DNA from: Agromyces cerinus
GTDB taxonomy: Bacteria > Actinomycetota > Actinomycetes > Actinomycetales > Microbacteriaceae
Reading direction: 5' to 3'
DNA: 64,000 nucleotides
NCBI RefSeq assembly: GCF_016907835.1
Contig: NZ_JAFBCT010000001.1
Coordinates: 558,001-622,000 of the forward strand
The notes beneath the pieces were generated by a model. It searched no databases. It had not been told where the DNA came from and saw only the letters and a list, made by a program, of their open reading frames with translations. Of the stretch, positions 1-64,000 are shown in pieces. The first letter of the stretch is position 1. Each line of letters opens with the position of its first letter. The translations under genes were made by a program, and so were the position numbers.

Positions 1-1203
1 CTCGGCCTCAACGAGACGCAGGAGTCGAGCCTCGGCCTCGTCTTCCACTACGCGAACGAGCACGGCCTCGCACTGCTCGACCTCGAAGACCTGCGGGCGG
101 TGCTCGCCTACCTCGTGAGCGACGAGGGCAAGCCCGAGCTCGAGGGGCTCGGCGGCCTGTCGAAGGCGACCGTCGGCGTGATCCTGCGGGAACTCATCAC
201 CTTCGCCGACCAGGGCGCCGACGTCTTCTTCGGCGAACCCGAGATCGACACGGCCGAGTTCCTGCGCGTGGCCGCCGACGGCCGCGGCGTCATCAGCCTG
301 CTCGAGGTGCCGGGCGTCGCCGACAAGCCGGCGCTCTACTCCACGTTCCTCATGTGGCTGCTCGCCGACCTCTTCACCGACCTGCCCGAGGTCGGCGACG
401 TCGACCAGCCGAAGCTCGTCTTCTTCTTCGACGAGGCGCACCTGCTCTTCGCCGATGCCTCGAAGGACTTCCTCGCCCAGATCACGCAGACGGTGCGACT
501 CATCCGCTCGAAGGGAGTGGGTGTCTTCTTCGTCACCCAGACCCCGAAGGACGTGCCGGCCGACGTGCTCGCTCAGCTCGGCTCGCGCGTCCAGCACCAG
601 TTGCGCGCCTTCACGCCCGACGACGCGAAGGCGCTGCGCGCGACGGTCTCGACGTATCCGAGGTCGGGCTACGACCTCGAAGAGACGCTCACGATGCTCG
701 GCACGGGCGAGGCGATCGTCACGGTCATGAACGAGAAGGGCGCCCCGAGCCCCGTCGCGTGGACGCGGCTGCGAGCGCCGCAGGCGTCGATGTCGCCGTC
801 GCCCGATGCCGCGATCGATGCGGCCGTCGCTGCATCGCCGCTCACCGCGAAGTACAGCACCGGCATCGACCGCGAGTCGGCGCACGAGATCCTCACGAAG
901 AAGCTCGCGGATGCCGCGGCGAGGGTCGACGCCGAAGAGGCGGCGGCCGCGAAGGCGAAGGCCGATGTCGAGTTCGAGAAGATGCAGGCGAAGATCCGAG
1001 CGGATGCCGCGAAGGCCGACAAGAAGGCGCAGGCCGAGTTCGACCGGCTCATGAAGCAGACCTCGGGCACCTCGCGGTCGCGCTCGCGCTCGTCGCAGTC
1101 GAAGGAGCGGTCGGCGCTCGAGCAGGTGCTCGGCTCGAAGACCACGCAGAACGTGCTGACGAGCGTCATCACCGGCCTCTTCGGCATGGCCAGGCGCAAG
1201 TAG
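1..1203 (+). CDS. HerA-like (DUF853) ATPase, 5'-truncated by window edge
   Basis: The frame is open from the first base, so the start lies upstream; 400 C-terminal residues are visible, ending in TAG. The part seen is the C-terminal half of a HerA/FtsK-type P-loop ATPase of the DUF853 family. A Walker B strand, LVFFFDEAHLLF, lies at about residues 139-150 of the visible part, and a sensor-like strand GVGVFFVTQTP follows. The Walker A motif must be in the missing part. Residues about 290-360 are very rich in Ala, Lys, Asp and Glu and look helical or coiled-coil. A Ser/Arg-rich linker follows and then a short tail. HerA proteins are hexameric DNA-translocating ATPases; the partner and role of DUF853 members are not established, so DNA translocation here is inference from the fold. 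The acetyltransferase gene starts 29 bp downstream. Confidence 0.85.
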   Translation, partial: LGLNETQESSLGLVFHYANEHGLALLDLEDLRAVLAYLVSDEGKPELEGLGGLSKATVGVILRELITFADQGADVFFGEPEIDTAEFLRVAADGRGVISLLEVPGVADKPALYSTFLMWLLADLFTDLPEVGDVDQPKLVFFFDEAHLLFADASKDFLAQITQTVRLIRSKGVGVFFVTQTPKDVPADVLAQLGSRVQHQLRAFTPDDAKALRATVSTYPRSGYDLEETLTMLGTGEAIVTVMNEKGAPSPVAWTRLRAPQASMSPSPDAAIDAAVAASPLTAKYSTGIDRESAHEILTKKLADAAARVDAEEAAAAKAKADVEFEKMQAKIRADAAKADKKAQAEFDRLMKQTSGTSRSRSRSSQSKERSALEQVLGSKTTQNVLTSVITGLFGMARRK

Positions 1204-1232
1204 CGGTCTCGAGCGTGCGGAAGGATGGACGC

Positions 1233-1847
1233 ATGCCCGAGATCCGCCCGTACCGCCCCGCCGACCGCGAGCAGGTCGCGCGGGTCTGCCTGCTGACGGC
1301 GGCCGGCGGCGGGGACGCCACCGGGGTCTACTCCGACGACACCCTGATGCCCGAGGTGTTCGCGCTGCCCTACGTCGAGTACGCGCCGGAGCTCGCCTTC
1401 GTCGTCGCCGATGGCGATCGCGTGCTCGGCTACGTGATCGGGGTCGCCGACACCGCCGCTTTCGCCCGGTGGTGGAAGCGTGAGTGGGGCCCCGCATTCG
1501 CCGCGCGGCATCCGTCGCCCGGTGCCCCGACCGGCCGTGAGCCGGCCTTCACCGAGGCGCAGCTCATCGAGGCGGGCACCTCGCCCGATCGCATGCTCAT
1601 CGCCGAACTCGCCGAGTACCCGGCGCACCTGCACATCGACCTCCTCCCCGAACTGCAGGGCCGGGGGTTCGGGCGCCGCCTCATCGAGACGCTGCGAGCC
1701 GCCCTCGCCGAACGGGGCGTGCCGGGGGTGCACCTCGGCATGGACGCCGCGAACACCGGCGCGCGTCAGTTCTACGACCGGCTCGGATTCCACGAACTGC
1801 CGTCGAGCCGCGCCGATTCGCCGCTGCTCGGCATCGCGACGCGCTGA
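1233..1847 (+). CDS. GNAT-family N-acetyltransferase
   Basis: Encodes 204 residues with the GNAT fold that transfers an acetyl group from acetyl-CoA to an amine. The CoA pyrophosphate loop LQGRGFGRRL sits at residues 141-150 and the C-terminal NTGARQFYDRLGF motif at about 174-186, where the Tyr usually acts as general acid. An insert at residues about 75-125 before the central strands makes the protein somewhat longer than a minimal GNAT; similar inserts occur in GNATs related to sugar-modifying or O-GlcNAcase-associated members. The ATG was chosen because AAGGATG precedes it with good spacing and because homology starts at once (PEIRPYRPAD). The frame is open far upstream, but that part is antisense-like shadow coding over the HerA gene. 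The acetylated substrate cannot be told from sequence. Confidence 0.85.
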   Translation: MPEIRPYRPADREQVARVCLLTAAGGGDATGVYSDDTLMPEVFALPYVEYAPELAFVVADGDRVLGYVIGVADTAAFARWWKREWGPAFAARHPSPGAPTGREPAFTEAQLIEAGTSPDRMLIAELAEYPAHLHIDLLPELQGRGFGRRLIETLRAALAERGVPGVHLGMDAANTGARQFYDRLGFHELPSSRADSPLLGIATR

Positions 1848-1969
1848 TCTCAGCCCGAACCTGCCGGGAGCCCGAATAAAACCGGTGGTCGGTGCTGGCG
1901 GCGTCGGGCGACGGCGGGCTACGGTCGGCACAGGATGTCACCGAGCGATGCCGGTCCGAAGGGAGCACC

Positions 1970-3220
1970 ATGCTGGCAGCAACCGCCCCATCGACGAGAA
2001 CCGAGCTGCGCGGACAGCTCGGCCAGGTGCTGCTGGCGACGCTCGCGTCGACGGTCGGGTTCTGGGCGTGGATGGTCATCGCGCCGTTGCAGAAGACCTA
2101 CGCGACCGAACTCGGACTCGACGAGGGTCAGATCTCGCTCATGCTGGCCACCCCCGTGCTCGTCGGCGCACTCGGCCGCGTCGTCGTCGGCGCGTTCACC
2201 GACCGGTTCGGCGGCCGAAAGATGTTCACCTTCGTGCTGCTCGGTTCCGTTCCGGCTGTGTTGCTCGTCGCCCTCGCGGGTGAGCTGAAGAGCTTCCCGC
2301 TGCTCGTGGTGGCCGGGTTCTACCTGGGCGTGGCCGGCACGATCTTCGCCGTCGGCGTGCCGTTCTCGAGCGCATGGTACGAGCCGTCGAAGCGGGGATT
2401 CGCGACCGGCGTCTTCGGCGTGGGCATGATCGGCACGGCGATCTCGGCCTTCGCCACGCCCCGACTGGCCGAGAGCATCGGCTACCTGCCGACCCACTTG
2501 CTGCTCGCCGCCATCATGGTGGCGATGGCCGTCGTCGTGTGGTTCTTCCTTCGCGACTCACCCGTCTGGGAGCCGAGCCGTCAGCGGCTGATCCCCAAGG
2601 TCATGGGGGCGCTGCGGCTGCGCGTCACGTGGGAGATGTCGTTCCTCTACGCGATCGTCTTCGGCGGCTTCGTCGCGTTCTCGACCTTCCTGCCGAAGTA
2701 CCTGACCACGATCTACCCCGACGACGTCGATCCCGTGGGTGCCGGCACCCGTACCGCGCTGTTCGCGGCGGCGGCGGTCGTCGCGCGGCCGATCGGCGGC
2801 GTGCTCTCCGACAAGGTGGGGCCGAAGATCATCTCGCTCATCTCGCTCGCCGGCATCGTGTCGCTCGCGTACGTCGTCGGCCAGCAGCCTCCCGAGGGCA
2901 TCCTCACCGGCGCCACGTTCATCGCCATGGCCGCGGCGATGGGCCTCGGCATGGGCGCGGTCTTCGCCTGGGTCGGGCCGTCGACGCCGAAGGACAAGGT
3001 CGGTGCCGTCACGGGTGTCGTGGCTGCGGCGGGCGGTCTCGGGGGTTACTTCCCGCCGCTCGTGATGGGTGCCACCTACAACCCGGAGACCATGTCGTAC
3101 TCGCTCGGACTGTGGCTGCTCGTGCTGGTCGGCGCGTTCGCGCTCGTCGTGGCCGGCATGCTGCGCGACGCGAGGCCCGGCGCCGGCGACGGTGCTGCGT
3201 CGTCCGCGCGCCTGCAGTGA
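1970..3220 (+). CDS. narK: NarK-type nitrate/nitrite MFS transporter
   Basis: A 416-residue major facilitator protein with about 12 hydrophobic segments. The cytoplasmic loop between the second and third segments reads GAFTDRFGGRK, the MFS loop motif. Two glycine-rich stretches, GVFGVGMIGTAISAF (about 148-162) and VAAAGGLGGYFPPL (about 351-364), correspond to the paired nitrate signature helices of NarK proteins. NarK transporters import nitrate and/or exchange it for nitrite at the cytoplasmic membrane. The gene faces narGHJI across a small convergent gene, which supports nitrate as substrate. An upstream GTG/TTG extension in the same frame exists; ATG 1970 is preferred because GGGAG lies 5-6 bases before it and the MFS fold begins soon after. 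Whether it is an antiporter or proton symporter cannot be told here. Confidence 0.9.
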   Translation: MLAATAPSTRTELRGQLGQVLLATLASTVGFWAWMVIAPLQKTYATELGLDEGQISLMLATPVLVGALGRVVVGAFTDRFGGRKMFTFVLLGSVPAVLLVALAGELKSFPLLVVAGFYLGVAGTIFAVGVPFSSAWYEPSKRGFATGVFGVGMIGTAISAFATPRLAESIGYLPTHLLLAAIMVAMAVVVWFFLRDSPVWEPSRQRLIPKVMGALRLRVTWEMSFLYAIVFGGFVAFSTFLPKYLTTIYPDDVDPVGAGTRTALFAAAAVVARPIGGVLSDKVGPKIISLISLAGIVSLAYVVGQQPPEGILTGATFIAMAAAMGLGMGAVFAWVGPSTPKDKVGAVTGVVAAAGGLGGYFPPLVMGATYNPETMSYSLGLWLLVLVGAFALVVAGMLRDARPGAGDGAASSARLQ

Positions 3221-3255
3221 TGCAGCGCCCCGAAGCGTTCGTGCACCGAGTCGCT

Positions 3256-3684
3256 TCAGTCGGCTGCGGCGTGCGGCAACTCGAACGTGCGCCCCTGCAC
3301 CTCGGTGGGCCTGATGCGCACCCAGCGATCCTTCTGTTCGGGCGCCCAGGGACTGATGCCCAGTCGTTCGGCTTCGGCGACCTCGCCCTGGCGGTCGAAC
3401 TCCGCAGCCTCGCCCTTGACGACGACGCTGAACGCGTCGGTCTCGGTGACACCGTCGATCTGGAAGGCGACACGGTGCCGGATCGTGAGCTCGAGCAACT
3501 TCGTACCCGCCGCGGTGCGGAAGACGATGGAGCCACCGTCGACGGCGTGGTTCACGGGGAAGATGTCGACCTCATCTGCGGCTGCTGCGGCGAGACGACC
3601 GTATGGGGCCTCCCTGATGAGCTGCCAGCACTCCTCCTCCGAAAGCGATCGCGTCGGAGTCCGACCGTTGACGTCTTGGTCCAT
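3256..3684 (-). CDS. Pyridoxamine 5'-phosphate oxidase-like FMN-binding-fold protein
   Basis: Encodes 142 residues with the split-barrel flavin-binding fold: GRLAAAAADEVDIFPVNHAVDGGSIVFRT-type strand order at residues about 29-58 (seen in pieces), followed by a KLLELTIRHRVAFQIDGV strand-helix that is typical of small PNPOx-like proteins. The central VNH motif and the acidic tail EAERLGISPWAPEQKDRW resemble the actinobacterial flavin/F420-binding subgroup. The cofactor and reaction are not known. It lies 39 bp after narI on the same strand and could be co-transcribed with the nitrate reductase operon, and it converges with narK, ending 35 bp away. No catalytic residue can be assigned with confidence. 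Confidence 0.8.
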   Translation of the reverse strand: MDQDVNGRTPTRSLSEEECWQLIREAPYGRLAAAAADEVDIFPVNHAVDGGSIVFRTAAGTKLLELTIRHRVAFQIDGVTETDAFSVVVKGEAAEFDRQGEVAEAERLGISPWAPEQKDRWVRIRPTEVQGRTFELPHAAAD

Positions 3685-3723
3685 GGTCGGAGTCTACTCG
3701 CGAAGGGCGCCGCAGCGACGGGG

Positions 3724-4482
3724 TCAGAGCTTGTGCAGTCGCTTCTCGTCGGGCTGCTCGATGCCCTCCCAGCCGCGGCGGGTGGGGCGCCCGGGGCGCG
3801 TCGCGTCGCGCGAGCGGTAGACGATGTACGGGCGGAACAGGTAACCCACCGGTGCCGAGAACACGTGCACGAGTCGCGTGAACGGCCAGAGCGCGAAGAG
3901 CGCCGTCGCGCACAGCACGTGCAGCTGGAACATCAGCGGCACGTCGGCCATGAGCTCGGGCTGCGGCTGCAGCAGGATGAGGCTCCGCATCCACGGACCC
4001 ACGGTGCCCCGGTACTCGTAGCCCGGCCCGAACACCTGGTACATGATCGTGGCGATCGAGCCGAAGAGCAGGGTCGCCCCGAGGAACACGTACATGACCT
4101 TGTCCATGGCGGTCGTCGCGAGGAAGACGGCATTCGTCGTGCGTCGTCGATACACGAGGATCGCGAGCCCGGCCACGGTGAAGACGGCCGCGATCGTGCC
4201 GAGCGTCGTCGCGCCGAGGTGGTACATGTGCTCGTCGATGCCGATCGCGTACAGCCACTCGCGCGGGATGAGCAGCCCGACGATGTGCCCGGCGAGCACG
4301 AACAGGATTCCGAGGTGGAACATGGGCGAGCCCCAGCGCAGCAGGCGGTTCTCGTACACCTGGCTCGACCGGGTGGTCCAGCCGAACTGGTCGTAGCGGT
4401 ACCGCCAGATGTGGCCGACCACGAACACGGCGAACGCCGCATAGGGGAAGGCGACCCACAACAGGATGTCCAGCGCGTTCAC
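3724..4482 (-). CDS. narI: Respiratory nitrate reductase gamma subunit (cytochrome b)
   Basis: A 252-residue membrane protein with five predicted helices. NarI anchors NarGH to the cytoplasmic membrane, takes electrons from menaquinol at the outer face and passes them through two b hemes. Histidines in suitable helices are present: VVGHIWRYRYD near the first helix, FHLGILFVLAGHIVG in the second, and FQLHVLCATALF with FTRLVHVF in the last helix, matching the four axial ligands of the family. The GTG start at 4482 overlaps the narJ stop by GTGA and is preceded by a near-perfect AAGGAGGT; the longer upstream frame is rejected for that reason. Residues after about 225 form a basic cytoplasmic tail rich in Arg. 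It is the fourth gene of narGHJI. Confidence 0.95.
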   Translation of the reverse strand: MNALDILLWVAFPYAAFAVFVVGHIWRYRYDQFGWTTRSSQVYENRLLRWGSPMFHLGILFVLAGHIVGLLIPREWLYAIGIDEHMYHLGATTLGTIAAVFTVAGLAILVYRRRTTNAVFLATTAMDKVMYVFLGATLLFGSIATIMYQVFGPGYEYRGTVGPWMRSLILLQPQPELMADVPLMFQLHVLCATALFALWPFTRLVHVFSAPVGYLFRPYIVYRSRDATRPGRPTRRGWEGIEQPDEKRLHKL

Positions 4483-5243
4483 ACCCGCACCTCCTTGTTC
4501 CCGGCCCCGCCGGGGGCGAAGGGTTCGAGATTGCCGAGGAAGGTCGGCGCCCCGAAGCTGAGGCCCACGGTCTCGGTCGGCGGCCCCTCGTTGACGAGGG
4601 CGAGCATCCGCTCGCGAGCGGCCTCGTCGATCTCGGGGAGCGACAGGCACACGGCCTCGACGATCGAGGCCCAGGGGCTCTGCTGCGAGAGCAGCGCGGC
4701 CCGGAGCACCTCGATGCCGTCGCGGTGCGCTGCGAGCAGCTGTTCGGCCACTGGCGACTCGCTGACCGCCGAGAACTCGAGCACCGCCGGGAGGAAGTCG
4801 GGCAGCTCATCGGCGTCGAACTCCCAGCCCGCCGCCCGGTACGCGTCGAGGAACGTCACGAGCGCGGTGCCGCGCTTGCGGGTGTCGCCCGCCGCGTAGT
4901 AGCTGAGGTACAGGCAGCTCTTGCGCTTCAGGTCGAACGTCACGACGTACTGCTGCGCGAGACGCTCGGGGCCCGCGGCATCCGCTGCCTCCATGAACGT
5001 CGTGAATGCCGCCTCGATCGGGCCGGGAAGCGGGTCGGGCGCGCCGTCGTCGGCCTGTCGAAGGGATGCCGCGAGCCGCGGCATCCGCTCATGGAAGGCG
5101 GCATCGGGGTAGTCGAGCAGGAGCGAGGCGATCATGTGCGTGCGGGCCCGCTGCTCGGCGTTCAGGGCGAGCGGATGCAGCGGCTCCGGCATGTTCCGCA
5201 GCTGGATCTGCGGTCGCAACCGAGGACTCGACGCGCTGCTCAT
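4479..5243 (-). CDS. narJ: Nitrate reductase assembly chaperone NarJ
   Basis: A 254-residue member of the NarJ/TorD all-helical chaperone family. NarJ binds apo-NarG in the cytoplasm, helps load the molybdenum cofactor and the FeS0 cluster, and prevents premature membrane attachment; it is not part of the final enzyme. The family's central ELPDFLPAVLEFSA segment and the upstream YVVTFDLKRKSCLYLSYY segment are both present. The ATG at 5243 overlaps the narH stop by ATGA and the gene ends in a GTGA overlap with narI, so the three genes are almost surely translationally coupled. The frame is open further upstream, inside narH, but that part has no family similarity. About 20 N-terminal residues before the first helix (MSSASSPRLRPQIQ) are low in structure. 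Confidence 0.95.
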   Translation of the reverse strand: MSSASSPRLRPQIQLRNMPEPLHPLALNAEQRARTHMIASLLLDYPDAAFHERMPRLAASLRQADDGAPDPLPGPIEAAFTTFMEAADAAGPERLAQQYVVTFDLKRKSCLYLSYYAAGDTRKRGTALVTFLDAYRAAGWEFDADELPDFLPAVLEFSAVSESPVAEQLLAAHRDGIEVLRAALLSQQSPWASIVEAVCLSLPEIDEAARERMLALVNEGPPTETVGLSFGAPTFLGNLEPFAPGGAGNKEVRV

Positions 5244-6883
5244 TCCCGGTCCTTCCCGGTCGGCGGGAACAGGCCCTGCGGCGAGCCGTTGCCGTCCCAG
5301 TTCAGCAGGTTCACCCGGCCGGGCGTCGACGGCCGGTCGGAGGTCTGGCGGTTCTTCAGCACGTGGAAGTTCTCGACCGCCACCGGCACCTCGCCGCCGC
5401 TCGCGGCGCCGAACGGCCCGCCGCCGCCCATGCCGGGCCCGCCGTCGTAGTCGAGCGAGCACGCGATCTCCTCGAGCTCGGCGGCTTGCTCGGTGTGCGC
5501 GCTCGGGATGACGTAGCGATCCTCGTACTTCGCGATCGCGAGCAGTCGGTACATCTCCTCGATCTCGGTGCCGGTCATGCCGACGGCCGTCGCGATCTCC
5601 TCGTCGCGGCCCTCGCCGAGGTTGATGCCGCGCATGTACGACCTCATGGCCGCGAGCCGGCGAAGCACTCCGTCGACCGGCGCGACATCACCCGCCGTGA
5701 AGAGCCCGGCGAGGTACTCGATCGGGATGCGCAGCTTCTCGATCGCGGCGAACAGCGTCGGTGCGTCCTCACCATCGTTGCCGCTGCTCGCGACGACGTC
5801 GACGACGGGGGAGAGCGGCGGGATGTACCAGACCATCGGCATCGTGCGGTACTCGGGATGCAGCGGCAGCGCGACCTTGTAGTCGTTGATGAGCCGCCAG
5901 ATGGGGCTGGCCTGGGCCGCCTCGATCCAGTCCTCGGGGATGCCCTCTGCTCGCGCGGCCTCGACGACGGCCGGGTCGTGCGGGTCGAGGAACACCGAGC
6001 GCTGCGCGTCGAGCAGGTCCTTCTCGTCTTTCACGGCGGCGGCCTTGGCGACCCGATCGGCGTCGTAGAGCACGAGCCCCAGGTAGCGCAGCCGCCCCAC
6101 GCAGGTCTCGGAGCACACCGTCGGCAGGCCGACCTCGAGCCGCGGATAGCAGAGCGTGCATTTCTCGGCCTTGCCGGTCTTGTGGTTGAAGTAGACCTTC
6201 TTGTAGGGGCACCCGGTCACGCACATCCGCCAGCCGCGGCACGCGTCCTGGTCGACGAGCACGATGCCGTCCTCGGCTCGCTTGTACATGGCTCCCGAGG
6301 GGCAGGATGCCACGCACGAGGGGTTCAGGCAGTGCTCGCAGATGCGCGGCAGGTAGAACATGAACGTCTTCTCGAACTCGGTCGTGACGTGCTCGCTCAT
6401 GTGCTTGAGGATCGGGTCGTCGGCCATGGTCTCCTCGGCACCGCCGAGGTTGTCGTCCCAGTTCGCCGACCACTCGATCTTCATGTCCCGGCCGTCGATG
6501 AGGCTCTTGGGCTTCGCGACCGGCGTGTGCTCGCCCGCGGGGGCGTTCAGCAGCATGTCGTACTCGTACGTCCACGGCTCGTAGTAGTCGTGGATCTCGG
6601 GCAGTTTCGGGTTCGAGAAGATGCGGGCGAACTTCGAGAGGCGGCCGCCCGCCTTGAGGCTCAGCCGACCGCGCTTGTTGCGCACCCAGCCGCCCTGCCA
6701 CTTCTCCTGGTCTTCGTAGCCGCGGGGGTAGCCGATGCCCGGCCTCGTCTCGACGTTGTTGAACCACACGTACTCGACGCCCGAGCGATTCGTCCAGGCC
6801 TGCTTGCAGGTGACACTGCAGGTGTGGCATCCGATGCACTTGTCGAGATTCATCACCATCGACATCTGGGCCATGACCTTCAT
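5240..6883 (-). CDS. narH: Respiratory nitrate reductase beta subunit (iron-sulfur)
   Basis: A 547-residue electron-transfer subunit. Four cysteine groups are visible: CIGCHTCSVTC at residues 16-26, CEHCLNPSCVASCPSG, CRGWRMCVTGCPYKK and CTLCYPRLEVGLPTVC. In the third group Trp replaces a Cys, the usual NarH arrangement that gives one [3Fe-4S] cluster beside three [4Fe-4S] clusters. NarH passes electrons from NarI heme to NarG. The ATG at 6883 shares one base with the narG stop (TGATG) and has AGGAGGT upstream. The far longer open frame upstream is a shadow within narG. Length fits the family's 480-560 range, and the gene is second in narGHJI. Confidence 0.97.
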   Translation of the reverse strand: MKVMAQMSMVMNLDKCIGCHTCSVTCKQAWTNRSGVEYVWFNNVETRPGIGYPRGYEDQEKWQGGWVRNKRGRLSLKAGGRLSKFARIFSNPKLPEIHDYYEPWTYEYDMLLNAPAGEHTPVAKPKSLIDGRDMKIEWSANWDDNLGGAEETMADDPILKHMSEHVTTEFEKTFMFYLPRICEHCLNPSCVASCPSGAMYKRAEDGIVLVDQDACRGWRMCVTGCPYKKVYFNHKTGKAEKCTLCYPRLEVGLPTVCSETCVGRLRYLGLVLYDADRVAKAAAVKDEKDLLDAQRSVFLDPHDPAVVEAARAEGIPEDWIEAAQASPIWRLINDYKVALPLHPEYRTMPMVWYIPPLSPVVDVVASSGNDGEDAPTLFAAIEKLRIPIEYLAGLFTAGDVAPVDGVLRRLAAMRSYMRGINLGEGRDEEIATAVGMTGTEIEEMYRLLAIAKYEDRYVIPSAHTEQAAELEEIACSLDYDGGPGMGGGGPFGAASGGEVPVAVENFHVLKNRQTSDRPSTPGRVNLLNWDGNGSPQGLFPPTGKDRE

Positions 6884-9800
6884 CAGTACTCGACCTCCTG
6901 GCTGCGGCGGCGGATCACGGTGACCTCGTCTCTCTGGTTCCCGGTCGGACCGAGGTAGTTGAACGCGAACGACAACTGCGCGTAGCCGCCGATCAGGTGG
7001 CTCGGTTTCAGGAGCACCCTGGTGAGCGAGTTGTGGATGCCGCCGCGCAGGCCGCTCGTCTCCGTGCGGGGCACATCGACCGTGCGATCCTTCGCGTGGT
7101 ACATGAACACCGTGCCCTCGGGCATGCGGTGCGAGACGATCGCCCGGGCGACGACGACGCCGTTCCGGTTGTACGACTCGATCCACTCGTTGTCGCGCAC
7201 GCCGATCTTCGCGGCGTCCTGCGGGCTCATCCAGATCGTCGGGCCGCCGCGCGAGAGCGAGAGCATGAACAGGTTGTCCTGGTACTCGGAGTGGATCGAC
7301 CACTTCGAGTGCGGCGTGAGGTAGCGAACCGCGACCTCGGCATGACCGGCCGAACCGGGTGCGCCCGTCGGCTCGGTCGAACCGACCCGCGCATCGCCGT
7401 AGAGCCGGTGCAGGTCGAGCGGCGGGCGATAGACCGGCAGGTTCTCGCCGAGCTCCGACATCCAGTCATGGTCGAGGAAGAAGTGCATGCGACCGGTGAG
7501 CGTGTGCCACGGCTTCTTGTGCTCGACGTTCACGGTGAAGGCGCTGTAGCGGCGACCGCCGTGCTCGGAGCCCGACCACTCGGGCGAGGTGATGACGCTC
7601 ACCGGCCGCGACTGCACGTCGGGGAACGTGATGCGCGACCCCTCGTGGTCGACGGCGAGGCTTGCGAGCTCCTGCCCCGTGCGCTGCTCGAGCTGGCGGA
7701 AGCCCTGCACCGCGAGCCGGCCGTTGGTCGTGCCCGACAGGGCGAGGATCAGCTCGCAGACCCGCACATCGGTGTCGAGGCGTACGGCGCCGATGTTCGG
7801 ACCCGAGGTCACGACGCCGTTCGACGCCTTCAGCAACTCGACCTCAGGCGTGGGGTCGAACGTGATGCCCTTCGTGACCATGCCGAGCTTCGCGGCGAGC
7901 GGGCCGAGCGAGCCGAGCTTCGCGGCGAGCGCGGGGTAGTCGCGCTCGACCACGACGAGCTTCGGCATCGTCACCCCGGGCACTGGCGGCAGGTCGTCGC
8001 GCACCGTGCCGTGCGGCGTGGCCATCGCGTCGGGGGTGTCGTGCATGAGCGGTGCGGCGACGAGGTCGTGGCGAACCCCGAGATGCTGCACCGCCATCTC
8101 GCTCATCCGCGCGGCGAGCGCGTGGAAGATGTCGAAGTCCGTCTTCGTCTGCCACGGCGGCTTGATGGCCGGATTGAACGAGTGCACGAACGGGTGCATG
8201 TCGGTCGACGACAGGTCGTGCTTCTCGTACCAGGTGGCTGCGGGGAACACGATGTCGCTGAACAGCGTCGTCGACGTCATGCGGAAGTCGGTCGTGACGA
8301 GCAGGTCGAGCTTGCCGATCGGGGCGTCGTCGCGCCACACCATGTCGCGCGGGCGGCGGTCGTCCTCGGCCTCGGGCGCCCGCACCGCGGCATCCGTGCC
8401 CAGCAGGTGCTTCAGGAAGTACTCATTGCCCTTGCCGGAGGAGCCGAGGATGTTGGCGCGCCAGACGTTCAGCACGCGCGGGAAGTTCTCGGGTGCGTCG
8501 GGATCCTCGACCGCGTAGTGCAGCGAACCGTCGGCGAGGCTGTCGATCACGTACTGCGCGGGCTCCTTGCCTGCCGCCTTCGCGTCGTCGACGAGGTCGA
8601 GCGGGTTGCGGTCGAACGTCGGATAGCTCGGCATCCAGCCGCGCTTGGCCGACTCGACGAGGCAGTCGGCCGTCGTGCGCCCCTCGAAGAGTCCCTTCGC
8701 GAGCGGTGAGGCGAGCTGGTCTGCGGGCAGCCCGTCGTAGCGCCACTGGTCGGTGGCGAGGTACCAGAACGCGGTGCCGATCATGTTGCGGGCGGGGCGC
8801 ACCCAGTCGGCGGCGCTCGAGTACTGGTTGTAACCGGTGAGCGGGCGTACCTTCTCCTGGCCGACGTAGTGCGCCCAACCGCCGCCGTTGACCCCTTGGC
8901 ATCCGGTCATCGTGGTCAGCGCGAGGAACGTGCGGTAGATCGTGTCGGAGTGGAACCAGTGGTTCGTGCCTGCGCCCATGAGGATCATCGAGCGACCGCC
9001 CGACCGCTCCGCGTTGTCGGCGAACTCCCGGCCGATGCGCTCGGCCTTCGCGGCCGGCACGCTCGTGATCTCCTCCTGCCAGGCCGGAGTGCCGGGGGAG
9101 CTCGCATCGTCGTAGCCGGTCGGCCACTCGCCAGGAAGCCCCTCGCGGCCGACGCCGTACTGCGCCAGCAGCAGGTCGAAGACCGTCGTCACCGTCTTGC
9201 CTGCGACATGCGCGACGGGCACACCGCGACGGACCGAACCCGCCCCGCCCTCGTGCTCGGCACCGACCTCTGGGGCGATATCGAAGCGAGGCAGGTCGAC
9301 TGCGACCGACGCCCCCTTCCAGACCGCGCCGTCGGCGACCGAGAGCAGCGGGTCGACGTCACCGAGGTCCAGGTTCCAGTGGCCCTCGTCATCGGCACCG
9401 AAGCGGTGGCCGAGCGATCCGTTCGGCACGATGGGCTCGCTCTGCTGATTGAGCAGCACCGTCTTGAACTCGGCGTTCGCAACGCGCGCCCCGAAGCCCC
9501 CGAGGTCGCTGGCCGTGAGGAACTTGCCCGGCACCCACGCGTCACCCCGCTCCTCGAGTGCGATCAGGTACGGGGCATCCGCATACTGCTTGAGGTAACT
9601 CTCGAAGCGCGGCGTACGGCGGTCGACGAGGAACTCCTTCAGGATCACGTGGCCCATCGCCATCGCCAGCGCGCCGTCGGTGCCGGGGTGCGGGGCGAGC
9701 CATTCGTCGGCGAACTTCGTGTTGTCGGCGTAGTCGGGCGAGACCGTGATGACCTTCTGGCCCCGGTATCGCGCCTCGGTCATGAAGTGCGCGTCGGGCG

Positions 9801-10638
9801 TGCGCGTCACGGGCACGTTCGAACCCCACATCATGAGGTAGCTCGCGTTCCACCAGTCGGCCGACTCGGGCACGTCGGTCTGGTCGCCGAACACCTGCGG
9901 GCTCGCGACCGGGAGGTCGGCGTACCAGTCGTAGAACGACTGCATCGTGCCGCCGATGAGGTTCATGAATCGGGCGCCGACGCCGTGCGAGACCATCGAC
10001 ATCGCCGGGATCGGCGAGAAGCCGGCGACCCGGTCGGGGCCGTATGCCTTGATCGTGTGCACGTGCGCGGCGGCGACGATCTCGACCGCCTCCTCCCACG
10101 TCGCGCGCACCAGCCCGCCCTTGCCGCGCGCCCGCTTGTAGCGCGCCGAGGTCTCGGGATCGTCGGTGAGCTCGGCCCACGCGAGCACGGGGTCGCCGAG
10201 CCGGGCCTTCGCCTCGCGGTACATCGTGAGGAGGGTGCCCCTGATGTACGGGTACCGCACCCGCGTCGGCGAATACGTGTACCAGCTGAAGGCGGCGCCG
10301 CGGGGGCATCCGCGCGGTTCGTACTCGGGCGAGTCGGGGCCGACCGTCGGGTAGTCGGTCTGCTGGGTCTCCCAGGTGATGATGCCGTCCTTGACGTACA
10401 CCTTCCACGAACAGGAGCCCGTGCAGTTGACCCCGTGCGTCGACCGCACGACCTTGTCGTGCGACCACCGGTCGCGGTAGAAGACGTCGCCCTGGCGCCC
10501 GCCCTCGAGGAAGAGCGAGCGCATGTCCTCCGAGACCTCGCCGCGGCGCAGGAACCGGCCCATCTTCATGAGCGAGTCGGCGAGCGGCCCGTCGTTGGCC
10601 GGCTCGATGCGTTCGGCCGGTGTCTTCTCGATGGTCAT
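6883..10638 (-). CDS. narG: Respiratory nitrate reductase alpha subunit (molybdenum, FeS0)
   Basis: A 1251-residue catalytic subunit that reduces nitrate to nitrite on the cytoplasmic side using bis-MGD molybdenum cofactor. The FeS0 ligands are visible as H68, C72, C76 and C111, with exactly the spacing of E. coli NarG (His-4-Cys-4-Cys-35-Cys). The segment SFYDWYADLPVASP at about 234-247 contains the Asp that ligates molybdenum (D241 by offset, D237 as alternative). Typical NarG blocks follow, such as GMGAGTNHWFHSD-like and GGWAHYVGQEKVRPL. The ATG at 10638 is chosen over an upstream extension of 50 codons because GGGGAG precedes it and family similarity starts right after. First gene of narGHJI, 113 bp downstream of the regulator gene. 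Confidence 0.97.
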   Translation of the reverse strand: MTIEKTPAERIEPANDGPLADSLMKMGRFLRRGEVSEDMRSLFLEGGRQGDVFYRDRWSHDKVVRSTHGVNCTGSCSWKVYVKDGIITWETQQTDYPTVGPDSPEYEPRGCPRGAAFSWYTYSPTRVRYPYIRGTLLTMYREAKARLGDPVLAWAELTDDPETSARYKRARGKGGLVRATWEEAVEIVAAAHVHTIKAYGPDRVAGFSPIPAMSMVSHGVGARFMNLIGGTMQSFYDWYADLPVASPQVFGDQTDVPESADWWNASYLMMWGSNVPVTRTPDAHFMTEARYRGQKVITVSPDYADNTKFADEWLAPHPGTDGALAMAMGHVILKEFLVDRRTPRFESYLKQYADAPYLIALEERGDAWVPGKFLTASDLGGFGARVANAEFKTVLLNQQSEPIVPNGSLGHRFGADDEGHWNLDLGDVDPLLSVADGAVWKGASVAVDLPRFDIAPEVGAEHEGGAGSVRRGVPVAHVAGKTVTTVFDLLLAQYGVGREGLPGEWPTGYDDASSPGTPAWQEEITSVPAAKAERIGREFADNAERSGGRSMILMGAGTNHWFHSDTIYRTFLALTTMTGCQGVNGGGWAHYVGQEKVRPLTGYNQYSSAADWVRPARNMIGTAFWYLATDQWRYDGLPADQLASPLAKGLFEGRTTADCLVESAKRGWMPSYPTFDRNPLDLVDDAKAAGKEPAQYVIDSLADGSLHYAVEDPDAPENFPRVLNVWRANILGSSGKGNEYFLKHLLGTDAAVRAPEAEDDRRPRDMVWRDDAPIGKLDLLVTTDFRMTSTTLFSDIVFPAATWYEKHDLSSTDMHPFVHSFNPAIKPPWQTKTDFDIFHALAARMSEMAVQHLGVRHDLVAAPLMHDTPDAMATPHGTVRDDLPPVPGVTMPKLVVVERDYPALAAKLGSLGPLAAKLGMVTKGITFDPTPEVELLKASNGVVTSGPNIGAVRLDTDVRVCELILALSGTTNGRLAVQGFRQLEQRTGQELASLAVDHEGSRITFPDVQSRPVSVITSPEWSGSEHGGRRYSAFTVNVEHKKPWHTLTGRMHFFLDHDWMSELGENLPVYRPPLDLHRLYGDARVGSTEPTGAPGSAGHAEVAVRYLTPHSKWSIHSEYQDNLFMLSLSRGGPTIWMSPQDAAKIGVRDNEWIESYNRNGVVVARAIVSHRMPEGTVFMYHAKDRTVDVPRTETSGLRGGIHNSLTRVLLKPSHLIGGYAQLSFAFNYLGPTGNQRDEVTVIRRRSQEVEY

Positions 10639-10751
10639 CTCGCTCCCCGACGTCACCCGGACCGACGTGCCATCGGCCGTTTCGCCAGTCTGTCGGCGTG
10701 CCGTGGCACCTGCAAGATCGACGGGCCGTGAATAATCCGCCGGGCGGCGAA
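10639..10751 (-). promoter_or_regulatory. Spacer upstream of narG, probable operon promoter region
   Basis: This 113-bp gap is the only sizeable space in the moeA-to-narI series and is the natural place for a nar promoter. Reading on the minus strand it contains an AT-richer GATTATTC segment near its upstream end, which could be a -10 element, and a GTGCC...GGCAC dyad in its middle. Neither matches a consensus well enough to name a factor. A nitrate- or oxygen-responsive site is expected here from the context, but this is inference. Confidence 0.35.
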
Positions 10752-11387
10752 TCAGTCGGGTTCGACGGCGAGCTGCAGCGTGCAGCATCCGGTGGCGGTG
10801 AGGGGAAGGAGCTCACGGGCCTCGATGGGCCCGTCGGCATGCGTGAGCACGCTGCGGATGACTCCGAGGTGCACCGAGCAGACGACGTCGCCGTGCTCGT
10901 CGACCATCGACTGGAACGGGCAGCCGGCGAGGTTGACCTCGACCTGCTCGGCGGTCAGTTGCGCGCGGTCGAGATCCTGGTCGAACCCGCACTGATCGAG
11001 GTGGTCGGAGAGCGCGTCGATCTGCCGCATCGCGTCGCGACCGAGCCCACCGTCGTCGCGCGACCCGGCGGGGCGCTCGACGGCGTTGCGTTCGATGGCG
11101 TTTCGCAGGCGCCGCAGCGCGGGTCGGTTCATCTCGTCGATGTTTCCGGTCGCCGCGCTGTAGAGCATGCGCGGCCGTCCTCTGCTCGTGCGGTGCTCTG
11201 GGTGCGCCGTGACGAAACCGTCGTCGATGAGCCGCTGTAGGTGTTCGCGGGTCGTGTTGTGGTGCAGGTCGACGGCCGCGGCGAGCTCGGCCACCGTCTG
11301 CTCGGCTCGCTGCTGCAGACGGTGGAGCAGGGCGACACGACTGTACGACCCGAAGGTGCGAGCGGCTTCCGTGTCGGGCAGGCTCAT
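10752..11387 (-). CDS. Winged-helix regulator with SufR-like cysteine C-terminal domain
   Basis: A 211-residue regulator. Residues 1-80 form a winged helix-turn-helix of the ArsR/DeoR type (TVAELAAAVDLHHNTTREHL recognition region, then a wing SRGRPRMLY). The C-terminal domain carries C133, C156, C170 and the pair C201-C202; C156 and C170 are separated by 13 residues in GCPFQS...VVCSVHLG, the pattern of SufR-type regulators that bind an Fe-S cluster. This makes a redox-, oxygen- or NO-sensing switch plausible. It sits between Moco genes and narG on the same strand, so it probably controls nar expression; ArnR of Corynebacterium glutamicum has an analogous role, but homology to it is not claimed. 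The ATG shares one base with the stop of the DUF6457 gene (TGATG), arguing for coupled translation. A 14-codon upstream extension is rejected. Confidence 0.85.
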   Translation of the reverse strand: MSLPDTEAARTFGSYSRVALLHRLQQRAEQTVAELAAAVDLHHNTTREHLQRLIDDGFVTAHPEHRTSRGRPRMLYSAATGNIDEMNRPALRRLRNAIERNAVERPAGSRDDGGLGRDAMRQIDALSDHLDQCGFDQDLDRAQLTAEQVEVNLAGCPFQSMVDEHGDVVCSVHLGVIRSVLTHADGPIEARELLPLTATGCCTLQLAVEPD

Positions 11388-11701
11388 CAGGATGCCCCGT
11401 CGCGGCGCCCGTCGTCTCTGGCAGACCACTCTCGTGCGAGCTCGGTGGCGATGCGGGCCGCCGCCCTGACTGCGTCTTCGTCGCCGCCGTTCTTCGCCGC
11501 GGCGAGGCCGACGAGGAAGGTGCTGAGCGGGGCGGCGGGCCTTGCGACCCCGCGGGCGACATCACGGGCGACGTCGAGCACCGTCGGGATCGGCACGTCG
11601 CGCTCGTCGAGCTGCAACGCCTGGGCGAGCGCGGTCAGCCACGGTTCGAGGTGCTCGGCCGGCAGATGTCTCGGCGGCTCAGGGGTCTGCGCGTCGTTCA
11701 C
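11387..11701 (-). CDS. Small DUF6457-family protein linked to MobA
   Basis: A 104-residue protein beginning with GTG and overlapping the mobA stop by GTGA. The core TVLDVARDVARGVARPAAP followed by LSTFLVGLAAA is the DUF6457 signature as far as it can be recalled; the family is small, helical and of unknown function. From memory it occurs beside or fused to molybdopterin-guanine dinucleotide transferases in actinobacteria, and here it is the direct neighbour of mobA with coupled translation at both ends. A helper role in Moco maturation is inference only. The much longer open frame upstream is an Arg-rich shadow within mobA. Confidence 0.75.
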   Translation of the reverse strand: MNDAQTPEPPRHLPAEHLEPWLTALAQALQLDERDVPIPTVLDVARDVARGVARPAAPLSTFLVGLAAAKNGGDEDAVRAAARIATELAREWSARDDGRRDGAS

Positions 11702-12393
11702 GGCAACTCCTTCGCGCTGCGTCGGGCCTCTTCCACATCCTGCCACGTGTCCACGTCGAACGCCGCGCCGTCGTCGAAGACATGCCGAAGGTCGAGCCCG
11801 TCGACGAGCTTCCGAACGGATGCCCCGTGGACGCCGCCTGCGAGACCGTCGACGCGGTGCCGGAGCGAGGTGCGGTGGTAGATGCCGGCGAGCCACTGCT
11901 CGCGGCCGTCGGCGTCGACCAGGCACACGCCGTCGGCCTCGCCGTCGGCTTCGGCGTCGATCTCGGCGTCGATCTCGATCAGCGCGTGCTCGAGCAGCCC
12001 GACCGCCCGGGGCGCGAACGGGAGGTCGCATGCGAGCACGAGCAGCCAGACCGGGGCCGAAGCGAAGTCACCGAGCGCGCTGAGGCCGGCGGCGATGCCG
12101 GCGACCGGGCCGCCGAACGGCGGGTCCTCGCCTACGTACCGCGCCGAGGTGTCGCGGCCCCGCTCGCGTCGCAGCTCCTCCGGCCCGACGACGACGATCC
12201 GGTTCGAGCGCGCGGCCGCCTCGAGCGCGGTGTCGAGCAGGGCGTGCCCGCCGACCTCGACCTCCGCCTTCTGCACGCCGCCCAGTCGAGATGCTCGACC
12301 GCCGGCGAGGATGATCGCGTCGTACCTCACGGCCGGCGACGGCGACGAGGTGTTCATGTCGTCAGCAGTGCTCACGTCGTCGCCAGTGCTCAC
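11698..12393 (-). CDS. mobA: Molybdenum cofactor guanylyltransferase (MobA-like NTP transferase)
   Basis: A 231-residue nucleotidyltransferase. The GTP-binding loop AIILAGGRASRLGGVQKAEV starts at about residue 22, close to the consensus LAGGxSxRMGxxK, and a DLPF motif (VLACDLPF) provides the metal-binding Asp. MobA links GMP to molybdopterin to give MGD, which NarG needs. The start is uncertain. GTG 12393 gives a GTGA overlap with moeA and a weak GGTGAGG upstream, while GTG 12375 and ATG 12357 are also in frame. The first two candidate starts lie in an 18-bp tandem duplication. The C-terminal part contains an acidic low-complexity run of Asp, Ala and Glu repeats (IDAEIDAEADGEADG) that is not typical of the family. 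Confidence 0.85.
   Translation of the reverse strand: MSTGDDVSTADDMNTSSPSPAVRYDAIILAGGRASRLGGVQKAEVEVGGHALLDTALEAAARSNRIVVVGPEELRRERGRDTSARYVGEDPPFGGPVAGIAAGLSALGDFASAPVWLLVLACDLPFAPRAVGLLEHALIEIDAEIDAEADGEADGVCLVDADGREQWLAGIYHRTSLRHRVDGLAGGVHGASVRKLVDGLDLRHVFDDGAAFDVDTWQDVEEARRSAKELP
12358..12393 (-). repeat. 18-bp tandem duplication at the mobA start
   Basis: Two 18-bp copies abut on the minus strand, each starting with GTGAGCACTG and ending in GACGAC, with two mismatches between them. Both begin with an in-frame GTG, so the duplication creates two candidate mobA start codons (12393 and 12375) ahead of the ATG at 12357. The first copy also contains the moeA stop. Confidence 0.85.
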
Positions 12394-13724
12394 GTCCTCA
12401 CCAGCAGGGCTGACAGCTCGTCGCCCGGGCGCACCTCGTGCCGGTCGGCCGGCACGATGGCGAAGCCGTCTGCGGCGGCGAGGCCGCCGACCAGGTGCGA
12501 ACCCGACCCGCCGCTCGTCGCCGGTCGCACGGTCGGCGCGCCGCCCGTGCGCGACGGGGCACCGACCGTGATCGGCATGTACTGCGTCCGCCCCGGAGAG
12601 GCCGGCCACCCGGTCGCCGCGACGACCTGCACGGTCGGCCGGTGCACCGCGGCGCGCCCCTGCATGCTGAGCAGCGCCGGGCGTGCGAACACCTCGAACG
12701 AGACCGCGACGCTCACGGGATTGCCCGGCAGGCCGATCACCGCGGTGCCGCCCGGAAGTCGCCCGAACGCCTGGGGTTTTCCGGGCTGCATCGCGACCCT
12801 CGCGAACTCGACCGTTCCGAACTTCGAGAGCACGCTCCTGACGACGTCGTAGAGGCCGGCGCTCACTCCGCCCGTGAGCACGACGAGGTCGGCGCCTGCC
12901 GCCTCGACCGATCCGAGCGTCGCCAGCAACTCCTGCTCGTCGTCGGCGACCGCGGCGCGGTGCACCACGACCCCGCCGGCCTCGTCGACCAGTCCGGCCA
13001 CGAGCACCGAGTTCGACTCGGGGATCTGGCCGCGCACGAGCGGCGTGCCGGGCGGGCGCAGTTCGCTGCCCGTCGAGATCACGGCGACGCGCGGCGCAGG
13101 TCGCACCTCGACCGTTGCGGCGCCGGCGGCGGCAGCCGCGGCGAGATGCCGTGCGGTGAGCAGCACGCCCGCCTCGAGCACGGTGTCGCCAGCCCGCACG
13201 TCCTCACCCGTGCGTCGGATGTGTGCGCCCGCAACAGGTGCGGTCGTGACGCTGATCGTGAGGTTCGCGCGGGCGGCGGTCGCGGCATCCGTCGACGATT
13301 CGGCCGTGCCGTCCGGACGCTGGGGATGCCACCCGCCCGATGCCGCATGCACCGTGAACTCGGCGGTGTGCTCGACGGGCACGACGGAGTCGGCGGCGCT
13401 CGGCACTGGAGCGCCGGTCATGACCCGTGCGGCGGTGCCCGGCGGCAGTGCCGGGTCGATCGCGCTGCCCGCCGCCACGTCGGCGACGAGCTCGAGCACG
13501 ACCGGCGACTCCGCGCTCGCCGAAGCGACATCGGCGAGGTGCACCGCATACCCGTCCATGCCCGAGTTGTCGAAGAGCGGGATGGGATGCGCCGCGGTGA
13601 CCGACGTCGCGAGCGTGCGGCCGAGGGCTTCGACCAGCGTCACGCTCACCCGGGCGAGCGGATGGATCGTGCTGAGCAGTGCGAGCTGCTGGTGCTCGAC
13701 GGAGCGGAGCGGAGGAGGCGGCAT
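12390..13724 (-). CDS. moeA: Molybdopterin molybdenumtransferase MoeA
   Basis: A 444-residue MoeA, which inserts molybdate into adenylylated molybdopterin to form Moco in the cytoplasm. The N-terminal domains carry LFDNSGMDGYA (about 50-60) and VMTGAPVP; the MogA-like domain carries STGSEL at about 230 and VLTGGVSAGLYDVV; the AVIGLPGNPVSVAV block precedes the C-terminal beta-barrel domain. All are in family order. ATG 13724 is used; an in-frame GTG 27 bases upstream lacks a ribosome site. A GAGGGAA lies about 13 bases before the ATG, rather far. First gene of the Moco-regulator-nar series, ending in GTGA overlap with mobA. Confidence 0.93.
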   Translation of the reverse strand: MPPPPLRSVEHQQLALLSTIHPLARVSVTLVEALGRTLATSVTAAHPIPLFDNSGMDGYAVHLADVASASAESPVVLELVADVAAGSAIDPALPPGTAARVMTGAPVPSAADSVVPVEHTAEFTVHAASGGWHPQRPDGTAESSTDAATAARANLTISVTTAPVAGAHIRRTGEDVRAGDTVLEAGVLLTARHLAAAAAAGAATVEVRPAPRVAVISTGSELRPPGTPLVRGQIPESNSVLVAGLVDEAGGVVVHRAAVADDEQELLATLGSVEAAGADLVVLTGGVSAGLYDVVRSVLSKFGTVEFARVAMQPGKPQAFGRLPGGTAVIGLPGNPVSVAVSFEVFARPALLSMQGRAAVHRPTVQVVAATGWPASPGRTQYMPITVGAPSRTGGAPTVRPATSGGSGSHLVGGLAAADGFAIVPADRHEVRPGDELSALLVRT

Positions 13725-13790
13725 GCGTTCACCGTATTCCCTCGAGCGCACCGTGCGGGCGCATGCTCTGAGCGGCTGCAGCGGCGCGGG

Positions 13791-14408
13791 TCAGCGGGTG
13801 AGCGAGCGTCGCTCGAACCAGTAGAGCAGGCGCGGGTTGGCCTCGCGCAGCTCTGCGAGCGTCATCGGCTCGGCACCGACGGTCTCATCGACGCCGAGCA
13901 CTTCGGCGACCTGGTTCATCGTCGGTTCGTCCCAGAACCGGCCGCGCATGCGGAACGCGCCGCGACCGGTGCGTTCGACGACGAAGAGCTCCTGCGTCGT
14001 GTCGAGGCTGTTCGTGCGGTACAGCTGCACGCGCAGCACCCCGGCGACATCACGGGCGGCGACGGTCGAGACGCCCCCGAAGAATCCCCGTTCGACGATG
14101 CCGTAGCGACTGATCGACGCGTTGGCGCGGCGGTAGCCGACCCACGCGACGAAGACCACGGAAAGCACGACCGCGGCGGTGGCCGCCATGACGGGCAGCG
14201 CTTCGCTCGAGTCGATGAGCCAGATCTCGGCGGCCAGGACCGGGATCGCGAGCGCTGCGATCGGCAGTCCGATGCTCCGTGCGAGGGAGCGGCGTGGCCT
14301 CAGGGTGAATACCCTGAGGCCCTCGCCCCCTACTGCCGCAGCTGCGCTGGAGGAGCCCCCTGCGTCCCCACTCCTCAATTCCATCGCAGCCGCTGACATC
14401 TCTCTCAT
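13791..14408 (-). CDS. Membrane protein with PH-like (bPH) domain, function unknown
   Basis: Encodes 205 residues. After a low-complexity N-terminus two hydrophobic helices follow (LARSIGLPIAALAIPVLAAE and ALPVMAATAAVVLSVVFVAW). Then comes a segment of alternating beta strands, RYGIVERGFFGGVSTVAARDVAGVL, that resembles bacterial PH-domain proteins of the DUF304 kind. The C-terminal 50 residues look helical. No enzyme motif is seen. Three in-frame ATGs lie within nine codons (14408, 14399, 14384), none with a good ribosome site, so the exact start is uncertain. It lies 66 bp upstream of moeA in the same direction but looks unrelated to Moco synthesis. Confidence 0.65.
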   Translation of the reverse strand: MREMSAAAMELRSGDAGGSSSAAAAVGGEGLRVFTLRPRRSLARSIGLPIAALAIPVLAAEIWLIDSSEALPVMAATAAVVLSVVFVAWVGYRRANASISRYGIVERGFFGGVSTVAARDVAGVLRVQLYRTNSLDTTQELFVVERTGRGAFRMRGRFWDEPTMNQVAEVLGVDETVGAEPMTLAELREANPRLLYWFERRSLTR

Positions 14409-14474
14409 GATGGGCGTCGCGCCGGAATTGCGCCATTCCGCATTAATGAGGACACGGAGTCTGCAGGGACCCGG

Positions 14475-16388
14475 TCAGCCCACTCGGCGGTACACCCGTG
14501 CTTCGTAGGGCGCGAGCCTGCCGCTGCCGCTGCCGCTGCCGCTGCTCGCGAGCTCGAGCCGCCAGCCCGACCCGGGGGCGGCGGTACGCGCCGGCGAGTC
14601 GCCGAGGTTGAGCACGACGAGGAACTCTCCCGCCCCGTGCACCCGCCGGTAGCGCCACACGCGGGGTGCGCTCCGCTCCACCACGGTCTCGCCGTAGACG
14701 AGCGCGGGGTGTTCGCGCCGCAGTGCGATCAGCGTGCGGTGCCACTCGAGCACCGAATCCGGATCGCCCTCCTCGGCGGCGACGTTGATCGAGTCGTCGC
14801 CGTCGCCCGCGATCCACGGGGTGCCGCTCGTGAACCCGCCGTCGGCATCCCATGCCATCGGCACGCGGCTGTGGTCGCGGGTGCCCGCGAGCAGCCGAGC
14901 GAACACCTCGTCGGAGTCCGTGCCGAATGCCGCAAGTTCCGTCGCGAGGTTGATGCTCTCGACATCGCGCAGCTGAGCGAGTTCGGTGAAGTGCTGGTTG
15001 ACGGCTCCGATCTCCTGTCCTTGAAAGAGGAAGGGGGTGCCGCGCAGGGTCAACAGGATCGTCGCGAGCAGCTTCGCGACGGCCGCGCGGTGCTCGGGCC
15101 GCGGGTCGACCTTCGACACCATCCGGGGATTGTCGTGGTTGTCGAAGAAGAGGCTCATCCAGTACCCGTCGCCGTACTCCGCCTGCCAGCGGGTGTAGTA
15201 GCGCTTGAGATGGCGGAGGTCGTAGCGGTACTCGTCGAAGCGCACCTTGCCCGGGTTCTCGAGATGCTCGAAGTTGAACACCATGTCGAGTTCGCCGCGG
15301 TCGTCGCCCACCATGAGCTTGCCCATCCGGGGTCCGATCGCGGGCGTCTCGCCGATCGCCACGCAGTCGGGGTCGTCGAACGCCTCGGCCCGCAGTTGCC
15401 GCAGATGCTCGTGCAGGCGCGGCCCGTGGAAGTAGTGCTCGAGTCCCGTGAAGCCGGTGAGGCGGCCGACGAGCTCGTTGCCGTTCGGGAGCCCGGGCGC
15501 TTTCGAGATGTAGTTGATGACGTCGAGGCGGAAGCCGTCGACGCCACGCTCACGCCACCAGCGCACCATGTCGACGAGCTCGGCGCGCAGGGCGGGACTC
15601 TCCCAGTCGAGGTCCATCTGCTTCGAGCTGAACAGGTGCAGGCCGAAGCGTTCGGCTTCGGGGAACCAGCGCCACGCCGAACCCGAGAAGAACGAGGTCC
15701 AGTTGTTGGGCGGTGCGTCGGGCAGACCCTCCCGCAGGAAGAAGTAGTCGCGGTACGGCGATTCGGGGTCGGCGAGTGCCTTCTGGAACCACTCGTGCTC
15801 GTCGGAGGTGTGATTCACGACGAGATCCATGATGAGTCGCATTCCGCGCTCGTGCAGCCCTGCGACGAGCGCGTCGAAGTCGGCGAGCGTGCCGAACTCG
15901 GAGAGGATCGCGCGGTAGTCGCGGATGTCGTAGCCCATGTCGTCCATGGGCGAGTCGTAGATGGGCGAGAGCCAGAGTGCGTCGACGCCGAGCCCCTGCA
16001 GGTAGTCGAGCCGCGACAGGATGCCGCGCAGGTCGCCGATGCCGTCGCCATCCGAGTCCTGGAAGGAGCGCGGGTAGACCTGGTAGACCACCGCCTCTTT
16101 GAACCACGCCTCGCGCAGCGGCATCCCGTTCGGCGTCGGCACCTCGGTGACCGTCGCCATGAGCGCGAGGATGGTGTCGATGAAGGCGTCGTCGACCGCG
16201 CCGCGGGTCAGCCGCGGCAGCGCGTCGAGGCGCACCGCCCCCATCACCGGGTTGTCGATCCAGCGTGGTGAGCGCCCGGCCTGCAGGGCGAGGCTCTCGA
16301 TCATGTCGCGGCCGAGCGGATGCGCGAGCACGTCGCGGATGCGGCTGCGGCCGGTGAGCGCACGTGCCGAGCGAATGGGCTCAGGCAC
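14475..16388 (-). CDS. GH13 alpha-glucosidase (oligo-1,6-glucosidase type) with N-terminal extra domain
   Basis: A 637-residue protein. From about residue 93 (EAWFKEAVVYQVYPRSF) it is a GH13 alpha-glucosidase with DSDGDGIGDLRG, nucleophile Asp in GFRLDVINYI, acid/base Glu in VAIGETPAIG and the third Asp in FDNHDNPR. It should release glucose from alpha-1,6 and/or alpha-1,4 gluco-oligosaccharides in the cytoplasm. The first about 90 residues form an added helical domain (RDVLAHPLGRDMIESLALQ and DALPRLTRGAVDDAFIDTIL). From memory similar modules occur at the N-terminus of other actinobacterial glycosidases; their role is unknown. GTG 16388 is chosen for its GAGGGG site and its 8-bp overlap with the symporter gene; the internal ATG 16160 would give a conventional-length enzyme but lacks a ribosome site. 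Confidence 0.9.
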   Translation of the reverse strand: MPEPIRSARALTGRSRIRDVLAHPLGRDMIESLALQAGRSPRWIDNPVMGAVRLDALPRLTRGAVDDAFIDTILALMATVTEVPTPNGMPLREAWFKEAVVYQVYPRSFQDSDGDGIGDLRGILSRLDYLQGLGVDALWLSPIYDSPMDDMGYDIRDYRAILSEFGTLADFDALVAGLHERGMRLIMDLVVNHTSDEHEWFQKALADPESPYRDYFFLREGLPDAPPNNWTSFFSGSAWRWFPEAERFGLHLFSSKQMDLDWESPALRAELVDMVRWWRERGVDGFRLDVINYISKAPGLPNGNELVGRLTGFTGLEHYFHGPRLHEHLRQLRAEAFDDPDCVAIGETPAIGPRMGKLMVGDDRGELDMVFNFEHLENPGKVRFDEYRYDLRHLKRYYTRWQAEYGDGYWMSLFFDNHDNPRMVSKVDPRPEHRAAVAKLLATILLTLRGTPFLFQGQEIGAVNQHFTELAQLRDVESINLATELAAFGTDSDEVFARLLAGTRDHSRVPMAWDADGGFTSGTPWIAGDGDDSINVAAEEGDPDSVLEWHRTLIALRREHPALVYGETVVERSAPRVWRYRRVHGAGEFLVVLNLGDSPARTAAPGSGWRLELASSGSGSGSGRLAPYEARVYRRVG

Positions 16389-17829
16389 CGACAGGCCGCC
16401 CCTCTGCCTCATCCGCGGGACTCGTGCTCTGGGCGGCAGTCGCCGCTTCCGTCTTGCGCGCCTGCAGCTCCTCCACGATCACGGCGTACTTTCCTTCGTC
16501 GAGCACGTAGAAGCGCCGGTACACGAAGTACGAGATCACGATGAGGATTCCTGGAACGATGCACATCGCCGTGCGCACGAGGAACACGCCCGGCTCGGTC
16601 ATCTCGGCGGCCGACGCGGCATCCTTCATGCCTGAGGCGAGCACGACCCAACCGATGACGCCGTTGGCGAGGGCCGAGCTGAGCTTGTAGATGAAGGGCT
16701 GCACCGACAGCGTGATCGAGTCGTTGCGGCGCCCGAACTTGTGCTCGCCGTACTCGACCGTATCGGCGATGAACATGAGCAGCTGGATCTGGATGACCGC
16801 CTGCGCCGCGAACACGGCGACCCCCGCGCCGACGAGCATGACGAGCCCGCCCGGAGGGGTCAGGAAGAAGAACACGTACCCGGCCACCACGATGAACAGG
16901 GCGATCGTGAAGAGTCGGCGCCGCGACATCCTGGATGCCGCAAGGGGGTAGAGGGCGAGCGCGGTGAGCTGCGAGACCCCGAGCACCGCGGCGAACACGC
17001 TGTACATCCCGAGGTCGCCGTAGACGTACTCCATGTAGAAGACGCCGAGGCCTGCGGTGACCGAGAACGCGGTCATGAACAGCACGAAGGCCGCCGCGAT
17101 CGCGAGCAGTTGGTCGTTGCGGAAGATCACGCCGAACAACTCTCGGAAGCGGGTGTGGCTCTGCGTGACGACCGTGGGATCCTCGCGCACGAGGACCACC
17201 ATCACGAGTTGCAGCACCACCGTGATCACGGCCACCACGAGCGCGACCCAGAAGAAGGAGGAGGCGACGTCGCCCGTCGCCTCGGCGATCGCACTCGAGA
17301 TCGGCACGATCCCGATGACGATCGCGAAGGTGCCGATCGAGGCGCAGATGCGTGCGAAGGCGCCGATCTTCTCCCGTTCGCGCTGGTTCTGGGTGAGGGC
17401 GGGCAGCATGGACCAATAGCCGATGTCATTGGCGGCGTAGGCTGCGCTCCACGCGATGTAGACGACCGTGAAGACGGCGATGAAGGCCGCATCCCCCAGC
17501 TGCCACGGCGCGAACAGCGCCACGAGGAGTGACGAGGAGCCGAGCACCCCTCCGACGATCCAGGGCTTGAACTTGCCGAAGCGGCTGCGCGTGTTGTCGA
17601 CGAGCACGCCGACGAAGGGGTCGACGATCGCGTCGATCACCCGCACGACGAGGAGGATGACGGTGATGGCGGCGAAGACCGGAGTCGACACCTGCAGCGT
17701 GTCCGAGAGGTAGTACAGCAAGAACATGCTGAGCAGCGTGTAGGCGGCATCTCGCCCGATCGTGCCGATGCCGTAGCCGTAGCGGTTGCGAAGGGTCTGG
17801 GCGCGGGTCGGGCTCATGACGGCGGTCAC
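16381..17829 (-). CDS. GPH-family (glycoside-pentoside-hexuronide) sugar:cation symporter
   Basis: A 482-residue transporter with about 12 membrane helices, including the family hallmarks RVIDAIVDPFVGVLVDNTRS at about 62-81, RFGKFKPWI just after, and ADTVEYGEHKFGRRNDSI near residue 360. GPH proteins such as MelB import oligosaccharides with protons or sodium. Flanked by an alpha-galactosidase and an alpha-glucosidase, it most likely imports melibiose, raffinose or a similar alpha-galactoside. GTG 17829 overlaps the alpha-galactosidase stop by GTGA and has GGAGG eight bases upstream; ATG 17817 is a weaker alternative. The C-terminal 25 residues are a hydrophilic tail. Confidence 0.9.
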   Translation of the reverse strand: MTAVMSPTRAQTLRNRYGYGIGTIGRDAAYTLLSMFLLYYLSDTLQVSTPVFAAITVILLVVRVIDAIVDPFVGVLVDNTRSRFGKFKPWIVGGVLGSSSLLVALFAPWQLGDAAFIAVFTVVYIAWSAAYAANDIGYWSMLPALTQNQREREKIGAFARICASIGTFAIVIGIVPISSAIAEATGDVASSFFWVALVVAVITVVLQLVMVVLVREDPTVVTQSHTRFRELFGVIFRNDQLLAIAAAFVLFMTAFSVTAGLGVFYMEYVYGDLGMYSVFAAVLGVSQLTALALYPLAASRMSRRRLFTIALFIVVAGYVFFFLTPPGGLVMLVGAGVAVFAAQAVIQIQLLMFIADTVEYGEHKFGRRNDSITLSVQPFIYKLSSALANGVIGWVVLASGMKDAASAAEMTEPGVFLVRTAMCIVPGILIVISYFVYRRFYVLDEGKYAVIVEELQARKTEAATAAQSTSPADEAEGRPVGA

Positions 17830-20153
17830 TCGTGGTCCTCCGGTTCGACGAGGTAGAGGGTGGAACCGTAGTCGCCGAGCATCCGCACCGCGGGGCTGTG
17901 ACCGGTGCCGCTGAACTGCATCTCGAGACGAATGCCGGCGGCGAGCAGCTCGCCCGTGCCGCGGTACTCCTCGACCGCGTCGGGCAGGCTCTTGTGCTTG
18001 GTGACGATGTTCATCACCAAGCCGTTCGGGTCGAGCCTGACGGGGCTCACATGGTTGACGAGCGCACCCAGCCGATCGAGCATGAGTCGCTGGCGCTTCG
18101 CGGTGACACGGTAGCGGATGCCCGGCTGCAGACCGGCGATCGGCAGGCTGTCCCGCTCAGGAGCAGCGCGCACCCCACGCTGGAAGTTGCCGACGATGGC
18201 GTTGTCGCCGTCACCGACCTGCCAGATGACGCGCTCGGGGCGGCCTGAACGGATGCGCCGGAAGCGTCCGAACTGGAACGTCGCGCGGTGCTTCTTGTAG
18301 AAGGCGATCTGCTCGATGATCTCGCGCTTCTCCTCGGCGGTGAGGAAGTCGAGGTCGTACTCGTAGCCGAGACACGCGAACGCGGCGACGTTGAAGCGCG
18401 TCGAGAGCGGGGTGTCGCGCAGCGTCTGCTGGTGGGGCGCCGCCGAGACGTGCGCGCTGATCGTCGAGAGCGGGTACAGGTGGCTGAGCCCCTGCTGGAT
18501 CTCGAGCCGTTCGATCGGGTCGGTATCGTCCGAGGCCCAGATCATGGCCGCATAGCGCAGCATCCCGAGGTCGAAGCGGTTGCCGCCCGATGAACACATC
18601 TCGAGCAGCACATGCGGGCGCGTCGCGAAGACCCGCTCGAGCACGCCATAGAGGTTCACCATGTATCGGTGCGCCGTCATCCCAGGATGCGCAACGTGCG
18701 GCGAATAGGCGTCGGCGATGTGCCGGTTCATGTCCCACTTGACGTACGTGAAGCCCGCGTCGTCGATGAGGGCGCCGAGCTCGGCGACGAGGTAGTCGCA
18801 CACGTCGGGGTTGCACAGGTCGAGCACCTGCTGGTGCCGCCCCTCGCGCGCGGCCTTGCCCGGCACGCGCAGCGCCCAATCGGGGTGCGCACGGAACAGC
18901 TCGCTGTCTTCCGAGACCATCTCGGGCTCCACCCAGATGCCGCACTGCATCCCGAGTTTCTCCGCCCGCTGCACGAAGGCATCGAGGCCGGAGGGGAACT
19001 TCGCGGCGTCGACCGCGTAGTCGCCGAGCCCCGCCGTGTCGTCGCCCCGCCCCGCGAACCAGCCGTCGTCGATCACGAACAGCTCGACGCCGAGCTTCGC
19101 TGCCTGCGCGGCGAGCTTGTGCAGGCGCTTCTCGTCGATGTCGAAGAACGCGGCCTCCCAGCTGTTGTAGACGACGGGGCGAGGGAGCTCGCGGTAGGCC
19201 GCGGGAGTGATGTGCGAGCGGACGAAACGGTGCATGCGGTCGGAGAGCCCGTTGAGGCCGCGGTCGGAGAAGCCGAGTACCGCCTCGGGGGCCTCGAAAT
19301 GCTCACCCGGCGCAAGCGGCCAGCGGAACCCCTGCCGCTGGATGCCCGAGAGAGCCCGCACCGAGCCGTGCGCGTCGCGCTCGATGCTCGTCTGGTGGCC
19401 ACCGCTGTAGACGAGATTGACGCCGTAGCACCAGCCACGGTCTTCATCGGCGTCGTCGGAGATCAGCAGGAGACCGGGGTTGTGCCGGTTGCTGCTCGCG
19501 CCGGTCGTGCTGCCGATCGAGAAGACGCCCGGGCTCACCGGGCGGTCGTGCGAGTGCGTCTCGTGGATCCAGCCGCCGTCGAAGGTGCGGATGCGGAAGC
19601 CGCGATCCGGCAGATCGAGCTGCAGGCTCGCGAGCTGGGCGATCTCGGCCACCGCGTTGCCTGTGTTGCGGAGGATCGCGCGTCGGGTGATGACGTCGGT
19701 GTCCGGGAACACCGTGTAGAGCAGGGTGAGCTCGAGCTGTGCGAGCTCGTCGGCGAGCGTGATCTCGAGGGTTTCGACCCCGGCACCGCCGTCGGCCGTG
19801 GGGAGAGTGTCGGCCGCGACGACGCCTTCGATGATGCGGTGCTCGCGGTAACGGAAGTCGGTGTCCACCCCGTGCGCGGTGAACACCTCGATCGGCGAGA
19901 GTCGGTAGTCGCCCTGGCCGGTGCCGGAGTATTCGAGGGGGACGGCGTCGAGGCAGTAGCTCGTGTCATCCGGGGCGTAGACGACGCTCGAGCCGTGTTC
20001 CAGGGTGCGCTTCACGCCGAGAGCGGAAGGATCCTGGATCGGGAGCAGCGGTCCGTAGTGCAGGTGCTCAAGGTGACCGTGTTCGGTGATCCGGAACCAG
20101 TACGAGGTGTTCGCGGTCTGCAAGAAGAACACGTCGGCGCTGACGTCGATCAC
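17826..20153 (-). CDS. GH36 alpha-galactosidase
   Basis: A 775-residue cytoplasmic alpha-galactosidase. The N-terminal beta-supersandwich domain (to about 330) is followed by the TIM barrel with LFVIDDGWFAGRGDD, the nucleophile Asp in TYVKWDMNRHIAD and the acid/base Asp in ASDDTDPIERL, all in GH36 order; a C-terminal beta domain closes the protein. It releases galactose from melibiose, raffinose and related sugars. GTG 20153 is chosen because AGGAG lies six bases before it; the longer frame would run into the tRNA-Ser gene and is impossible as a protein start. First gene of a three-gene unit with the symporter and the GH13 enzyme. No signal peptide is seen. Confidence 0.95.
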   Translation of the reverse strand: MIDVSADVFFLQTANTSYWFRITEHGHLEHLHYGPLLPIQDPSALGVKRTLEHGSSVVYAPDDTSYCLDAVPLEYSGTGQGDYRLSPIEVFTAHGVDTDFRYREHRIIEGVVAADTLPTADGGAGVETLEITLADELAQLELTLLYTVFPDTDVITRRAILRNTGNAVAEIAQLASLQLDLPDRGFRIRTFDGGWIHETHSHDRPVSPGVFSIGSTTGASSNRHNPGLLLISDDADEDRGWCYGVNLVYSGGHQTSIERDAHGSVRALSGIQRQGFRWPLAPGEHFEAPEAVLGFSDRGLNGLSDRMHRFVRSHITPAAYRELPRPVVYNSWEAAFFDIDEKRLHKLAAQAAKLGVELFVIDDGWFAGRGDDTAGLGDYAVDAAKFPSGLDAFVQRAEKLGMQCGIWVEPEMVSEDSELFRAHPDWALRVPGKAAREGRHQQVLDLCNPDVCDYLVAELGALIDDAGFTYVKWDMNRHIADAYSPHVAHPGMTAHRYMVNLYGVLERVFATRPHVLLEMCSSGGNRFDLGMLRYAAMIWASDDTDPIERLEIQQGLSHLYPLSTISAHVSAAPHQQTLRDTPLSTRFNVAAFACLGYEYDLDFLTAEEKREIIEQIAFYKKHRATFQFGRFRRIRSGRPERVIWQVGDGDNAIVGNFQRGVRAAPERDSLPIAGLQPGIRYRVTAKRQRLMLDRLGALVNHVSPVRLDPNGLVMNIVTKHKSLPDAVEEYRGTGELLAAGIRLEMQFSGTGHSPAVRMLGDYGSTLYLVEPEDHE

Positions 20154-20266
20154 GGAACTCCTGTCCTCCGCCAGTTGCAACGGTGCAGGAGACGGGCCCT
20201 CGGGCGGGCATCCGGAAGTATACCGACGTTGCGGGGGCCTGCCCGACCGAGTGCGAGGACCAACGC

Positions 20267-20297
20267 AGAACGGCCCCAGCGAAACCGGGGCCGTTCT
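20267..20297 (-). terminator. Stem-loop downstream of tRNA-Ser
   Basis: A perfect 11-bp stem (AGAACGGCCCC pairing with GGGGCCGTTCT) with a nine-base loop lies 27 bp past the tRNA 3' end on the minus strand. It is followed by only two or three T residues, so it is a weak intrinsic terminator at best, but it separates the RNA genes from the alpha-galactosidase gene. Confidence 0.6.
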
Positions 20298-20323
20298 GTC
20301 GTTCTGGTGCCGTCGTACTACCG

Positions 20324-20408
20324 CGGAGGATGGGGGATTCGAACCCCCGAGGGCTTGCACCCAACACGCTTTCCAAGCGTGCGCCATAGGCCACTAGGCG
20401 AATCCTCC
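20324..20408 (-). tRNA. tRNA-Ser (anticodon GGA)
   Basis: On the minus strand the 85-base gene starts GGAGGATTCGCC and its acceptor arm pairs with ATCCTCC near the 3' end. The anticodon arm reads CGCTTGGAAAGCG with anticodon GGA, a long variable arm follows as expected for a class II tRNA, and the T arm contains GGTTCGAATC. The CCA end is not encoded. It lies two bases downstream of the SRP RNA gene. Confidence 0.95.
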
Positions 20409-20410
20409 CG

Positions 20411-20502
20411 GGGACTCCCCACGCACCCGCCAGAGCCCGGCTGCCCTTGCTGCGTTTCCGCCCTGGGGGAGTTGACCTGGATGACGCCACGTGAGGAGCC
20501 GG
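20411..20502 (-). ncRNA. ffs: Signal recognition particle RNA (4.5S-like, small bacterial type)
   Basis: The minus strand carries the conserved apical domain of SRP RNA: GGGCGGAAACGCAGCAAGGG with the GGAA-type tetraloop and the asymmetric loop AGCA, followed by a long pairing between the GGTCAACTCCCCC side and the GGGTGCGTGGGGAGTCC side. About 92 bases fit the small SRP RNA class. It binds Ffh and guides membrane-protein targeting. The ends are approximate to a few bases. It immediately precedes tRNA-Ser, an arrangement common in actinobacteria. Confidence 0.85.
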
Positions 20503-20525
20503 AGACAGTCTACCCGAGCGCGGGC

Positions 20526-20703
20526 GGCGTCTTGACCGCGGGCGGGTTCACTGAGCGGATGCCTCGGTCAGGCGGCCCGCACAGGCCCGAGCGGGCGTCT
20601 TGACCGCGGGCGGGTTCAGTGAGCGGATGCCTCGGTCAGGCGGCCCGCACAGGCCCGAGCGGGCGTCTTGACCGCGGGCGGGTTCAGCGAGCGGATGCCT
20701 CGG
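20526..20703. repeat. 68-bp tandem repeat, about 2.6 copies
   Basis: A unit of 68 bp is repeated with exact spacing; the word CTTGACCGCG occurs at 20531, 20599 and 20667. Copies differ by one or two bases around the words TTCACTGA, TTCAGTGA and TTCAGCGA. The third, partial copy contains the last 20 bases of the epimerase gene, so the two other copies look like downstream duplications of that gene's end plus 48 bp of spacer. No protein is encoded by the repeats. Confidence 0.92.
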
Positions 20704-21652
20704 CGTCACGGACCTCACGGGCCGCGAGGTAGGCGTCGAACGCCTCGCGACTCGTCTTGGCCGGCGTGTAGCCGAGCTCGGCCTTCAGGCGCGAGTTGTC
20801 GAGCACGGGGCGGTAGCGCAGGAACCCGACCCGCTCGGGGCCGTGCACCGTGAGCTTCACCGCGTGACCGACGCGGAGCGCCAGCGTGAGCAGCGACGGC
20901 GGCACCGTGACCGTGCGCTTGCCGAGTGTGCCCGCGATCTCCGAGACCGTCATGCGGCCGTCGCCCGCGACGTTGAACGCGCCCGTGACCTCGCCCGTAG
21001 CGCCGCGCACGATCGCGCCGACCACGTCGTCGACCCAGACGAAGACGAACGGGCTGTCGGAGCCGCGGATCGCGAGGATGCGGGGTCCGTCCCAGAGCGC
21101 CGTGATCTGGTTCGCCACCGATGGCCCGAGGATCGTGCCGATGCGGAGCACCACCTGCCCGAGCTCGGGATGCGCGACGCGGTAGGCGGCGAGCATCTCC
21201 TCGACGAGGCGCTTGTGCCGCGAGTAGCTGAACTCCTCGTTGCCGCGGATGCGGTCGGTCTCGACGAGCCACTCGGGGTTGTCGGCGTGGTATCCGTAGG
21301 CGGCGCCCGACGATGAGACGACGATGCGGGTCACGCCGAACGCGACGGCGGCGTCGAGCACGTTGCGCGTGCCCTCGACGTCGACGCGGTACTCGATGTC
21401 TTCGCTCAGCCCGCCTGGGTTCACGATCGCGGCGAGGTGCACGATCGTGTCGATGCGGTGGTCGCGCACGACGGCCGCGACGTTCGCGGCATCCGTCACG
21501 TCGCACTGCTCGACGACGACGCCGGCGGGCACGTTCGCGGGCGTGCGCACGTCGCCGGCGACGACGAGCTCGACGTCGGGATGCCCCGAGAGGGCACTCA
21601 CCGCGCTCGAGCCGAGGAACCCGGCGCCGCCGGTGACCAGCACGCGCCTCAT
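20684..21652 (-). CDS. NAD-dependent epimerase/dehydratase (extended SDR)
   Basis: A 322-residue extended short-chain dehydrogenase. The Rossmann motif VTGGAGFLGSSAV is at residues 6-18, the catalytic YxxxK appears as YSRHK (about 150), and a Ser stretch VSSSGAAYGY precedes it. The C-terminal substrate domain is of the extended kind (RYRPVLDNSRLKAELGYTP). Substrates of this subgroup range from nucleotide sugars to steroids and flavonoids and cannot be assigned. The ATG overlaps the stop of the transporter gene by ATGA, and the transporter in turn overlaps the monooxygenase, so the three are one operon. The gene end lies in the 68-bp tandem repeat. Confidence 0.88.
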   Translation of the reverse strand: MRRVLVTGGAGFLGSSAVSALSGHPDVELVVAGDVRTPANVPAGVVVEQCDVTDAANVAAVVRDHRIDTIVHLAAIVNPGGLSEDIEYRVDVEGTRNVLDAAVAFGVTRIVVSSSGAAYGYHADNPEWLVETDRIRGNEEFSYSRHKRLVEEMLAAYRVAHPELGQVVLRIGTILGPSVANQITALWDGPRILAIRGSDSPFVFVWVDDVVGAIVRGATGEVTGAFNVAGDGRMTVSEIAGTLGKRTVTVPPSLLTLALRVGHAVKLTVHGPERVGFLRYRPVLDNSRLKAELGYTPAKTSREAFDAYLAAREVRDAEASAR

Positions 21653-22626
21653 GCGGTCGGCTCGGCTTCGCTCGCTGCAGCGCTCTCGGGGAGGGCAGTG
21701 CCGGGCGAGGCCGACGCGGTTGCGGCATCCGCTCGCTTGGAGTGCCGTGCCCAGAGGGTCGCAACCGTGAGGCCCGCGATGATGTCCCAGATGCCCCACC
21801 AGCCCGCGACGACGGCCATGCCGCCGAGACCGCCGAAGAAGGCGAAGACGAGGCCGAGCCCGAGGCCCGCGTTGCGGATGCCGACCTCGAACGTGATCGC
21901 CTTGCGGTCGCGCACGCCGAGGCCGCCGATGCGGGCGCTCGCGTACCCGAGGCCGAGCGCCACGGCGTCGTGCAGGAACACCGCGAGCAGCACGACCCCG
22001 ATGAACGCCATGAAGATCGCCCAGTTGCCGATGAGGGCCGCCGCGATGAAGCCGACGAGGCCGATGAGGCTCACCCAGCGCGCGTAGGGCTGCACCTTCG
22101 CCGCGAAGCGCGGCAGCTTCGCGCGGATCAGGAGACCGGCGAAGAACGGCACGCCGATGATGAGGAAGATCTCGAAGAGCATCTGCCAGCCGTCGAGGCT
22201 CACCTCGTGCACGAGCTTGCTCGCGGTCGGGTGCAGGCCGCCCCAGAACGCGAGGCTGATCGGCAGCAGGAAGATGTAGATCACGTTCGAGACGGCCGTC
22301 ATCGAGACCGAGAGCGCCACGTTGCCGCCCGAGCGGTAGGTCAGCACCTGCGAGATGTTGCCGGGCGGGCAGCACGCCACGAGGATCATGCCGAGTGCGA
22401 TCGACGCCTGCACGTTCAGCAGCAGGGTCAAGCCGAAGGTCACAGCCGGCAGCAGGACGATCTGCGCCGCGAGCGCGATGATCATGGCCTTCGGCGCCTT
22501 GGCGACGGCCGTGAAGTCGGAGGGCGCGGTGTCGAGCGCGATGCCGAACATGATGAGCCCGAGCACGATGTTCAGCGCGATGAGCGAGCCCGGGGTGAAG
22601 TTCAGGACGACGTCGTCGATGTTCAT
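21649..22626 (-). CDS. Bile acid:sodium symporter family (BASS) transporter
   Basis: A 325-residue membrane protein with nine or ten helices. Family marks include LIMFGIALDT near residue 25, LVACCPPGNISQVLTYRSGGNVALS at about 83-107 (here in pieces: ACCPPGNISQ, GNVALSVSMTAVSN) and FEVGIRNAGLGL in the second half; the two crossed helices with their GN and R-N residues form the sodium sites. BASS members move bile acids, pantoate, pyruvate or other organic anions. ATGA overlaps at both ends tie it to the monooxygenase and epimerase. The substrate is unknown; an organic acid or steroid-like compound handled by the neighbours is plausible. Confidence 0.88.
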   Translation of the reverse strand: MNIDDVVLNFTPGSLIALNIVLGLIMFGIALDTAPSDFTAVAKAPKAMIIALAAQIVLLPAVTFGLTLLLNVQASIALGMILVACCPPGNISQVLTYRSGGNVALSVSMTAVSNVIYIFLLPISLAFWGGLHPTASKLVHEVSLDGWQMLFEIFLIIGVPFFAGLLIRAKLPRFAAKVQPYARWVSLIGLVGFIAAALIGNWAIFMAFIGVVLLAVFLHDAVALGLGYASARIGGLGVRDRKAITFEVGIRNAGLGLGLVFAFFGGLGGMAVVAGWWGIWDIIAGLTVATLWARHSKRADAATASASPGTALPESAAASEAEPTA

Positions 22627-24050
22627 GCGGTGCCGCTTTCGGTCTGGATGTTCGAGTCGGTGGCCGTCGCGGTCGCGGTCGCGGCGACGAGGCTGTGGGG
22701 GAGGAGCGGGCCGCGCTCGGAGGTCAGGGGCAGCGTGCCGAGCAGGCGCTTCACCGTGCGCCGGTACGCGTCCTTGTTGACGTAGTACGACATGCGGTCG
22801 AGGCCGAGGTAGTCGTAGCCGCCGGTGAGGTCGGGCCACGGGGCATCCGCTCGCTGCCGGAACCGCGCTGCGGCCTCGGGGGCGTCGTCGGCGGCGGCGA
22901 GGTAGGCGGCGATGAGCTCCGCCTGCTCGTAGCGCCCCTGCCAGCCGATGCCCGACGCCTCGATCATGCCGAGCACGAAGAGGCCGTTGAACGAGGGCGG
23001 GAAGACGTTCATGAAGAGCGACGGCGAGGCGCCCTCCCAGTTCAGGTGCTCGCGCCCGACGAACGGGTAGTCGAGGCGGTAGCCCGTCGCGAGCATGATG
23101 AGGTCGTAGTCGGCCGACGAACCGTCGGAGAAGTGCACCGTGCGCCCGTCGAAGCGGTCGATGTCGGGAACCACCCGCAGGTCGCCCTGGCCGAGGTGGT
23201 TCAGCACCATCGTGTTCACGATCGGGTGCGATTCGTAGATCTTGTAGTCGGGCTTCGGGAACCCGAACTTCACCGGGTCGCCCGTGAACGCCTGCAGCAC
23301 GCGCGTGTCGATGAACTGCTTGATGCGCGCCGGCAGCGGTCGCCCCTGGTTCAGGGTGTCCGACGGTCGGCCGAAGAGGTAGCGGGGCACGAAGTAGTAC
23401 CCGCGTCGCACGCTCAGGTCGACGGATGCCGCGTGGTGCACGGCATCGACCGCGATGTCGCACCCGGAGTTGCCGGCCCCGATGATGAGCACCCGCCTGC
23501 CGTCGAACACCTTCGCCGACTTGTACGCGCTCGTGTGCATGATCTCGCCGTCGAACGAACCCGCGAAGCCGGGAACGTTGGGTTCGGCGAGCGTGCCGTT
23601 GGCGAGGATCACGCCCGAGTAGTCGCCCGTGATCGTCTCGCCGTCGGCGGTGACGGCGGTGACCCGCCATCTCGGTGCGCCGGGCTCGGGCGTGCCGGGC
23701 ACGCCGCTCGCGGGAGCCGGCAGCGGCGAGACATCCGTCACCCGCGTCTCGAAGCGGAACCGCTCGCGCAGTCCGAACGCGTCGGCGTAGGTGCGGAAGT
23801 ACTCGAGCAGCTCGCGGTGGCTCGGGTAGTCGGCGGTCGAGGCCATGGGGAACTCGGCGAACTCGGTCGTCGTGCGACTCGAGATGAGATGCGCCGACTC
23901 GTACATGGTCGAGCGCGGGTTGTCGATGTTCCAGAGGCCGCCGACGTCGGGGCCGGCCTCGAATCCGTCGAAGGGGATGCCGGCGCGGCTGAGCGCTCGC
24001 GCGCCGGCCAGGCCGGACGGGCCCGCTCCGATGAGGGCGATGTTGTTCAC
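22623..24050 (-). CDS. Flavin-containing monooxygenase (class B)
   Basis: A 475-residue FAD- and NADPH-dependent monooxygenase. The FAD motif GAGPSG is at residues 8-13, the NADPH motif GAGNSG at about 190, a fingerprint-like FDGEIMHTSAYK at about 168-179 and the LATGY motif at about 320. The fingerprint FxGxxxHxxxY/F is present in the form FAGSFDGEIMHTSAY, between classic FMO and Baeyer-Villiger enzymes. Class B enzymes oxidise N, S or ketone groups. The gene starts with GTG and has no clear ribosome site, which may mean a leaderless or weakly translated first gene. It opens a three-gene operon. The C-terminal tail includes a short AT-repeat (ATATATAT in residues, from GTCGC repeats). Confidence 0.9.
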   Translation of the reverse strand: MNNIALIGAGPSGLAGARALSRAGIPFDGFEAGPDVGGLWNIDNPRSTMYESAHLISSRTTTEFAEFPMASTADYPSHRELLEYFRTYADAFGLRERFRFETRVTDVSPLPAPASGVPGTPEPGAPRWRVTAVTADGETITGDYSGVILANGTLAEPNVPGFAGSFDGEIMHTSAYKSAKVFDGRRVLIIGAGNSGCDIAVDAVHHAASVDLSVRRGYYFVPRYLFGRPSDTLNQGRPLPARIKQFIDTRVLQAFTGDPVKFGFPKPDYKIYESHPIVNTMVLNHLGQGDLRVVPDIDRFDGRTVHFSDGSSADYDLIMLATGYRLDYPFVGREHLNWEGASPSLFMNVFPPSFNGLFVLGMIEASGIGWQGRYEQAELIAAYLAAADDAPEAAARFRQRADAPWPDLTGGYDYLGLDRMSYYVNKDAYRRTVKRLLGTLPLTSERGPLLPHSLVAATATATATDSNIQTESGTA

Positions 24051-24204
24051 AGGGGGTGTCTCTGTTCGGGTCGCACCGCTGGGGGAGTCGGCACGGCACG
24101 TCGATGTGCCCGAACAGCATAAGCGAAGACTGCTCGGGTTTCGTTCGCGCTGCGCGGCTGGGCCGGACCATAGGCTGGGATGACGACGGATGAGGGGGAT
24201 CTCA

Positions 24205-25542
24205 GTGGATGCAGGGCTCGCGAAACTCGCGGCGGAGGCGTACGTGTACGGCTTCCCGATCGTGTTCGACCTCGAGCAGGTGAACCGCTACGTGACGACC
24301 GGCATCGGAGCGAACCCGGCCGCGCCGTTCAACACCTTCAGCCATGCGCGTGCGCTCACGACGGCCGACGACACCTTCGTCTCGATCAACAACGACACCG
24401 TCTACTCGATGGCTTCGATCGACCTCAGCGTCGGGCCGGTGCTGCTGAGCGTGCCCGACACGGCCGGCCGATACTACGTGCTGCAGTTCGTCGACGCGTG
24501 GACGAACAACTTCGCCTACGTGGGCAAGCGCGCCACGGGCACCGGCGCCCGCGACTTCCTGCTGCTGCCGCCCGACTGGGAGGGAGAGGCCGATGACGCC
24601 GGCGATGCGATCGCGATCCGCTTCCCGACCCGCATCGCCTCCATCGTCGGGCGCTGGGCGTGCGACGGCACCGACGATCTGCCCGCGGTGCACGCGCTGC
24701 AGGACGCGACGACGCTCACACCCTTGCGCCGCTCGCTCGTGCCGCCCGTCGGGCTCCCCGAGGCCGAGGCCGGGCCGACCGAGGCGCTCGACTTCTTCGA
24801 GAAGCTCCGGGTGTACTCGCAGACCTTCCCGCCGGGCGAGCGGGATGCCGCGCTGCAGGCGTCGTTCGCCCCGCTCGGGCTCCTCGGGGCGGAGCCCGTC
24901 GGTTCGCTCGACGACGAGGTGAAGGTGGCACTCGAGGCGGGCTTCATGCAGGGCCGGGCGCTCCTCGATCAGATCCTGCACTCGGGCGCCGCTCCGGTCG
25001 TGAACGGCTGGACGCTGACCTACCACGTCTTCGACTACAACCTCGACTTCTTCGAGGTCGGCACCATCGACGACCCCGCGTGGAAGATCGCCGACCCGAA
25101 GGTGCGCATCGCGCAGCGTGCCGCCGGCGCGCTCGGCGGGCTCTGGGGCAACCACGCCTACGAGGCCGCCTACGTCATGACCTATGTCGACGCGGCGGGC
25201 GAGCCGCTCGACGGCTCGCACTCGTACACGCTGCGGCTGTCGCCGACGCCGCCGGTCGGTGCGTTCTGGTCGCTCACGATGTACAGCGTGCCGAACTTCT
25301 ACCTCGTGGCCAACGAGATCGAGCGGTACTCGATCGGCGACCGCACGGCCGGCGTCGTGCGCGACGCCGATGGCGGGATCACCATCACGATGAGCGCGGC
25401 ACGCCCCGCCGACCCGGCGGCGGCCGCGAACTGGCTGCCGGCCCCGACCGGGGCGTTCCGCCCGCTCCTGCGCATGTACATGCCCGACGAGTCCGTGATC
25501 GACGGCAGCTACGTGCTGCCCGCGATCGAGCGTTCGGCGTAG
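24205..25542 (+). CDS. DUF1254/DUF1214 domain protein
   Basis: A 445-residue protein. The N-terminal domain starts AEAYVYGFPIVFDLEQ and continues with FVSINNDTVYSMASIDL, the DUF1254 pattern; the C-terminal part GAFWSLTMYSVPNFYLVANE is DUF1214. The two domains always occur together and are beta-rich. Their biochemical role is not established; some members are linked to membranes or to fungal and bacterial stress. No signal peptide is seen. GTG 24205 is chosen because GAGGGGGAT lies six bases before it, whereas ATG 24190 has none. It diverges from the monooxygenase operon and has no obvious partner downstream. Confidence 0.85.
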   Translation: MDAGLAKLAAEAYVYGFPIVFDLEQVNRYVTTGIGANPAAPFNTFSHARALTTADDTFVSINNDTVYSMASIDLSVGPVLLSVPDTAGRYYVLQFVDAWTNNFAYVGKRATGTGARDFLLLPPDWEGEADDAGDAIAIRFPTRIASIVGRWACDGTDDLPAVHALQDATTLTPLRRSLVPPVGLPEAEAGPTEALDFFEKLRVYSQTFPPGERDAALQASFAPLGLLGAEPVGSLDDEVKVALEAGFMQGRALLDQILHSGAAPVVNGWTLTYHVFDYNLDFFEVGTIDDPAWKIADPKVRIAQRAAGALGGLWGNHAYEAAYVMTYVDAAGEPLDGSHSYTLRLSPTPPVGAFWSLTMYSVPNFYLVANEIERYSIGDRTAGVVRDADGGITITMSAARPADPAAAANWLPAPTGAFRPLLRMYMPDESVIDGSYVLPAIERSA

Positions 25543-25671
25543 TTCCGCTCGAGCGCTGCCGGGGTCATCCGCACGGCGGATGGCCCCCGCCCTGACGATC
25601 CGACCACGGTACGACGTCGGCGGTACCGGCAGTCGATGTGCGGGCGACGCGGGTTTCCTAACGTGGAGACA

Positions 25672-26436
25672 GTGCCCCGATCCACTTCACTCGTCTCCCC
25701 GTCCGCCTCGAGCTGGCTCCACCACCCCGCTGCCGCCGCCCTCCGCCTGGGCGGCGCGTGCCTGGTGCTGCTCGCCCTCGGCATGATGTGGGCGTCCCGC
25801 ATCGTCTTCCCGGGCGACACCTACGTCAGCGGCCTGGGTGCCGCCGGCGAGATCACGTCGGTCGCCTTCAACGTGTCGCTCGCGATGGTCGCGCTCGGCG
25901 GTGCGGCGTCGGCGTTCGGCCTCTGGGGCCTTCGCAGCGGGCGGGGCCTCTTCGGTGCATGGGCCGTGAGCACGAGCCTGCTCGCCGCGAGCGCGATGTT
26001 CGGGGTCGGGGCGGCAGTGCCGTGCAGCACCGGTTGCCCGATCCCGCTCACGCCCGGTGCGGCCCCTCAGGACCTCGTGCACACCACGGCCGCGGTGCTC
26101 GGCTTCGCGCTCGCCGGAGTCGCGATCATCCAGACGCTCCGGTTCGGACGCGTCTATGCGGCGCTCGCCACGCCGAGCCTCGTGCTCGTGATCGCGGCGG
26201 CGGCTGCAGGAGGCATCCTCTCGCTCGCGGGCGTCGCCACCGGGCTCGGCGGGTGGCTCGAACTCATCGCGACGACCTCGGCGCTCATCTGGCTGACGGC
26301 CGTGTCGCTGGCGACCCAGCACCGCATCACGACCGCGTCGGTGCTCCGGCGATCGATGGCGGATTCCCAGACCGCGGATACCGCCCGCCCAATAGGCTGG
26401 ACGGGTGGCGCACCGCATCTACATCTGCTCGGCTGA
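25672..26436 (+). CDS. DUF998 family membrane protein
   Basis: A 254-residue integral membrane protein with six predicted helices. The early motif RIVFPGDTYVSGLGA followed by FNVSLAMVALGGAA is typical of DUF998. The extracellular loop after the third helix carries two Cys (VPCSTGCPI) that could form a disulfide. No function is known for the family. The chosen GTG has GGAGA just before it; other GTG starts lie 9 and 36 bases upstream. The 3' end overlaps the start of pta by 32 bp, so translation of the two may be coupled, although a shared function is not suggested. Confidence 0.8.
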   Translation: MPRSTSLVSPSASSWLHHPAAAALRLGGACLVLLALGMMWASRIVFPGDTYVSGLGAAGEITSVAFNVSLAMVALGGAASAFGLWGLRSGRGLFGAWAVSTSLLAASAMFGVGAAVPCSTGCPIPLTPGAAPQDLVHTTAAVLGFALAGVAIIQTLRFGRVYAALATPSLVLVIAAAAAGGILSLAGVATGLGGWLELIATTSALIWLTAVSLATQHRITTASVLRRSMADSQTADTARPIGWTGGAPHLHLLG

Positions 26437-28570
26437 GGGCAACACGGGCAAGTCGACCGTGGCGCTCGGCACCCTCGACACCCTGACCCACCGCGCGACC
26501 CGGGTCGGCGTGTTCCGGCCGATCGCGCGGTCGACCGACGAGCGCGACTACGTGCTCGAACTGCTGCTCGCCCACGAGGGCGTCGTGCAGATCCCCTACG
26601 ACGATGCAGTGGGCGTGGGCTACGACGACGTGCACGCCGACCCCGAGGGCGCGCTCGCGACCATCGTGAGCCGGTTCAAGGCCGTCGAAGACCGCTGCGA
26701 CGCGGTCGTCATCATCGGCTCGGACTTCACGGATGTCGGCAGCCCGACCGAACTCGCCTACAACGCGCGCATCGCGGCGAACCTCGGCGCCCCGGTGCTG
26801 CTCGTGCTCGGCGGCCGCGTCGGCCAGGGGCAGGGGCGCAGCCGTTCGGAGCGGCTCGGCTACTCCGATGCGCGCAGCCCCGACGAACTCGCGCAGCTCA
26901 CCGAGCTCGCCGTCGAGGAGCTCGAGCGCGAGCACGCGACCCTGCTCGGCATCGTCGCGAACCGTGCCGACCCCGAGCGGCTCGACGACATCGTCGAGGC
27001 CGTGGCTGCTGCGGCCCGACCCAACAGCTCGTCGGCCTCGGCCGGACGCGGTGCCGAGGCATCCGTCGCCACCTGGGCCATTCCCGAGGACCCGTACCTC
27101 GTCGCGCCGTCGATGCGCGCCATCATGGAGGCCGTCGACGGCACCCTGCACGCCGGAGACCCCGAGCTGCTCAACCGCGAGGCGCTCGGCGTGATCGTCG
27201 CGGCGATGTCGATGGAGAACGTGCTCACCCACCTCACCGAGGGTGCCGTCGTCGTCGTGCCCGGCGACCGCAGCGAGGTGCTGCTCGGGGTGCTCACCGC
27301 GCACTCGAGCGCGACGTTCCCGTCGCTGTCGGGCATCGTGTTGAACGGCGGCATCCCGATCGCCGAGCAGGTCGACCGCCTCGTCGACGGACTGAAGGCA
27401 GGGCTGCCGATCATCCGCACCGAGCTCTCGAGCTACGACACGGCGCTCGCGATCACGCACACGCGGGGCAGGCTCGCCGCCGAGTCGCAGCGCAAGCGCG
27501 ACACCGCCCTGGCCCTCTTCGAGAAGCACGTCGACGGCCAGGCGCTGCTCGACCTGCTCGAGGTCGCGCGCCCCGAGGTCGTGACGCCGCTCATGTTCGA
27601 GTACGACCTGCTCGAGCGCGCCAGGCAGACGCGCAAGCGCATCGTGCTGCCCGAGGGCTACGACGACCGGGTGCTGCGCGCCGCCGCGACGCTGCTCGCC
27701 CGCGACGTGGCCGACCTCACGATCCTCGGTGAGGAGATCGAGGTGCGTTCGCGCGCGATCGGACTCGGCCTCGACCTCTCGAAGGCCGAGGTGCTCTCGA
27801 ACCACGACTTCGTGCACGTCGCCCGCTTCGCCGAGGAGTACCAGCGGCGCCGCGCACACAAGGGCGTCACGCTCGAGCAGGCGCGTGAGACCGTGCAGGA
27901 CGTGTCGTACTTCGGCACGATGATGGTCGAGCTCGGCCTCGCCGACGGCATGGTCTCGGGGGCGGCGCACACGACCGCGCACACCATCCGGCCCTCGTTC
28001 GAGGTGATCAAGACCAAGCCCGGTGTCGACGTCGTCTCGAGCGTGTTCCTCATGGCGCTCGCCGACCGCGTGCTCGTCTACGGCGACTGCGCGATCGTGC
28101 CCGACCCGACCGCGGAGCAGCTCGCCGACATCGCGATCTCGTCGGCGGCGACCGCGGCGCAGTTCGGCATCGAGCCGCGCATCGCGATGCTCTCGTACTC
28201 GACCGGCGAGTCCGGCTCGGGCGCCGACGTCGACAAGGTGCGTCGGGCGACCGAGCTCGTGCGCGAGCGCGCGCCGCAGCTCGCGGTCGAGGGGCCGATC
28301 CAGTACGACGCGGCGGCGGATGCCGCGGTCGCGCGCACGAAACTGCCCGAGTCGGATGTCGCGGGGCGGGCGACGGTCTTCATCTTCCCCGACCTCAACA
28401 CCGGCAACAACACGTACAAGGCGGTGCAGCGCTCCTCGGGCGCCGTCGCGATCGGGCCGGTGCTGCAGGGCCTCCGCAAGCCCATCAACGACCTCTCTCG
28501 CGGAGCCCTCGTGCAGGACATCGTGAACACCGTGGCCATCACGGCGATCCAGGCGGCGGACCCGTCATGA
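26405..28570 (+). CDS. pta: Phosphate acetyltransferase (long form)
   Basis: A 721-residue three-domain phosphate acetyltransferase that interconverts acetyl-CoA plus phosphate and acetyl phosphate plus CoA. Residues 1-210 form a P-loop dethiobiotin-synthetase-like domain (SAEGNTGKSTVALG), about 220-330 a DRTGG domain, and 385-721 the catalytic PTA/PTB domain with SGESGSGADVDKVRRAT-like (seen as YSTGESGSGADVDKV) and FPDLNTGNNTYK motifs. The N-terminal domains are regulatory in E. coli. The start is GTG. Its stop overlaps ackA by ATGA, giving the usual pta-ackA pair for acetate formation and re-use and acetyl-phosphate supply. Confidence 0.96.
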   Translation: MAHRIYICSAEGNTGKSTVALGTLDTLTHRATRVGVFRPIARSTDERDYVLELLLAHEGVVQIPYDDAVGVGYDDVHADPEGALATIVSRFKAVEDRCDAVVIIGSDFTDVGSPTELAYNARIAANLGAPVLLVLGGRVGQGQGRSRSERLGYSDARSPDELAQLTELAVEELEREHATLLGIVANRADPERLDDIVEAVAAAARPNSSSASAGRGAEASVATWAIPEDPYLVAPSMRAIMEAVDGTLHAGDPELLNREALGVIVAAMSMENVLTHLTEGAVVVVPGDRSEVLLGVLTAHSSATFPSLSGIVLNGGIPIAEQVDRLVDGLKAGLPIIRTELSSYDTALAITHTRGRLAAESQRKRDTALALFEKHVDGQALLDLLEVARPEVVTPLMFEYDLLERARQTRKRIVLPEGYDDRVLRAAATLLARDVADLTILGEEIEVRSRAIGLGLDLSKAEVLSNHDFVHVARFAEEYQRRRAHKGVTLEQARETVQDVSYFGTMMVELGLADGMVSGAAHTTAHTIRPSFEVIKTKPGVDVVSSVFLMALADRVLVYGDCAIVPDPTAEQLADIAISSAATAAQFGIEPRIAMLSYSTGESGSGADVDKVRRATELVRERAPQLAVEGPIQYDAAADAAVARTKLPESDVAGRATVFIFPDLNTGNNTYKAVQRSSGAVAIGPVLQGLRKPINDLSRGALVQDIVNTVAITAIQAADPS

Positions 28571-29778
28571 GCGTCGTGCTCGTCGTGAACTCGGGGTCGT
28601 CGTCGCTGAAGTACCAGCTCATCGACGTCGAGCGATCCGAGACGCTCGCGAGCGGGCTCGTCGAGCGCATCGGCCGCGGTGTCGGCCATGCCAGGCACCG
28701 CCACGAGGGGCCCGAGAACGACAGCCTCGGCTCGACGTGGGACGCCGCCGGCGAGGTCGCCGACCACGAGGCCGCCTTCGCGGTGATGCTCGAGGCGTTC
28801 GCCGCCCACGGCCCGTCGCTCGAGGCGCACGCCCCGATCGCGGTCGGTCACCGGGTCGTGCAGGGCGGGGCGCGCTTCTTCGAGCCGACCGTGATCACGC
28901 CGCTCGTGAAGATCAACATCGACGAGCTCTCGGCGCTCGCGCCGCTGCACAACCCCGCGAACCTCGAGGGCATCGAGGCTGCGCAGCGAGCGTTCCCCGA
29001 CGTGCCGCACGTGGCGGTGTTCGACACCGCGTTCCACCAGACGATGCCGCCGGCCGCCTACACGTATGCGATCGATCGCGAGCTCGCGGCGAAGCACCGC
29101 ATCCGCCGTTACGGATTCCACGGCACCTCGCACCGCTTCGTCTCCCGTGCCGCGGCCGCGTTCCTCGAACGTCCCGTCGAGGAGCTCCGCATGATCGTGC
29201 TGCATCTCGGCAACGGTGCATCCGTCTGCGCGGTCTCCGAAGGGCGCTCGGTCGAGACGAGCATGGGCATGACGCCGCTCGAGGGGCTCGTCATGGGCAC
29301 CCGGTCGGGCGACATCGACCCGGCCGTGCTGCTGCACCTCGAGCGCCGGGCCGGGCTCGACGCCGATGGCCTCGACCACCTGCTGAACTCGCAGAGCGGC
29401 ATCCTCGGCCTCAGCGGGCACGCCGACATGCGCGACCTCGTCGCCGCGCGGGCGGCGGGCGACGAGGCGTCGACGCTCGCACTCGAGGTCTATGCGCACC
29501 GGGTGCGCTCCTACGTCGGGGCGTACGCCGCCCAGCTCGGCCGGGTCGACGCGATCGTCTTCACCGCGGGCGTCGGCGAGAACTCGCCCGACGTGCGGGA
29601 GCTCGCGCTCGCCGGGCTCGAGGGCTTCGGCGTCGAACTCGACTCCGAGCGCAACCAGCAGCGCGGTTCGGTCGCCCGGCGCATCTCGACGGACGCCTCG
29701 AAGACCGCCGTGCTCGTCGTGCCGACGAATGAAGAGCTCGAGATCGCCCGTCAGACGCTGGAGCTCGTCGGCGCCTGA
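28567..29778 (+). CDS. ackA: Acetate kinase
   Basis: A 403-residue acetate kinase of the ASKHA fold: acetate plus ATP gives acetyl phosphate plus ADP. Visible motifs are VLVVNSGSSSLKYQL at the N-terminus (the Asn and Arg-contacting loop), FDTAFHQTMP with the catalytic Asp, GFHGTSHRFVS with the His that stabilises the transition state, and FTAGVGENSPDVR in the ATP site. Length matches the family. The ATG overlaps the pta stop. The 3' end overlaps the convergent kinase-like gene by 28 bp. No own promoter is evident. Confidence 0.97.
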   Translation: MSVVLVVNSGSSSLKYQLIDVERSETLASGLVERIGRGVGHARHRHEGPENDSLGSTWDAAGEVADHEAAFAVMLEAFAAHGPSLEAHAPIAVGHRVVQGGARFFEPTVITPLVKINIDELSALAPLHNPANLEGIEAAQRAFPDVPHVAVFDTAFHQTMPPAAYTYAIDRELAAKHRIRRYGFHGTSHRFVSRAAAAFLERPVEELRMIVLHLGNGASVCAVSEGRSVETSMGMTPLEGLVMGTRSGDIDPAVLLHLERRAGLDADGLDHLLNSQSGILGLSGHADMRDLVAARAAGDEASTLALEVYAHRVRSYVGAYAAQLGRVDAIVFTAGVGENSPDVRELALAGLEGFGVELDSERNQQRGSVARRISTDASKTAVLVVPTNEELEIARQTLELVGA

Positions 29779-30296
29779 CCGGACTCCTTACTTCCCGGGG
29801 CGGATCCGGATGGGGTTGGGCGTGGCTGCGGATCGTCGCCGAGGATGACGAGAGGGCCTTCATCCCGAGTCGGCGCTTCGAACGCGTCGAAGTACGTCGC
29901 GGCGACCTCCGGACTGAGCTCCACCTCGTTCGCGGCGGCGCCGTCGCGTGCTGCGACGCGGGCGAGAACCACGTCACGTGGCGTCGCGAGGTAGATCGTC
30001 TCGGGCTCGACGCCGAGCGGGCGCAGCAGCTCTCGGTAGTCGCGGCGCATGCGCCGCGACCAGAACGAGTAGTCGAGCACGACATCGATGCCGGCCGACA
30101 CCAGCTCCACGAGGCGATGCCGAAGCGCGGTCTCGATCTCCCGCCGGACGTCTTCGGCGAGCGGCTGCTCGCGGATGCCGCGCTCCCACGCCTCCTCATC
30201 GAAGGACAGCCGCGTCATACCCGAGGCCTCGAGTTCGCGCGCGACCGTGGACTTGCCTGATCCCGCCGGACCGCACATGAATACCACCCGACTCAT
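29751..30296 (-). CDS. AAA ATP-binding protein, small-molecule or nucleotide kinase-like
   Basis: Encodes 181 residues with P-loop GPAGSGKSTVAREL at residues 9-22 and a DYSFWSRRMRRDYRELL segment that resembles the lid helices of zeta-toxin/gluconate-kinase-like P-loop kinases. Family members phosphorylate small molecules or are uncharacterised; the substrate is unknown. A C-terminal tail of about 25 residues is Pro/Ser-rich. The gene converges with ackA and overlaps it by 28 bp. It is divergent from the helix-turn-helix gene; the ATG at 30296 lies about 50 bp from the operator region described there. Confidence 0.75.
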   Translation of the reverse strand: MSRVVFMCGPAGSGKSTVARELEASGMTRLSFDEEAWERGIREQPLAEDVRREIETALRHRLVELVSAGIDVVLDYSFWSRRMRRDYRELLRPLGVEPETIYLATPRDVVLARVAARDGAAANEVELSPEVAATYFDAFEAPTRDEGPLVILGDDPQPRPTPSGSAPGSKESGQAPTSSSV

Positions 30297-30349
30297 GCCG
30301 CCACTCTAGGAGGGCCCACCTCGATTCGCCGTGTGCATGCGAACGGTAT

Positions 30350-30390
30350 CCACAAGAACCATTGCACAAGAGTTCTTGTGGAACTATGCT
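30350..30390 (+). promoter_or_regulatory. Sigma-A-like promoter with embedded CACAAGA operator
   Basis: TTGCAC (30362-30367) and TATGCT (30385-30390) are 17 bp apart and form a good vegetative promoter. The spacer holds the dyad CACAAGA-GT-TCTTGTG (30365-30380), and a further half-site CACAAGAAC lies at 30351-30359, so that CCACAAGAAC and GTTCTTGTGG also form a perfect 10-bp inverted repeat across 12 bp. A repressor bound here would block RNA polymerase. The predicted transcript starts at or next to the ATG at 30397, so the mRNA may be leaderless. Confidence 0.8.
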
Positions 30391-30396
30391 GGCGGC

Positions 30397-30975
30397 ATGA
30401 ACGACCCGCGCGAGACCATCGACCTGCACGACGCCGGCGCCATGCGGGCGCTCGCGCACCCGATGCGGTTGCGCATCCTCGGCCTGCTGCGCTTCGAGGG
30501 GCCGAGCACGGTCGGCGCCCTCGCGGAGCGCACCGGCGAGGCACCGGGGTCGGCGAGCTACCACGTGTCGACCCTCGCCAAGCACGGCTTCGTGGTCGAG
30601 GCGCCCGAGCTCGCTCGCGACAGGCGCGAGCGGTGGTGGCGGGCGGCGCACCTCATCACGAGCTGGCGCACCGAGGAGTTCCTGGGAGACCCCGAGGCCC
30701 ACGCGGCATCCGATGCCATGCGGCGCGTGGTGCTCGACTCGTACCATCGCGAACTGCTCGAGGCGATCGACGCAGAGGCGGTGCTCGAACCCGAATGGAT
30801 CGCCGCCTCCGACTCGAGCGATGGCGGGGCCCGGCTCACGATCGACGAGTTCCGCGAGCTGAACGCCGAGCTCGACGCGGTGCGCGAGAAATGGTGGGCC
30901 GTCGGCCGCGCGCCGCGGCCCGGCACGAGGGCCGTGCGCTGGATGACCCACACCTTCCCGAGGCCCGAACGATGA
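30397..30975 (+). CDS. ArsR-like winged-helix transcriptional regulator
   Basis: A 192-residue regulator with an N-terminal winged helix: ALAHPMRLRILGLL (about 15-28) then PSTVGALAERTGEAPGSASYH and a wing containing RDRRERWWR. Residues 90-192 form an effector or dimer domain rich in Trp and acidic residues. It lies under a promoter that carries a strong CACAAGA dyad, which is the obvious site for autorepression. The stop overlaps the MFS gene by ATGA, so regulator and exporter form one unit. ATG 30397 is chosen over a GTG 66 bases upstream, because the latter would lie within the promoter. The inducer is unknown. Confidence 0.88.
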   Translation: MNDPRETIDLHDAGAMRALAHPMRLRILGLLRFEGPSTVGALAERTGEAPGSASYHVSTLAKHGFVVEAPELARDRRERWWRAAHLITSWRTEEFLGDPEAHAASDAMRRVVLDSYHRELLEAIDAEAVLEPEWIAASDSSDGGARLTIDEFRELNAELDAVREKWWAVGRAPRPGTRAVRWMTHTFPRPER

Positions 30976-32273
30976 CGAACGACACCGCGGGCGCGACGGC
31001 CGAGCCCTCGACGACGGATGCCCCGCACCGCCGCACCCCGCTCGTCGCCCTCTTCGCCGCGCAGCTGTTCTCGCTGTCGGGCAACGCGATCGCGCTCATC
31101 GCGATCCCGATCATCGCCCTCACCGAGACGGGCTCCCCGCTCGCGGCCGGCGTCGCCGGCGTGTTCGCGACCGTGCCGCTCGTCATCGGCGGCGCACTCG
31201 GGGGAGTGCTCGTCGACCGGTTCGGCTACCGCACCTCCTCGATCGTCGCCGACGTCGCGAGCGGCGTCACCGTGCTCGCGATCCCGGCGCTCGCGGCGAC
31301 CGTCGGGCTGCACTTCGGGGTGCTGCTCGCCCTCGTCTTCCTCGGCGGACTGCTCGACGCACCCGGCGACACCGCGAAGACCGTGCTCATGCCCGATCTC
31401 GCCGAGCTCGCCCGGGTTCCGCTCGCCCGCGCGGCGGGCGCGCAGTCGACCGTGCAGCGCACCGCCATGATGATCGGAGCGGGTGTCGCGGGCGCCCTCG
31501 TCGCGCTCGCCGGCCCGATGCCGGCGCTCGTCGTCGACGCAGCGGGCTTCGCCGTGTCGGCGCTGCTCGTCGTCTGCTTCGTGCCGCGGCGAGCCGCGGC
31601 ATCCGTCGCCGAGGCCGACGCGCCCGTGCAGGGCGGCTTCGTGGCGGGCATCCGCTTCATCGCCGGCTCGCCGCTGCTGCGCTCGATCGTGCTGCTCGTG
31701 ACGCTCACGAACGCGATCGACGCGGCGGGCATGACCGTGCTGAAACCCGTCTACGCCACGCAGGTGCTCGGCAACCCCGCGGTGCTGGGGTTCATGGTCG
31801 GATGCTTCGCTGCCGGCGCCCTCACCGGGTCGGCGCTCTTCGCCGCCGCCGGCCATCGCTACTCGGGCCGCGTGGTCTTCGCGCTCTGCTTCGTGCTCGC
31901 CGGCACGCCGCCGTACCTCGCGATGGCGCTCGGCGCTCCGGTGCCGGTGCTGCTGCCGATCCTCGTGTTCTCGGGCCTCGCCGCCGGGGCGCTCAACCCC
32001 ATGATGGCGACCGCGATGTACGGGCTCGTGCCCGACGGCGTGCGCGCCCGCGTCTTCGGCGCGATGACCGCGGGCGTCGCCGCCTCGATGCCGCTCGGCG
32101 CCTTCCTCGGCGGCTTCTCGGTGGAGCGGTTCGGGCTCGCGCCGACCCTCCTCGGCTGCGCGATCATCTACCTCGTGCTCGGCTCGAGCCCGCTCTACCT
32201 GCGCTCGTTCACGGGGCTCGCCGCCGCCCGCACCCCTACGGGGGTACGGGGTGCGAATGGCTCACCCGGGTGA
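30972..32273 (+). CDS. MFS transporter (drug efflux type)
   Basis: A 433-residue major facilitator protein with about 12 helices. GALGGVLVDRFGYRTS marks the loop after the second helix, with Asp-Arg as in motif A, and TVQRTAMMIGAGVAGALVA resembles the exporter-type motif in helix 5. With its direct regulator upstream and ATGA overlap it is probably a substrate-induced exporter. The last 15 residues are encoded by a GC-rich stretch with an 8-bp hairpin (CGCACCCC pairing with GGGGTGCG at about 32229-32255) that may also help to end transcription. Substrate unknown. Confidence 0.87.
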   Translation: MTNDTAGATAEPSTTDAPHRRTPLVALFAAQLFSLSGNAIALIAIPIIALTETGSPLAAGVAGVFATVPLVIGGALGGVLVDRFGYRTSSIVADVASGVTVLAIPALAATVGLHFGVLLALVFLGGLLDAPGDTAKTVLMPDLAELARVPLARAAGAQSTVQRTAMMIGAGVAGALVALAGPMPALVVDAAGFAVSALLVVCFVPRRAAASVAEADAPVQGGFVAGIRFIAGSPLLRSIVLLVTLTNAIDAAGMTVLKPVYATQVLGNPAVLGFMVGCFAAGALTGSALFAAAGHRYSGRVVFALCFVLAGTPPYLAMALGAPVPVLLPILVFSGLAAGALNPMMATAMYGLVPDGVRARVFGAMTAGVAASMPLGAFLGGFSVERFGLAPTLLGCAIIYLVLGSSPLYLRSFTGLAAARTPTGVRGANGSPG

Positions 32274-32392
32274 TGTGATCCCGGCCGCCGTGTTCGTACG
32301 CTCGCTGCACGGTCGACATCGGCCGATGAAGCACACCCCCGAAACGTTCGTCTGAGTACCATTCGCACCTTCGGACGACGAGATGAGCACGC

Positions 32393-33523
32393 ATGAGCCT
32401 GCAGGTCGTAGAACGCCCCGACGGTGCACTGGGCACCATGTCGCCCGTCATCCTCACGGCGGGTCGCCGTCGCGAAGGGGTGGATCCGGCGCAGAGCGGG
32501 TTCGCGCAGCTCTCGCGTCAGATCAAGGCCGAGGGCCTGCTCGACCGATTCGTGGGCTTCTACGTGCGCAAGGCCGTCTTCTGGACCGTCGTGCTCGGCG
32601 CCGCCATCGCGGCATCCGTCACGATCGGCGACTCGTGGTGGCAGCTCGTCGTCGCCGCCGCGCTCGGCGTGATCTTCACCCAGTTCGCCTTCATGGCGCA
32701 CGAGGCCTCGCACCGCCAGGTCTTCCGCTCGGGGCCCGCCAACGACTGGGCAGGCCTCATCCTCGCGAACTTCGTCGTCGGCATCAGCTACAGCTGGTGG
32801 ATGAACAAGCACACGCGCCACCACGGCAACCCGAACGTGATCGGCCGCGACCCCGACATCGTGAAGGACACGATCTCATTCCTCGAAGAGGACGCGGCGG
32901 AGAGCCGCGGGCTCGTGCGCATGATCACGCGCAAGCAGGGCTACCTGTTCTTCCCGCTGCTGCTGCTCGAGGGCATCAACCTCCACGTGCACGGCATCCG
33001 CCACGTGCTCGGCAAGGGCGCGGTCAAGCGGCGCGGCCTCGAGATCACGCTCATCGCGGTTCGACTCATCGGCACCGTCGCGCTCGTCTTCTGGGCGTTC
33101 CCGCCGCTGCTCGCCACCGTCTTCCTGCTCGTGCAGCTCGGCGTGTTCGGCGTCTACATGGGCGCCTCGTTCGCCCCGAACCACAAGGGCATGCCCCTCA
33201 TCCCGCGCGGCGTGCGCGTCGACTTCCTCGAGCGTCAGGTGCTCACGAGCCGCAACATCCGCGGCGGGAAGTTCATGGACTCGTTCATGGGCGGCCTGAA
33301 CTACCAGATCGAGCACCACCTGTTCCCGAGCATGGCGCGGCCCGCGCTCGCCCGCACGCAGCAGATCGTGCGCGAGTACTGCCGCGAGAACGACGTTCGC
33401 TACACCGAGACGGGGCTCGTCGAGTCGTACGCGATCGTCATCGCCTACCTCAATCGGGTCGGGCTCGCCGCGCGCGACCCGTTCGACTGCCCGATGATCA
33501 ACTCGTACCGCCGTCGCGACTGA
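32393..33523 (+). CDS. Membrane fatty-acid desaturase (acyl-lipid/acyl-CoA)
   Basis: A 376-residue di-iron desaturase. The three His boxes are complete: HEASH at about 103-107, HTRHH at about 139-143 and QIEHH at about 305-309; the Gln in the third box (QxxHH) is typical of front-end or linoleoyl-type desaturases and of mycobacterial DesA3-like enzymes. Four membrane helices lie in two pairs between the boxes. The protein inserts a double bond into fatty acyl chains, adjusting membrane fluidity. ATG 32393 is used; an overlapping ATG ten bases upstream is out of frame. No ferredoxin or reductase gene is adjacent, so the electron donor is encoded elsewhere. Confidence 0.92.
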   Translation: MSLQVVERPDGALGTMSPVILTAGRRREGVDPAQSGFAQLSRQIKAEGLLDRFVGFYVRKAVFWTVVLGAAIAASVTIGDSWWQLVVAAALGVIFTQFAFMAHEASHRQVFRSGPANDWAGLILANFVVGISYSWWMNKHTRHHGNPNVIGRDPDIVKDTISFLEEDAAESRGLVRMITRKQGYLFFPLLLLEGINLHVHGIRHVLGKGAVKRRGLEITLIAVRLIGTVALVFWAFPPLLATVFLLVQLGVFGVYMGASFAPNHKGMPLIPRGVRVDFLERQVLTSRNIRGGKFMDSFMGGLNYQIEHHLFPSMARPALARTQQIVREYCRENDVRYTETGLVESYAIVIAYLNRVGLAARDPFDCPMINSYRRRD

Positions 33524-33601
33524 CGCAGCGCGCCGCCCCGGCCCGCGCGTCGGCGCACGGCCGGGCGCAGCGTGTGCCGGCGTGCCGACGGGTCGCCGCC
33601 G

Positions 33602-33973
33602 TCAGCGCGCGAGTCGCGCGCAGTCGATGCAGAGCTCGGCCGTGGGTCGCGCCTCGAGGCGCGGCACGGTGATGCGCTTGCCGCAGTCGCCGCAGAAGCC
33701 GTAGCTGCCGTCGTCGATGCGCGCCAGGGCGTGATCGATGTCGGCGAGCTCGGCCCGTGCATCGGCGAGCACCGCGGTGCGCTGCGACCACTCCTGGGTC
33801 ATCGTCGGCCCCTCGGGGTCGTGCTCGTCATCGGCCGAGGCGCCCGACCTCGCGGCCCGCACCTCGCTCATGACGTCGCCGAACTCGACGAATCGGCCCT
33901 CAGCATCGGCACGCTCCTGCAGGAGTTTCGCCCGGAACCGATCGAGCTGTGCCTGTGTCATCGTCGACGTCAT
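33602..33973 (-). CDS. DksA/TraR-type C4 zinc-finger protein
   Basis: A 123-residue protein with an N-terminal coiled-coil-like helical hairpin (residues about 5-80) and a C-terminal zinc finger CGDCGKRITVPRLEARP...CIDC at about 93-118. The family binds in the secondary channel of RNA polymerase or is of unknown role in actinobacteria (where RbpA and CarD take related tasks). The acidic tip residues at the hairpin are in an EHDPEGP stretch. ATG 33973 has AAGGGGG at four to five bases; a second ATG four codons later is possible. It is divergent from dnaX with a 78-bp shared gap. Confidence 0.88.
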   Translation of the reverse strand: MTSTMTQAQLDRFRAKLLQERADAEGRFVEFGDVMSEVRAARSGASADDEHDPEGPTMTQEWSQRTAVLADARAELADIDHALARIDDGSYGFCGDCGKRITVPRLEARPTAELCIDCARLAR

Positions 33974-34051
33974 CACGCCCCCTTCCGATTCCCGCATGGT
34001 ACGCCCTCGGCATCCGGCCGTGGTGTCGGACGCGGCAACTACGATTGATGC

Positions 34052-36490
34052 GTGGTCACCGCCCTGTATCGCCGCTACCGGCCAGAGACGTTCGCCGAGA
34101 TGATCGGCCAGTCCCAGGTGACGGAGCCGCTCATGACGGCGCTCCGCACCGATCGTGTCAATCACGCCTACCTGTTCAGCGGCCCTCGCGGCTGCGGCAA
34201 GACGACGTCGGCGCGCATCCTCGCCCGCTGCCTGAACTGCGCAGAGGGCCCGACGGATGTCCCATGCGGCGTCTGCCCCAGTTGCGTCGAGCTCGCTCGC
34301 GGCGGCGGCGGGTCGCTCGACGTCGTCGAGATCGACGCGGCGAGCCACAACGGCGTCGACGACGCGCGCGACCTGCGCGAGCGCGCCGTGTTCGCCCCGG
34401 CGCGCGACCGGTTCAAGATCTTCATCCTCGACGAGGCCCACATGGTCACGCCGCAGGGCTTCAACGCGCTGCTGAAGCTCGTCGAGGAGCCGCCCGAGCA
34501 CATCAAGTTCATCTTCGCGACGACCGAGCCCGACAAGGTGCTCGGCACGATCCGCTCGCGCACGCACCACTACCCGTTCCGCCTCGTGCCGCCTGGGCCG
34601 ATGCTCGAGTACGTGCAGCAGCTCTGCACCGAAGAGGGCGTCGAGGTCGCGCCGGGCGTGCTGCCGCTCGTCGTGCGCGCCGGCGGCGGGTCGCCGCGAG
34701 ACACGCTCTCGCTCCTCGACCAGCTCATCGCCGGCTCCGACGGCCCGACCATCGACTACGAGCGGGCCGTCGCCCTGCTCGGCTACACCCACGGCGCCCT
34801 GCTCGACGAGGTCGTCGACGCGATCGGCGCGGGCGATGCGGCCGGGGCGTTCGCCGCGGCCGACCGGGTCGTGCAGACCGGTCAAGACCCCCGTCGCTTC
34901 GTCGAAGACCTGCTCGAGCGCCTTCGCGACCTCATCGTCGTCGCGGCCTCCTCGCCCGAGACGGCCGCCGCGGTGCTTCGCGGAGTGCCCGAAGACGAGC
35001 TCGCCCGCATGGCGGCACAGGCCGCCGCGTTCGGCCAGGCCGAGCTGTCGCGGGTCGCCGACCTCGTCAACCAGACCCTCACCGAGATGACCGGTGCCAC
35101 CTCGCCGCGCCTGCACCTCGAGCTCATGCTCGCGCGGGTGCTCGTGCCCGCGGCCGACGACACCGAGCGGGGTGCGCTCGTGCGCGTCGAGCGGCTCGAA
35201 CGGCGGGTCGGCGTGGTCGATGCCGCCGGGGCTTCTCTCGAAGCCCCCGACGCGCGACCCGCTCGTCCCGAGCCGGTGGCCACGGCGGCACGGGTACCGG
35301 CCGAGCGTGCGGTGACGCCGGCACCGGTGCAGGCACCGCCGGCCGCACCGGCTGACGCCGTGCCTGCGGCGGCGCCGTCACCGACCACGTCGGAGACGGC
35401 CGCGCCTGTGAAGGCCCAGCCCGTTGCGCCCGAGCCGGTTGCGCCCGCGAAGCCCGTCGGACCGGTCACGCTCCAGCAGATCCGTGATGCCTGGCCCGAA
35501 GTGCTCTCCTCGCTCCAGCGCACCAAGCGCAGTGCCTGGATGGTGGCGTTCACCGCGCAGGTGCGCGACTTCCGCGACGGCGACGTGCTCGTCCTCGCGT
35601 TCCCGAGCGAGCACGACGTCGCGGGCTTCCGCGGCGGTGCGCCCGGGCAGAGTGTCAGCGAGCTGCTCCGCGGCGCCATCGTCGACGTGCTCGGCGTGCG
35701 GGTGAAGTTCGTCGCCCGGGTCGACGGCGCCGGTGGCTCGCCGGCCGGCGGTGCTCCGGTCGCCACCCCGCCGGCGCCCGCGTCCCCGCCCGCACCGGTG
35801 CCGCCGTCGACGCGGCCTGCAGACGCAGCGAGCGACTCGGTGTCAGGCTCGGCGAAGCCGGCAACGGCCGAGACCTCTGCCGCTGGTGCGCGCCCGACGG
35901 CGTCAGCATCCGCGTCCGCGACACGATCGGCGCCCGGTGCCGGCTCGCAGCCGAGCGTGCCGGCCCCGACCGCGCCGGCTCCATCCGGTCCCGTCGACTC
36001 ATGGGCGACCGTGGCCATCCCTCGTGACCCGAGCGAGAGCGACGGGGCCGAGTCAGCGCAGTCGGGCGGCCGTACCGCGACGGCGCTCGCCGAACGGCCC
36101 GCACCGGCAGAAGCGGCGCCCGTCGCCGAGGCGACCGTCGCGTCGGTGCCCGCTCGAGTCGACGTCGGCGATCTGCCCGACGACGCCGATGCGCCGCCCG
36201 AAGACGAGGAGCCGCCCTTCGATCCGGGGCCGGAGCCCGAGCTGATCCTCGAAGCAGCCGCACCCGTCGTAGCCGCTGCGCCGGTCTCGGCGCCCGCTGC
36301 CCCGTCGGCCCCGGCTGCTCCCGTGGCCGGCGCCGACCGCGCGCCAAAGCGCGCCGCCCGCCCGCAGTCGACCACCAACGACGGCGGCATCCAGCGCTAC
36401 GGCGAGGCCGTCGTGCGCGAGGTACTCGGTGCGACCTTCCTCGAAGAGGTCGAAGCGCCGTCGCGGCCCGGCTTCGGGGAGCGTGGCTGA
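34052..36490 (+). CDS. dnaX: DNA polymerase III subunits gamma/tau
   Basis: An 812-residue clamp-loader ATPase. Walker [10 protein letters not shown] is at about 44-52, four zinc-binding Cys are in [18 protein letters not shown], the DEAHM box is near 130, and the arginine finger lies in the segment [12 protein letters not shown]. Residues 1-370 are the conserved gamma part that loads the beta clamp. Residues about 385-470 and 560-790 are long Ala/Pro-rich linkers, with a folded tau-specific segment between them ([20 protein letters not shown]). The start is GTG. recR follows two bases after the stop, the usual dnaX-recR operon. No obvious A-rich slippery site for gamma/tau frameshifting is seen. 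Confidence 0.96.
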
Positions 36491-36492
36491 TC

Positions 36493-37089
36493 ATGTACGA
36501 AGGCATCGTCCAGGAACTGATCGACGAGCTCGGTCGCCTGCCGGGCATCGGTCCGAAGTCCGCCCAGCGAATCGCGTTCCACATCGTGCAGACCGAGCAC
36601 TTCGACGTCAGTCGACTGGCCGAGATCCTCATGCAGATTCGCGAGAAGGTGCGGTTCTGCGAGATCTGCGGCAACGTCTCCGAAGAGGCGACGTGCGGCA
36701 TCTGCCGAGACCCGCGACGCGACCCTGCGCTCATCTGCGTGGTCGAGGAGGCGAAAGACGTCGTCGCCATCGAGCGCACCCGCGAGTTCCGCGGGCTCTA
36801 CCACGTGCTCGGCGGAGCGATCAGCCCGATCGACGGCATCGGCCCCGATGAGCTGCGCATCCGCCAGCTGATGCAGCGACTCGCCGATGCGACCGTGACC
36901 GAGGTCATCATCGCCACCGACCCGAACCTCGAGGGCGAGGCGACCGCGACCTACCTCAGCCGTCTGCTGTCGACCCTCGAGATCCGTGTCACGCGTCTCG
37001 CCTCGGGCCTGCCCGTCGGCGGCGACCTCGAGTACGCCGACGAGGTCACCCTCGGGCGGGCGTTCGAGGGGCGTCGCGTCGTCGGTTGA
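36493..37089 (+). CDS. recR: Recombination protein RecR
   Basis: A 198-residue RecR. The helix-hairpin-helix [15 protein letters not shown] is at residues about 16-30, the Cys4 zinc finger [16 protein letters not shown] at about 56-71, and the Toprim domain with a VVEEAKDV start and [11 protein letters not shown] at about 140-150. RecR forms rings with RecO/RecF that load RecA at gaps. It starts two bases after dnaX with GGGGAG inside the dnaX end as ribosome site, so it is co-translated. Length and motif spacing are standard. Confidence 0.97.
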
Positions 37090-37100
37090 CGCACGCGCCC

Positions 37101-37129
37101 TTGACGGTCGGCTCGCCCGCCGATAGAAC
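37101..37129 (+). promoter_or_regulatory. Sigma-A-like promoter of the NTF2-like gene
   Basis: TTGACG (37101-37106) and TAGAAC (37124-37129) are 17 bp apart, directly before the ATG at 37136. The match to the vegetative consensus is good, and it implies a transcript starting at about the start codon, so the short GGAG site may not even be in the mRNA. Confidence 0.65.
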
Positions 37130-37135
37130 GGAGCA

Positions 37136-37495
37136 ATGGCGAGCAGGGGTGCGGAGTGGGTCGCTGGGTACGTCGCGGCATGGGAGTCGAACGATCCGGC
37201 TGAGATCGGGGCGCTCTTCACCGATGACGCCCGGTACTTCACGAGTCCCGATTCGGAGCCGAGAGTCGGCCGCGACGCGATCGTCGCGGGTTGGCTCGAA
37301 GACCTCGACGATCCCGGCTCCTGGGCGTTCGACTGGCGCATCGTGCACGAGGACCACGACTTCGTCGTGATCGAGGGGCGCACCGTGTATCCGGCCGAGC
37401 GCGACTACCTGAACCTCTGGATCGTGCGCCTCGCTGACGACGGCAGGGCCACCGAGTACACCGAGTGGTACATGGCGCGGTCGCACAAGGGCTGA
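37136..37495 (+). CDS. NTF2/SnoaL-like fold protein
   Basis: A 119-residue protein whose pattern is that of a cone-shaped NTF2-like domain: AEWVAGYVAAWESNDPAEIGALF helix (seen in pieces), FTDDARYFTSP strand, VGRDAIVAGWLED helix, then four strands ending TEYTEWYMARS. Such domains act as isomerases, dehydratases or ligand binders; no catalytic residue can be chosen. It has its own TTGACG promoter and lies 46 bp after recR. Function unknown. Confidence 0.75.
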   Translation: MASRGAEWVAGYVAAWESNDPAEIGALFTDDARYFTSPDSEPRVGRDAIVAGWLEDLDDPGSWAFDWRIVHEDHDFVVIEGRTVYPAERDYLNLWIVRLADDGRATEYTEWYMARSHKG

Positions 37496-37667
37496 GTGAG
37501 GGCTGCACCCGCCGCCGCTGGTGAGGGGACCTCGACCGCCGGTGAGAGGCATGCCCCCGAACAGGGGGTGAGGAAAACTCACATTAGGCCTTGTGGCGGC
37601 ATCCGTCGTTCGGAAGGCTTTGCCTGTGCGGCATCCGTCGCGCCGTATCCTCCTCCGAGGAGTTTCC

Positions 37668-38789
37668 ATGTCTCGCAGACTTCGTTCGATTCCTGCCGCG
37701 GTCACCGCGATCGTCGGCCTCAGCCTCTTCATCGTGGCCGTACCGTCGGCCAACGCGGCTCCGCCCGGGTCCGACCCGGTTACGGTCGCCACGGGGCTCG
37801 ACAATCCGCGGCAGATCGCAGTCGGCCCGGGCCAGCGCCTCTACGTCGCCGAAGCCGGCACGGCCGATTCCTGCGGCCCCATTCCCGGGGTCGGTCCGGA
37901 GTTCCTGGTGTGCGGCCTGACCGGGGCGGTGACCGAGGTCAACGGCGCCGAGCAGCGACGGGTCGTGACCGCGCTGCCCACGATGAGCTTCAACGGCGAG
38001 GTCATCGGCGCATCCGACGTCGATGTGCGCGGCAACACGATCACCGTGCTGATCGGCGGCCTGAGCGGCGCCGCGACAGCGCGCGACGCCCTGCCGGCCC
38101 AGTACGCCGCCCTCGGCACACTGCGCACGGGGCGGTTGCAGTCGGTGCCGATCACCGGAGCCGATCTCGCCCTCGCGGTCGACCTCAACGCCTACGAGAT
38201 CGCGAACAACCCGGACGGCAACATCCCGCCCGACAGCAACGCGGTCGGATTCACGGCGCTGAACTCCAAGAACTGGGCGGTCACCGACGCGGGCGCCAAC
38301 GACCTGCTCACGGTCGGCACTCGCGGCGAGAGCACCGTCGCGGTGTTCCCCGATGGGCCGCCCGTGCCGAACCCCTTCGGTCCCGGGCTGATCGCGCCGC
38401 AGGCGGTGCCGACCGACGTCGTGGTGGGCCCCGATGGCGCATACTACGTGTCGCAGCTGACGGGCTTCCCCTTCCCGACCGGCGGATCGACGATCTGGCG
38501 CGTGACCGCTGACGGGCAGGTGTCGGCGTACGCCACCGGCCTCACGATGGTCACGAGCCTCGCCTGGAGGGGCAGCACGCTCTACGCCGTGCAACTCGAC
38601 GATGCGAACTTCTTCGACGGACACGTCGGCTCGCTGCGCAAGATCACGGCGGGCGGCTCGGTGCACGAGGCGGTCGCGGCGAACCTGTCGGCACCGTACG
38701 GCGTGGCGATCCGCGGCAACTCCGCGTTCCTCACCATCGACTCGGTCTCGGCGGGAGACGGCTCCGTGATCCGGGTCGACCTCCGCTGA
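37668..38789 (+). CDS. Secreted ScyD/ScyE family protein
   Basis: A 373-residue exported protein. The signal peptide is clear: Arg-rich n-region MSRRLRSIP, hydrophobic core VTAIVGLSLFIVAVPS and cleavage after ANA. The mature part is a beta-propeller-like repeat protein: GLDNPRQIAVGPGQRLYVAEAG, VPTDVVVGPDGAYYVSQLTG and GNLSAPYGVAIRG-like blades, with a GGSTIWRVTADGQ element. It matches the ScyD/ScyE family, named from cyanobacterial scytonemin clusters but widespread in actinobacteria, where its role is unknown. One disulfide is likely (SCGPIPG...LVCGL). ATG 37668 is chosen for GAGGAG six bases upstream; an in-frame upstream start would destroy the signal peptide. Confidence 0.85.
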   Translation: MSRRLRSIPAAVTAIVGLSLFIVAVPSANAAPPGSDPVTVATGLDNPRQIAVGPGQRLYVAEAGTADSCGPIPGVGPEFLVCGLTGAVTEVNGAEQRRVVTALPTMSFNGEVIGASDVDVRGNTITVLIGGLSGAATARDALPAQYAALGTLRTGRLQSVPITGADLALAVDLNAYEIANNPDGNIPPDSNAVGFTALNSKNWAVTDAGANDLLTVGTRGESTVAVFPDGPPVPNPFGPGLIAPQAVPTDVVVGPDGAYYVSQLTGFPFPTGGSTIWRVTADGQVSAYATGLTMVTSLAWRGSTLYAVQLDDANFFDGHVGSLRKITAGGSVHEAVAANLSAPYGVAIRGNSAFLTIDSVSAGDGSVIRVDLR

Positions 38790-38805
38790 GCGGCACGCGC
38801 TGCCC

Positions 38806-39300
38806 TTATCGCAGCACCTCGACGAGCACGACCCATGCCATGAGCAGTGCGGCGACGATGCTGAGCACCGAGCCGACCGCCATGGCGATGAGTCCGGCCT
38901 CCGCTGCGCCGACGATGACGAGCACGGCCCCGCCGAGGAACGCGGCGACCGGCAGCACTCCCGCGATGCTCTTCAGCACCCGATCGAACGGTGACACGGA
39001 ATCCTCGCGCATGACCACCCGGATCGCGTGCAGCTGGAAGAGGCCGGCCAGCAGCGCCGCGACGAGCACCTCGATGCCGTAGACCGCGACGGGTTGCCCG
39101 GGGATCAACCCGAAGGCCGCCGCCGTGATCGCCAGCACGAGTGCCGCGATCGAGGAGGCGGCGCGCGGCGGCAGCGTCACCGATTTCATGATCTCGGCGA
39201 TGTTCACCGACATCGCCACGATGAGGAGGCCCGCAAGGGCCGCGGTCGCGCCCACCATCGCGACGTTGAACTCCGACCAGCTCGCAAGCGGCTCCGACAT
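38806..39300 (-). CDS. Small integral membrane protein, function unknown
   Basis: A 164-residue protein with four or five hydrophobic helices (residues about 12-35, 46-66, 73-92, 110-132 and 137-160) and few charged residues. An [16 protein letters not shown] stretch follows the first helix and a short cytoplasmic loop [18 protein letters not shown] lies in the middle. No family is recognised. It converges with the ScyD/ScyE gene and is divergent from lysC, sharing a 126-bp gap with it. Confidence 0.65.
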
Positions 39301-39426
39301 GGGAACACGCTACCGCCGCCTCGGCGAACGTCACATAGCCGGGCGGGTATGCGGGCCCGCCGTATGATGGTGCTTCCGGCGCCGGCCACCCGAGCGGCAG
39401 CCAGCAAACCACCCCTGGGAGACCAC

Positions 39427-40701
39427 GTGAGCTTGATCGTGCAGAAGTTCGGCGGGTCGTCCGTCGCCGACGCGGAGAGCATCAAGCGGGTCGCCAAGCG
39501 CATCGTCGAGACCCGCAAGGCCGGCAACGACGTCGTCGTGGCGGTCTCCGCGATGGGCGATTCGACCGACGAGCTGCTCGACCTCGCGAACGAGGTCACG
39601 CCGCTCCCGGCGCCGCGCGAGCTCGACATGCTGCTCTCGGCGGGCGAGCGCATCTCGATGGCGCTGCTCGCGATGGCGATCAAGGGCATGGGCCACGAGG
39701 CGCGCTCGTTCACGGGCAGCCAGGCCGGCATGATCACCGACGCCACCCACGGCGCCGCCCGCATCGTCGACGTCACCCCGGTGCGGCTGCGCGAGGCGCT
39801 CGACGACGGCGCGATCGTCATCGTCGCCGGCTTCCAGGGCTTCAACCGCGACACCCGCGACATCACGACGCTCGGCCGCGGCGGCAGCGACACGACCGCC
39901 GTCGCGCTCGCGGCCGCGCTCGACGCGGATGTCTGCGAGATCTACACCGACGTCGACGGCGTCTTCACCTCCGACCCCCGGATCGTGAAGAAGGCCCGGA
40001 AGCTCGATCGGATCACGAGCGAGGAGATGCTCGAGCTCGCGGCATCCGGCGCCAAGGTCCTGCACATCCGCGCAGTGGAATACGCACGCCGCCACGGCGT
40101 GACCCTGCATGTGCGCTCGTCGTTCAACAACAGCGAGGGGACCATCGTCTACGACCCCGCGCGCCTTCCCGAAGGAGAAGCTGTGGAAGAGTCCGTCATC
40201 GCAGGTGTCGCGGTCGACCTGACCGAGGCCAAGATCACGGTCGTCGGCGTGCCCGACAAGCCGGGCGTCGCCGCGAAGATCTTCAAGATCGTCGCCGGCA
40301 CGAACGCGAACGTCGACATGATCGTGCAGAACGTCTCCGCCGCCTCGACGGGCCGCACCGACATCTCCTTCACCCTGCCGAAGTCCGACGGCGAGCGCGC
40401 GCTCACGGCGCTCGCGGGCGCGCAGGAGGCCATCGGCTTCCTCTCGCTGCAGTACGACGACCAGATCGGCAAGCTCTCGCTCGTCGGCGCCGCCATGCGC
40501 TCGGCCGCAGGCGTGTCCGCCCGCCTGTTCGAGGCCCTCTACACGGCCGGCATCAACATCGAGATGATCTCGACCAGCGAGATCCGCATCTCGGTCGTCA
40601 CGCGCGCCGACAGCGTGCACGCCGCAGCTCGTGCCGTGCACTCGGCGTTCGAGCTCGACGGCGACGACGACGCGGTCGTGCACGGCGGCACCGGGCGCTG
40701 A
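39427..40701 (+). CDS. lysC: Aspartokinase (alpha subunit; internal start gives beta)
   Basis: A 424-residue aspartate kinase, first step of Lys, Met, Thr and diaminopimelate synthesis. The kinase domain starts [15 protein letters not shown] and contains [15 protein letters not shown] and [18 protein letters not shown]; two ACT domains occupy about 265-424 and mediate feedback control by Lys and/or Thr. GTG 39427 has GGGAG six bases before it; earlier in-frame codons lie in the convergent spacer. A TATGAT element at 39363 is a likely -10. asd follows 174 bp later, the usual lysC-asd order. An internal ribosome site gives a second product (separate entry). Confidence 0.97.
40171..40185 (+). 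promoter_or_regulatory. Internal ribosome site and start for the aspartokinase beta subunit
   Basis: GAAGGAGAAG is followed by an in-frame GTG at 40183 inside lysC. Translation from there yields 172 residues, the exact size of the beta subunit of Corynebacterium glutamicum aspartokinase, which forms an alpha2beta2 enzyme. The strong site in mid-gene argues that the same holds here. Confidence 0.75.
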
Positions 40702-40716
40702 TCGCCTGATCGCAGG

Positions 40717-40741
40717 TCGAGCGGATGCCGCATCCGCTCGA
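40717..40741. repeat. Stem-loop after lysC
   Basis: TCGAGCGGATG and CATCCGCTCGA form a perfect 11-bp stem around CCG, 16 bp after the lysC stop. It lacks a T run, so it may stabilise mRNA or only partly terminate between lysC and asd. Confidence 0.6.
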
Positions 40742-40866
40742 TCATCGAAATCCTCGCGGATCCCGGGGCAATCCTGCCAAGGTTCCGCGAACCGCCGGGC
40801 GGCGCCGCCCGGGCTGGGACAATGGAAGAACGCTTCCCGGCGGCCTGATGGCCGGCGGGCGATTGA

Positions 40867-41937
<1,071 letters not shown>

Positions 41938-41948
41938 CCTCGAACGAC

Positions 41949-41982
41949 GGATGCCCCGTGGCCGATCGGCCACGGGGCATCC
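41949..41982 (+). terminator. Palindromic stem after asd
   Basis: A 34-bp perfect palindrome built from GGATGCCCCGTGGCC, GATC and its complement starts 11 bp after the asd stop. It is followed by GCTGTCTTC rather than a T run. Such GGATGCC/GGCATCC stems follow several genes in the window and probably act as terminators or mRNA-end stabilisers. Confidence 0.75.
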
Positions 41983-42000
41983 GCTGTCTTCGGTGCTCGC

Positions 42001-42384
42001 TCAGCCCTGCGGGATCGCGGCGACGACGTCGATCTCGACGAGGATGTTCGCGAGGCGCGAGCCCACCGTGGTGCGAACGGGATAGGGCTCGGTGAAGAAC
42101 TCGGCGTAGGCGCCGTTGTACTCCGCGAAGTCCGCCAGGTCTTCGAGGTGGGCGGTGACCTTCACGACATCGTCGAACGACAGGTCGTACTCGGCGAGCA
42201 CGGCGCCGATGTTGCGCAGCACCTGGCGGGTCTGCTCGGTGGCGCCGCCCGGCACGACCTCGCCGGTGGCCGGGTCCTGCGGGCCGAACCCGGCGGTGTA
42301 GAGGAATCCGTTCGCGACGACGCCGTGGCTGTAGGGGCCTGCGGGCTTCGGGGCGTTCGAGAGGGTGACGGCGATCTTGGACAT
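42001..42384 (-). CDS. RidA-family enamine/imine deaminase
   Basis: A 127-residue RidA (YjgF) protein. It hydrolyses reactive 2-aminoacrylate-type enamines/imines released by PLP enzymes to ketoacids and ammonia. The key Arg is present in YPVRTTVGSRL (about residue 104), together with PAGPYSHGVVANG near the N-terminus and LVEIDVVAAI at the end, which carries the usual acidic residue. The ATG has a perfect AGGAGG. It ends a minus-strand unit: PLP enzyme, deacylase-like gene, IclR regulator, RidA. The fit with a dehydratase that makes an enamine is good. Confidence 0.9.
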   Translation of the reverse strand: MSKIAVTLSNAPKPAGPYSHGVVANGFLYTAGFGPQDPATGEVVPGGATEQTRQVLRNIGAVLAEYDLSFDDVVKVTAHLEDLADFAEYNGAYAEFFTEPYPVRTTVGSRLANILVEIDVVAAIPQG

Positions 42385-42434
42385 GGTTCCTCCTGTGCGA
42401 TGGCGGGTCGGTGGATGGGGAAGCGGTGGGAGCG

Positions 42435-43166
42435 TCAGCCGAGTTCTCGCGCGATGGCGTCGGCGGTCTCGCGCATCGCGGGCAGGTGCGCCCGCAACCG
42501 GTCGAGGTCGGCGACCATGCGGATCGCCGTGACCGAGAGCGCGCCGACGATGCCGAGCGAGCTGCGGATCGGCACGGCGATGCAGTTGACGAAGTCCTCG
42601 AACTCGCGGTCGTCGGCGGCCCAGCCGCGGGAGCGCACGAGGGCGAGCTCGCGGTCGAGGCGCTCGCGCGTGGTGATGGTCAGCTCGGTGTACCGCTCCC
42701 AGGTGACCCCGGCGAGCACCGCGTCGCGGCCCGCACGGTCGAGGTCGGCGAGGATCGCCTTGCCGACTGCCGAGCAGTTGGGGATGACCGCGCGGCCGAT
42801 GCGGGAGTACATGCGCACGCCCGACTCGTCTTCGGCCTTGTCGACGTAGACGATCGAGCGGTCCATGAGCGCTGCGAGGTGCACGGTGTTGCCGGTACGG
42901 CGCTGCAGCCGGCGCACGTGCTCGGCACCCGCCTCGCGCAGGTCGAGGGAGTCGAGCGCCTCCTTCGACAGGGCGGCGAGCCGGGTGCCGAGGGTGTAGC
43001 GGCCCGATGCGCGCCGGCGCACCCAACCGACCTCCTCGAGCGCCTGCAACTCCCGGAACATCGTCGACCGGTGCAGCTCGAAGGCCTCGGCGAGCTCGGC
43101 GACGGTGCGCGGGTCGGCCGCGATCGCGTCGATGATGCGGGCGGCGCGTTTCACGCTCTGCGACAT
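42435..43166 (-). CDS. IclR-family transcriptional regulator
   Basis: A 243-residue IclR regulator: winged helix at 1-65 (RTVAELAEAFELHRSTMFRE, then the wing RRRASGRYTLG), linker, and an effector domain about 80-243 with GRAVIPNCSAVGKAILA and CIAVPIRSSLGIVGALSV. IclR regulators respond to small organic acids and often control their catabolic genes. The ATG lies one base past the stop of the deacylase-like gene with GAGGAGG upstream, so it is translated with it. A long imperfect palindrome lies 34 bp upstream, inside the 3' end of that gene. Likely controls this gene group. Confidence 0.92.
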   Translation of the reverse strand: MSQSVKRAARIIDAIAADPRTVAELAEAFELHRSTMFRELQALEEVGWVRRRASGRYTLGTRLAALSKEALDSLDLREAGAEHVRRLQRRTGNTVHLAALMDRSIVYVDKAEDESGVRMYSRIGRAVIPNCSAVGKAILADLDRAGRDAVLAGVTWERYTELTITTRERLDRELALVRSRGWAADDREFEDFVNCIAVPIRSSLGIVGALSVTAIRMVADLDRLRAHLPAMRETADAIARELG

Positions 43167-43167
43167 G

Positions 43168-44867
43168 TCAGGCCTCCTCTTCTTCTGCTTCGATGCCTCG
43201 GGACCACTCGTGTACCACGGGACCAGGTATGTCGGCGGTCCGGTGCGACATGAGTGGTCCGGGACCGAGGGCGGCGGCACCAGGCGACCGACGGATGCCG
43301 CGGCCGGGCGTCGCTCCGGTGAGCGCGCCGCCCGCGAGCACGGGCACACCGGCGACGAGCACATCGTCGATGCCGACCGCGAGCCCGAGCGGCTCCCCGT
43401 AGCTCGCGGTCGCGCGCACGGCATCGGGGTCGACGAGCACGAGGTCGGCGATGCGGCCCTCGCGTACCGCGCCGCGGTCGCCGAGCCCGAACCGGGCCGC
43501 CGCGCGCGAGGAGACGAGCGCCGCGGCATCCGCCCAGCCGAGCGCGACCTGCTCGCGCACGAGCATCGAGAGGAACCGCGCGAACGAGCCGCGCGCCCGC
43601 GGGTGCGGGTGGCGGCCGATGAAGATGCCGTCGGAGCCGCCGATGGCCGCCGGGTGCGACAGGATCTCCGCGAGCCCGGTATCGCTGCGTTCGTGCTGCA
43701 CGGCCATCACGGCGCCGACCTCGAGCCGCGAGGCGACGAGCACGTCGAGGGCGAAGTCGATCGCGTCGATCGAGGTGCCCGAGCGAGCGGATGCCTCGGC
43801 AGCCCCCTGCGCGATCGTGAGGCCGTGCGCCCAGTCGTACTCGGGCGCCGCGACATGGGCGAGCGTGAGCATCGACGGCCACTCCGGGCCGAGGCTCGCG
43901 GAGCGCGTGATCGTCGGGAACCACTCCCGGCGGAGCCGGGCGCGCGCCGCGGGGTCGGCGAGCTCGGCGACGACGTCGGCGGTGGGCTGCACGGTGAGGG
44001 TGGCGGGCAGGATCGGCATCGCGAGGATCGAGCAGCCGCGCGTGTACGGGTAGGCGTCGAAGGTCGCGTCGACGCCGGCGAGGTCGAGCTCGGCGACGAG
44101 CTCCCGCACGAGGTGCGGCTCGGCGTGGAAGTGCGAGACGTGCACGCGCGCACCCGAGCTGCGTGCGATCGCGGCCACCTCGGCGATGCCCGCGGCGGAG
44201 TTCGCCTCGTAGCCGCCGCGCATGTGCGAGACGTAGACGGCTCCCACTTCGGCGACGGGTGCCGCGAGGGCGGCGAGTTCCTCGGTGTCGGCGAAGATGC
44301 CCGGCACGTAGTCGAGCCCGTCGAGAGCCCGAGGGCGCCGTCGGCGAGGCCCTCGGCCACGAGGGCACGCATGCGGGCGAGCTCGGCGGGTGATGCGGCA
44401 TCCGTCGACCGACCCGAGACCACGAATCGCACGGTGCCCGCTGGCACGAGCGTGCCGGCGTTCACCGCGGTGGCGCCGTCGTAGGCGGCGAGCAGGGCGG
44501 CGACCCCGCCGCCGCGATAGCCCGGGTGGCCGCCGTTGATCGCGGCGAAGTACTCGGTGGCGTAGGCGCCGTCGCCCGGGGCGTACGAGACCCCGTCCTG
44601 GCCGCCGATGACGGTCGTGACGCCCTGGCGCAGCAGGGCGAGCTGCACGTCGGAGTCGAACAGCGCGCCGTCGGCGTGCGAGTGCGCGTCGACGAAGCCG
44701 GGCATGAGCAGCCGGCCGCGGCCGTCGACGAGGTGAGCGTCGCCGGTGTCGACGGAGCCCGCCGGCGCGATGCGAGCGATGCGCTCGCCGTCGACGAGCA
44801 CATCGGATGCCTCGGCGCCGACGCCGTCGGCATCGACGACGATCACGTCTCGGATGAGGATCGACAC
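43168..44867 (-). pseudogene. N-acyl-D-amino-acid deacylase (D-aminoacylase) family, frameshifted
   Basis: Two frames together encode one amidohydrolase of about 566 residues. The N-terminal part (from GTG 44867, with AGGAG upstream) has the metal motif PGFVDAHSHAD. It runs to GALGLSTG, then the frame shifts by one missing base near 44316, and the family continues in the next frame with DYVPGIFADTEEL, VSHMRGGYEAN, VHVSHFHAEP and GGSDGIFIGRHPHPRARGS, i.e. the second metal and catalytic residues. The intact family reads STGLDYVPG at the junction, so one C in a GGC-TCG context is absent. Either the gene is newly inactivated or this is a sequencing error. The last 45 residues, over the palindrome, are not family-like. 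The family removes acyl groups from D-amino acids or from related 2-amino acids. Confidence 0.85.
43201..43260. promoter_or_regulatory. Imperfect 24-bp-arm palindrome upstream of the IclR gene
   Basis: Arms of 24 bp match at 20 positions around a 12-bp centre: the outer nine bases GGACCACTC and GAGTGGTCC are perfect, TGT/ACA and CAC/GTG pair further in, and the inner GGACC/GGTCC closes the stem. It lies 34 bp before the IclR start and within the unconserved end of the upstream gene. It may be an IclR operator, an mRNA hairpin separating the genes, or both. Confidence 0.65.
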
Positions 44868-44875
44868 CGGGGCTC

Positions 44876-46138
44876 CTAGAAGAACGTGCGCACGAGCGCG
44901 ACCACCCGGTCGGAACCGCCGCCCTCGACGACCGGGATGAGGCGCCACTTGTCGAACGCCGTGCACGGGTGCGAGAGGCCGAGCGACACGACCTCGCCGA
45001 TGGCGAGATCGAGCGGGCCGTCGGCGCGGAGGTACGCGTGCTGGTCGTTGAGCGCGGTCACGGATGCCCCGGCGAGCTGCCGCTCGACGGCACCGGGTGC
45101 CTCGGCGACGCCGAACGGCACGGGCAGGCCCTCGTCGTAGGGGAAGTCGCGCTTGCCGCCGTCGAGCAGCGCGAGGCCCGGCTCGGGGTGCGAGACGACG
45201 CGGGCGTAGCCGCGCATCGCGGGCGTGAGCTCGCCGTCGATCGGCGAGATGCCGTGGTAGAAGCCGTCGTCGTGCAGGAGCGAGGCGCCCGAGCGGAGGA
45301 TCCAGCGGGTGCCGGTGCCCTCCTCGGCGATCGCGGGCGCGAACACCTCGGCGACCAGTTCCAGGTACGCGCTGCCGCCGGCGGTGACGATGAGCTCGCC
45401 GTCGGCGAGGCCGCGTACGGCCGCGTGCACCGCGAGCATCTCGGCGAGGTAGCCGCGCACGGCGTCGAGCACCGCGGGGGAGCGATCGTGGCCGAGGCTG
45501 CCCTCGTAGCCGGCGGTGCCCGCGAGCCGCAGCACTGGCGACGCGGCGACGCGCTCGGCGATGCGCACGGCCTCGTCGACGCCGCGAGCGCCCGTGCGGC
45601 CGCCGGCCCCGCCGAGCTCGACGAGGACGTCGATCGGGCGGGGGAGTGCGAGACCTGCGAGGCCGTGCTCCATCGCCTCGACGGTCTCGACCGAGTCGAC
45701 CCACGAGCGGAACGCGAAGTCGGGGTCGGCGAGTTCGCCGGCGATGAACGCGAGCGCGGCCGGCGCGACGAGCGTGTTCGCGAGCATGATCGAGGCGATG
45801 CCGAACGAGCGCGCCGTACGCACCTGTCCGGGGGTCGCGAGGGTGAGCCCGGTGGCGCCGGCGTCGAGCTGGAGCTGCCAGAGGGCCGGGGCCATCGTGG
45901 TCTTGCCGTGCGGCATGAGTTCGAGACCGCGATCGTCGCACCAGCCCTGGATCACCGAGGCGTTGTGCGCGAGCGCCCGCTCGTCGAGCGCGAGCAGCGG
46001 GGTCCAGAACTCGGCGAGCGCCGGTTCGGTCGCGAGGAACTCGCGCACCGTGAGTCCGTCGGCGCGGGCGGGCAGGCCCTTGTCTGCTGCGCTCAGCCGA
46101 TCGTCGGCGAGCGCTGCGAGTCGCGTCTGCAGCGGCAT
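44876..46138 (-). CDS. D-threonine-aldolase/D-serine-dehydratase-like PLP enzyme (possible D-glucosaminate dehydratase)
   Basis: A 420-residue fold-type III PLP enzyme of the metal-dependent DSD/D-threonine aldolase group. The PLP Lys is in LMPHGKTTMAP (about residue 74), preceded by LLALDERALAHNASVIQ; the C-terminal SLGLSHPCTAFDKW has the His and Cys (HPC) that hold zinc in D-serine dehydratase. Members cleave D-threonine, deaminate D-serine or, as I recall from Pseudomonas work, dehydrate D-glucosaminate to 2-keto-3-deoxygluconate. The last activity fits the neighbouring kinase and KDPG aldolase best. It is the first gene of the minus-strand unit, with GAGAGGGG before the ATG, and ends eight bases before the deacylase-like gene. 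Confidence 0.87.
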   Translation of the reverse strand: MPLQTRLAALADDRLSAADKGLPARADGLTVREFLATEPALAEFWTPLLALDERALAHNASVIQGWCDDRGLELMPHGKTTMAPALWQLQLDAGATGLTLATPGQVRTARSFGIASIMLANTLVAPAALAFIAGELADPDFAFRSWVDSVETVEAMEHGLAGLALPRPIDVLVELGGAGGRTGARGVDEAVRIAERVAASPVLRLAGTAGYEGSLGHDRSPAVLDAVRGYLAEMLAVHAAVRGLADGELIVTAGGSAYLELVAEVFAPAIAEEGTGTRWILRSGASLLHDDGFYHGISPIDGELTPAMRGYARVVSHPEPGLALLDGGKRDFPYDEGLPVPFGVAEAPGAVERQLAGASVTALNDQHAYLRADGPLDLAIGEVVSLGLSHPCTAFDKWRLIPVVEGGGSDRVVALVRTFF

Positions 46139-46210
46139 CCGGAACCCCTCTCGTGTTGCAGATGTTGCAACGTGTTTGCACTGAATCTGCACACCAGACA
46201 GCATAGGGGC
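46139..46210. promoter_or_regulatory. Divergent promoter region with repeated TTGCA words
   Basis: This 72-bp gap separates the divergent PLP-enzyme and kinase genes. It holds GTTGCAGATG, TGTTGCAAC (with the palindrome GTTGCAAC), GTTTGCACTG and ATCTGCAC: four TGCA-centred words spaced roughly one helical turn apart at 46156-46190. It must contain promoters for both directions and is a likely site for the local IclR regulator; a binding site is inferred, not proven. Confidence 0.6.
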
Positions 46211-47134
46211 GTGCCTGACAATCCGCTGCCCGAAGTCGTCGCCCTCGGCGAGACCATGGCGCTCGTCGCCCCCGCGCTCGCCGAGCCGCTCGAGACCGCC
46301 GACGAGTTCCGCGTCGACTCCGCCGGTGCCGAGGCGAATGTCGCCGCCCACCTCGCGGCCCTCGGTCGTCGCGCCGCTTGGGCGGGGCGACTCGGCGACG
46401 ATGCCCTCGGCCGGCGCGTCGCGCGGCACCTGCGCGACCGAGGCGTCGACACCCGCTGGGTCGAGACCGACGACGAGGCGCCGACGGGTGTCTACTTCAA
46501 GGATCCGGGTCGCGGCGTGCGGTACTACCGAGCAGGGTCGGCGGCCTCGCGCATGACGCCGTCCTTCCTCGACGGGCTCCCGCTCGACTCGGCGCGGGTC
46601 GTGCACGTGAGCGGCATCACGCCGGCGCTGTCCGCGAGCTGCGACGACCTCGTCGACGCGCTCGTCGGCCGGATCGCCGACTCGCCCGCGCTGCTGAGCT
46701 TCGACGTGAACCACCGCAGCGCTCTCTGGCAGGCCGGGGTCGCGGCCGGTCGGCTGCGCGAGCTCGCCTCCCGCGCCGACCTCGTGTTCGTGGGGCTCGA
46801 CGAGGCCGAGGCGCTCTGGGGCACCGAGACCCCCGAAGCGGTGCGGGCACTGCTGCCCGAGCCGGCGCTCCTGATCGTGAAGGACGGTGCGATCGCGGCC
46901 ACGGAGTTCCGCGACGGTGCGGACTCCGCGCCGACCCGGGTGCCGGCGAGGTCCGTGGAGGTCGTCGAGGCCGTGGGTGCCGGTGACGCCTTCGCGGCGG
47001 GCTATCTCGCGTCGCTGCTCAACGGAGGCGACGCGAGCGAACGCCTCGCCGCCGGACATGCCCGAGCCGTCACCGTGCTCGGCGACACCGCCGACTTCCC
47101 CCGCGCCGAAACCACCACGAGGAGCACCCGATGA
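46211..47134 (+). CDS. PfkB-family kinase, probable 2-keto-3-deoxygluconate kinase
   Basis: A 307-residue ribokinase-fold sugar kinase. The start EVVALGETMALVAP is the pattern of 2-dehydro-3-deoxygluconokinases, an AGAEANVAAHLAALG motif follows, and the C-terminal VEAVGAGDAFAAGYL carries the catalytic Asp and anion hole. It should phosphorylate 2-keto-3-deoxygluconate to KDPG with ATP. Its stop overlaps the KDPG aldolase gene by ATGA, which supports this substrate strongly. The GTG start is preceded by a modest AGGGGC. It is transcribed divergently from the PLP enzyme. Confidence 0.9.
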   Translation: MPDNPLPEVVALGETMALVAPALAEPLETADEFRVDSAGAEANVAAHLAALGRRAAWAGRLGDDALGRRVARHLRDRGVDTRWVETDDEAPTGVYFKDPGRGVRYYRAGSAASRMTPSFLDGLPLDSARVVHVSGITPALSASCDDLVDALVGRIADSPALLSFDVNHRSALWQAGVAAGRLRELASRADLVFVGLDEAEALWGTETPEAVRALLPEPALLIVKDGAIAATEFRDGADSAPTRVPARSVEVVEAVGAGDAFAAGYLASLLNGGDASERLAAGHARAVTVLGDTADFPRAETTTRSTR

Positions 47135-47742
47135 CCACCATCAGCAACGCCGAGTTCGACGAGATCTTCGAGGGGAAGCCGCTCATGGCGATCTTCCGGG
47201 GCATGGGCGTCGAGCGGAGCCTCGAGCTCGCCGAGCGGGCATGGGGCCTCGGAATCGACGTGGTCGAGCTGCCGATCCAGACCGAGGCCGACCTCGAGGC
47301 GCTGCGCGTCGTCGCGGCGGCGGGGCGGGCCGCCGGTCGCCTCGTGGGAGCGGGCACCGTCGTGTCGGTGCGGCATGTCGAGCTCGCGGCATCCGCCGGC
47401 GCGGCCTTCACCGTGAGTCCCGGCTTCGATCCCGTCGTCTCGCGCGCCTCGGCGCAGGCCGGATTGCCGCCGATGCCGGGCGTCGCGACCGCGACCGAGG
47501 TGCAGGCCGCGATGGCTTCGGGCCTCACCTGGTTGAAGGCGTTCCCGGCGTCGCTCCTCGGCCCGGCGTGGTTCCCGGCGATGGCCGGCCCGTTCCCCGC
47601 CGCCCGCTTCGTCGCCACCGGCGGCATGGACGCCTCGAACGCGGGGGAGTTCCTTGCGCGAGGCGTGCGCGCGGTCGCCGTCGGGACGGCGCTCGAGGAC
47701 CCGACGCAGTTGCCGGCCCTCGCCGCCCTGCTCGCCGAGTAG
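47131..47742 (+). CDS. eda: KDPG (2-keto-3-deoxy-6-phosphogluconate/KHG) aldolase
   Basis: A 203-residue class I aldolase of the KDPG/KHG family. LMAIFRGMGVERSLEL matches the usual PVIRG start, DVVELPIQTEADLEAL carries the Glu, GTVVSVRHVELAASAGAAF the next strand, and the Schiff-base Lys is in TWLKAFPAS (about residue 133), followed by FVATGGMDASN. It splits KDPG to pyruvate and glyceraldehyde 3-phosphate. Translation is coupled to the kinase. A strong hairpin ends the unit 22 bp later. Confidence 0.93.
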   Translation: MTTISNAEFDEIFEGKPLMAIFRGMGVERSLELAERAWGLGIDVVELPIQTEADLEALRVVAAAGRAAGRLVGAGTVVSVRHVELAASAGAAFTVSPGFDPVVSRASAQAGLPPMPGVATATEVQAAMASGLTWLKAFPASLLGPAWFPAMAGPFPAARFVATGGMDASNAGEFLARGVRAVAVGTALEDPTQLPALAALLAE

Positions 47743-47763
47743 CCGGGCGTTCGAGCGATCGAA

Positions 47764-47800
47764 GCGCGGTGCCGACCTGGTCGGCACCGCGCTTTCGTCG
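47764..47800 (+). terminator. Intrinsic terminator after the KDPG aldolase gene
   Basis: GCGCGGTGCCGA and TCGGCACCGCGC form a perfect 12-bp stem with a CCTGG loop, followed by TTTCGTCGTC. This is a good GC-rich terminator for a high-GC genome and separates the kinase-aldolase unit from the ABC transporter operon. Confidence 0.8.
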
Positions 47801-47837
47801 TCTCCGGGCCGAAACGCGTGGGAAACGCGGCTGGAAC

Positions 47838-47880
47838 AGAAACTGAATGACTTGTTTCTAGTTACTATCTTTTCTGTTAG
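47838..47880 (+). promoter_or_regulatory. Promoter and operator of the ABC transporter operon
   Basis: AGAAAC (47838-47843) and GTTTCT (47854-47859) form a perfect inverted repeat over 10 bp, with flanking AAC/GTT nearly extending it. TTGTTT (47853-47858) and TGTTAG (47875-47880) may be -35 and -10 elements. The word ATCTTTTCTG (47867-47876) recurs almost exactly upstream of the ROK gene. This is unusually AT-rich for the window and is the likely ROK-controlled promoter. Confidence 0.6.
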
Positions 47881-47970
47881 GGTCGCTTCCAGTACGCGTG
47901 AGCACCGAGATCCTGCACGCGGCGAACTGCACCACCTTCCACGCAACGAAGCACGAGAGGAATGCCGGAG

Positions 47971-49635
47971 ATGACTCGAACCAAACGCTCCTTCGCGGTG
48001 GCACTCGCCGCCGGAGCGGCCGCGATCGCCCTGGGAATGACCGGATGCACCCCGTCGGCAGGAGGGGGCGGCGACGACGCCTCTGTCCTCCGCGTCTGGG
48101 CGGGCAGCGCCACCCCGATCAACAACAACTTCAACCCGTTCGCCGTCGACACGGCCGTGCACGCGACGTTCGGCGTGATCTACGAGCCGCTGTTCTTCTT
48201 CAACCAGCTCTCGGCCGATGCGCCCGTCGGGCTCATCGGCGACAGCTACGAGTACAGCGAAGACGGCCGCACGCTCACCGTCACGATCAAGCCCGACCTC
48301 AAGTGGAGCGACGGCGACGACCTCACCGCCGACGATGTCGCCTTCACCTTCGGGTACGGCTCGAACAAGTCCGAGCAGTTCGTCTCGGCCGAGGCGACCG
48401 ACGCCACCACCGTCGTGGTCACCTACACCGAACCGCAGTTCACGAGCGCCTCGCTCACGCTCGGTTCGACGTACATCATCCCCGAGCACATCTGGGCCGA
48501 CATCGACGACTTCATGGCCGAGACGAACCCCGAGCCCGTCGGCTCCGGCCCGTACGTGCTGAAGAGCTTCTCCGATGCGGCCTACACGGTCGAGGCGAAC
48601 GAGCTCTTCCGCGACGGCGCGCCCGCCGTGACCGAGGTGCAGTACCTCGGCCTCGACTCGAACCAGTCGTCGCAAGACCTCCTGACGACCGGCAAGATCG
48701 ACTGGGTCGGCCAGTTCATCGCGAACCCCGACGCCGTCACCGGCGAGGGGAACATCACGACGCTGAACCTCCAGCAGGACCCGACGACGATCACGACCTG
48801 CGCGAACGCCGATCTCGGGTGCGAGGGTGCGCAGACCGACCCGGCCGTGCGCCAGGCGATCGACGTCGCGATCGACCGCGCAACGATCGCCGACAAGGCC
48901 TTCGCCGGACTCGCGGGCGAGTCCTCGCCGTCGTTCACCCTCCAGCCGCGCGATGAGCAGTGGCTGAGCGACCCCGAGCTCGCGACGAGCCCGCAGGCGG
49001 CGAACGCGGCAGAGGCGGGCGCGATCCTCGAGGCCGCCGGCTACACGAAGGATGCCGACGGGTTCTACGGCACGGGCGGCACGGCCTTCGAGATCGACCT
49101 GTTCTCGCCCGACGGCTGGACCGACTACAACGACGCGGCCAAGCTCATCTCCGAGCAGGCCGCCGATGCGGGCATCCGCATCAACGCCCGCACCGTCTCC
49201 GACGCCGAGTACTGGACGCCGATCCAGTCGGGCGACTTCCAGATGGCGCTCTACGGCCTCACGCAGAGCCTCGTCGCCGACCCGTACTCGAACTACCACG
49301 AGTACTTCGCCGGCACCTCGACCGCGAAGGTCGGCGAGACCCCGCTCGTCGGCCAGAACTACGCGCGCTACTCGAACCCGGTCGTCGACGGGGCCGTGCT
49401 CGCGGCCGGCGCGACGCAGGACGTCGCGACGAAGCAGGCGGCCTACGCGACCATCCAGGCCGAGATCGCACGCGACCTCCCGTACATCCCGGTGGTGCTG
49501 AACGCCTCGCAGTCGTTCTTCAACACCGAGAAGTTCAGCGGATGGCCGAGCGAGGGCGACCTGTACGCCGCGCCGCTGCCGTACCTGGCGGTGGCCAACG
49601 CGGTCGTGCTCTCGCACCTCACCCCGGCGAAGTAG
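47971..49635 (+). CDS. ABC transporter substrate-binding lipoprotein (family 5, Opp/Dpp type)
   Basis: A 554-residue extracellular binding protein anchored by lipid: basic n-region MTRTKRSF, hydrophobic core and lipobox GMTGC with Cys at about residue 25, then a Gly-rich tether. The mature protein follows family-5 order: PINNNFNPFAVDTAV, VIYEPLFFFNQ, TVTIKPDLKWSDGDDLTADDV (in pieces), GSGPYVLKSF and a long C-terminal lobe. Family 5 binds peptides, nickel or, in several clades, oligosaccharides such as cello- and xylo-oligomers. The downstream glycosidase and kinase point to a sugar. ATG 47971 is chosen for AGAGGA nine bases upstream; ATG 47962 overlaps that site. Confidence 0.92.
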   Translation: MTRTKRSFAVALAAGAAAIALGMTGCTPSAGGGGDDASVLRVWAGSATPINNNFNPFAVDTAVHATFGVIYEPLFFFNQLSADAPVGLIGDSYEYSEDGRTLTVTIKPDLKWSDGDDLTADDVAFTFGYGSNKSEQFVSAEATDATTVVVTYTEPQFTSASLTLGSTYIIPEHIWADIDDFMAETNPEPVGSGPYVLKSFSDAAYTVEANELFRDGAPAVTEVQYLGLDSNQSSQDLLTTGKIDWVGQFIANPDAVTGEGNITTLNLQQDPTTITTCANADLGCEGAQTDPAVRQAIDVAIDRATIADKAFAGLAGESSPSFTLQPRDEQWLSDPELATSPQAANAAEAGAILEAAGYTKDADGFYGTGGTAFEIDLFSPDGWTDYNDAAKLISEQAADAGIRINARTVSDAEYWTPIQSGDFQMALYGLTQSLVADPYSNYHEYFAGTSTAKVGETPLVGQNYARYSNPVVDGAVLAAGATQDVATKQAAYATIQAEIARDLPYIPVVLNASQSFFNTEKFSGWPSEGDLYAAPLPYLAVANAVVLSHLTPAK

Positions 49636-49685
49636 GCCGCCGGTCCCATGGAACGAACCCTTCCGAACTCGAGGACGGCAGTGGC

Positions 49686-50690
49686 ATGAGCTTCTACCTT
49701 CGGCGGGTCGCCTTCTACCTGGTGACCCTCTGGGCGGCGATCTCGCTCAACTTCCTGCTCCCGCGGCTCCTGCCGGGCGACCCCGCCGCCATCATGCTCG
49801 GCAAACTCCGGCGCGCCAGCGGCGGGCGCCCGCTCTCCGAGGAGACGATCGAGGCGATCACCTCGATCCTCGGCGCCGGGAAGGACATGTCCCTCTGGGA
49901 CCAGTACGTGGCGTACTGGGGCCGGCTGCTTCAGGGAGACCTCGGCGTCTCCTCCACGAGGTATCCGGCCTCGGTCGCCGATCTCATCGCGGCGGCCCTG
50001 CCGTGGACGATCATCCTGGTCGGTGTCGCGACCGTCATCTCCTTCCTGCTCGGCATCATCGTCGGCGCATGGGTGGGGTGGCGGCGCGGCACCGCGCTCG
50101 ACCACCTGGTGCCGGTCACCACGGTCTTCCAGTCCATCCCGTACTTCTGGCTCGCCCTCGTGCTCGTCGCGGTGTTCTCGGTGCAGCTGGGCTGGTTCCC
50201 GATCGTCGGCGGGTACGACGTCTTCGAGTTCCCGGCCGGCCCCGAGCCCACCTGGGCGTTCGTCGGCAGCGCGATCTACCACGCCATCCTCCCGGCGACC
50301 ACGATCGTGCTCTCGTCGGTCGGCGGCTGGCTCCTCGGCATGCGCAACATGATGGTGTCGACGATGTCGGAGGACTACGTCGTCACCGCCGAGGCGAAGG
50401 GGCTCACGCCGCGCCGGGTGCGCACGAGGTACGCCTCGCGCAACGCCGCCATCCCGAGCCTCGCCGGGTTCGGCATCGCCCTCGGCTTCGTCGTCGCCGG
50501 CTCCATCGTCATGGAGCAGGTGTTCAGCTACCCGGGCATCGGCAAGCTCATGATCCAGGCGGTGCAGGGCCTCGACTACGCGCTCATGCAGGGCGTCTTC
50601 CTCGTGATCACGCTCACCGTGCTGGCCGCCAACTTCTTCATGGACCTCATCTACGGCTTCATCGACCCGAGGGTGCGACACAATGGATGA
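49686..50690 (+). CDS. ABC transporter permease (OppB/DppB type)
   Basis: A 334-residue inner-membrane permease with six helices. The first helix FYLVTLWAAISLNFLLPRLLPGDPA is the DppB pattern, and the EAA loop DYVVTAEAKGLTPRRVRTRYASRNA (in pieces) lies at about 235-260, where it docks the ATPase. FSYPGIGKLMIQAV near residue 280 is also typical. It pairs with the next gene to form the channel. It starts 50 bp after the binding-protein gene with GAGGA upstream and overlaps the next gene by eight bases. Confidence 0.93.
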   Translation: MSFYLRRVAFYLVTLWAAISLNFLLPRLLPGDPAAIMLGKLRRASGGRPLSEETIEAITSILGAGKDMSLWDQYVAYWGRLLQGDLGVSSTRYPASVADLIAAALPWTIILVGVATVISFLLGIIVGAWVGWRRGTALDHLVPVTTVFQSIPYFWLALVLVAVFSVQLGWFPIVGGYDVFEFPAGPEPTWAFVGSAIYHAILPATTIVLSSVGGWLLGMRNMMVSTMSEDYVVTAEAKGLTPRRVRTRYASRNAAIPSLAGFGIALGFVVAGSIVMEQVFSYPGIGKLMIQAVQGLDYALMQGVFLVITLTVLAANFFMDLIYGFIDPRVRHNG

Positions 50691-51770
50691 CTCCCAGCCC
50701 ACCCTCGATCGCGCCGACGACGCCTACGCCACCGGCGACGACGCGCCGTTCCAGTCGCCCGTCTCCGCCGAGGCGGTGCGCGAGACGACCCGCGAGGCGA
50801 CCGCCACCGCCGCGGTCGCGGCAGCACGTGCGACGCGCGGCGGCCGGTTCCGGCACATCCTGCCGAGCCGCTCCGGCAAGCTCATCACCGGCGTCGTGAT
50901 CGTCGGCCTCATCACACTGTTCGGCATCTTCGGCCCGATGATCGCCCAGCCGCCCCGCGACTCGAGCAACGAGGCCCTGCAGCCGCCGTCGGCCGAGCAC
51001 TGGCTCGGCACGACCAAGCTCGGCTACGACGTGTTCTCGCAGCTCGCCTGGGGCACGCAGGGCTCGCTCTTCATCGGCCTCGTCGCCGGCCTCGTCGCCC
51101 TCTTCCTCGCCGTCGTCTTCGGCGTGTTCGCCGGCTACTTCGGCGGCGTGCTCGACGAGGTGCTCACGCTCTTCACGAACATCGTGCTCGTCATCCCCGG
51201 CCTGCCCGTCGTCATGGTGATCGCCGCCTACGTGCAGACCGCCGAGGGCCTCGGGCCGCTGGCCCGAAGCTCCCTCCTCGTCGCACTCGTGCTCGGCATC
51301 ACGGGCTGGGCGGGCTCCGCCGTGGTGCTGCGAGCCCAGGCGCGCTCACTGCGCACCCGCGAGTACGTCGCCGCGGCCCGTGTCGCGGGCGAGAAGCCCG
51401 GGCGCATCATCTTCGTCGAGATCCTGCCGAACCTCGTGCCGCTGCTCGCGGCCCAGTTCATCTTCGGCGTCATCTTCGCGGTGCTCGGCGAGGCCGGCCT
51501 CTCGTACCTCGGCCTCGGGCCGACCGGGTCGATCACCCTCGGCACGATGCTGAACGACGCCCAGACGGGGCAGGCCGTCGGCACCGGCGCCTGGTGGTGG
51601 TTCGTGCCCCCTGGCCTCATCATCGCCGCGCTCGGCGCCGGACTCTCCCTCATCAACTTCGCGATCGACGAGGTCGTGAACCCGAAGCTCAGGCTCGCGC
51701 CTGAGAACGCGAAGCGCCAGCGCCGGGCCGCGAAGGCAGGCAAGGGCGTCGCCGACGCCGGAGCATTCGC

Positions 51771-51774
<4 letters not shown>
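50683..51774 (+). CDS. ABC transporter permease (OppC/DppC type)
   Basis: A 363-residue permease with a long cytoplasmic N-terminus (about 65 residues, Ala/Thr/Glu-rich, not conserved) followed by six helices. HWLGTTKLGYDVFSQLAWGTQGSL is the DppC hallmark (seen in pieces), and the EAA loop TREYVAAARVAGEKPGRI lies near 225-240. GEAGLSYLGLGPTGSITLG follows. It forms the second half of the membrane channel. ATGA overlap leads into the ATPase gene. Confidence 0.93.
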
Positions 51775-52654
<880 letters not shown>

Positions 52655-52658
<4 letters not shown>

Positions 52659-53497
52659 GCGGGCAGGCGACGGCGATGGCGACCCTCGAGGCGCGCAACC
52701 TGGTGAAGGACTTCCGGCTGCGCAGCGGCACCAAGGTGCGCACGCTCCATGCGGTGAAGGATGTCTCGTTCACCCTCGAGCCGGGTCGCACGATCGCCCT
52801 CGTGGGCGAGAGCGGCTCGGGCAAGTCGACGATCGCACGCATGATGGCCAAGCTCGAGACGCCGACGTCGGGCGAGGTGCTGCTCGACGGGCGCACGAGC
52901 GCGACCCGCGGCGGCGGGCTCGCCCGGTACCGGCGCGACGTGCAGATGGTCTTCCAGGACCCGTTCAGCTCGCTGAACCCGTTCCACCCGATCCTGCACC
53001 ACCTGGAGCGGCCGCTGCGCATCCACAACCCGCGGCTCTCGTCGCGGCAGATCCGCGAGCGCGCCGAGGAGCTGCTCGAGCGCGTGCGCCTCTCGCCGGC
53101 GGCGAGCTTCGCCGATCGTCGGCCGCACGAGCTCTCGGGCGGTCAGCGGCAGCGCGTCGCGATCGCCCGTGCGCTCGCCCCCGGGTCGCGGTTCATCATC
53201 GCCGACGAGCCGGTGTCGATGCTCGACGTGTCGATCCGCCTCGGCGTGCTGAACCTGCTCGCCGAGCTGCAGCGGCAGGAGCACCTCGGCGTGCTCTACA
53301 TCACGCACGACCTCGCGACCGCGCGGCACTTCTCCGACGAGATCCTGGTGATGTACCGCGGGGAGATCGTCGAGCGCGGGCCGAGCGAGCAGGTGATCCT
53401 CGATCCGCAGCACGAGTACACGAAGACGCTGCTCGAGGCCGCCGCCGACCCGGATCGACTCGGGCGACTGCGCGACGATGTGCGGAACGGCGGGTGA
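52655..53497 (+). CDS. ABC transporter ATP-binding protein (OppF type)
   Basis: A 280-residue partner ATPase. Walker A GESGSGKST at about 51-59, Q-loop VFQDPFSSLNPFHP, signature HELSGGQRQRVAIARAL, Walker B FIIADEPVSMLD and switch His in YITHDL are intact. The C-terminal HEYTKTLLEAA is the shortened OppF end. With the previous gene it should form the heterodimer that powers uptake. The ROK regulator follows 69 bp later. Confidence 0.93.
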
Positions 53498-53566
53498 GGC
53501 GCCAATCAGTAAAGATTCCTTGCAGATAGAGTGACCACGAACACGAAACGAGAGAGGCGGACTGCC

Positions 53567-54724
53567 GTGAACCAGATCGACCCGGGCACCCCCACGTGGC
53601 TCGCGGCGCGCAACGACCGCACCGCCTTCCGACTCCTGCTCGAACACGGTCCGCTCACCCGGTCGCGACTCGGCGAGCTCACCGGGCTCTCGAAGCCCAC
53701 CGCATCGCAGATGCTGGCCCGCCTCGAGCGGGTCGGCCTGATCCGGCCGGTCGGCGAGCGGTCGGGCGGCCGGGGGCCGAACGCGATCACCTACGGAGTG
53801 CGCACCGATCGCATCACGGGCGTCGCGATCTCGATCCTCGACCGTGCCATCCAGGCGGTCGTGGTCGATGCCGTCGACCACGACCACCCGATCGTGCAGA
53901 TCGCGACCGATGGGCACGAGCGTTCCCCTGAGGACGATGTGCGCGCCGCTGTTCGGGCGGCCTGCGCCGAGGCCGGCATCGACGAGAGCACCGTCAGCCG
54001 CGTCGTGATCGGCGTGCAGGCCGCGTTCTTCGTCGACGGCGACGAGCTCTCGTTCACCGACACCCTGCCCGGGTGGCCCGAGATCGGATCGCGGGCCCGC
54101 ATCGAGCAGGAGCTCGGCCTCCAGGTGACGATCGACAACGACGTCAACCTCGCGACGATGGCGGAGCGCTCGTCGGGCGCGGCGCAGCAGGCGGCGAGCT
54201 TCGCCCTGTTCTGGATCGGCGACGGTCTCGGCGTCGGCCTCGACCTCGGCGGGGTCGTGCACCGCGGCGCCTCGGGCGGGGCGGGCGAGATCGGCTACCT
54301 CGCGGTGCCGCGGACGGCGGCTCCGCTCGCCCCCGCGGCGAACGACTTCACCGACCTGCTCGGCGGGCCGGCCGTCGCCCGCCTCATCGGCGGCGGCGAC
54401 GACGAGACGCTCGCCGAGGTGCTGCCCCGACTCGCCGCCGACGACGACGCCCTGTCGGCCCTCGCCGACCGCGTGATCCTCGCCGTCAACCCGCTGCTGG
54501 CGATCCTCGATCCCTCGATGATCGTGCTCGGCGGGCCCACGGGCACCGCCGGCGGTGCCCGCCTCGCCGAGCTCGTCGCCGAGCGCGTCGACCCGGCGGC
54601 GCACCCGAAGCTCGCGATGCGCACGAGCGGCACCGGCGCCCAGCCGGTGCTCCTCGGCGCGCGCCAGCAGCTCGTCGAGCAGATCCGCGACCACCTCGAG
54701 GCGGACATCTCGCTCGCCACCTGA
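53567..54724 (+). CDS. ROK-family transcriptional regulator lacking the zinc cysteines
   Basis: A 385-residue ROK regulator. The winged helix is at about 18-75 (RLLLEHGPLTRSRLGELTGLSKPTAS, in pieces) and the sugar-kinase-like domain starts near 80; DNDVNLATMAE with its Asp-Asn-Asp and FWIGDGLGVGLDLGG, then GASGGAGEIGYLA are clear. The usual CxCGxxGC zinc motif that follows HRG..GEIGH in ROK proteins is absent; there is no Cys there and Tyr replaces the metal-binding His. It may sense a sugar and control the ABC operon. GTG 53567 follows GAGAGAGG; GTG 53531 would add 12 residues. Confidence 0.88.
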   Translation: MNQIDPGTPTWLAARNDRTAFRLLLEHGPLTRSRLGELTGLSKPTASQMLARLERVGLIRPVGERSGGRGPNAITYGVRTDRITGVAISILDRAIQAVVVDAVDHDHPIVQIATDGHERSPEDDVRAAVRAACAEAGIDESTVSRVVIGVQAAFFVDGDELSFTDTLPGWPEIGSRARIEQELGLQVTIDNDVNLATMAERSSGAAQQAASFALFWIGDGLGVGLDLGGVVHRGASGGAGEIGYLAVPRTAAPLAPAANDFTDLLGGPAVARLIGGGDDETLAEVLPRLAADDDALSALADRVILAVNPLLAILDPSMIVLGGPTGTAGGARLAELVAERVDPAAHPKLAMRTSGTGAQPVLLGARQQLVEQIRDHLEADISLAT

Positions 54725-54738
54725 CTCGGCCGCAGAGA

Positions 54739-54760
54739 GCGGATGCCACGGGGCATCCGC
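54739..54760 (+). terminator. GGATGCC-type hairpin after the ROK gene
   Basis: GCGGATGCC and GGCATCCGC form a 9-bp stem with an ACGG loop, 14 bp after the ROK stop. No T run follows, so it may attenuate rather than stop transcription into the GH4 gene. Confidence 0.5.
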
Positions 54761-54827
54761 CGCCCGGCCACCGACCCTTCGCTCCGCGCTCGTGCGCGGG
54801 GCGCACCACGCACGGAATTGAGGACTG

Positions 54828-56087
54828 ATGAAGCTCGCCATCGTCGGCGGAGGCTCGACCTACACGCCCGAACTCATCGACGGGTTCGCACGTCTGCGCG
54901 ACACGCTGCCGCTCGAGGAGATCCGCCTCGTCGACCCCGATGAGCACCGTCTCGCGCTCGTCGCTGGCATGTCGCAGCGCATGCTCGAGCACGCCGGGCA
55001 CCCCGCGAAGGTGGTCGGCACGACCGACCTCGTCGCCGGTGTCGCCGATGCCGATGCCGTGCTCATCCAGTTGCGGGTCGGCGGGCAGGACGCCCGTCAC
55101 GCCGACGAGACCTGGCCGCACGAGGTCGGATGCATCGGCCAGGAGACGACCGGGCCCGGCGGCCTCGCGAAGGCGCTGCGCACCGTGCCCGTGGTGCTGC
55201 GCATCGCCGACGTCGTGCGGGCGCATGCGAAGCCCGACGCCTGGATCGTCGACTTCACGAACCCCGTCGGCATCGTCACGCGTGCCCTGCTCGAGGCGGG
55301 CCACCGCGCCGTCGGCCTCTGCAACGTCGCGATCGGCTTCCAGCGCCGCTTCGCCTCGCTCTTCGACGTCGACCACGACCGGGTGAGCCTCGGCCATGTC
55401 GGCCTCAACCACCTGACGTGGGAGCGGAGCGTCGTCATCGACGGCGCCGACCGGCTGCCCGGGCTGCTCGAGCACCGACTCGGCGTACTCGCCGAAGAGG
55501 TGCACCTGGCGCCCGCGCTCATCGCACAACTCGGCGTCGTGCCCTCGTACTACCTGCGCTACTACTACGCGCACGACGAGGTGCTGCGCGAGCAGCTCCA
55601 CGAGCCCACGCGGGCCGAGGCGGTGCGCGCGATCGAGCGCGAGCTGCTCGAGATCTACGCCGACCCGACCCAGCACGAGAAGCCCGCGGCACTCGAGGGG
55701 CGCGGCGGCGCCTTCTACTCCGAGGCGGCGATCGAGCTGCTCGCGGCGATGCGCGACGGCGCGAGCCGCTCGCGGGTGGTCAACCTGCGCAACGACGGCG
55801 TGCTGCCGTTCCTGCCCGACGACCACGTCATCGAGGTGCCGGCGGTGTTCCGCGACGGGGGATTCGTCGCAGAACCGGTCGCGCCGCTGCCCGACGACAT
55901 CCGCGGCCTCATCGCCGGTGTCGCCGGCTATGAGCGCCTCGCGCTCGACGCAGCGGTGCACGGCGGTCGCGACCGCGTGCTCCGTGCGATGCGCGCGCAC
56001 CCGCTCGTGCTGCAGCATGACCGGGCCGAGCAGCTCACCGACCTGCTCATGGCCGAGAACGCCCCGTTCCTGGAGTGGGCTCGATGA
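54828..56087 (+). CDS. GH4 glycosidase, probable 6-phospho-beta-glucosidase
   Basis: A 419-residue family-4 glycosidase, which works by NAD-dependent oxidation-elimination and needs a divalent metal. GGGSTYTPEL at 7-16 binds NAD; C165 in VGLCNVAIG and H195 in VGLNHLTWE are the metal ligands; PSYYLRYYY at 239-247 holds the catalytic Tyr and is of the 6-phospho-beta-glucosidase type (CelF, BglT). The enzyme acts on the phosphorylated sugar in the cytoplasm. No PTS gene is nearby; the adjacent BadF-type kinase could provide the phosphate. It overlaps that kinase gene by ATGA. Confidence 0.92.
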   Translation: MKLAIVGGGSTYTPELIDGFARLRDTLPLEEIRLVDPDEHRLALVAGMSQRMLEHAGHPAKVVGTTDLVAGVADADAVLIQLRVGGQDARHADETWPHEVGCIGQETTGPGGLAKALRTVPVVLRIADVVRAHAKPDAWIVDFTNPVGIVTRALLEAGHRAVGLCNVAIGFQRRFASLFDVDHDRVSLGHVGLNHLTWERSVVIDGADRLPGLLEHRLGVLAEEVHLAPALIAQLGVVPSYYLRYYYAHDEVLREQLHEPTRAEAVRAIERELLEIYADPTQHEKPAALEGRGGAFYSEAAIELLAAMRDGASRSRVVNLRNDGVLPFLPDDHVIEVPAVFRDGGFVAEPVAPLPDDIRGLIAGVAGYERLALDAAVHGGRDRVLRAMRAHPLVLQHDRAEQLTDLLMAENAPFLEWAR

Positions 56088-57097
56088 GCGGCGTGATCGT
56101 CGCCGTCGACGGCGGCGGCTCGAAGACCGACGCCGTCGCGCTCACGATCGACGGCGAGCTCGTCGCCCATGAACGCGGCGCCGGCTCGAGCCCGCACTTC
56201 GAAGGGCTCGGCGAGGCGGTCGCCGTCGTCGACGAACTCGTGCGCGCCGTGGCGGGGGAACTGCCCGTCGCCCACGCGGGGCTCTACGTCTCGGGCCTCG
56301 ACCTGCCCGTCGAGGTCGACCAGTACTCCGCCGCGATCGCGGGCTTCACGTGGGCGGGGTCGTCGACCGTCGTCGCCAACGACCTCTACGCCGTGCTTCG
56401 CGCGGGCACCGACGAACCCGACGCCGTGGCGATCGTCTGCGGCACGGGCGTGAATGCGGTCGGTGTGCGCGCCGACGGCGCCGACGTGCGCTTCCCCTCG
56501 CTCGGCGCCCTCTCCGGCGACTGGGGCGGCGGCAGCGGCATCGGCGAGCAGGTGCTGTGGCACGCCGCGAGGGACGTCGACGGCCGGGGGCCGCACACGG
56601 CGCTCACCGCGGCGATCGTCGAGCAGCTCGGCGTCGAGTCGGTGCCCGCCCTCATCGAGGACCTGCACTTCGGCCGGCGCGACTCGAGCGAGCTGACCGC
56701 GCTCGCGCCCGCGGTCTTCGGCGCCGCACGAGCGGGCGATGCAGTGGCGGCGGGACTCGTCGATCGTCAGGCCGAGGAGATCGTGGCGTTCGCCCGCGCC
56801 TGCGTGACGCGACTCGGGCTCGCCGATCGTGCCGTTCCGATCGTGCTCGGCGGCGGCATCCTGCGTTCGGGCGACGAACGTCTCATCGGCGGCATCACCT
56901 CGGGTCTGGCCGCCGTGGCTCCACGGGCCCGCATCGAGATCCTCGATGCGTCGCCGATCGTCGGAGCCGCGCTGCTCGCGCTCGATCGGGTGGGCGCGAC
57001 CGCCGAGGCGCTCGACCGGGCGCGCGACGCGGTCACGCGGGCGACGCGGATGACGCAGGCCGCTGTCGAGCGCGAGGCGGCGCCCGTCGCGCGCTGA
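56084..57097 (+). CDS. BadF/BadG-type sugar kinase (N-acetylglucosamine-kinase-like)
   Basis: A 337-residue ASKHA-fold kinase. VAVDGGGSKTDAVAL at 6-20 is the phosphate-1 loop of the BadF/BadG/BcrA/BcrD group, AIVCGTGVNAVGV the second phosphate site, and GDWGGGSGIGEQVLWHAARDVDGRG follows (in pieces) with the GG pattern of GlcNAc kinases. VIVLGGGILRSGDERL-like adenosine motif (PIVLGGGILRSG) is near 250. Known members phosphorylate GlcNAc, MurNAc or glucosamine. Directly coupled to a GH4 gene, it may phosphorylate the imported disaccharide or the released aminosugar. Last gene of the transport operon. Confidence 0.9.
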   Translation: MSGVIVAVDGGGSKTDAVALTIDGELVAHERGAGSSPHFEGLGEAVAVVDELVRAVAGELPVAHAGLYVSGLDLPVEVDQYSAAIAGFTWAGSSTVVANDLYAVLRAGTDEPDAVAIVCGTGVNAVGVRADGADVRFPSLGALSGDWGGGSGIGEQVLWHAARDVDGRGPHTALTAAIVEQLGVESVPALIEDLHFGRRDSSELTALAPAVFGAARAGDAVAAGLVDRQAEEIVAFARACVTRLGLADRAVPIVLGGGILRSGDERLIGGITSGLAAVAPRARIEILDASPIVGAALLALDRVGATAEALDRARDAVTRATRMTQAAVEREAAPVAR

Positions 57098-57133
57098 CCG
57101 CGCGGCGCGGGCGAGCCGTCGAGCTTTCGGGGA

Positions 57134-57754
57134 TCAGGCCTCTCGGCCGAGGCGGCGCACGGCGACGTCCTGGTGGGCGAGTCGCCGGAGCGCGAGCAGC
57201 ACCGGTTCGTAGAGCGCGGTGCCGAGCACCGTGTACTCGACGGCGGCGTGCGGCTCAGGAGGCATCCGCTCGAGGTCGTAGGCGGCGAGGTCTGCGGCTG
57301 CGCTGCCGTAGCGGGCGAGGCGTTCGGGCGTGATCGGCATGCCCGCGTCGGCGGCTGCGGCGAGCGCGCCCTCGAGCTGCGCGACCGCGGCGAACCCGGG
57401 GTCGTAGACCTGACCGAGTGCCTCGAGTGCGGCGCGCGCACGCGGATACGGGTCGTCGTCACCCGCGGGCTCTGCGCCGTCGGGCGGCAGCGCGCCGACC
57501 GCGCGACCGAGGGTGGAGTAGAGGTCGTCGCCGGGCTCGTCGACGAGCTGCAGCACGGCGCGCGCCTGCTGCACGCTGAGCCCGACCGGGCCGGTGAGCG
57601 CGCGCACCAGCCGGAGCCGGCGCAGATGGCGCTCGTCGTAGCTCGCCTGGGTGGCCGAGGTAGCGGTACCCGGCTGCAGCAGGCCCTCGCGGAGATAGAA
57701 CTTCACGGTCGCGACCGGCAGGCCGGCCTCGGCGGCGAGTGCGGAGATGCGCAT
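57134..57754 (-). CDS. MerR-family transcriptional regulator
   Basis: A 206-residue MerR regulator. The N-terminal winged helix reads ISALAAEAGLPVATVKFYLREGLLQPG (in pieces), with SYDERHLRRLRLVRALT completing the domain at about residue 55; a short dimer helix follows. The C-terminal 110 residues are Ala/Leu-rich and lack Cys or other clear ligand residues. It is divergent from the small membrane protein and shares a striking double operator with it. The ATG has AAGGGAT about eight bases upstream. The signal is unknown. Confidence 0.9.
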   Translation of the reverse strand: MRISALAAEAGLPVATVKFYLREGLLQPGTATSATQASYDERHLRRLRLVRALTGPVGLSVQQARAVLQLVDEPGDDLYSTLGRAVGALPPDGAEPAGDDDPYPRARAALEALGQVYDPGFAAVAQLEGALAAAADAGMPITPERLARYGSAAADLAAYDLERMPPEPHAAVEYTVLGTALYEPVLLALRRLAHQDVAVRRLGREA

Positions 57755-57768
57755 GCGGGATCCCTTGC

Positions 57769-57814
57769 ATTGGATAGTGCAACTCTCTAATATTGGAGAG
57801 TACCACTATCCAAT
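57769..57814. promoter_or_regulatory. Two adjacent MerR-type operator dyads between divergent genes
   Basis: Two 23-bp dyads abut. The first is ATTGGATAGT, three bases, ACTCTCTAAT (57769-57791); the second is ATTGGAGAGT, three bases, ACTATCCAAT (57792-57814). The outer half-sites ATTGGATAGT and ACTATCCAAT are perfect complements, so the whole 46 bp is also a nested palindrome. It is the natural target of the adjacent MerR regulator and would control both directions. Confidence 0.85.
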
Positions 57815-57842
57815 CACGATCCACGCGACGAAGGGACCGGCC

Positions 57843-58262
57843 ATGCCGTCCGCACCTGATCTCATCCTCATCGGCGTCCTCCTGCTCGCCCTCGTCACGG
57901 TCGAGAGCGGCGGCTACTTCCTCACCCGCGTGGTGCGGGGGCTGGCGCCCGCGAACCGGCTGCAGACGAACTTCTTCCGAGCGGGCCACGCGCACGCGGC
58001 CGTGCTGCTCGTGCTCTCGATGGTGATCCTCTCGGTCGTCTCCTACGCCGCACTCGACGGGTTCTGGCTCTGGCTCGCCCGACTCGGTGCGCCGATCGCG
58101 GCGATCCTCATGCCCGCCGGCTTCTTCCTCTCGGTGCTCGGCCGCGAGCCCGAGAAGCCGAACCGGCTCATCGCGCTCCTCTGGATCGGCGCCGCCTCGC
58201 TCACCGCCGGGCTCATCGCAGCCGGCGTCGGCCTCATCGCGGGCGGCGTCGCGGCCCTCTGA
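57843..58262 (+). CDS. Small four-helix membrane protein under MerR-type control
   Basis: A 139-residue membrane protein with four helices at about 7-30, 50-72, 77-97 and 110-138. The first helix is LILIGVLLLALVTVESGGYF, and a conserved-looking FFRAGHAHAAVLLVL stretch with two His lies at the start of the second; similar RAGHAHAG motifs occur in small membrane proteins of unknown function, perhaps binding heme or metal. The ATG has AAGGGA upstream. It is divergent from the MerR gene across the double operator and is therefore its likely target. A role is not known. Confidence 0.8.
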   Translation: MPSAPDLILIGVLLLALVTVESGGYFLTRVVRGLAPANRLQTNFFRAGHAHAAVLLVLSMVILSVVSYAALDGFWLWLARLGAPIAAILMPAGFFLSVLGREPEKPNRLIALLWIGAASLTAGLIAAGVGLIAGGVAAL

Positions 58263-58310
58263 ACGAACCGGATGGGTGCGAGACGAGCCCGACCGGCGTA
58301 GCGTCGGCGC

Positions 58311-58757
58311 ATGGCCATTCCGCAGCGCTTCTCACTCGTCACGCTCGGCGTCGCCGACGTCGAGGCCGCGACGGCGTTCTACCGCAGGCTCGGCTGGCGC
58401 GAGGCGCCGTCGTCGGTCGACGGCGACATCGCCTTCTTCGCCACACCCGGCGGCGTGCTCGCCCTCTGGGAGACCGCCGAGCTCGCGAAGGATGCCGCGC
58501 TCCCGACCATGCACGCGAACGCCCCGGGCTTCCGCGCGGTCGCGCTCGCGATCAACCTCGCCTCGCGCGAGGAGGTCGACGATGCCGTGGGCGACTGGGT
58601 GCTCGCGGGCGGCTCGATCTCCAAGGCGGCAGCGGAGACCGAGTGGGGCGGCTACAGCGGCTACGTCGCCGACCCCGACGGCAACCTGTGGGAACTCGCG
58701 CACAACCCGTCGTGGCCGCTCGACGAGCGGGGCCTGCCGGTGCTCCGCGGAGCCTGA
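58311..58757 (+). CDS. VOC-family (glyoxalase-like) protein
   Basis: A 148-residue vicinal-oxygen-chelate protein with two beta-alpha-beta-beta-beta modules: FSLVTLGVADVEAATAFYRRLGW at the start (in pieces), GVLALWETAELA, and the closing GYVADPDGNLWELAHNP, whose Glu is a usual metal ligand. Members are dioxygenases, isomerases or antibiotic-binding proteins, and this one cannot be assigned. It lies between the MerR/membrane pair and mqo on the plus strand with its own short gaps on both sides. Confidence 0.85.
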   Translation: MAIPQRFSLVTLGVADVEAATAFYRRLGWREAPSSVDGDIAFFATPGGVLALWETAELAKDAALPTMHANAPGFRAVALAINLASREEVDDAVGDWVLAGGSISKAAAETEWGGYSGYVADPDGNLWELAHNPSWPLDERGLPVLRGA

Positions 58758-58790
58758 ACACCGCTGGTCGGGGGCACCATCCACGGCATC

Positions 58791-58806
58791 TACACTGGAA
58801 TCCGTG
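58791..58806 (+). promoter_or_regulatory. Probable -10 element of mqo
   Basis: TACACT lies seven bases before the mqo GTG at 58804, so the transcript would start at or just before the start codon. No convincing -35 is seen 17 bp upstream. No ribosome site precedes the GTG, which fits a leaderless mRNA. Confidence 0.45.
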
Positions 58807-60282
58807 ACTTCAGAGGAAACCGTCGACGTCGTGCTGATCGGCGGGGGCATCATGAGCGCGACTCTCGGCTCCCTGCTCTCGCAACTCCAACCCGATTGGA
58901 CGATCCGCGTCTACGAGCGACTCGGCGAGGTCGCACAGGAGTCGTCGAACGCGTGGAACAACGCGGGCACCGGCCATGCAGCGCTCTGCGAGCTCAACTA
59001 CATGCCCGAGAACCCCGACGGCACGGTCAGCGCCGACAAGGCCGTCTCGATCAACGAGCAGTTCCAGATCAGCCGGCAGTACTGGTCGTACCTCGTCGAG
59101 CACGGCGCGCTGCCCGAACCGCACAACTTCATCAACACCGCGCCGCACATGACGTTCGTCAAGGGCAAGGCGAACATCGAGTACCTGAAGAAGCGCGTCG
59201 CCGCCCTCCAGGGCCAGCCGCTCTTCGAAGAGTTCGAGTTCACGGAGGACCTCGAGCGCATCGCCGAGTGGACCCCGCTCCTCGCGAAGAAGCGCAACCC
59301 CAAGGTGCGCGTCGCCGCGACCCGGACCGAGGCGGGCACCGACGTCGACTTCGGCGCGCTGACCCGATTCCTGCTCGGCGACATCGAGCGCCGCGGCGCC
59401 GAGATCGCGACGAACCACCAGGTCACCCGGCTCAAGCGCCAGAAGGACGGCACCTGGAAGCTGCGTCTGCGCCACCTCGTCGGCAACACCCCGAAGACCG
59501 TCAACGCGCGATTCGTCTTCGTCGGCGCCGGCGGCGGCGCCCTCGCACTGCTGCAGCACTCGGGCATCCCCGAGGCCAAGGGCTTCGGCGGCTTCCCGAT
59601 CTCGGGCCAGTTCTTCCGCACGACGAACCCGAAGATCGTCGCCCAGCACCACGCGAAGGTCTACGGCAAGGCCGCGAAGGGCGCTCCGCCGATGTCGGTG
59701 CCGCACCTCGACACCCGTGTCGTCGACGGTGAGACCGCCCTGCTCTTCGGGCCCTACGCCGGCTTCACGCCGAAGTTCCTGAAGACCTCGACGTGGTTCG
59801 ACCTGCCGTTCTCGATCCGCCTGCACAACCTCGGTCCGATGATCCAGGTGGGCCTCAAGAACTTCGACCTCGTGAAGTACCTCGTCTCCGAGCTGCTCGC
59901 CTCGCGCGACAAGAAGCTCGCAGCGCTCCGCGAGTTCATGCCCACCGCCAAGAGCGAGGACTGGGAGCTCATCACCGCCGGCCAGCGCGTGCAGGTCATG
60001 AAGAAAGATCCTGAGAAGGGCGGCGTGCTGCAGTTCGGCACCGAGGTCATCACGGGTGCCGACGGCACGATCGCCGGCCTCCTCGGCGCATCGCCCGGTG
60101 CTTCGACGGCTGCGCCGATCATGCTCGACGTTCTGTCGCGCTGCTTCCCCGACCGCATGGCCGAGTGGGAGCCGAAGCTGCGCGAGATGATCCCGAGCTA
60201 CGGCACGAAGCTCTCGAGCGACCCCGAGGCGGCCGCCGCCTCGCTCGCCGCCACGGCGAAGGTGCTCGACCTCACCGCCTGA
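58804..60282 (+). CDS. mqo: Malate:quinone oxidoreductase
   Basis: A 492-residue FAD enzyme that oxidises malate to oxaloacetate and passes electrons to menaquinone at the inner membrane face. VDVVLIGGGIMSATLGSLL at about 8-26 is the FAD loop; NAWNNAGTGHAALCELNY at about 49-66 is the family signature; FVFVGAGGGALALLQHSGIPE and FGPYAGFTPKFLK follow. There is no membrane helix, as expected for a peripheral enzyme. The start GTG 58804 lacks a ribosome site and lies just after a TACACT box. Length fits the family. Confidence 0.96.
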   Translation: MTSEETVDVVLIGGGIMSATLGSLLSQLQPDWTIRVYERLGEVAQESSNAWNNAGTGHAALCELNYMPENPDGTVSADKAVSINEQFQISRQYWSYLVEHGALPEPHNFINTAPHMTFVKGKANIEYLKKRVAALQGQPLFEEFEFTEDLERIAEWTPLLAKKRNPKVRVAATRTEAGTDVDFGALTRFLLGDIERRGAEIATNHQVTRLKRQKDGTWKLRLRHLVGNTPKTVNARFVFVGAGGGALALLQHSGIPEAKGFGGFPISGQFFRTTNPKIVAQHHAKVYGKAAKGAPPMSVPHLDTRVVDGETALLFGPYAGFTPKFLKTSTWFDLPFSIRLHNLGPMIQVGLKNFDLVKYLVSELLASRDKKLAALREFMPTAKSEDWELITAGQRVQVMKKDPEKGGVLQFGTEVITGADGTIAGLLGASPGASTAAPIMLDVLSRCFPDRMAEWEPKLREMIPSYGTKLSSDPEAAAASLAATAKVLDLTA

Positions 60283-60657
60283 CGACATCGACATCGATGG
60301 TCTCGACGGGCTCGACGGGCTCGACGGGCTCGACGAGCAGAGGTGTGCGGGTCGAGGTTGTCGAAACCCGGCGAGCTCTGGTACCGTCGTACCCGCTATG
60401 AAGTGAGCACACACCCTCGTCCCGCGCCTGAGGCGCCGTAGACATCGGGTGTGCCCACGGTTCTGATCAGGCCGTGTCGAACGCGACAGCGTCGGCGTGC
60501 ACCCATCCACGGCAATGCCCGGCGGGATCCTCTCCGCTCCCGGGCGGTCGTCGGCGCCGCGCGCCCGCGTGCCGCCGGCTCGGTGCATCGTGCTCGCAGC
60601 ACGCGCGCCGCGGCATCCGACGGCCGCCCGGGGGCATACGCGCAAAGGGCGTACCGC
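60283..60657 (+). other. 375-bp leader/spacer before the ABC-F gene
   Basis: No convincing gene is seen. TTGTCG (60358) and TACCGT (60382), 18 bp apart, may be the promoter of the ABC-F gene, giving a leader of about 265 bases. In it lie the minimal frames ATG-AAG-TGA at 60398 and a five-codon frame from GTG 60449 (residues MCPRF), several GC-rich hairpins, among them CGTGC/GCACG near 60590, and a 9-bp tandem repeat at its start. A translation-attenuation leader, as known for other ABC-F resistance genes, is possible. Confidence 0.5.
60302..60337. repeat. 9-bp tandem repeat, four copies
   Basis: CTCGACGGG occurs three times head to tail and is followed by a fourth copy, CTCGACGAG, with one change. 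It starts 20 bp after the mqo stop. Such CTCGACGGG runs are common at gene ends of high-GC actinobacteria and are of unknown use. Confidence 0.85.
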
Positions 60658-62466
60658 ATGGCTGTATCCGTCATCCATTCCCACCATCTCCGCGTCGACG
60701 GGCTCTCCGTCTCGTATCCCGATCGACGCGTGTTCTCCGACCTCGGCTTCGCGGTCCCACCGGGCCAGCGGCTCGGTCTCATCGGCGAGAACGGGGCGGG
60801 CAAGTCCACGCTGCTCCGGCTCATGGCCGGCGAGTCCGAGCGAGCGGATGCCGCGGCATCCGTCGGCTCGGAGGCCGGGGAAGCCCGAGTCGCGGCCTTC
60901 GTCGGCTCGGAGGCGACGACCTCGGGTCGCATCACCCGGCCGCGGCGCACCGCCCTGCTCGCCCAGGAGCTGCCATTCGGCCCCGAGGAGCGCATCGGCG
61001 AGGTGCTCGAGGCCGCCCTCGCCGAGGTGCGGGCGGTCGAGCGCGAGCTCGATGCCGCAGCTGAGGCGCTCGGCGCCGCCGACTCCGCAGCCGCAGCCGC
61101 CCGATACTCGGCGGCACTCGACGCAGCCGAACGCGCCGACGTGTGGAGCGCCGAGGCGCGCCGCGACGAGCTGCTCGACGGGCTCGGTGTCGGCGACCTC
61201 GGCCTCGACCGTCGCGTCGACGAGCTCTCGGGCGGACAGCGCTCGCGGTTCGCGCTCGCTGCGCTGCTGCTCCGTGCGCCCGATGCGCTCCTGCTCGACG
61301 AACCGACGAACCACCTCGACGACGCCGCAGCGGCGTTCCTCGAGGATCGGCTGCGCGCGTGGCGCGGCCCGGTCGTCTTCGCGAGCCACGACCGGGCGTT
61401 CCTCGACCGGGCGGCCACGGGGCTGCTCGACCTCGACCCCGGGCGGGCGGGCGCGCTCGCGCTCGCCGGTGCACCATCCGCGCCCGGAATGCAGGACGTC
61501 GCGCCCGACCGGTCGCTCGCTGCTGCGGGCGGTGCCGTCTTCGGCGGCGGCTTCAGCGAGTTCCTCCAGGTGAAGGCCGACGAGCGCGAGCGCTGGCAGC
61601 GCCAGTACGACGACGAGCAGGAGGAGTTGCGGCGACTCCGCATCGGCTTCGCCGAGACCGCCCGCGCGGTCTCGCACAACGCGCCCATCTCCGACAGGAA
61701 CAAGATGGCGTTCGGGCGCCGTGGCGATCGCGTCGAGCAGCAGGTGAGCCGGCGGGTGCGGAACGCCTTGCTCAGGCTCGAGAGCCTCGAGCGCGAGCAG
61801 GTGCCGAAACCGCCCGTGCCGCTCGTCTTCGCGGGCATCCCGTCTGGTTCGCACGCGTTCGACGAGGAGTCCGGCCTGCTGCTGCAGCTGTCGGAGGTCG
61901 TCGTCGACGGCCGCCTCTCCCTCGAAGGGCTGCACGTGGCACCGCTCACGAGGTTGCTCGTGACGGGGGCGAACGGCGCGGGCAAGTCGACGCTCCTGAA
62001 CGTGCTCGCGGGCGCGCAGCGCGTCGACCGCGGCACCGTGCACCGGCGCAAGGGGCTGCGCGTGCAGCTGCTCGAGCAGGACGTGCGGTTCGCCGACCCC
62101 GCCGCCTCGCCGCGCCGGCTGTACGAGCGCGCGCTCGGCGAGCGGCGGGCGGAGCAGGTGCCGCTCGGCAGTCTCGGCCTGATCGCCCCGCGCGACGAGT
62201 CGCGCCCGGTCGGCGCGCTCTCGGTCGGGCAGCAGCGACGGCTCGCGCTCGCGCTCGTGATCGCGAGACCGCCGCACGTGTTCCTGCTCGACGAGCCGAC
62301 GAACCACCTCTCGCTCGGGCTCGCCACCGACCTCGAGGATGCGCTCGGAGCGTATCCCGGCGCCGTCGTCATCGCGAGCCACGACCGGTGGCTGCGGCGG
62401 CGTTGGGCGGGTGAGTCGATCGAGCTCGCGGCGGGCAGCAGGGTGCCGGCCGGCGCGCTCCGGTGA
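60658..62466 (+). CDS. ABC-F family ATPase (ribosome-associated, possible antibiotic resistance type)
   Basis: A 602-residue soluble protein with two ATPase domains and no membrane helix. Walker A motifs are GENGAGKST (about 42-50) and GANGAGKST (about 439-447); signatures are LSGGQRSR and LSVGQQRR; Walker B sites read [11 protein letters not shown] and [10 protein letters not shown]. The P-site linker about 300-390 ([22 protein letters not shown]) is a long charged helical hairpin, as in proteins that enter the ribosomal E site to dislodge antibiotics or rescue stalls. The drug spectrum cannot be read. ATG 60658 has AAAGGG at eight bases. The long leader hints at induced expression. Confidence 0.9.
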
Positions 62467-62471
62467 ACCGA

Positions 62472-62515
62472 GCGGATGCCGCGGGGCGCGTGTCGCCGCG
62501 GCATCCGCTTGCTTC
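62472..62515 (+). terminator. Terminator after the ABC-F gene
   Basis: GCGGATGCCGCGG (62472-62484) and CCGCGGCATCCGC (62496-62508) form a perfect 13-bp stem with an 11-base loop, followed by TTGCTTCT. This GGATGCC-type stem lies five bases after the stop and ends the ABC-F transcript. Confidence 0.75.
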
Positions 62516-62517
62516 TC

Positions 62518-62537
62518 ATTCGAACATGTGTTCGAAT
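62518..62537 (+). promoter_or_regulatory. LexA (SOS) box
   Basis: ATTCGAACA and TGTTCGAAT form a perfect palindrome with two central bases; the core TCGAAC-four bases-GTTCGA (62520-62535) is the actinobacterial LexA consensus. It ends nine bases before the radical SAM start codon, so LexA bound here would cover the promoter. Confidence 0.85.
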
Positions 62538-62543
62538 ACCGGT

Positions 62544-63653
62544 ATGCGGTGGAGCGGGCAGGAGCTGGGCATCGAGCAGTCGGGCGCCCTGCCCGGGCTC
62601 GCGAAGCTCAACAACCTCGTGCGCTCGGTGCAGACGCCCGACTTCGCAGGCGTCACGTTCCACGAGGTGCTCGCGAAGTCCGCGCTCAATCGCGTGCCCG
62701 GCCAGTCGGCGATGCCGTTCGGGTGGACCATCAATCCCTATCGGGGATGCACCCATGCGTGCGCCTATTGCTTCGCTCGGCCGACGCACACCTATCTCGA
62801 CCTCGATGCCGGTGACGACTTCGATCGGCAGATCATCGTGAAGGTCAACGTCGCCGAGGTGCTGCGACGCGAACTCGCGAAGCCGTCGTGGCGGCGCGAA
62901 CCCGTGGCCCTCGGCACCAACACCGACCCCTATCAACGTGCAGAGGGCCGCTACGCGCTCATGCCGGGCATCATCGAGTCGCTCGCGGAGAGCGGCACGC
63001 CGTTCAGCATCCTCACCAAGGGCACGCTGCTGCGTCGCGACCTGCCGCTCCTCGTCGAGGCCGCCGCGCACGTGCCCGTCGACGTCGCGATGTCGATCGC
63101 GATCTACGACGACGAACTGCAGCATTCCGTCGAACCCGGCACCCCGAGCACGAAGGCGCGTCTCGCGACCGTCACCGCGGTTCGCGATGCAGAGCTCGAC
63201 TGCTCGGTGTTCCTGATGCCGATCCTGCCGTTCCTCACCGACACGAAGGCCCATCTCGACGAGGCGTTGCGCTCCGTGAAGGCGGCCGGCGGCACGAGCG
63301 TGCTCTACTCCGCCCTGCATCTGCGCGGTGCGGTGAAGCCGTGGTTCATGCAGTGGCTCGAGCGCGCCCACCCCGAGCTCGTGCCGAAGTACCGCTCGAT
63401 GTACTACGGCACCAACGCCTATGCACCGAAGGCCTACCGGCAGTGGCTCGGCCAGCGGATTCGGCCGTTGATCAGGGCGCACGGCCTCGACCATGGTCGC
63501 GAAGACCCGGTCACCGGGGGAGTGCGCTCCTCCGCGCTCGCGGGCGCATCGGCCGGCGGCGATCGTGCCCCGGGGCGTGCGCGCCTGGTCGCTGCCGGTG
63601 GCCGGCTCCCCGAGTCGCTGAGCCTCCCGCCCGATCCGTCGGCCCTGTTCTGA
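62544..63653 (+). CDS. Rv2578c-family radical SAM protein, LexA-boxed
   Basis: A 369-residue radical SAM enzyme. The cluster motif is CTHACAYC (CxxxCxxC) at about residues 69-76, within NPYRGCTHACAYCFARP; GTNTDPYQRAE and TKGTLLRRDLPLL fit the SAM barrel; the family resembles Mycobacterium tuberculosis Rv2578c and is distantly related to spore photoproduct lyase. A SOS box lies directly upstream, so a DNA-damage role is likely. ATG 62544 is chosen since ATG 62526 lies in the LexA box; both lack a ribosome site, hinting at a leaderless mRNA. The last 50 residues are a low-complexity tail. Its reaction is unknown. Confidence 0.9.
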   Translation: MRWSGQELGIEQSGALPGLAKLNNLVRSVQTPDFAGVTFHEVLAKSALNRVPGQSAMPFGWTINPYRGCTHACAYCFARPTHTYLDLDAGDDFDRQIIVKVNVAEVLRRELAKPSWRREPVALGTNTDPYQRAEGRYALMPGIIESLAESGTPFSILTKGTLLRRDLPLLVEAAAHVPVDVAMSIAIYDDELQHSVEPGTPSTKARLATVTAVRDAELDCSVFLMPILPFLTDTKAHLDEALRSVKAAGGTSVLYSALHLRGAVKPWFMQWLERAHPELVPKYRSMYYGTNAYAPKAYRQWLGQRIRPLIRAHGLDHGREDPVTGGVRSSALAGASAGGDRAPGRARLVAAGGRLPESLSLPPDPSALF

Positions 63654-63683
63654 CCGCGTCGTCCCCGCGAGTCCCCCGGAAAC

Positions 63684-63692
63684 TGGGATAAT
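63684..63692 (+). promoter_or_regulatory. Extended -10 promoter element
   Basis: TGGGATAAT matches the extended -10 pattern (TGn followed by GATAAT) and lies 54 bp before the ATG of the last gene. No -35 is seen at the usual distance, as is common with extended -10 promoters. Confidence 0.5.
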
Positions 63693-63745
63693 CCGCTGGA
63701 GGCCCGAACAGTGGTGTTCGCAGGCGGTACGAGCGGAGGATCACG

Positions 63746-64000
63746 ATGACCCTGGGGTTGCCGGGACATCTTGCGCGCGAATCCCTGAGCCGGGCGCTCG
63801 CGACCGCCGGACACGGAGCGGCGTTCACCTGCCTCGCGCTCGGAGTGGTGCTCGGCGGCGTCATGGCGTCCATCGGCGGTCAGCCCGAGCGGTGGACCGG
63901 TGCGCTGCTCCTGATCATCATGATCGTGCTGCTCACGCTCGTCGCCCGGTACCCGACCGTCACGCTGACCGTGTTGTATCTCATCGTCGGCGCCGGGGTC
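63746..64000 (+). CDS. Membrane protein N-terminus, cut by window end
   Basis: The frame is open from ATG 63746 to the last base (85 codons) with GGAGG eight bases upstream. The visible part has a short amphipathic N-terminus (LPGHLARESLSRALATAG) and three hydrophobic segments at about 24-43, 51-66 and 70-85 (FTCLALGVVLGGVMASI, ALLLIIMIVLLTLVA, VTLTVLYLIVGAGV). This could be a membrane-bound signalling protein or a transporter; too little is present to tell. It follows the radical SAM gene by 92 bp and has its own likely promoter. Confidence 0.7.
   Translation, partial: MTLGLPGHLARESLSRALATAGHGAAFTCLALGVVLGGVMASIGGQPERWTGALLLIIMIVLLTLVARYPTVTLTVLYLIVGAGV

Follow-up and report, generated by a model that had tools for sequence, protein, structure and literature searches.

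A six-gene cluster of Agromyces cerinus and other actinomycetes predicted to degrade N-acetyl-D-glucosaminate

Six genes in a divergent arrangement in Agromyces cerinus probably act together to break down a 2-(acylamino)-2-deoxy-aldonic acid. The most likely substrate is N-acetyl-D-glucosaminate (GlcNAc1A), which is the end of chitin oxidised at C1. The set would have come together within the actinomycetes, independently of the ong cluster of Gammaproteobacteria, with an IclR regulator controlling both operons. All reactions and substrates are predicted from protein families and gene context. The amidohydrolase would take the acyl group off the N-acyl-2-amino aldonate, and the PLP enzyme would convert D-glucosaminate to 2-keto-3-deoxygluconate (KDG) with loss of water and ammonia, RidA clearing the enamine/imine. 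The kinase would then convert KDG to KDPG, which the aldolase would cleave to pyruvate and glyceraldehyde 3-phosphate.

This reading is suggested by analogy with the ong pathway, which has been proven and draws on the same families of enzymes (PMC9537276, from the portion available). It is also supported by the co-occurrence of the genes, a shared palindrome, fitting transporters and a link to GH18 chitinase in Agromyces. The absence of an LPMO, the loss of a Cys ligand and of Lys254 from the deacylase, the lack of a significant link in a second genus and the incomplete loci argue against it. We give about even weight to a wider proposal, namely that actinomycetes built, apart from marine ong, a way of their own to use the oxidised ends of chitin, that the deacylase metal site became Asp/His/His with a rebuilt carboxylate anchor, and that one conserved IclR operator is used from Microbacteriaceae to Nocardia and Kitasatospora. 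Descriptions of oxidised chitin use have so far limited it almost wholly to Gammaproteobacteria, most of them marine. If the proposal is true, the actinomycete version extends it to soil, gives a basis for renaming genes now annotated as alanine racemase and D-aminoacylase, and provides a second case for how D-amino-acid enzymes get turned to sugar acids.

Features of the cluster. Positions are those within the window, the whole 64,000-nt stretch of the A. cerinus genome that was analysed.
Feature	Position	Strand	Evidence or remark
RidA/Rid-family gene, OngD counterpart by family	42001..42384	-	PF01042 115.8 bits; TIGR00004 110.8 bits (cut-off 106.25)
IclR-family regulator, KdgR-like	42435..43166	-	PF01614, PF09339; best NCBIfam model KdgR, 144.6 bits, below cut-off 275
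D-aminoacylase-like amidohydrolase (deacylase) gene	43168..44867	-	two frames, break at about 44316-44324
Fold-III PLP enzyme, putative D-glucosaminate-type dehydratase	44876..46138	-	PF14031 + PF01168; MPHGKTTM and SHPC motifs
Divergent promoter gap, 72 bp	46139..46210	.	between minus- and plus-strand arms
Palindrome GTTGCAGATGTTGCAAC, putative IclR operator	46155..46171	.	sole GTTGCRNNNNNYGCAAC site in the 3.98-Mb genome
PfkB-family kinase, putative 2-keto-3-deoxygluconate kinase	46211..47134	+	PF00294; structures 4DU5, 1V19
KDPG aldolase-family gene	47131..47742	+	PF01081; structures such as 1WA3, 113 bits; overlaps kinase gene by 4 bp
Opp-type ABC transporter genes, candidate importer	47962..53497	+	adjoining position; no operator match

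Gene content and conservation

The positions and strands that a sequence-only reading had given for the six genes agree with the domain profiles, and its divergent gap of 72 bp was exact. That reading also proposed a search for the six-gene neighbourhood in other genomes, and the neighbourhood was indeed present in many actinomycetes. Among the best 80 homologous loci, with genes called by tblastn at E<=1e-6, all six occur together in 41, all from actinomycetes. The kinase and aldolase genes (kdgK and kdgA) are both present in 54, arranged in two principal gene orders and variants of these. Seven loci hold kdgK, kdgA and the PLP gene but no deacylase, two of them stopping shortly after the PLP gene, and seven others hold the PLP gene and deacylase without either kdg gene. 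In 11, none of kdgK, kdgA and deacylase was detected in the fetched stretch, several of these stretches being short.

In 22 of the 80 loci, some of the neighbouring genes were inspected. A GntP-type permease was found in 19/80 (confirmed by Pfam in L074), and an annotated gluconate:H+ symporter adjoins the Tsukamurella locus. The transporters beside the cluster fit sugar acids or amino sugars.

A comparable set in Mycobacterium smegmatis, MSMEG_3785/3787-3789, shares the PfkB kinase, D-aminoacylase, eda and a GntP-like permease; compared by annotation, its content is that of type 2. It is known from expression changes in work on a zinc regulator. In that work the D-aminoacylase, eda and YgbN permease genes shift in concert, and the paper speaks of an Entner-Doudoroff cluster (PMC7174638, in the sections available). 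A paper on dormant M. smegmatis, as far as its text was accessible, puts MSMEG_3785 under purine biosynthesis (PMC6131537), which does not fit the reading of the kinase as a KDG kinase.

Enzymes of the proposed route

The kinase falls in the KDG kinase sequence family (PfkB). Its best structures were 4DU5 (PfkB, 141 bits) and the KDG kinase 1V19 (129 bits), and no NCBIfam equivalog cut-off was reached; its two best NCBIfam models, both below cut-off, are bifunctional KDG/KDGal kinases. The aldolase scored 114.7 bits with the KDPG/KHG aldolase family PF01081 (cut-off 27.8) and 139.3 bits with TIGR01182, below the cut-off of 156. The KDPG aldolase model scored higher than the KDPGal aldolase model (139 vs 111 bits, both below cut-off).

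The PLP enzyme had been described as D-threonine-aldolase-like. Its fold-III assignment was retained (PF01168 with PF14031), but among solved structures its match to 3GWQ, named a D-serine deaminase, was the stronger at 205 bits, D-threonine aldolases scoring 81 and 74 bits. Moreover, it reads His-Pro-Cys where 4V15 has His-Val-Asp, a residue pair (His-x-Asp in 4V15) that presumably binds the metal. D-threonine aldolase was therefore rejected as a name. The enzyme also shares SHPC...FDKW with 3GWQ, and differs from it in having sugar-acid genes as genomic partners. Its HDDGFY motif did not separate loci with kdg genes from those without, as 14 of the 71 loci with the second Asp have neither. 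In a tree of 39 of the 80 named loci and 12 other sequences, the actinobacterial proteins formed their own group beside Pantoea/Klebsiella and apart from OngC, as judged from topology alone.

An alternative is plain D-amino-acid catabolism, in which an N-acyl-D-amino acid deacylase would act with a D-serine/D-threonine deaminase and RidA, the sugar genes being neighbours by chance. To our knowledge, such breakdown has no use for a KDG kinase or a KDPG aldolase. In Pantoea and Klebsiella variicola, whose PLP enzymes are the closest in the tree from outside the actinobacteria, the gene adjoins those for RidA, IclR and an amino-acid ABC importer, and the fetched 15 kb has neither a sugar kinase nor a KDPG aldolase in its annotation. 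OngC also deaminates D-serine and D-threonine, according to the available part of PMC9537276. Nevertheless, this alternative appears highly improbable, since kdgK and kdgA are both kept in 54/80 loci in more than one gene order, the palindrome sits between both divergent arms, and the M. smegmatis genes co-vary (PMC7174638). Because OngC takes both amino acids, action on D-threonine or D-serine is a weaker test of the PLP enzyme than the sequence-only reading had thought when it named activity confined to these as grounds for refutation.

The deacylase-like gene has the family and place claimed for it, but it is not one open frame, a break that had been overlooked: its N and C parts lie in two different frames. 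In the closest relative in the genus (G014), the deacylase is one open frame of 551 aa. Relative to G014, dN/dS was 0.29 for each half, 0.24 for KdgK, 0.03 for RidA and 0.06 for IclR. Since both halves still look constrained, the break is either recent or a sequencing error. With the first step interrupted as assembled, this genome may now use only the free amino sugar acid, unless the break is such an error.

The break also raises the question of a decaying remnant, non-functional in this strain. Of the six genes, the fetched stretch of Agromyces sp. Root81 (L036, G045) has the PLP gene alone, and this genome has no GH18; G026, of the same subclade, has neither the PLP gene nor GH18. We consider decay doubtful, as both halves have ratios close to that of KdgK, RidA and IclR have even lower ones, and one base of a finished genome may have been misread.

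Two stretches of the intact deacylase orthologue from A. fucosus (L059) match the 9G5M, D-aminoacylase, BbDam and PpOngB structures. Compared with the OngB GlcNAc1A deacetylase family (PMC12017989, as far as accessible), the cluster deacylases share the fold by homology and keep the His ligands, Tyr194, Tyr285, the catalytic Asp368 and Arg379. They differ in an extra insertion beside loop 2 and in two residues. In the alignment, the metal-ligand Cys position is Asp in 51/52, and Lys254 is kept in 0/52, being replaced by His in 25/25 of type 1 and by Thr (26/27) or Cys (1/27) in type 2; these counts leave out 8 of the 60 deacylases from named loci, which had no start motif. Three Asp-type relatives outside these clusters retain Lys254. 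Ser292 is retained in 12/25 type-1 and 0/27 type-2 proteins. Position 226 is tentatively Tyr in 52/52, a one-residue gap being required against type 1. The position of PpOngB Gln298 was unusable for comparison, because the large insertion prevents alignment. In a tree of 59 sequences (displayed pruned to 22), types 1 and 2 are separated from OngB with a support of 0.999.

The deacylase lacks two residues from the active site of the enzyme proven to deacetylate GlcNAc1A, which makes GlcNAc1A a putative substrate. The chemistry could be right and the compound another N-acylated 2-amino aldonic acid, either N-acetyl-galactosaminate, leading to KDGal, or one with another acyl group. The replacement of Lys254 and of the Cys ligand in both cluster types, Lys254 being retained in the Asp-type outsiders, and the bifunctional kinase models are consistent with such a substrate. 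However, the aldolase models and the association with GH18 chitinase in Agromyces speak against it, and another aldonate is unlikely.

Comparison with the ong cluster

In the ong cluster of Pseudoalteromonas prydzensis ACAM 620, the GlcNAc1A route was shown by genetics and biochemistry, its aldolase step itself being a hypothesis (Jiang et al. 2022, PMC9537276). In the available part of that paper, the ong holders named by the authors are only Gammaproteobacteria and one Achromobacter. The Agromyces set shares with ong, as described there, a D-aminoacylase-fold deacylase, a fold-III PLP enzyme, RidA, a KDG kinase, a regulator and the reaction order, as well as kdgA, which lies in the ong clusters of Vibrio, Klebsiella and Serratia. 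The regulator is of the IclR family, unlike the MurR/RpiR-type OngR, the deacylase and PLP enzyme belong to other clades than OngB and OngC, and no AA10 LPMO was found in the A. cerinus genome. No SSS transporter, hexosaminidase or TonB receptor was noticed among the ORFs listed at 39.0-58.5 kb, mostly named by eye. Orthology with ong was rejected, as the PLP and deacylase trees place both enzymes outside OngC and OngB. The cluster is outside ong but probably works like it. The earlier claim of one complete route follows the same logic as the proven pathway, but the assembled sequence of this genome breaks the route at its first step, and the deacylase lacks the two OngB residues. A paper on haloarchaeal chitin use, in its accessible part, predicts that a different enzyme serves a route through D-glucosaminate (PMC12343721).

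Chitinase association and palindrome

The A. cerinus genome contains one GH18, with DGIDVDWE. Among Agromyces genomes, a GH18 chitinase was present in 29/34 with the PLP gene and 1/26 without; of 35 genomes with PLP matches, G041 was left out, its sole match being 40% identical. The link persisted when phylogeny was taken into account (lysC-asd tree; LR 31.0, p=3e-6), and no such link to PLP was found in this genus for GH10 (p=0.30) or GH32 (p=0.12; 33 of 36 genomes with matches were scored positive, three with weak matches only being left out). In a second genus, with orthologues split at 480 bits (fixed before the association run) and 6 candidates scored per genome, the link was not significant for PLP orthologues (GH18 in 6/34 vs 24/261, p=0.13). 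All 48 PLP matches gave 13/48 vs 17/247 (p=0.0002 without phylogeny), a signal driven by a 52-56% identical group (7/14 with GH18) that may be paralogues.

AA10 LPMO (PF03067) was detected in 8/60 Agromyces genomes and not in that of A. cerinus, which leaves the source of GlcNAc1A unexplained. Within the genus, LPMO occurred in 8/34 genomes with the PLP gene vs 0/26 without (Fisher p=0.008; p=0.052 with phylogeny). A phylum-wide link was not established: the PLP gene (E<=1e-95) was found in at least 8/396 genomes, some possibly missed with 4 candidates scored per genome, and LPMO in 15/396. The three genomes with both all belong to genus g8, the source of 11/15 LPMO genomes.

The palindrome GTTGCA-N5-TGCAAC precedes the PLP gene in 47/53 loci with an IclR gene vs 3/27 without, the pattern having been derived from the same loci in which it was counted; 83/4000 random stretches matched it. 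Its association with the IclR gene suggests that it is the IclR operator, through which the IclR protein would control both divergent operons from a single site. In A. cerinus, the operator search gave no tie between the regulator and the downstream Opp/ROK/GH4/kinase block. In the Cryobacterium locus L052, a palindrome match at 9373 precedes sugar ABC genes at 9414, and L060 and L061 have a match at the same place.

The six-gene set in A. cerinus

The six genes described here are likely a conserved set for breaking down an N-acylated amino sugar acid by way of KDPG, with N-acetyl-D-glucosaminate (GlcNAc1A) as the first candidate substrate. What the analysis establishes is the genes, the conservation of a palindrome, trees and an association; the reactions, the substrate and the regulator's site and ligand are all predicted. 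The genes form two divergent arms in the host genome (3.98 Mb, one contig), and the gap between the arms is exactly 72 bp long, as had been read from the sequence.

Location of the six genes in the window
Gene	Position	Strand	Remark
RidA	42001-42384	minus	downstream-most gene of minus arm
IclR	42435-43166	minus	upstream of RidA
Deacylase	43168-44867	minus	upstream of IclR
PLP enzyme	44876-46138	minus	upstream-most gene of minus arm
PfkB kinase (kdgK)	46211-47134	plus	first gene of plus arm
KDPG aldolase (kdgA)	47131-47742	plus	4-bp overlap with PfkB kinase

The sequence-only reading had proposed a complete route from deacylation to aldol cleavage. The six genes and the order of steps were retained, but the route is not intact in this strain as assembled, the deacylase, its first enzyme, being split over two frames (switch at about 44,316-44,324). 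The nearest relative, G014, carries the gene as a single 551-aa open frame, against which both halves have a dN/dS of 0.29. Thus, the break is either recent or a read error. In the sister strain Agromyces sp. Root81, the PLP gene is the sole survivor of the six in the fetched stretch, and no GH18 chitinase was found in the genome. Together with the broken deacylase, this indicates that loss of the set may be under way in this subclade. The Root81 PLP gene is located between an ABC binding protein and asd (L036, 6083-10410).

After the cluster, positions 47962-57097 hold an Opp-type ABC transporter, a ROK regulator, a GH4 glycosidase and a BadF/NagK-like kinase, a block that looks like one for amino-sugar oligosaccharide uptake. 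The Opp-type binding protein adjoins the six-gene set in 5/9 named Agromyces loci.

Conservation, gene order and a putative operator

A search for conservation of the neighbourhood had been suggested with the sequence-only reading. Scanning named genomes with the PLP protein gave at least 580 relatives among the matches listed, and the best 80, actinomycetes throughout, were kept. Gene presence was assayed by tblastn (E<=1e-6) inside the fetched stretches. The complete set was found in 41 of these 80 loci, kdgK and kdgA together in 54 and the deacylase in 60. The 41 complete loci belong to Agromyces, Humibacter, Cryobacterium, Arthrobacter, Lacisediminihabitans, Psychromicrobium, Mycobacterium/Mycolicibacterium, Kitasatospora, Rhodococcus, Nocardia and Pseudonocardia. 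Around the PLP gene of 30 fetched Agromyces loci, the deacylase lies within 1.5 kb in 29 and the kinase in 26.

Two main gene orders, with variants, recur among the 80 loci. Agromyces and several other Micrococcales display kdgA-kdgK opposite PLP-deacylase-IclR-RidA (order 1), and Mycobacteriales, Kitasatospora, Pseudonocardia and Psychromicrobium loci display RidA-IclR-kdgK opposite PLP-deacylase-kdgA (order 2). A Tsukamurella plasmid has order 2, annotated as RidA, IclR, sugar kinase, 'alanine racemase', 'D-aminoacylase', KDPG aldolase and gluconate:H+ symporter. Nearby transporters vary with lineage: a GntP-type permease is present in 19/80 loci, and MFS permeases, sugar ABC or betaine-type ABC transporters were seen among 22 loci inspected.

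The 72-bp gap contains a palindrome, GTTGCAACATCTGCAAC (read in the PLP direction), which is a putative IclR operator. A match was defined as at least 10/12 positions of GTTGCA-N5-TGCAAC in the 260 bp preceding the PLP gene; 83 of 4000 random 282-bp stretches matched as background. Matches were found in 47 of 53 loci with an IclR gene, which is no independent test since the pattern was derived from the very loci counted; the contrast with loci without the regulator (3/27) is better evidence. GTTGCRNNNNNYGCAAC has one site genome-wide, in the 72-bp gap. In Cryobacterium locus L052, extra matches occur upstream of the sugar ABC genes and of IclR, and L060 and L061 have matches at equivalent positions. 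These palindrome data are the best evidence that both arms would form one regulon and both gene orders would share a regulator.

In the three Cryobacterium loci, about 5 kb separates kdgA-kdgK-PLP from deacylase-IclR-RidA. In L052 this space is occupied by the sugar ABC transporter with its own upstream match, and the vicinity includes NamZ muramidase, SIS-domain and RpiR-like genes (named by eye). Three Microbacterium loci (L047, L049, L053) have kdgA-kdgK and PLP-IclR close to betaine-type ABC transporter genes (confirmed with Pfam for L053 alone), and no deacylase was found in them; these sets may serve use of a free zwitterionic amino sugar acid. On a Novosphingobium capsulatum plasmid (L130, 2954-7984), genes for RidA and a relative of the PLP enzyme accompany a gluconolactonase, an SDR dehydrogenase and an aldolase/citrate-lyase-family gene, possibly a route from the amino sugar to the corresponding acid.

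Association with chitinases

Among 60 Agromyces genomes, 34 have the PLP gene (G041, sole match 40%, was left out). GH18 chitinase was present in 29/34 PLP-positive versus 1/26 PLP-negative genomes (Fisher 1.2e-10). On a midpoint-rooted tree of lysC and asd, two genes adjoining the cluster in the host genome, correlated change of PLP gene and GH18 was better than independence (LR 31.0, p=3e-6; p-values of the phylogeny-aware tests are chi-square approximations). On the same genomes and tree, neither of the polysaccharide families GH10 (p=0.30) and GH32 (p=0.12) displayed correlated change with the PLP gene. AA10 LPMO was confined to PLP-positive Agromyces (8/34 versus 0/26; p=0.052 with phylogeny). 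In the host genome, a single GH18 and no LPMO were found. The association tracks the PLP gene, not the complete set. In another Microbacteriaceae genus, probably Microbacterium (295 genomes), GH18 was present in 6/34 genomes with a PLP orthologue versus 24/261 others, with no significant link (p=0.13). Thus, Agromyces shows a strong link to chitin, which may not be general.

Comparison with the ong pathway

The deduced route was right in kind, and its core chemistry is proven elsewhere, in the ong cluster of Pseudoalteromonas prydzensis (PMC9537276). There, OngB deacetylates GlcNAc1A, the fold-III PLP enzyme OngC converts D-glucosaminate to 2-keto-3-deoxygluconate (KDG) and ammonia, KdgK phosphorylates KDG and OngD is a RidA protein; growth on GlcNAc1A is lost in single ong deletions, ongOT-1 and ongR excepted. 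The ong clusters of Vibrio, Klebsiella and Serratia add kdgA, the aldolase step being the authors' hypothesis, and the complete pathway is described there from Gammaproteobacteria plus a single Achromobacter (PMC9537276). No report of an actinomycete version was found among the listed matches in open-licence literature (titles and abstract openings).

In an M. smegmatis zur mutant, MSMEG_3787 (D-aminoacylase), 3788 (eda) and 3789 (permease YgbN), termed an Entner-Doudoroff cluster by the authors, are down together 4- to 5.6-fold, and another table gives MSMEG_3785 as a PfkB kinase (PMC7174638). Detection of MSMEG_3787 was limited to wild type in a PII study (PMC11001197), and MSMEG_3785 was placed under purine synthesis (PMC6131537). 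None of these observations tests function.

By its predicted reactions the actinobacterial set would work like ong, yet it is no member of ong. In a PLP tree (51 sequences, 39 from the 80 loci; topology alone, midpoint root), the actinobacterial enzymes from the two gene orders make up a single group, adjoining Pantoea/Klebsiella variicola proteins encoded beside amino-acid importers, whereas Pseudoalteromonas and Vibrio proteins in the OngC position are placed elsewhere. In a deacylase tree, the two gene-order types likewise make up a group (0.999) that excludes OngB-position proteins and three other Asp-type proteins. Residues were compared in 52 deacylases (8/60 were left out for want of the start motif). 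Both His ligands, Tyr194 and Tyr285 are kept in 52/52, and Asp368 and Arg379 in 51/52 with one gap each. Unlike in OngB, the ligand Cys is Asp in 51/52. Lys254, the residue with which PpOngB, the Pseudoalteromonas deacetylase, binds the carboxylate of its substrate (PMC12017989), is present in 0/52, and it is retained in three Asp-type relatives outside such clusters. Ser292, a mark of OngB (PMC12017989), occurs in 12/25 type-1 and 0/27 type-2 sequences. Thus, fold and catalytic residues are conserved and the carboxylate site is altered; the sequence leaves GlcNAc1A as a candidate deacylase substrate.

Asp also replaces the ligand Cys in D-aminoacylases of Haloprofundus, Cetobacterium and Rhodovastum (L121-L123). 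The Haloprofundus gene has a membrane dipeptidase gene and an ABC importer as neighbours, and the Rhodovastum gene adjoins a diaminopropionate ammonia-lyase.
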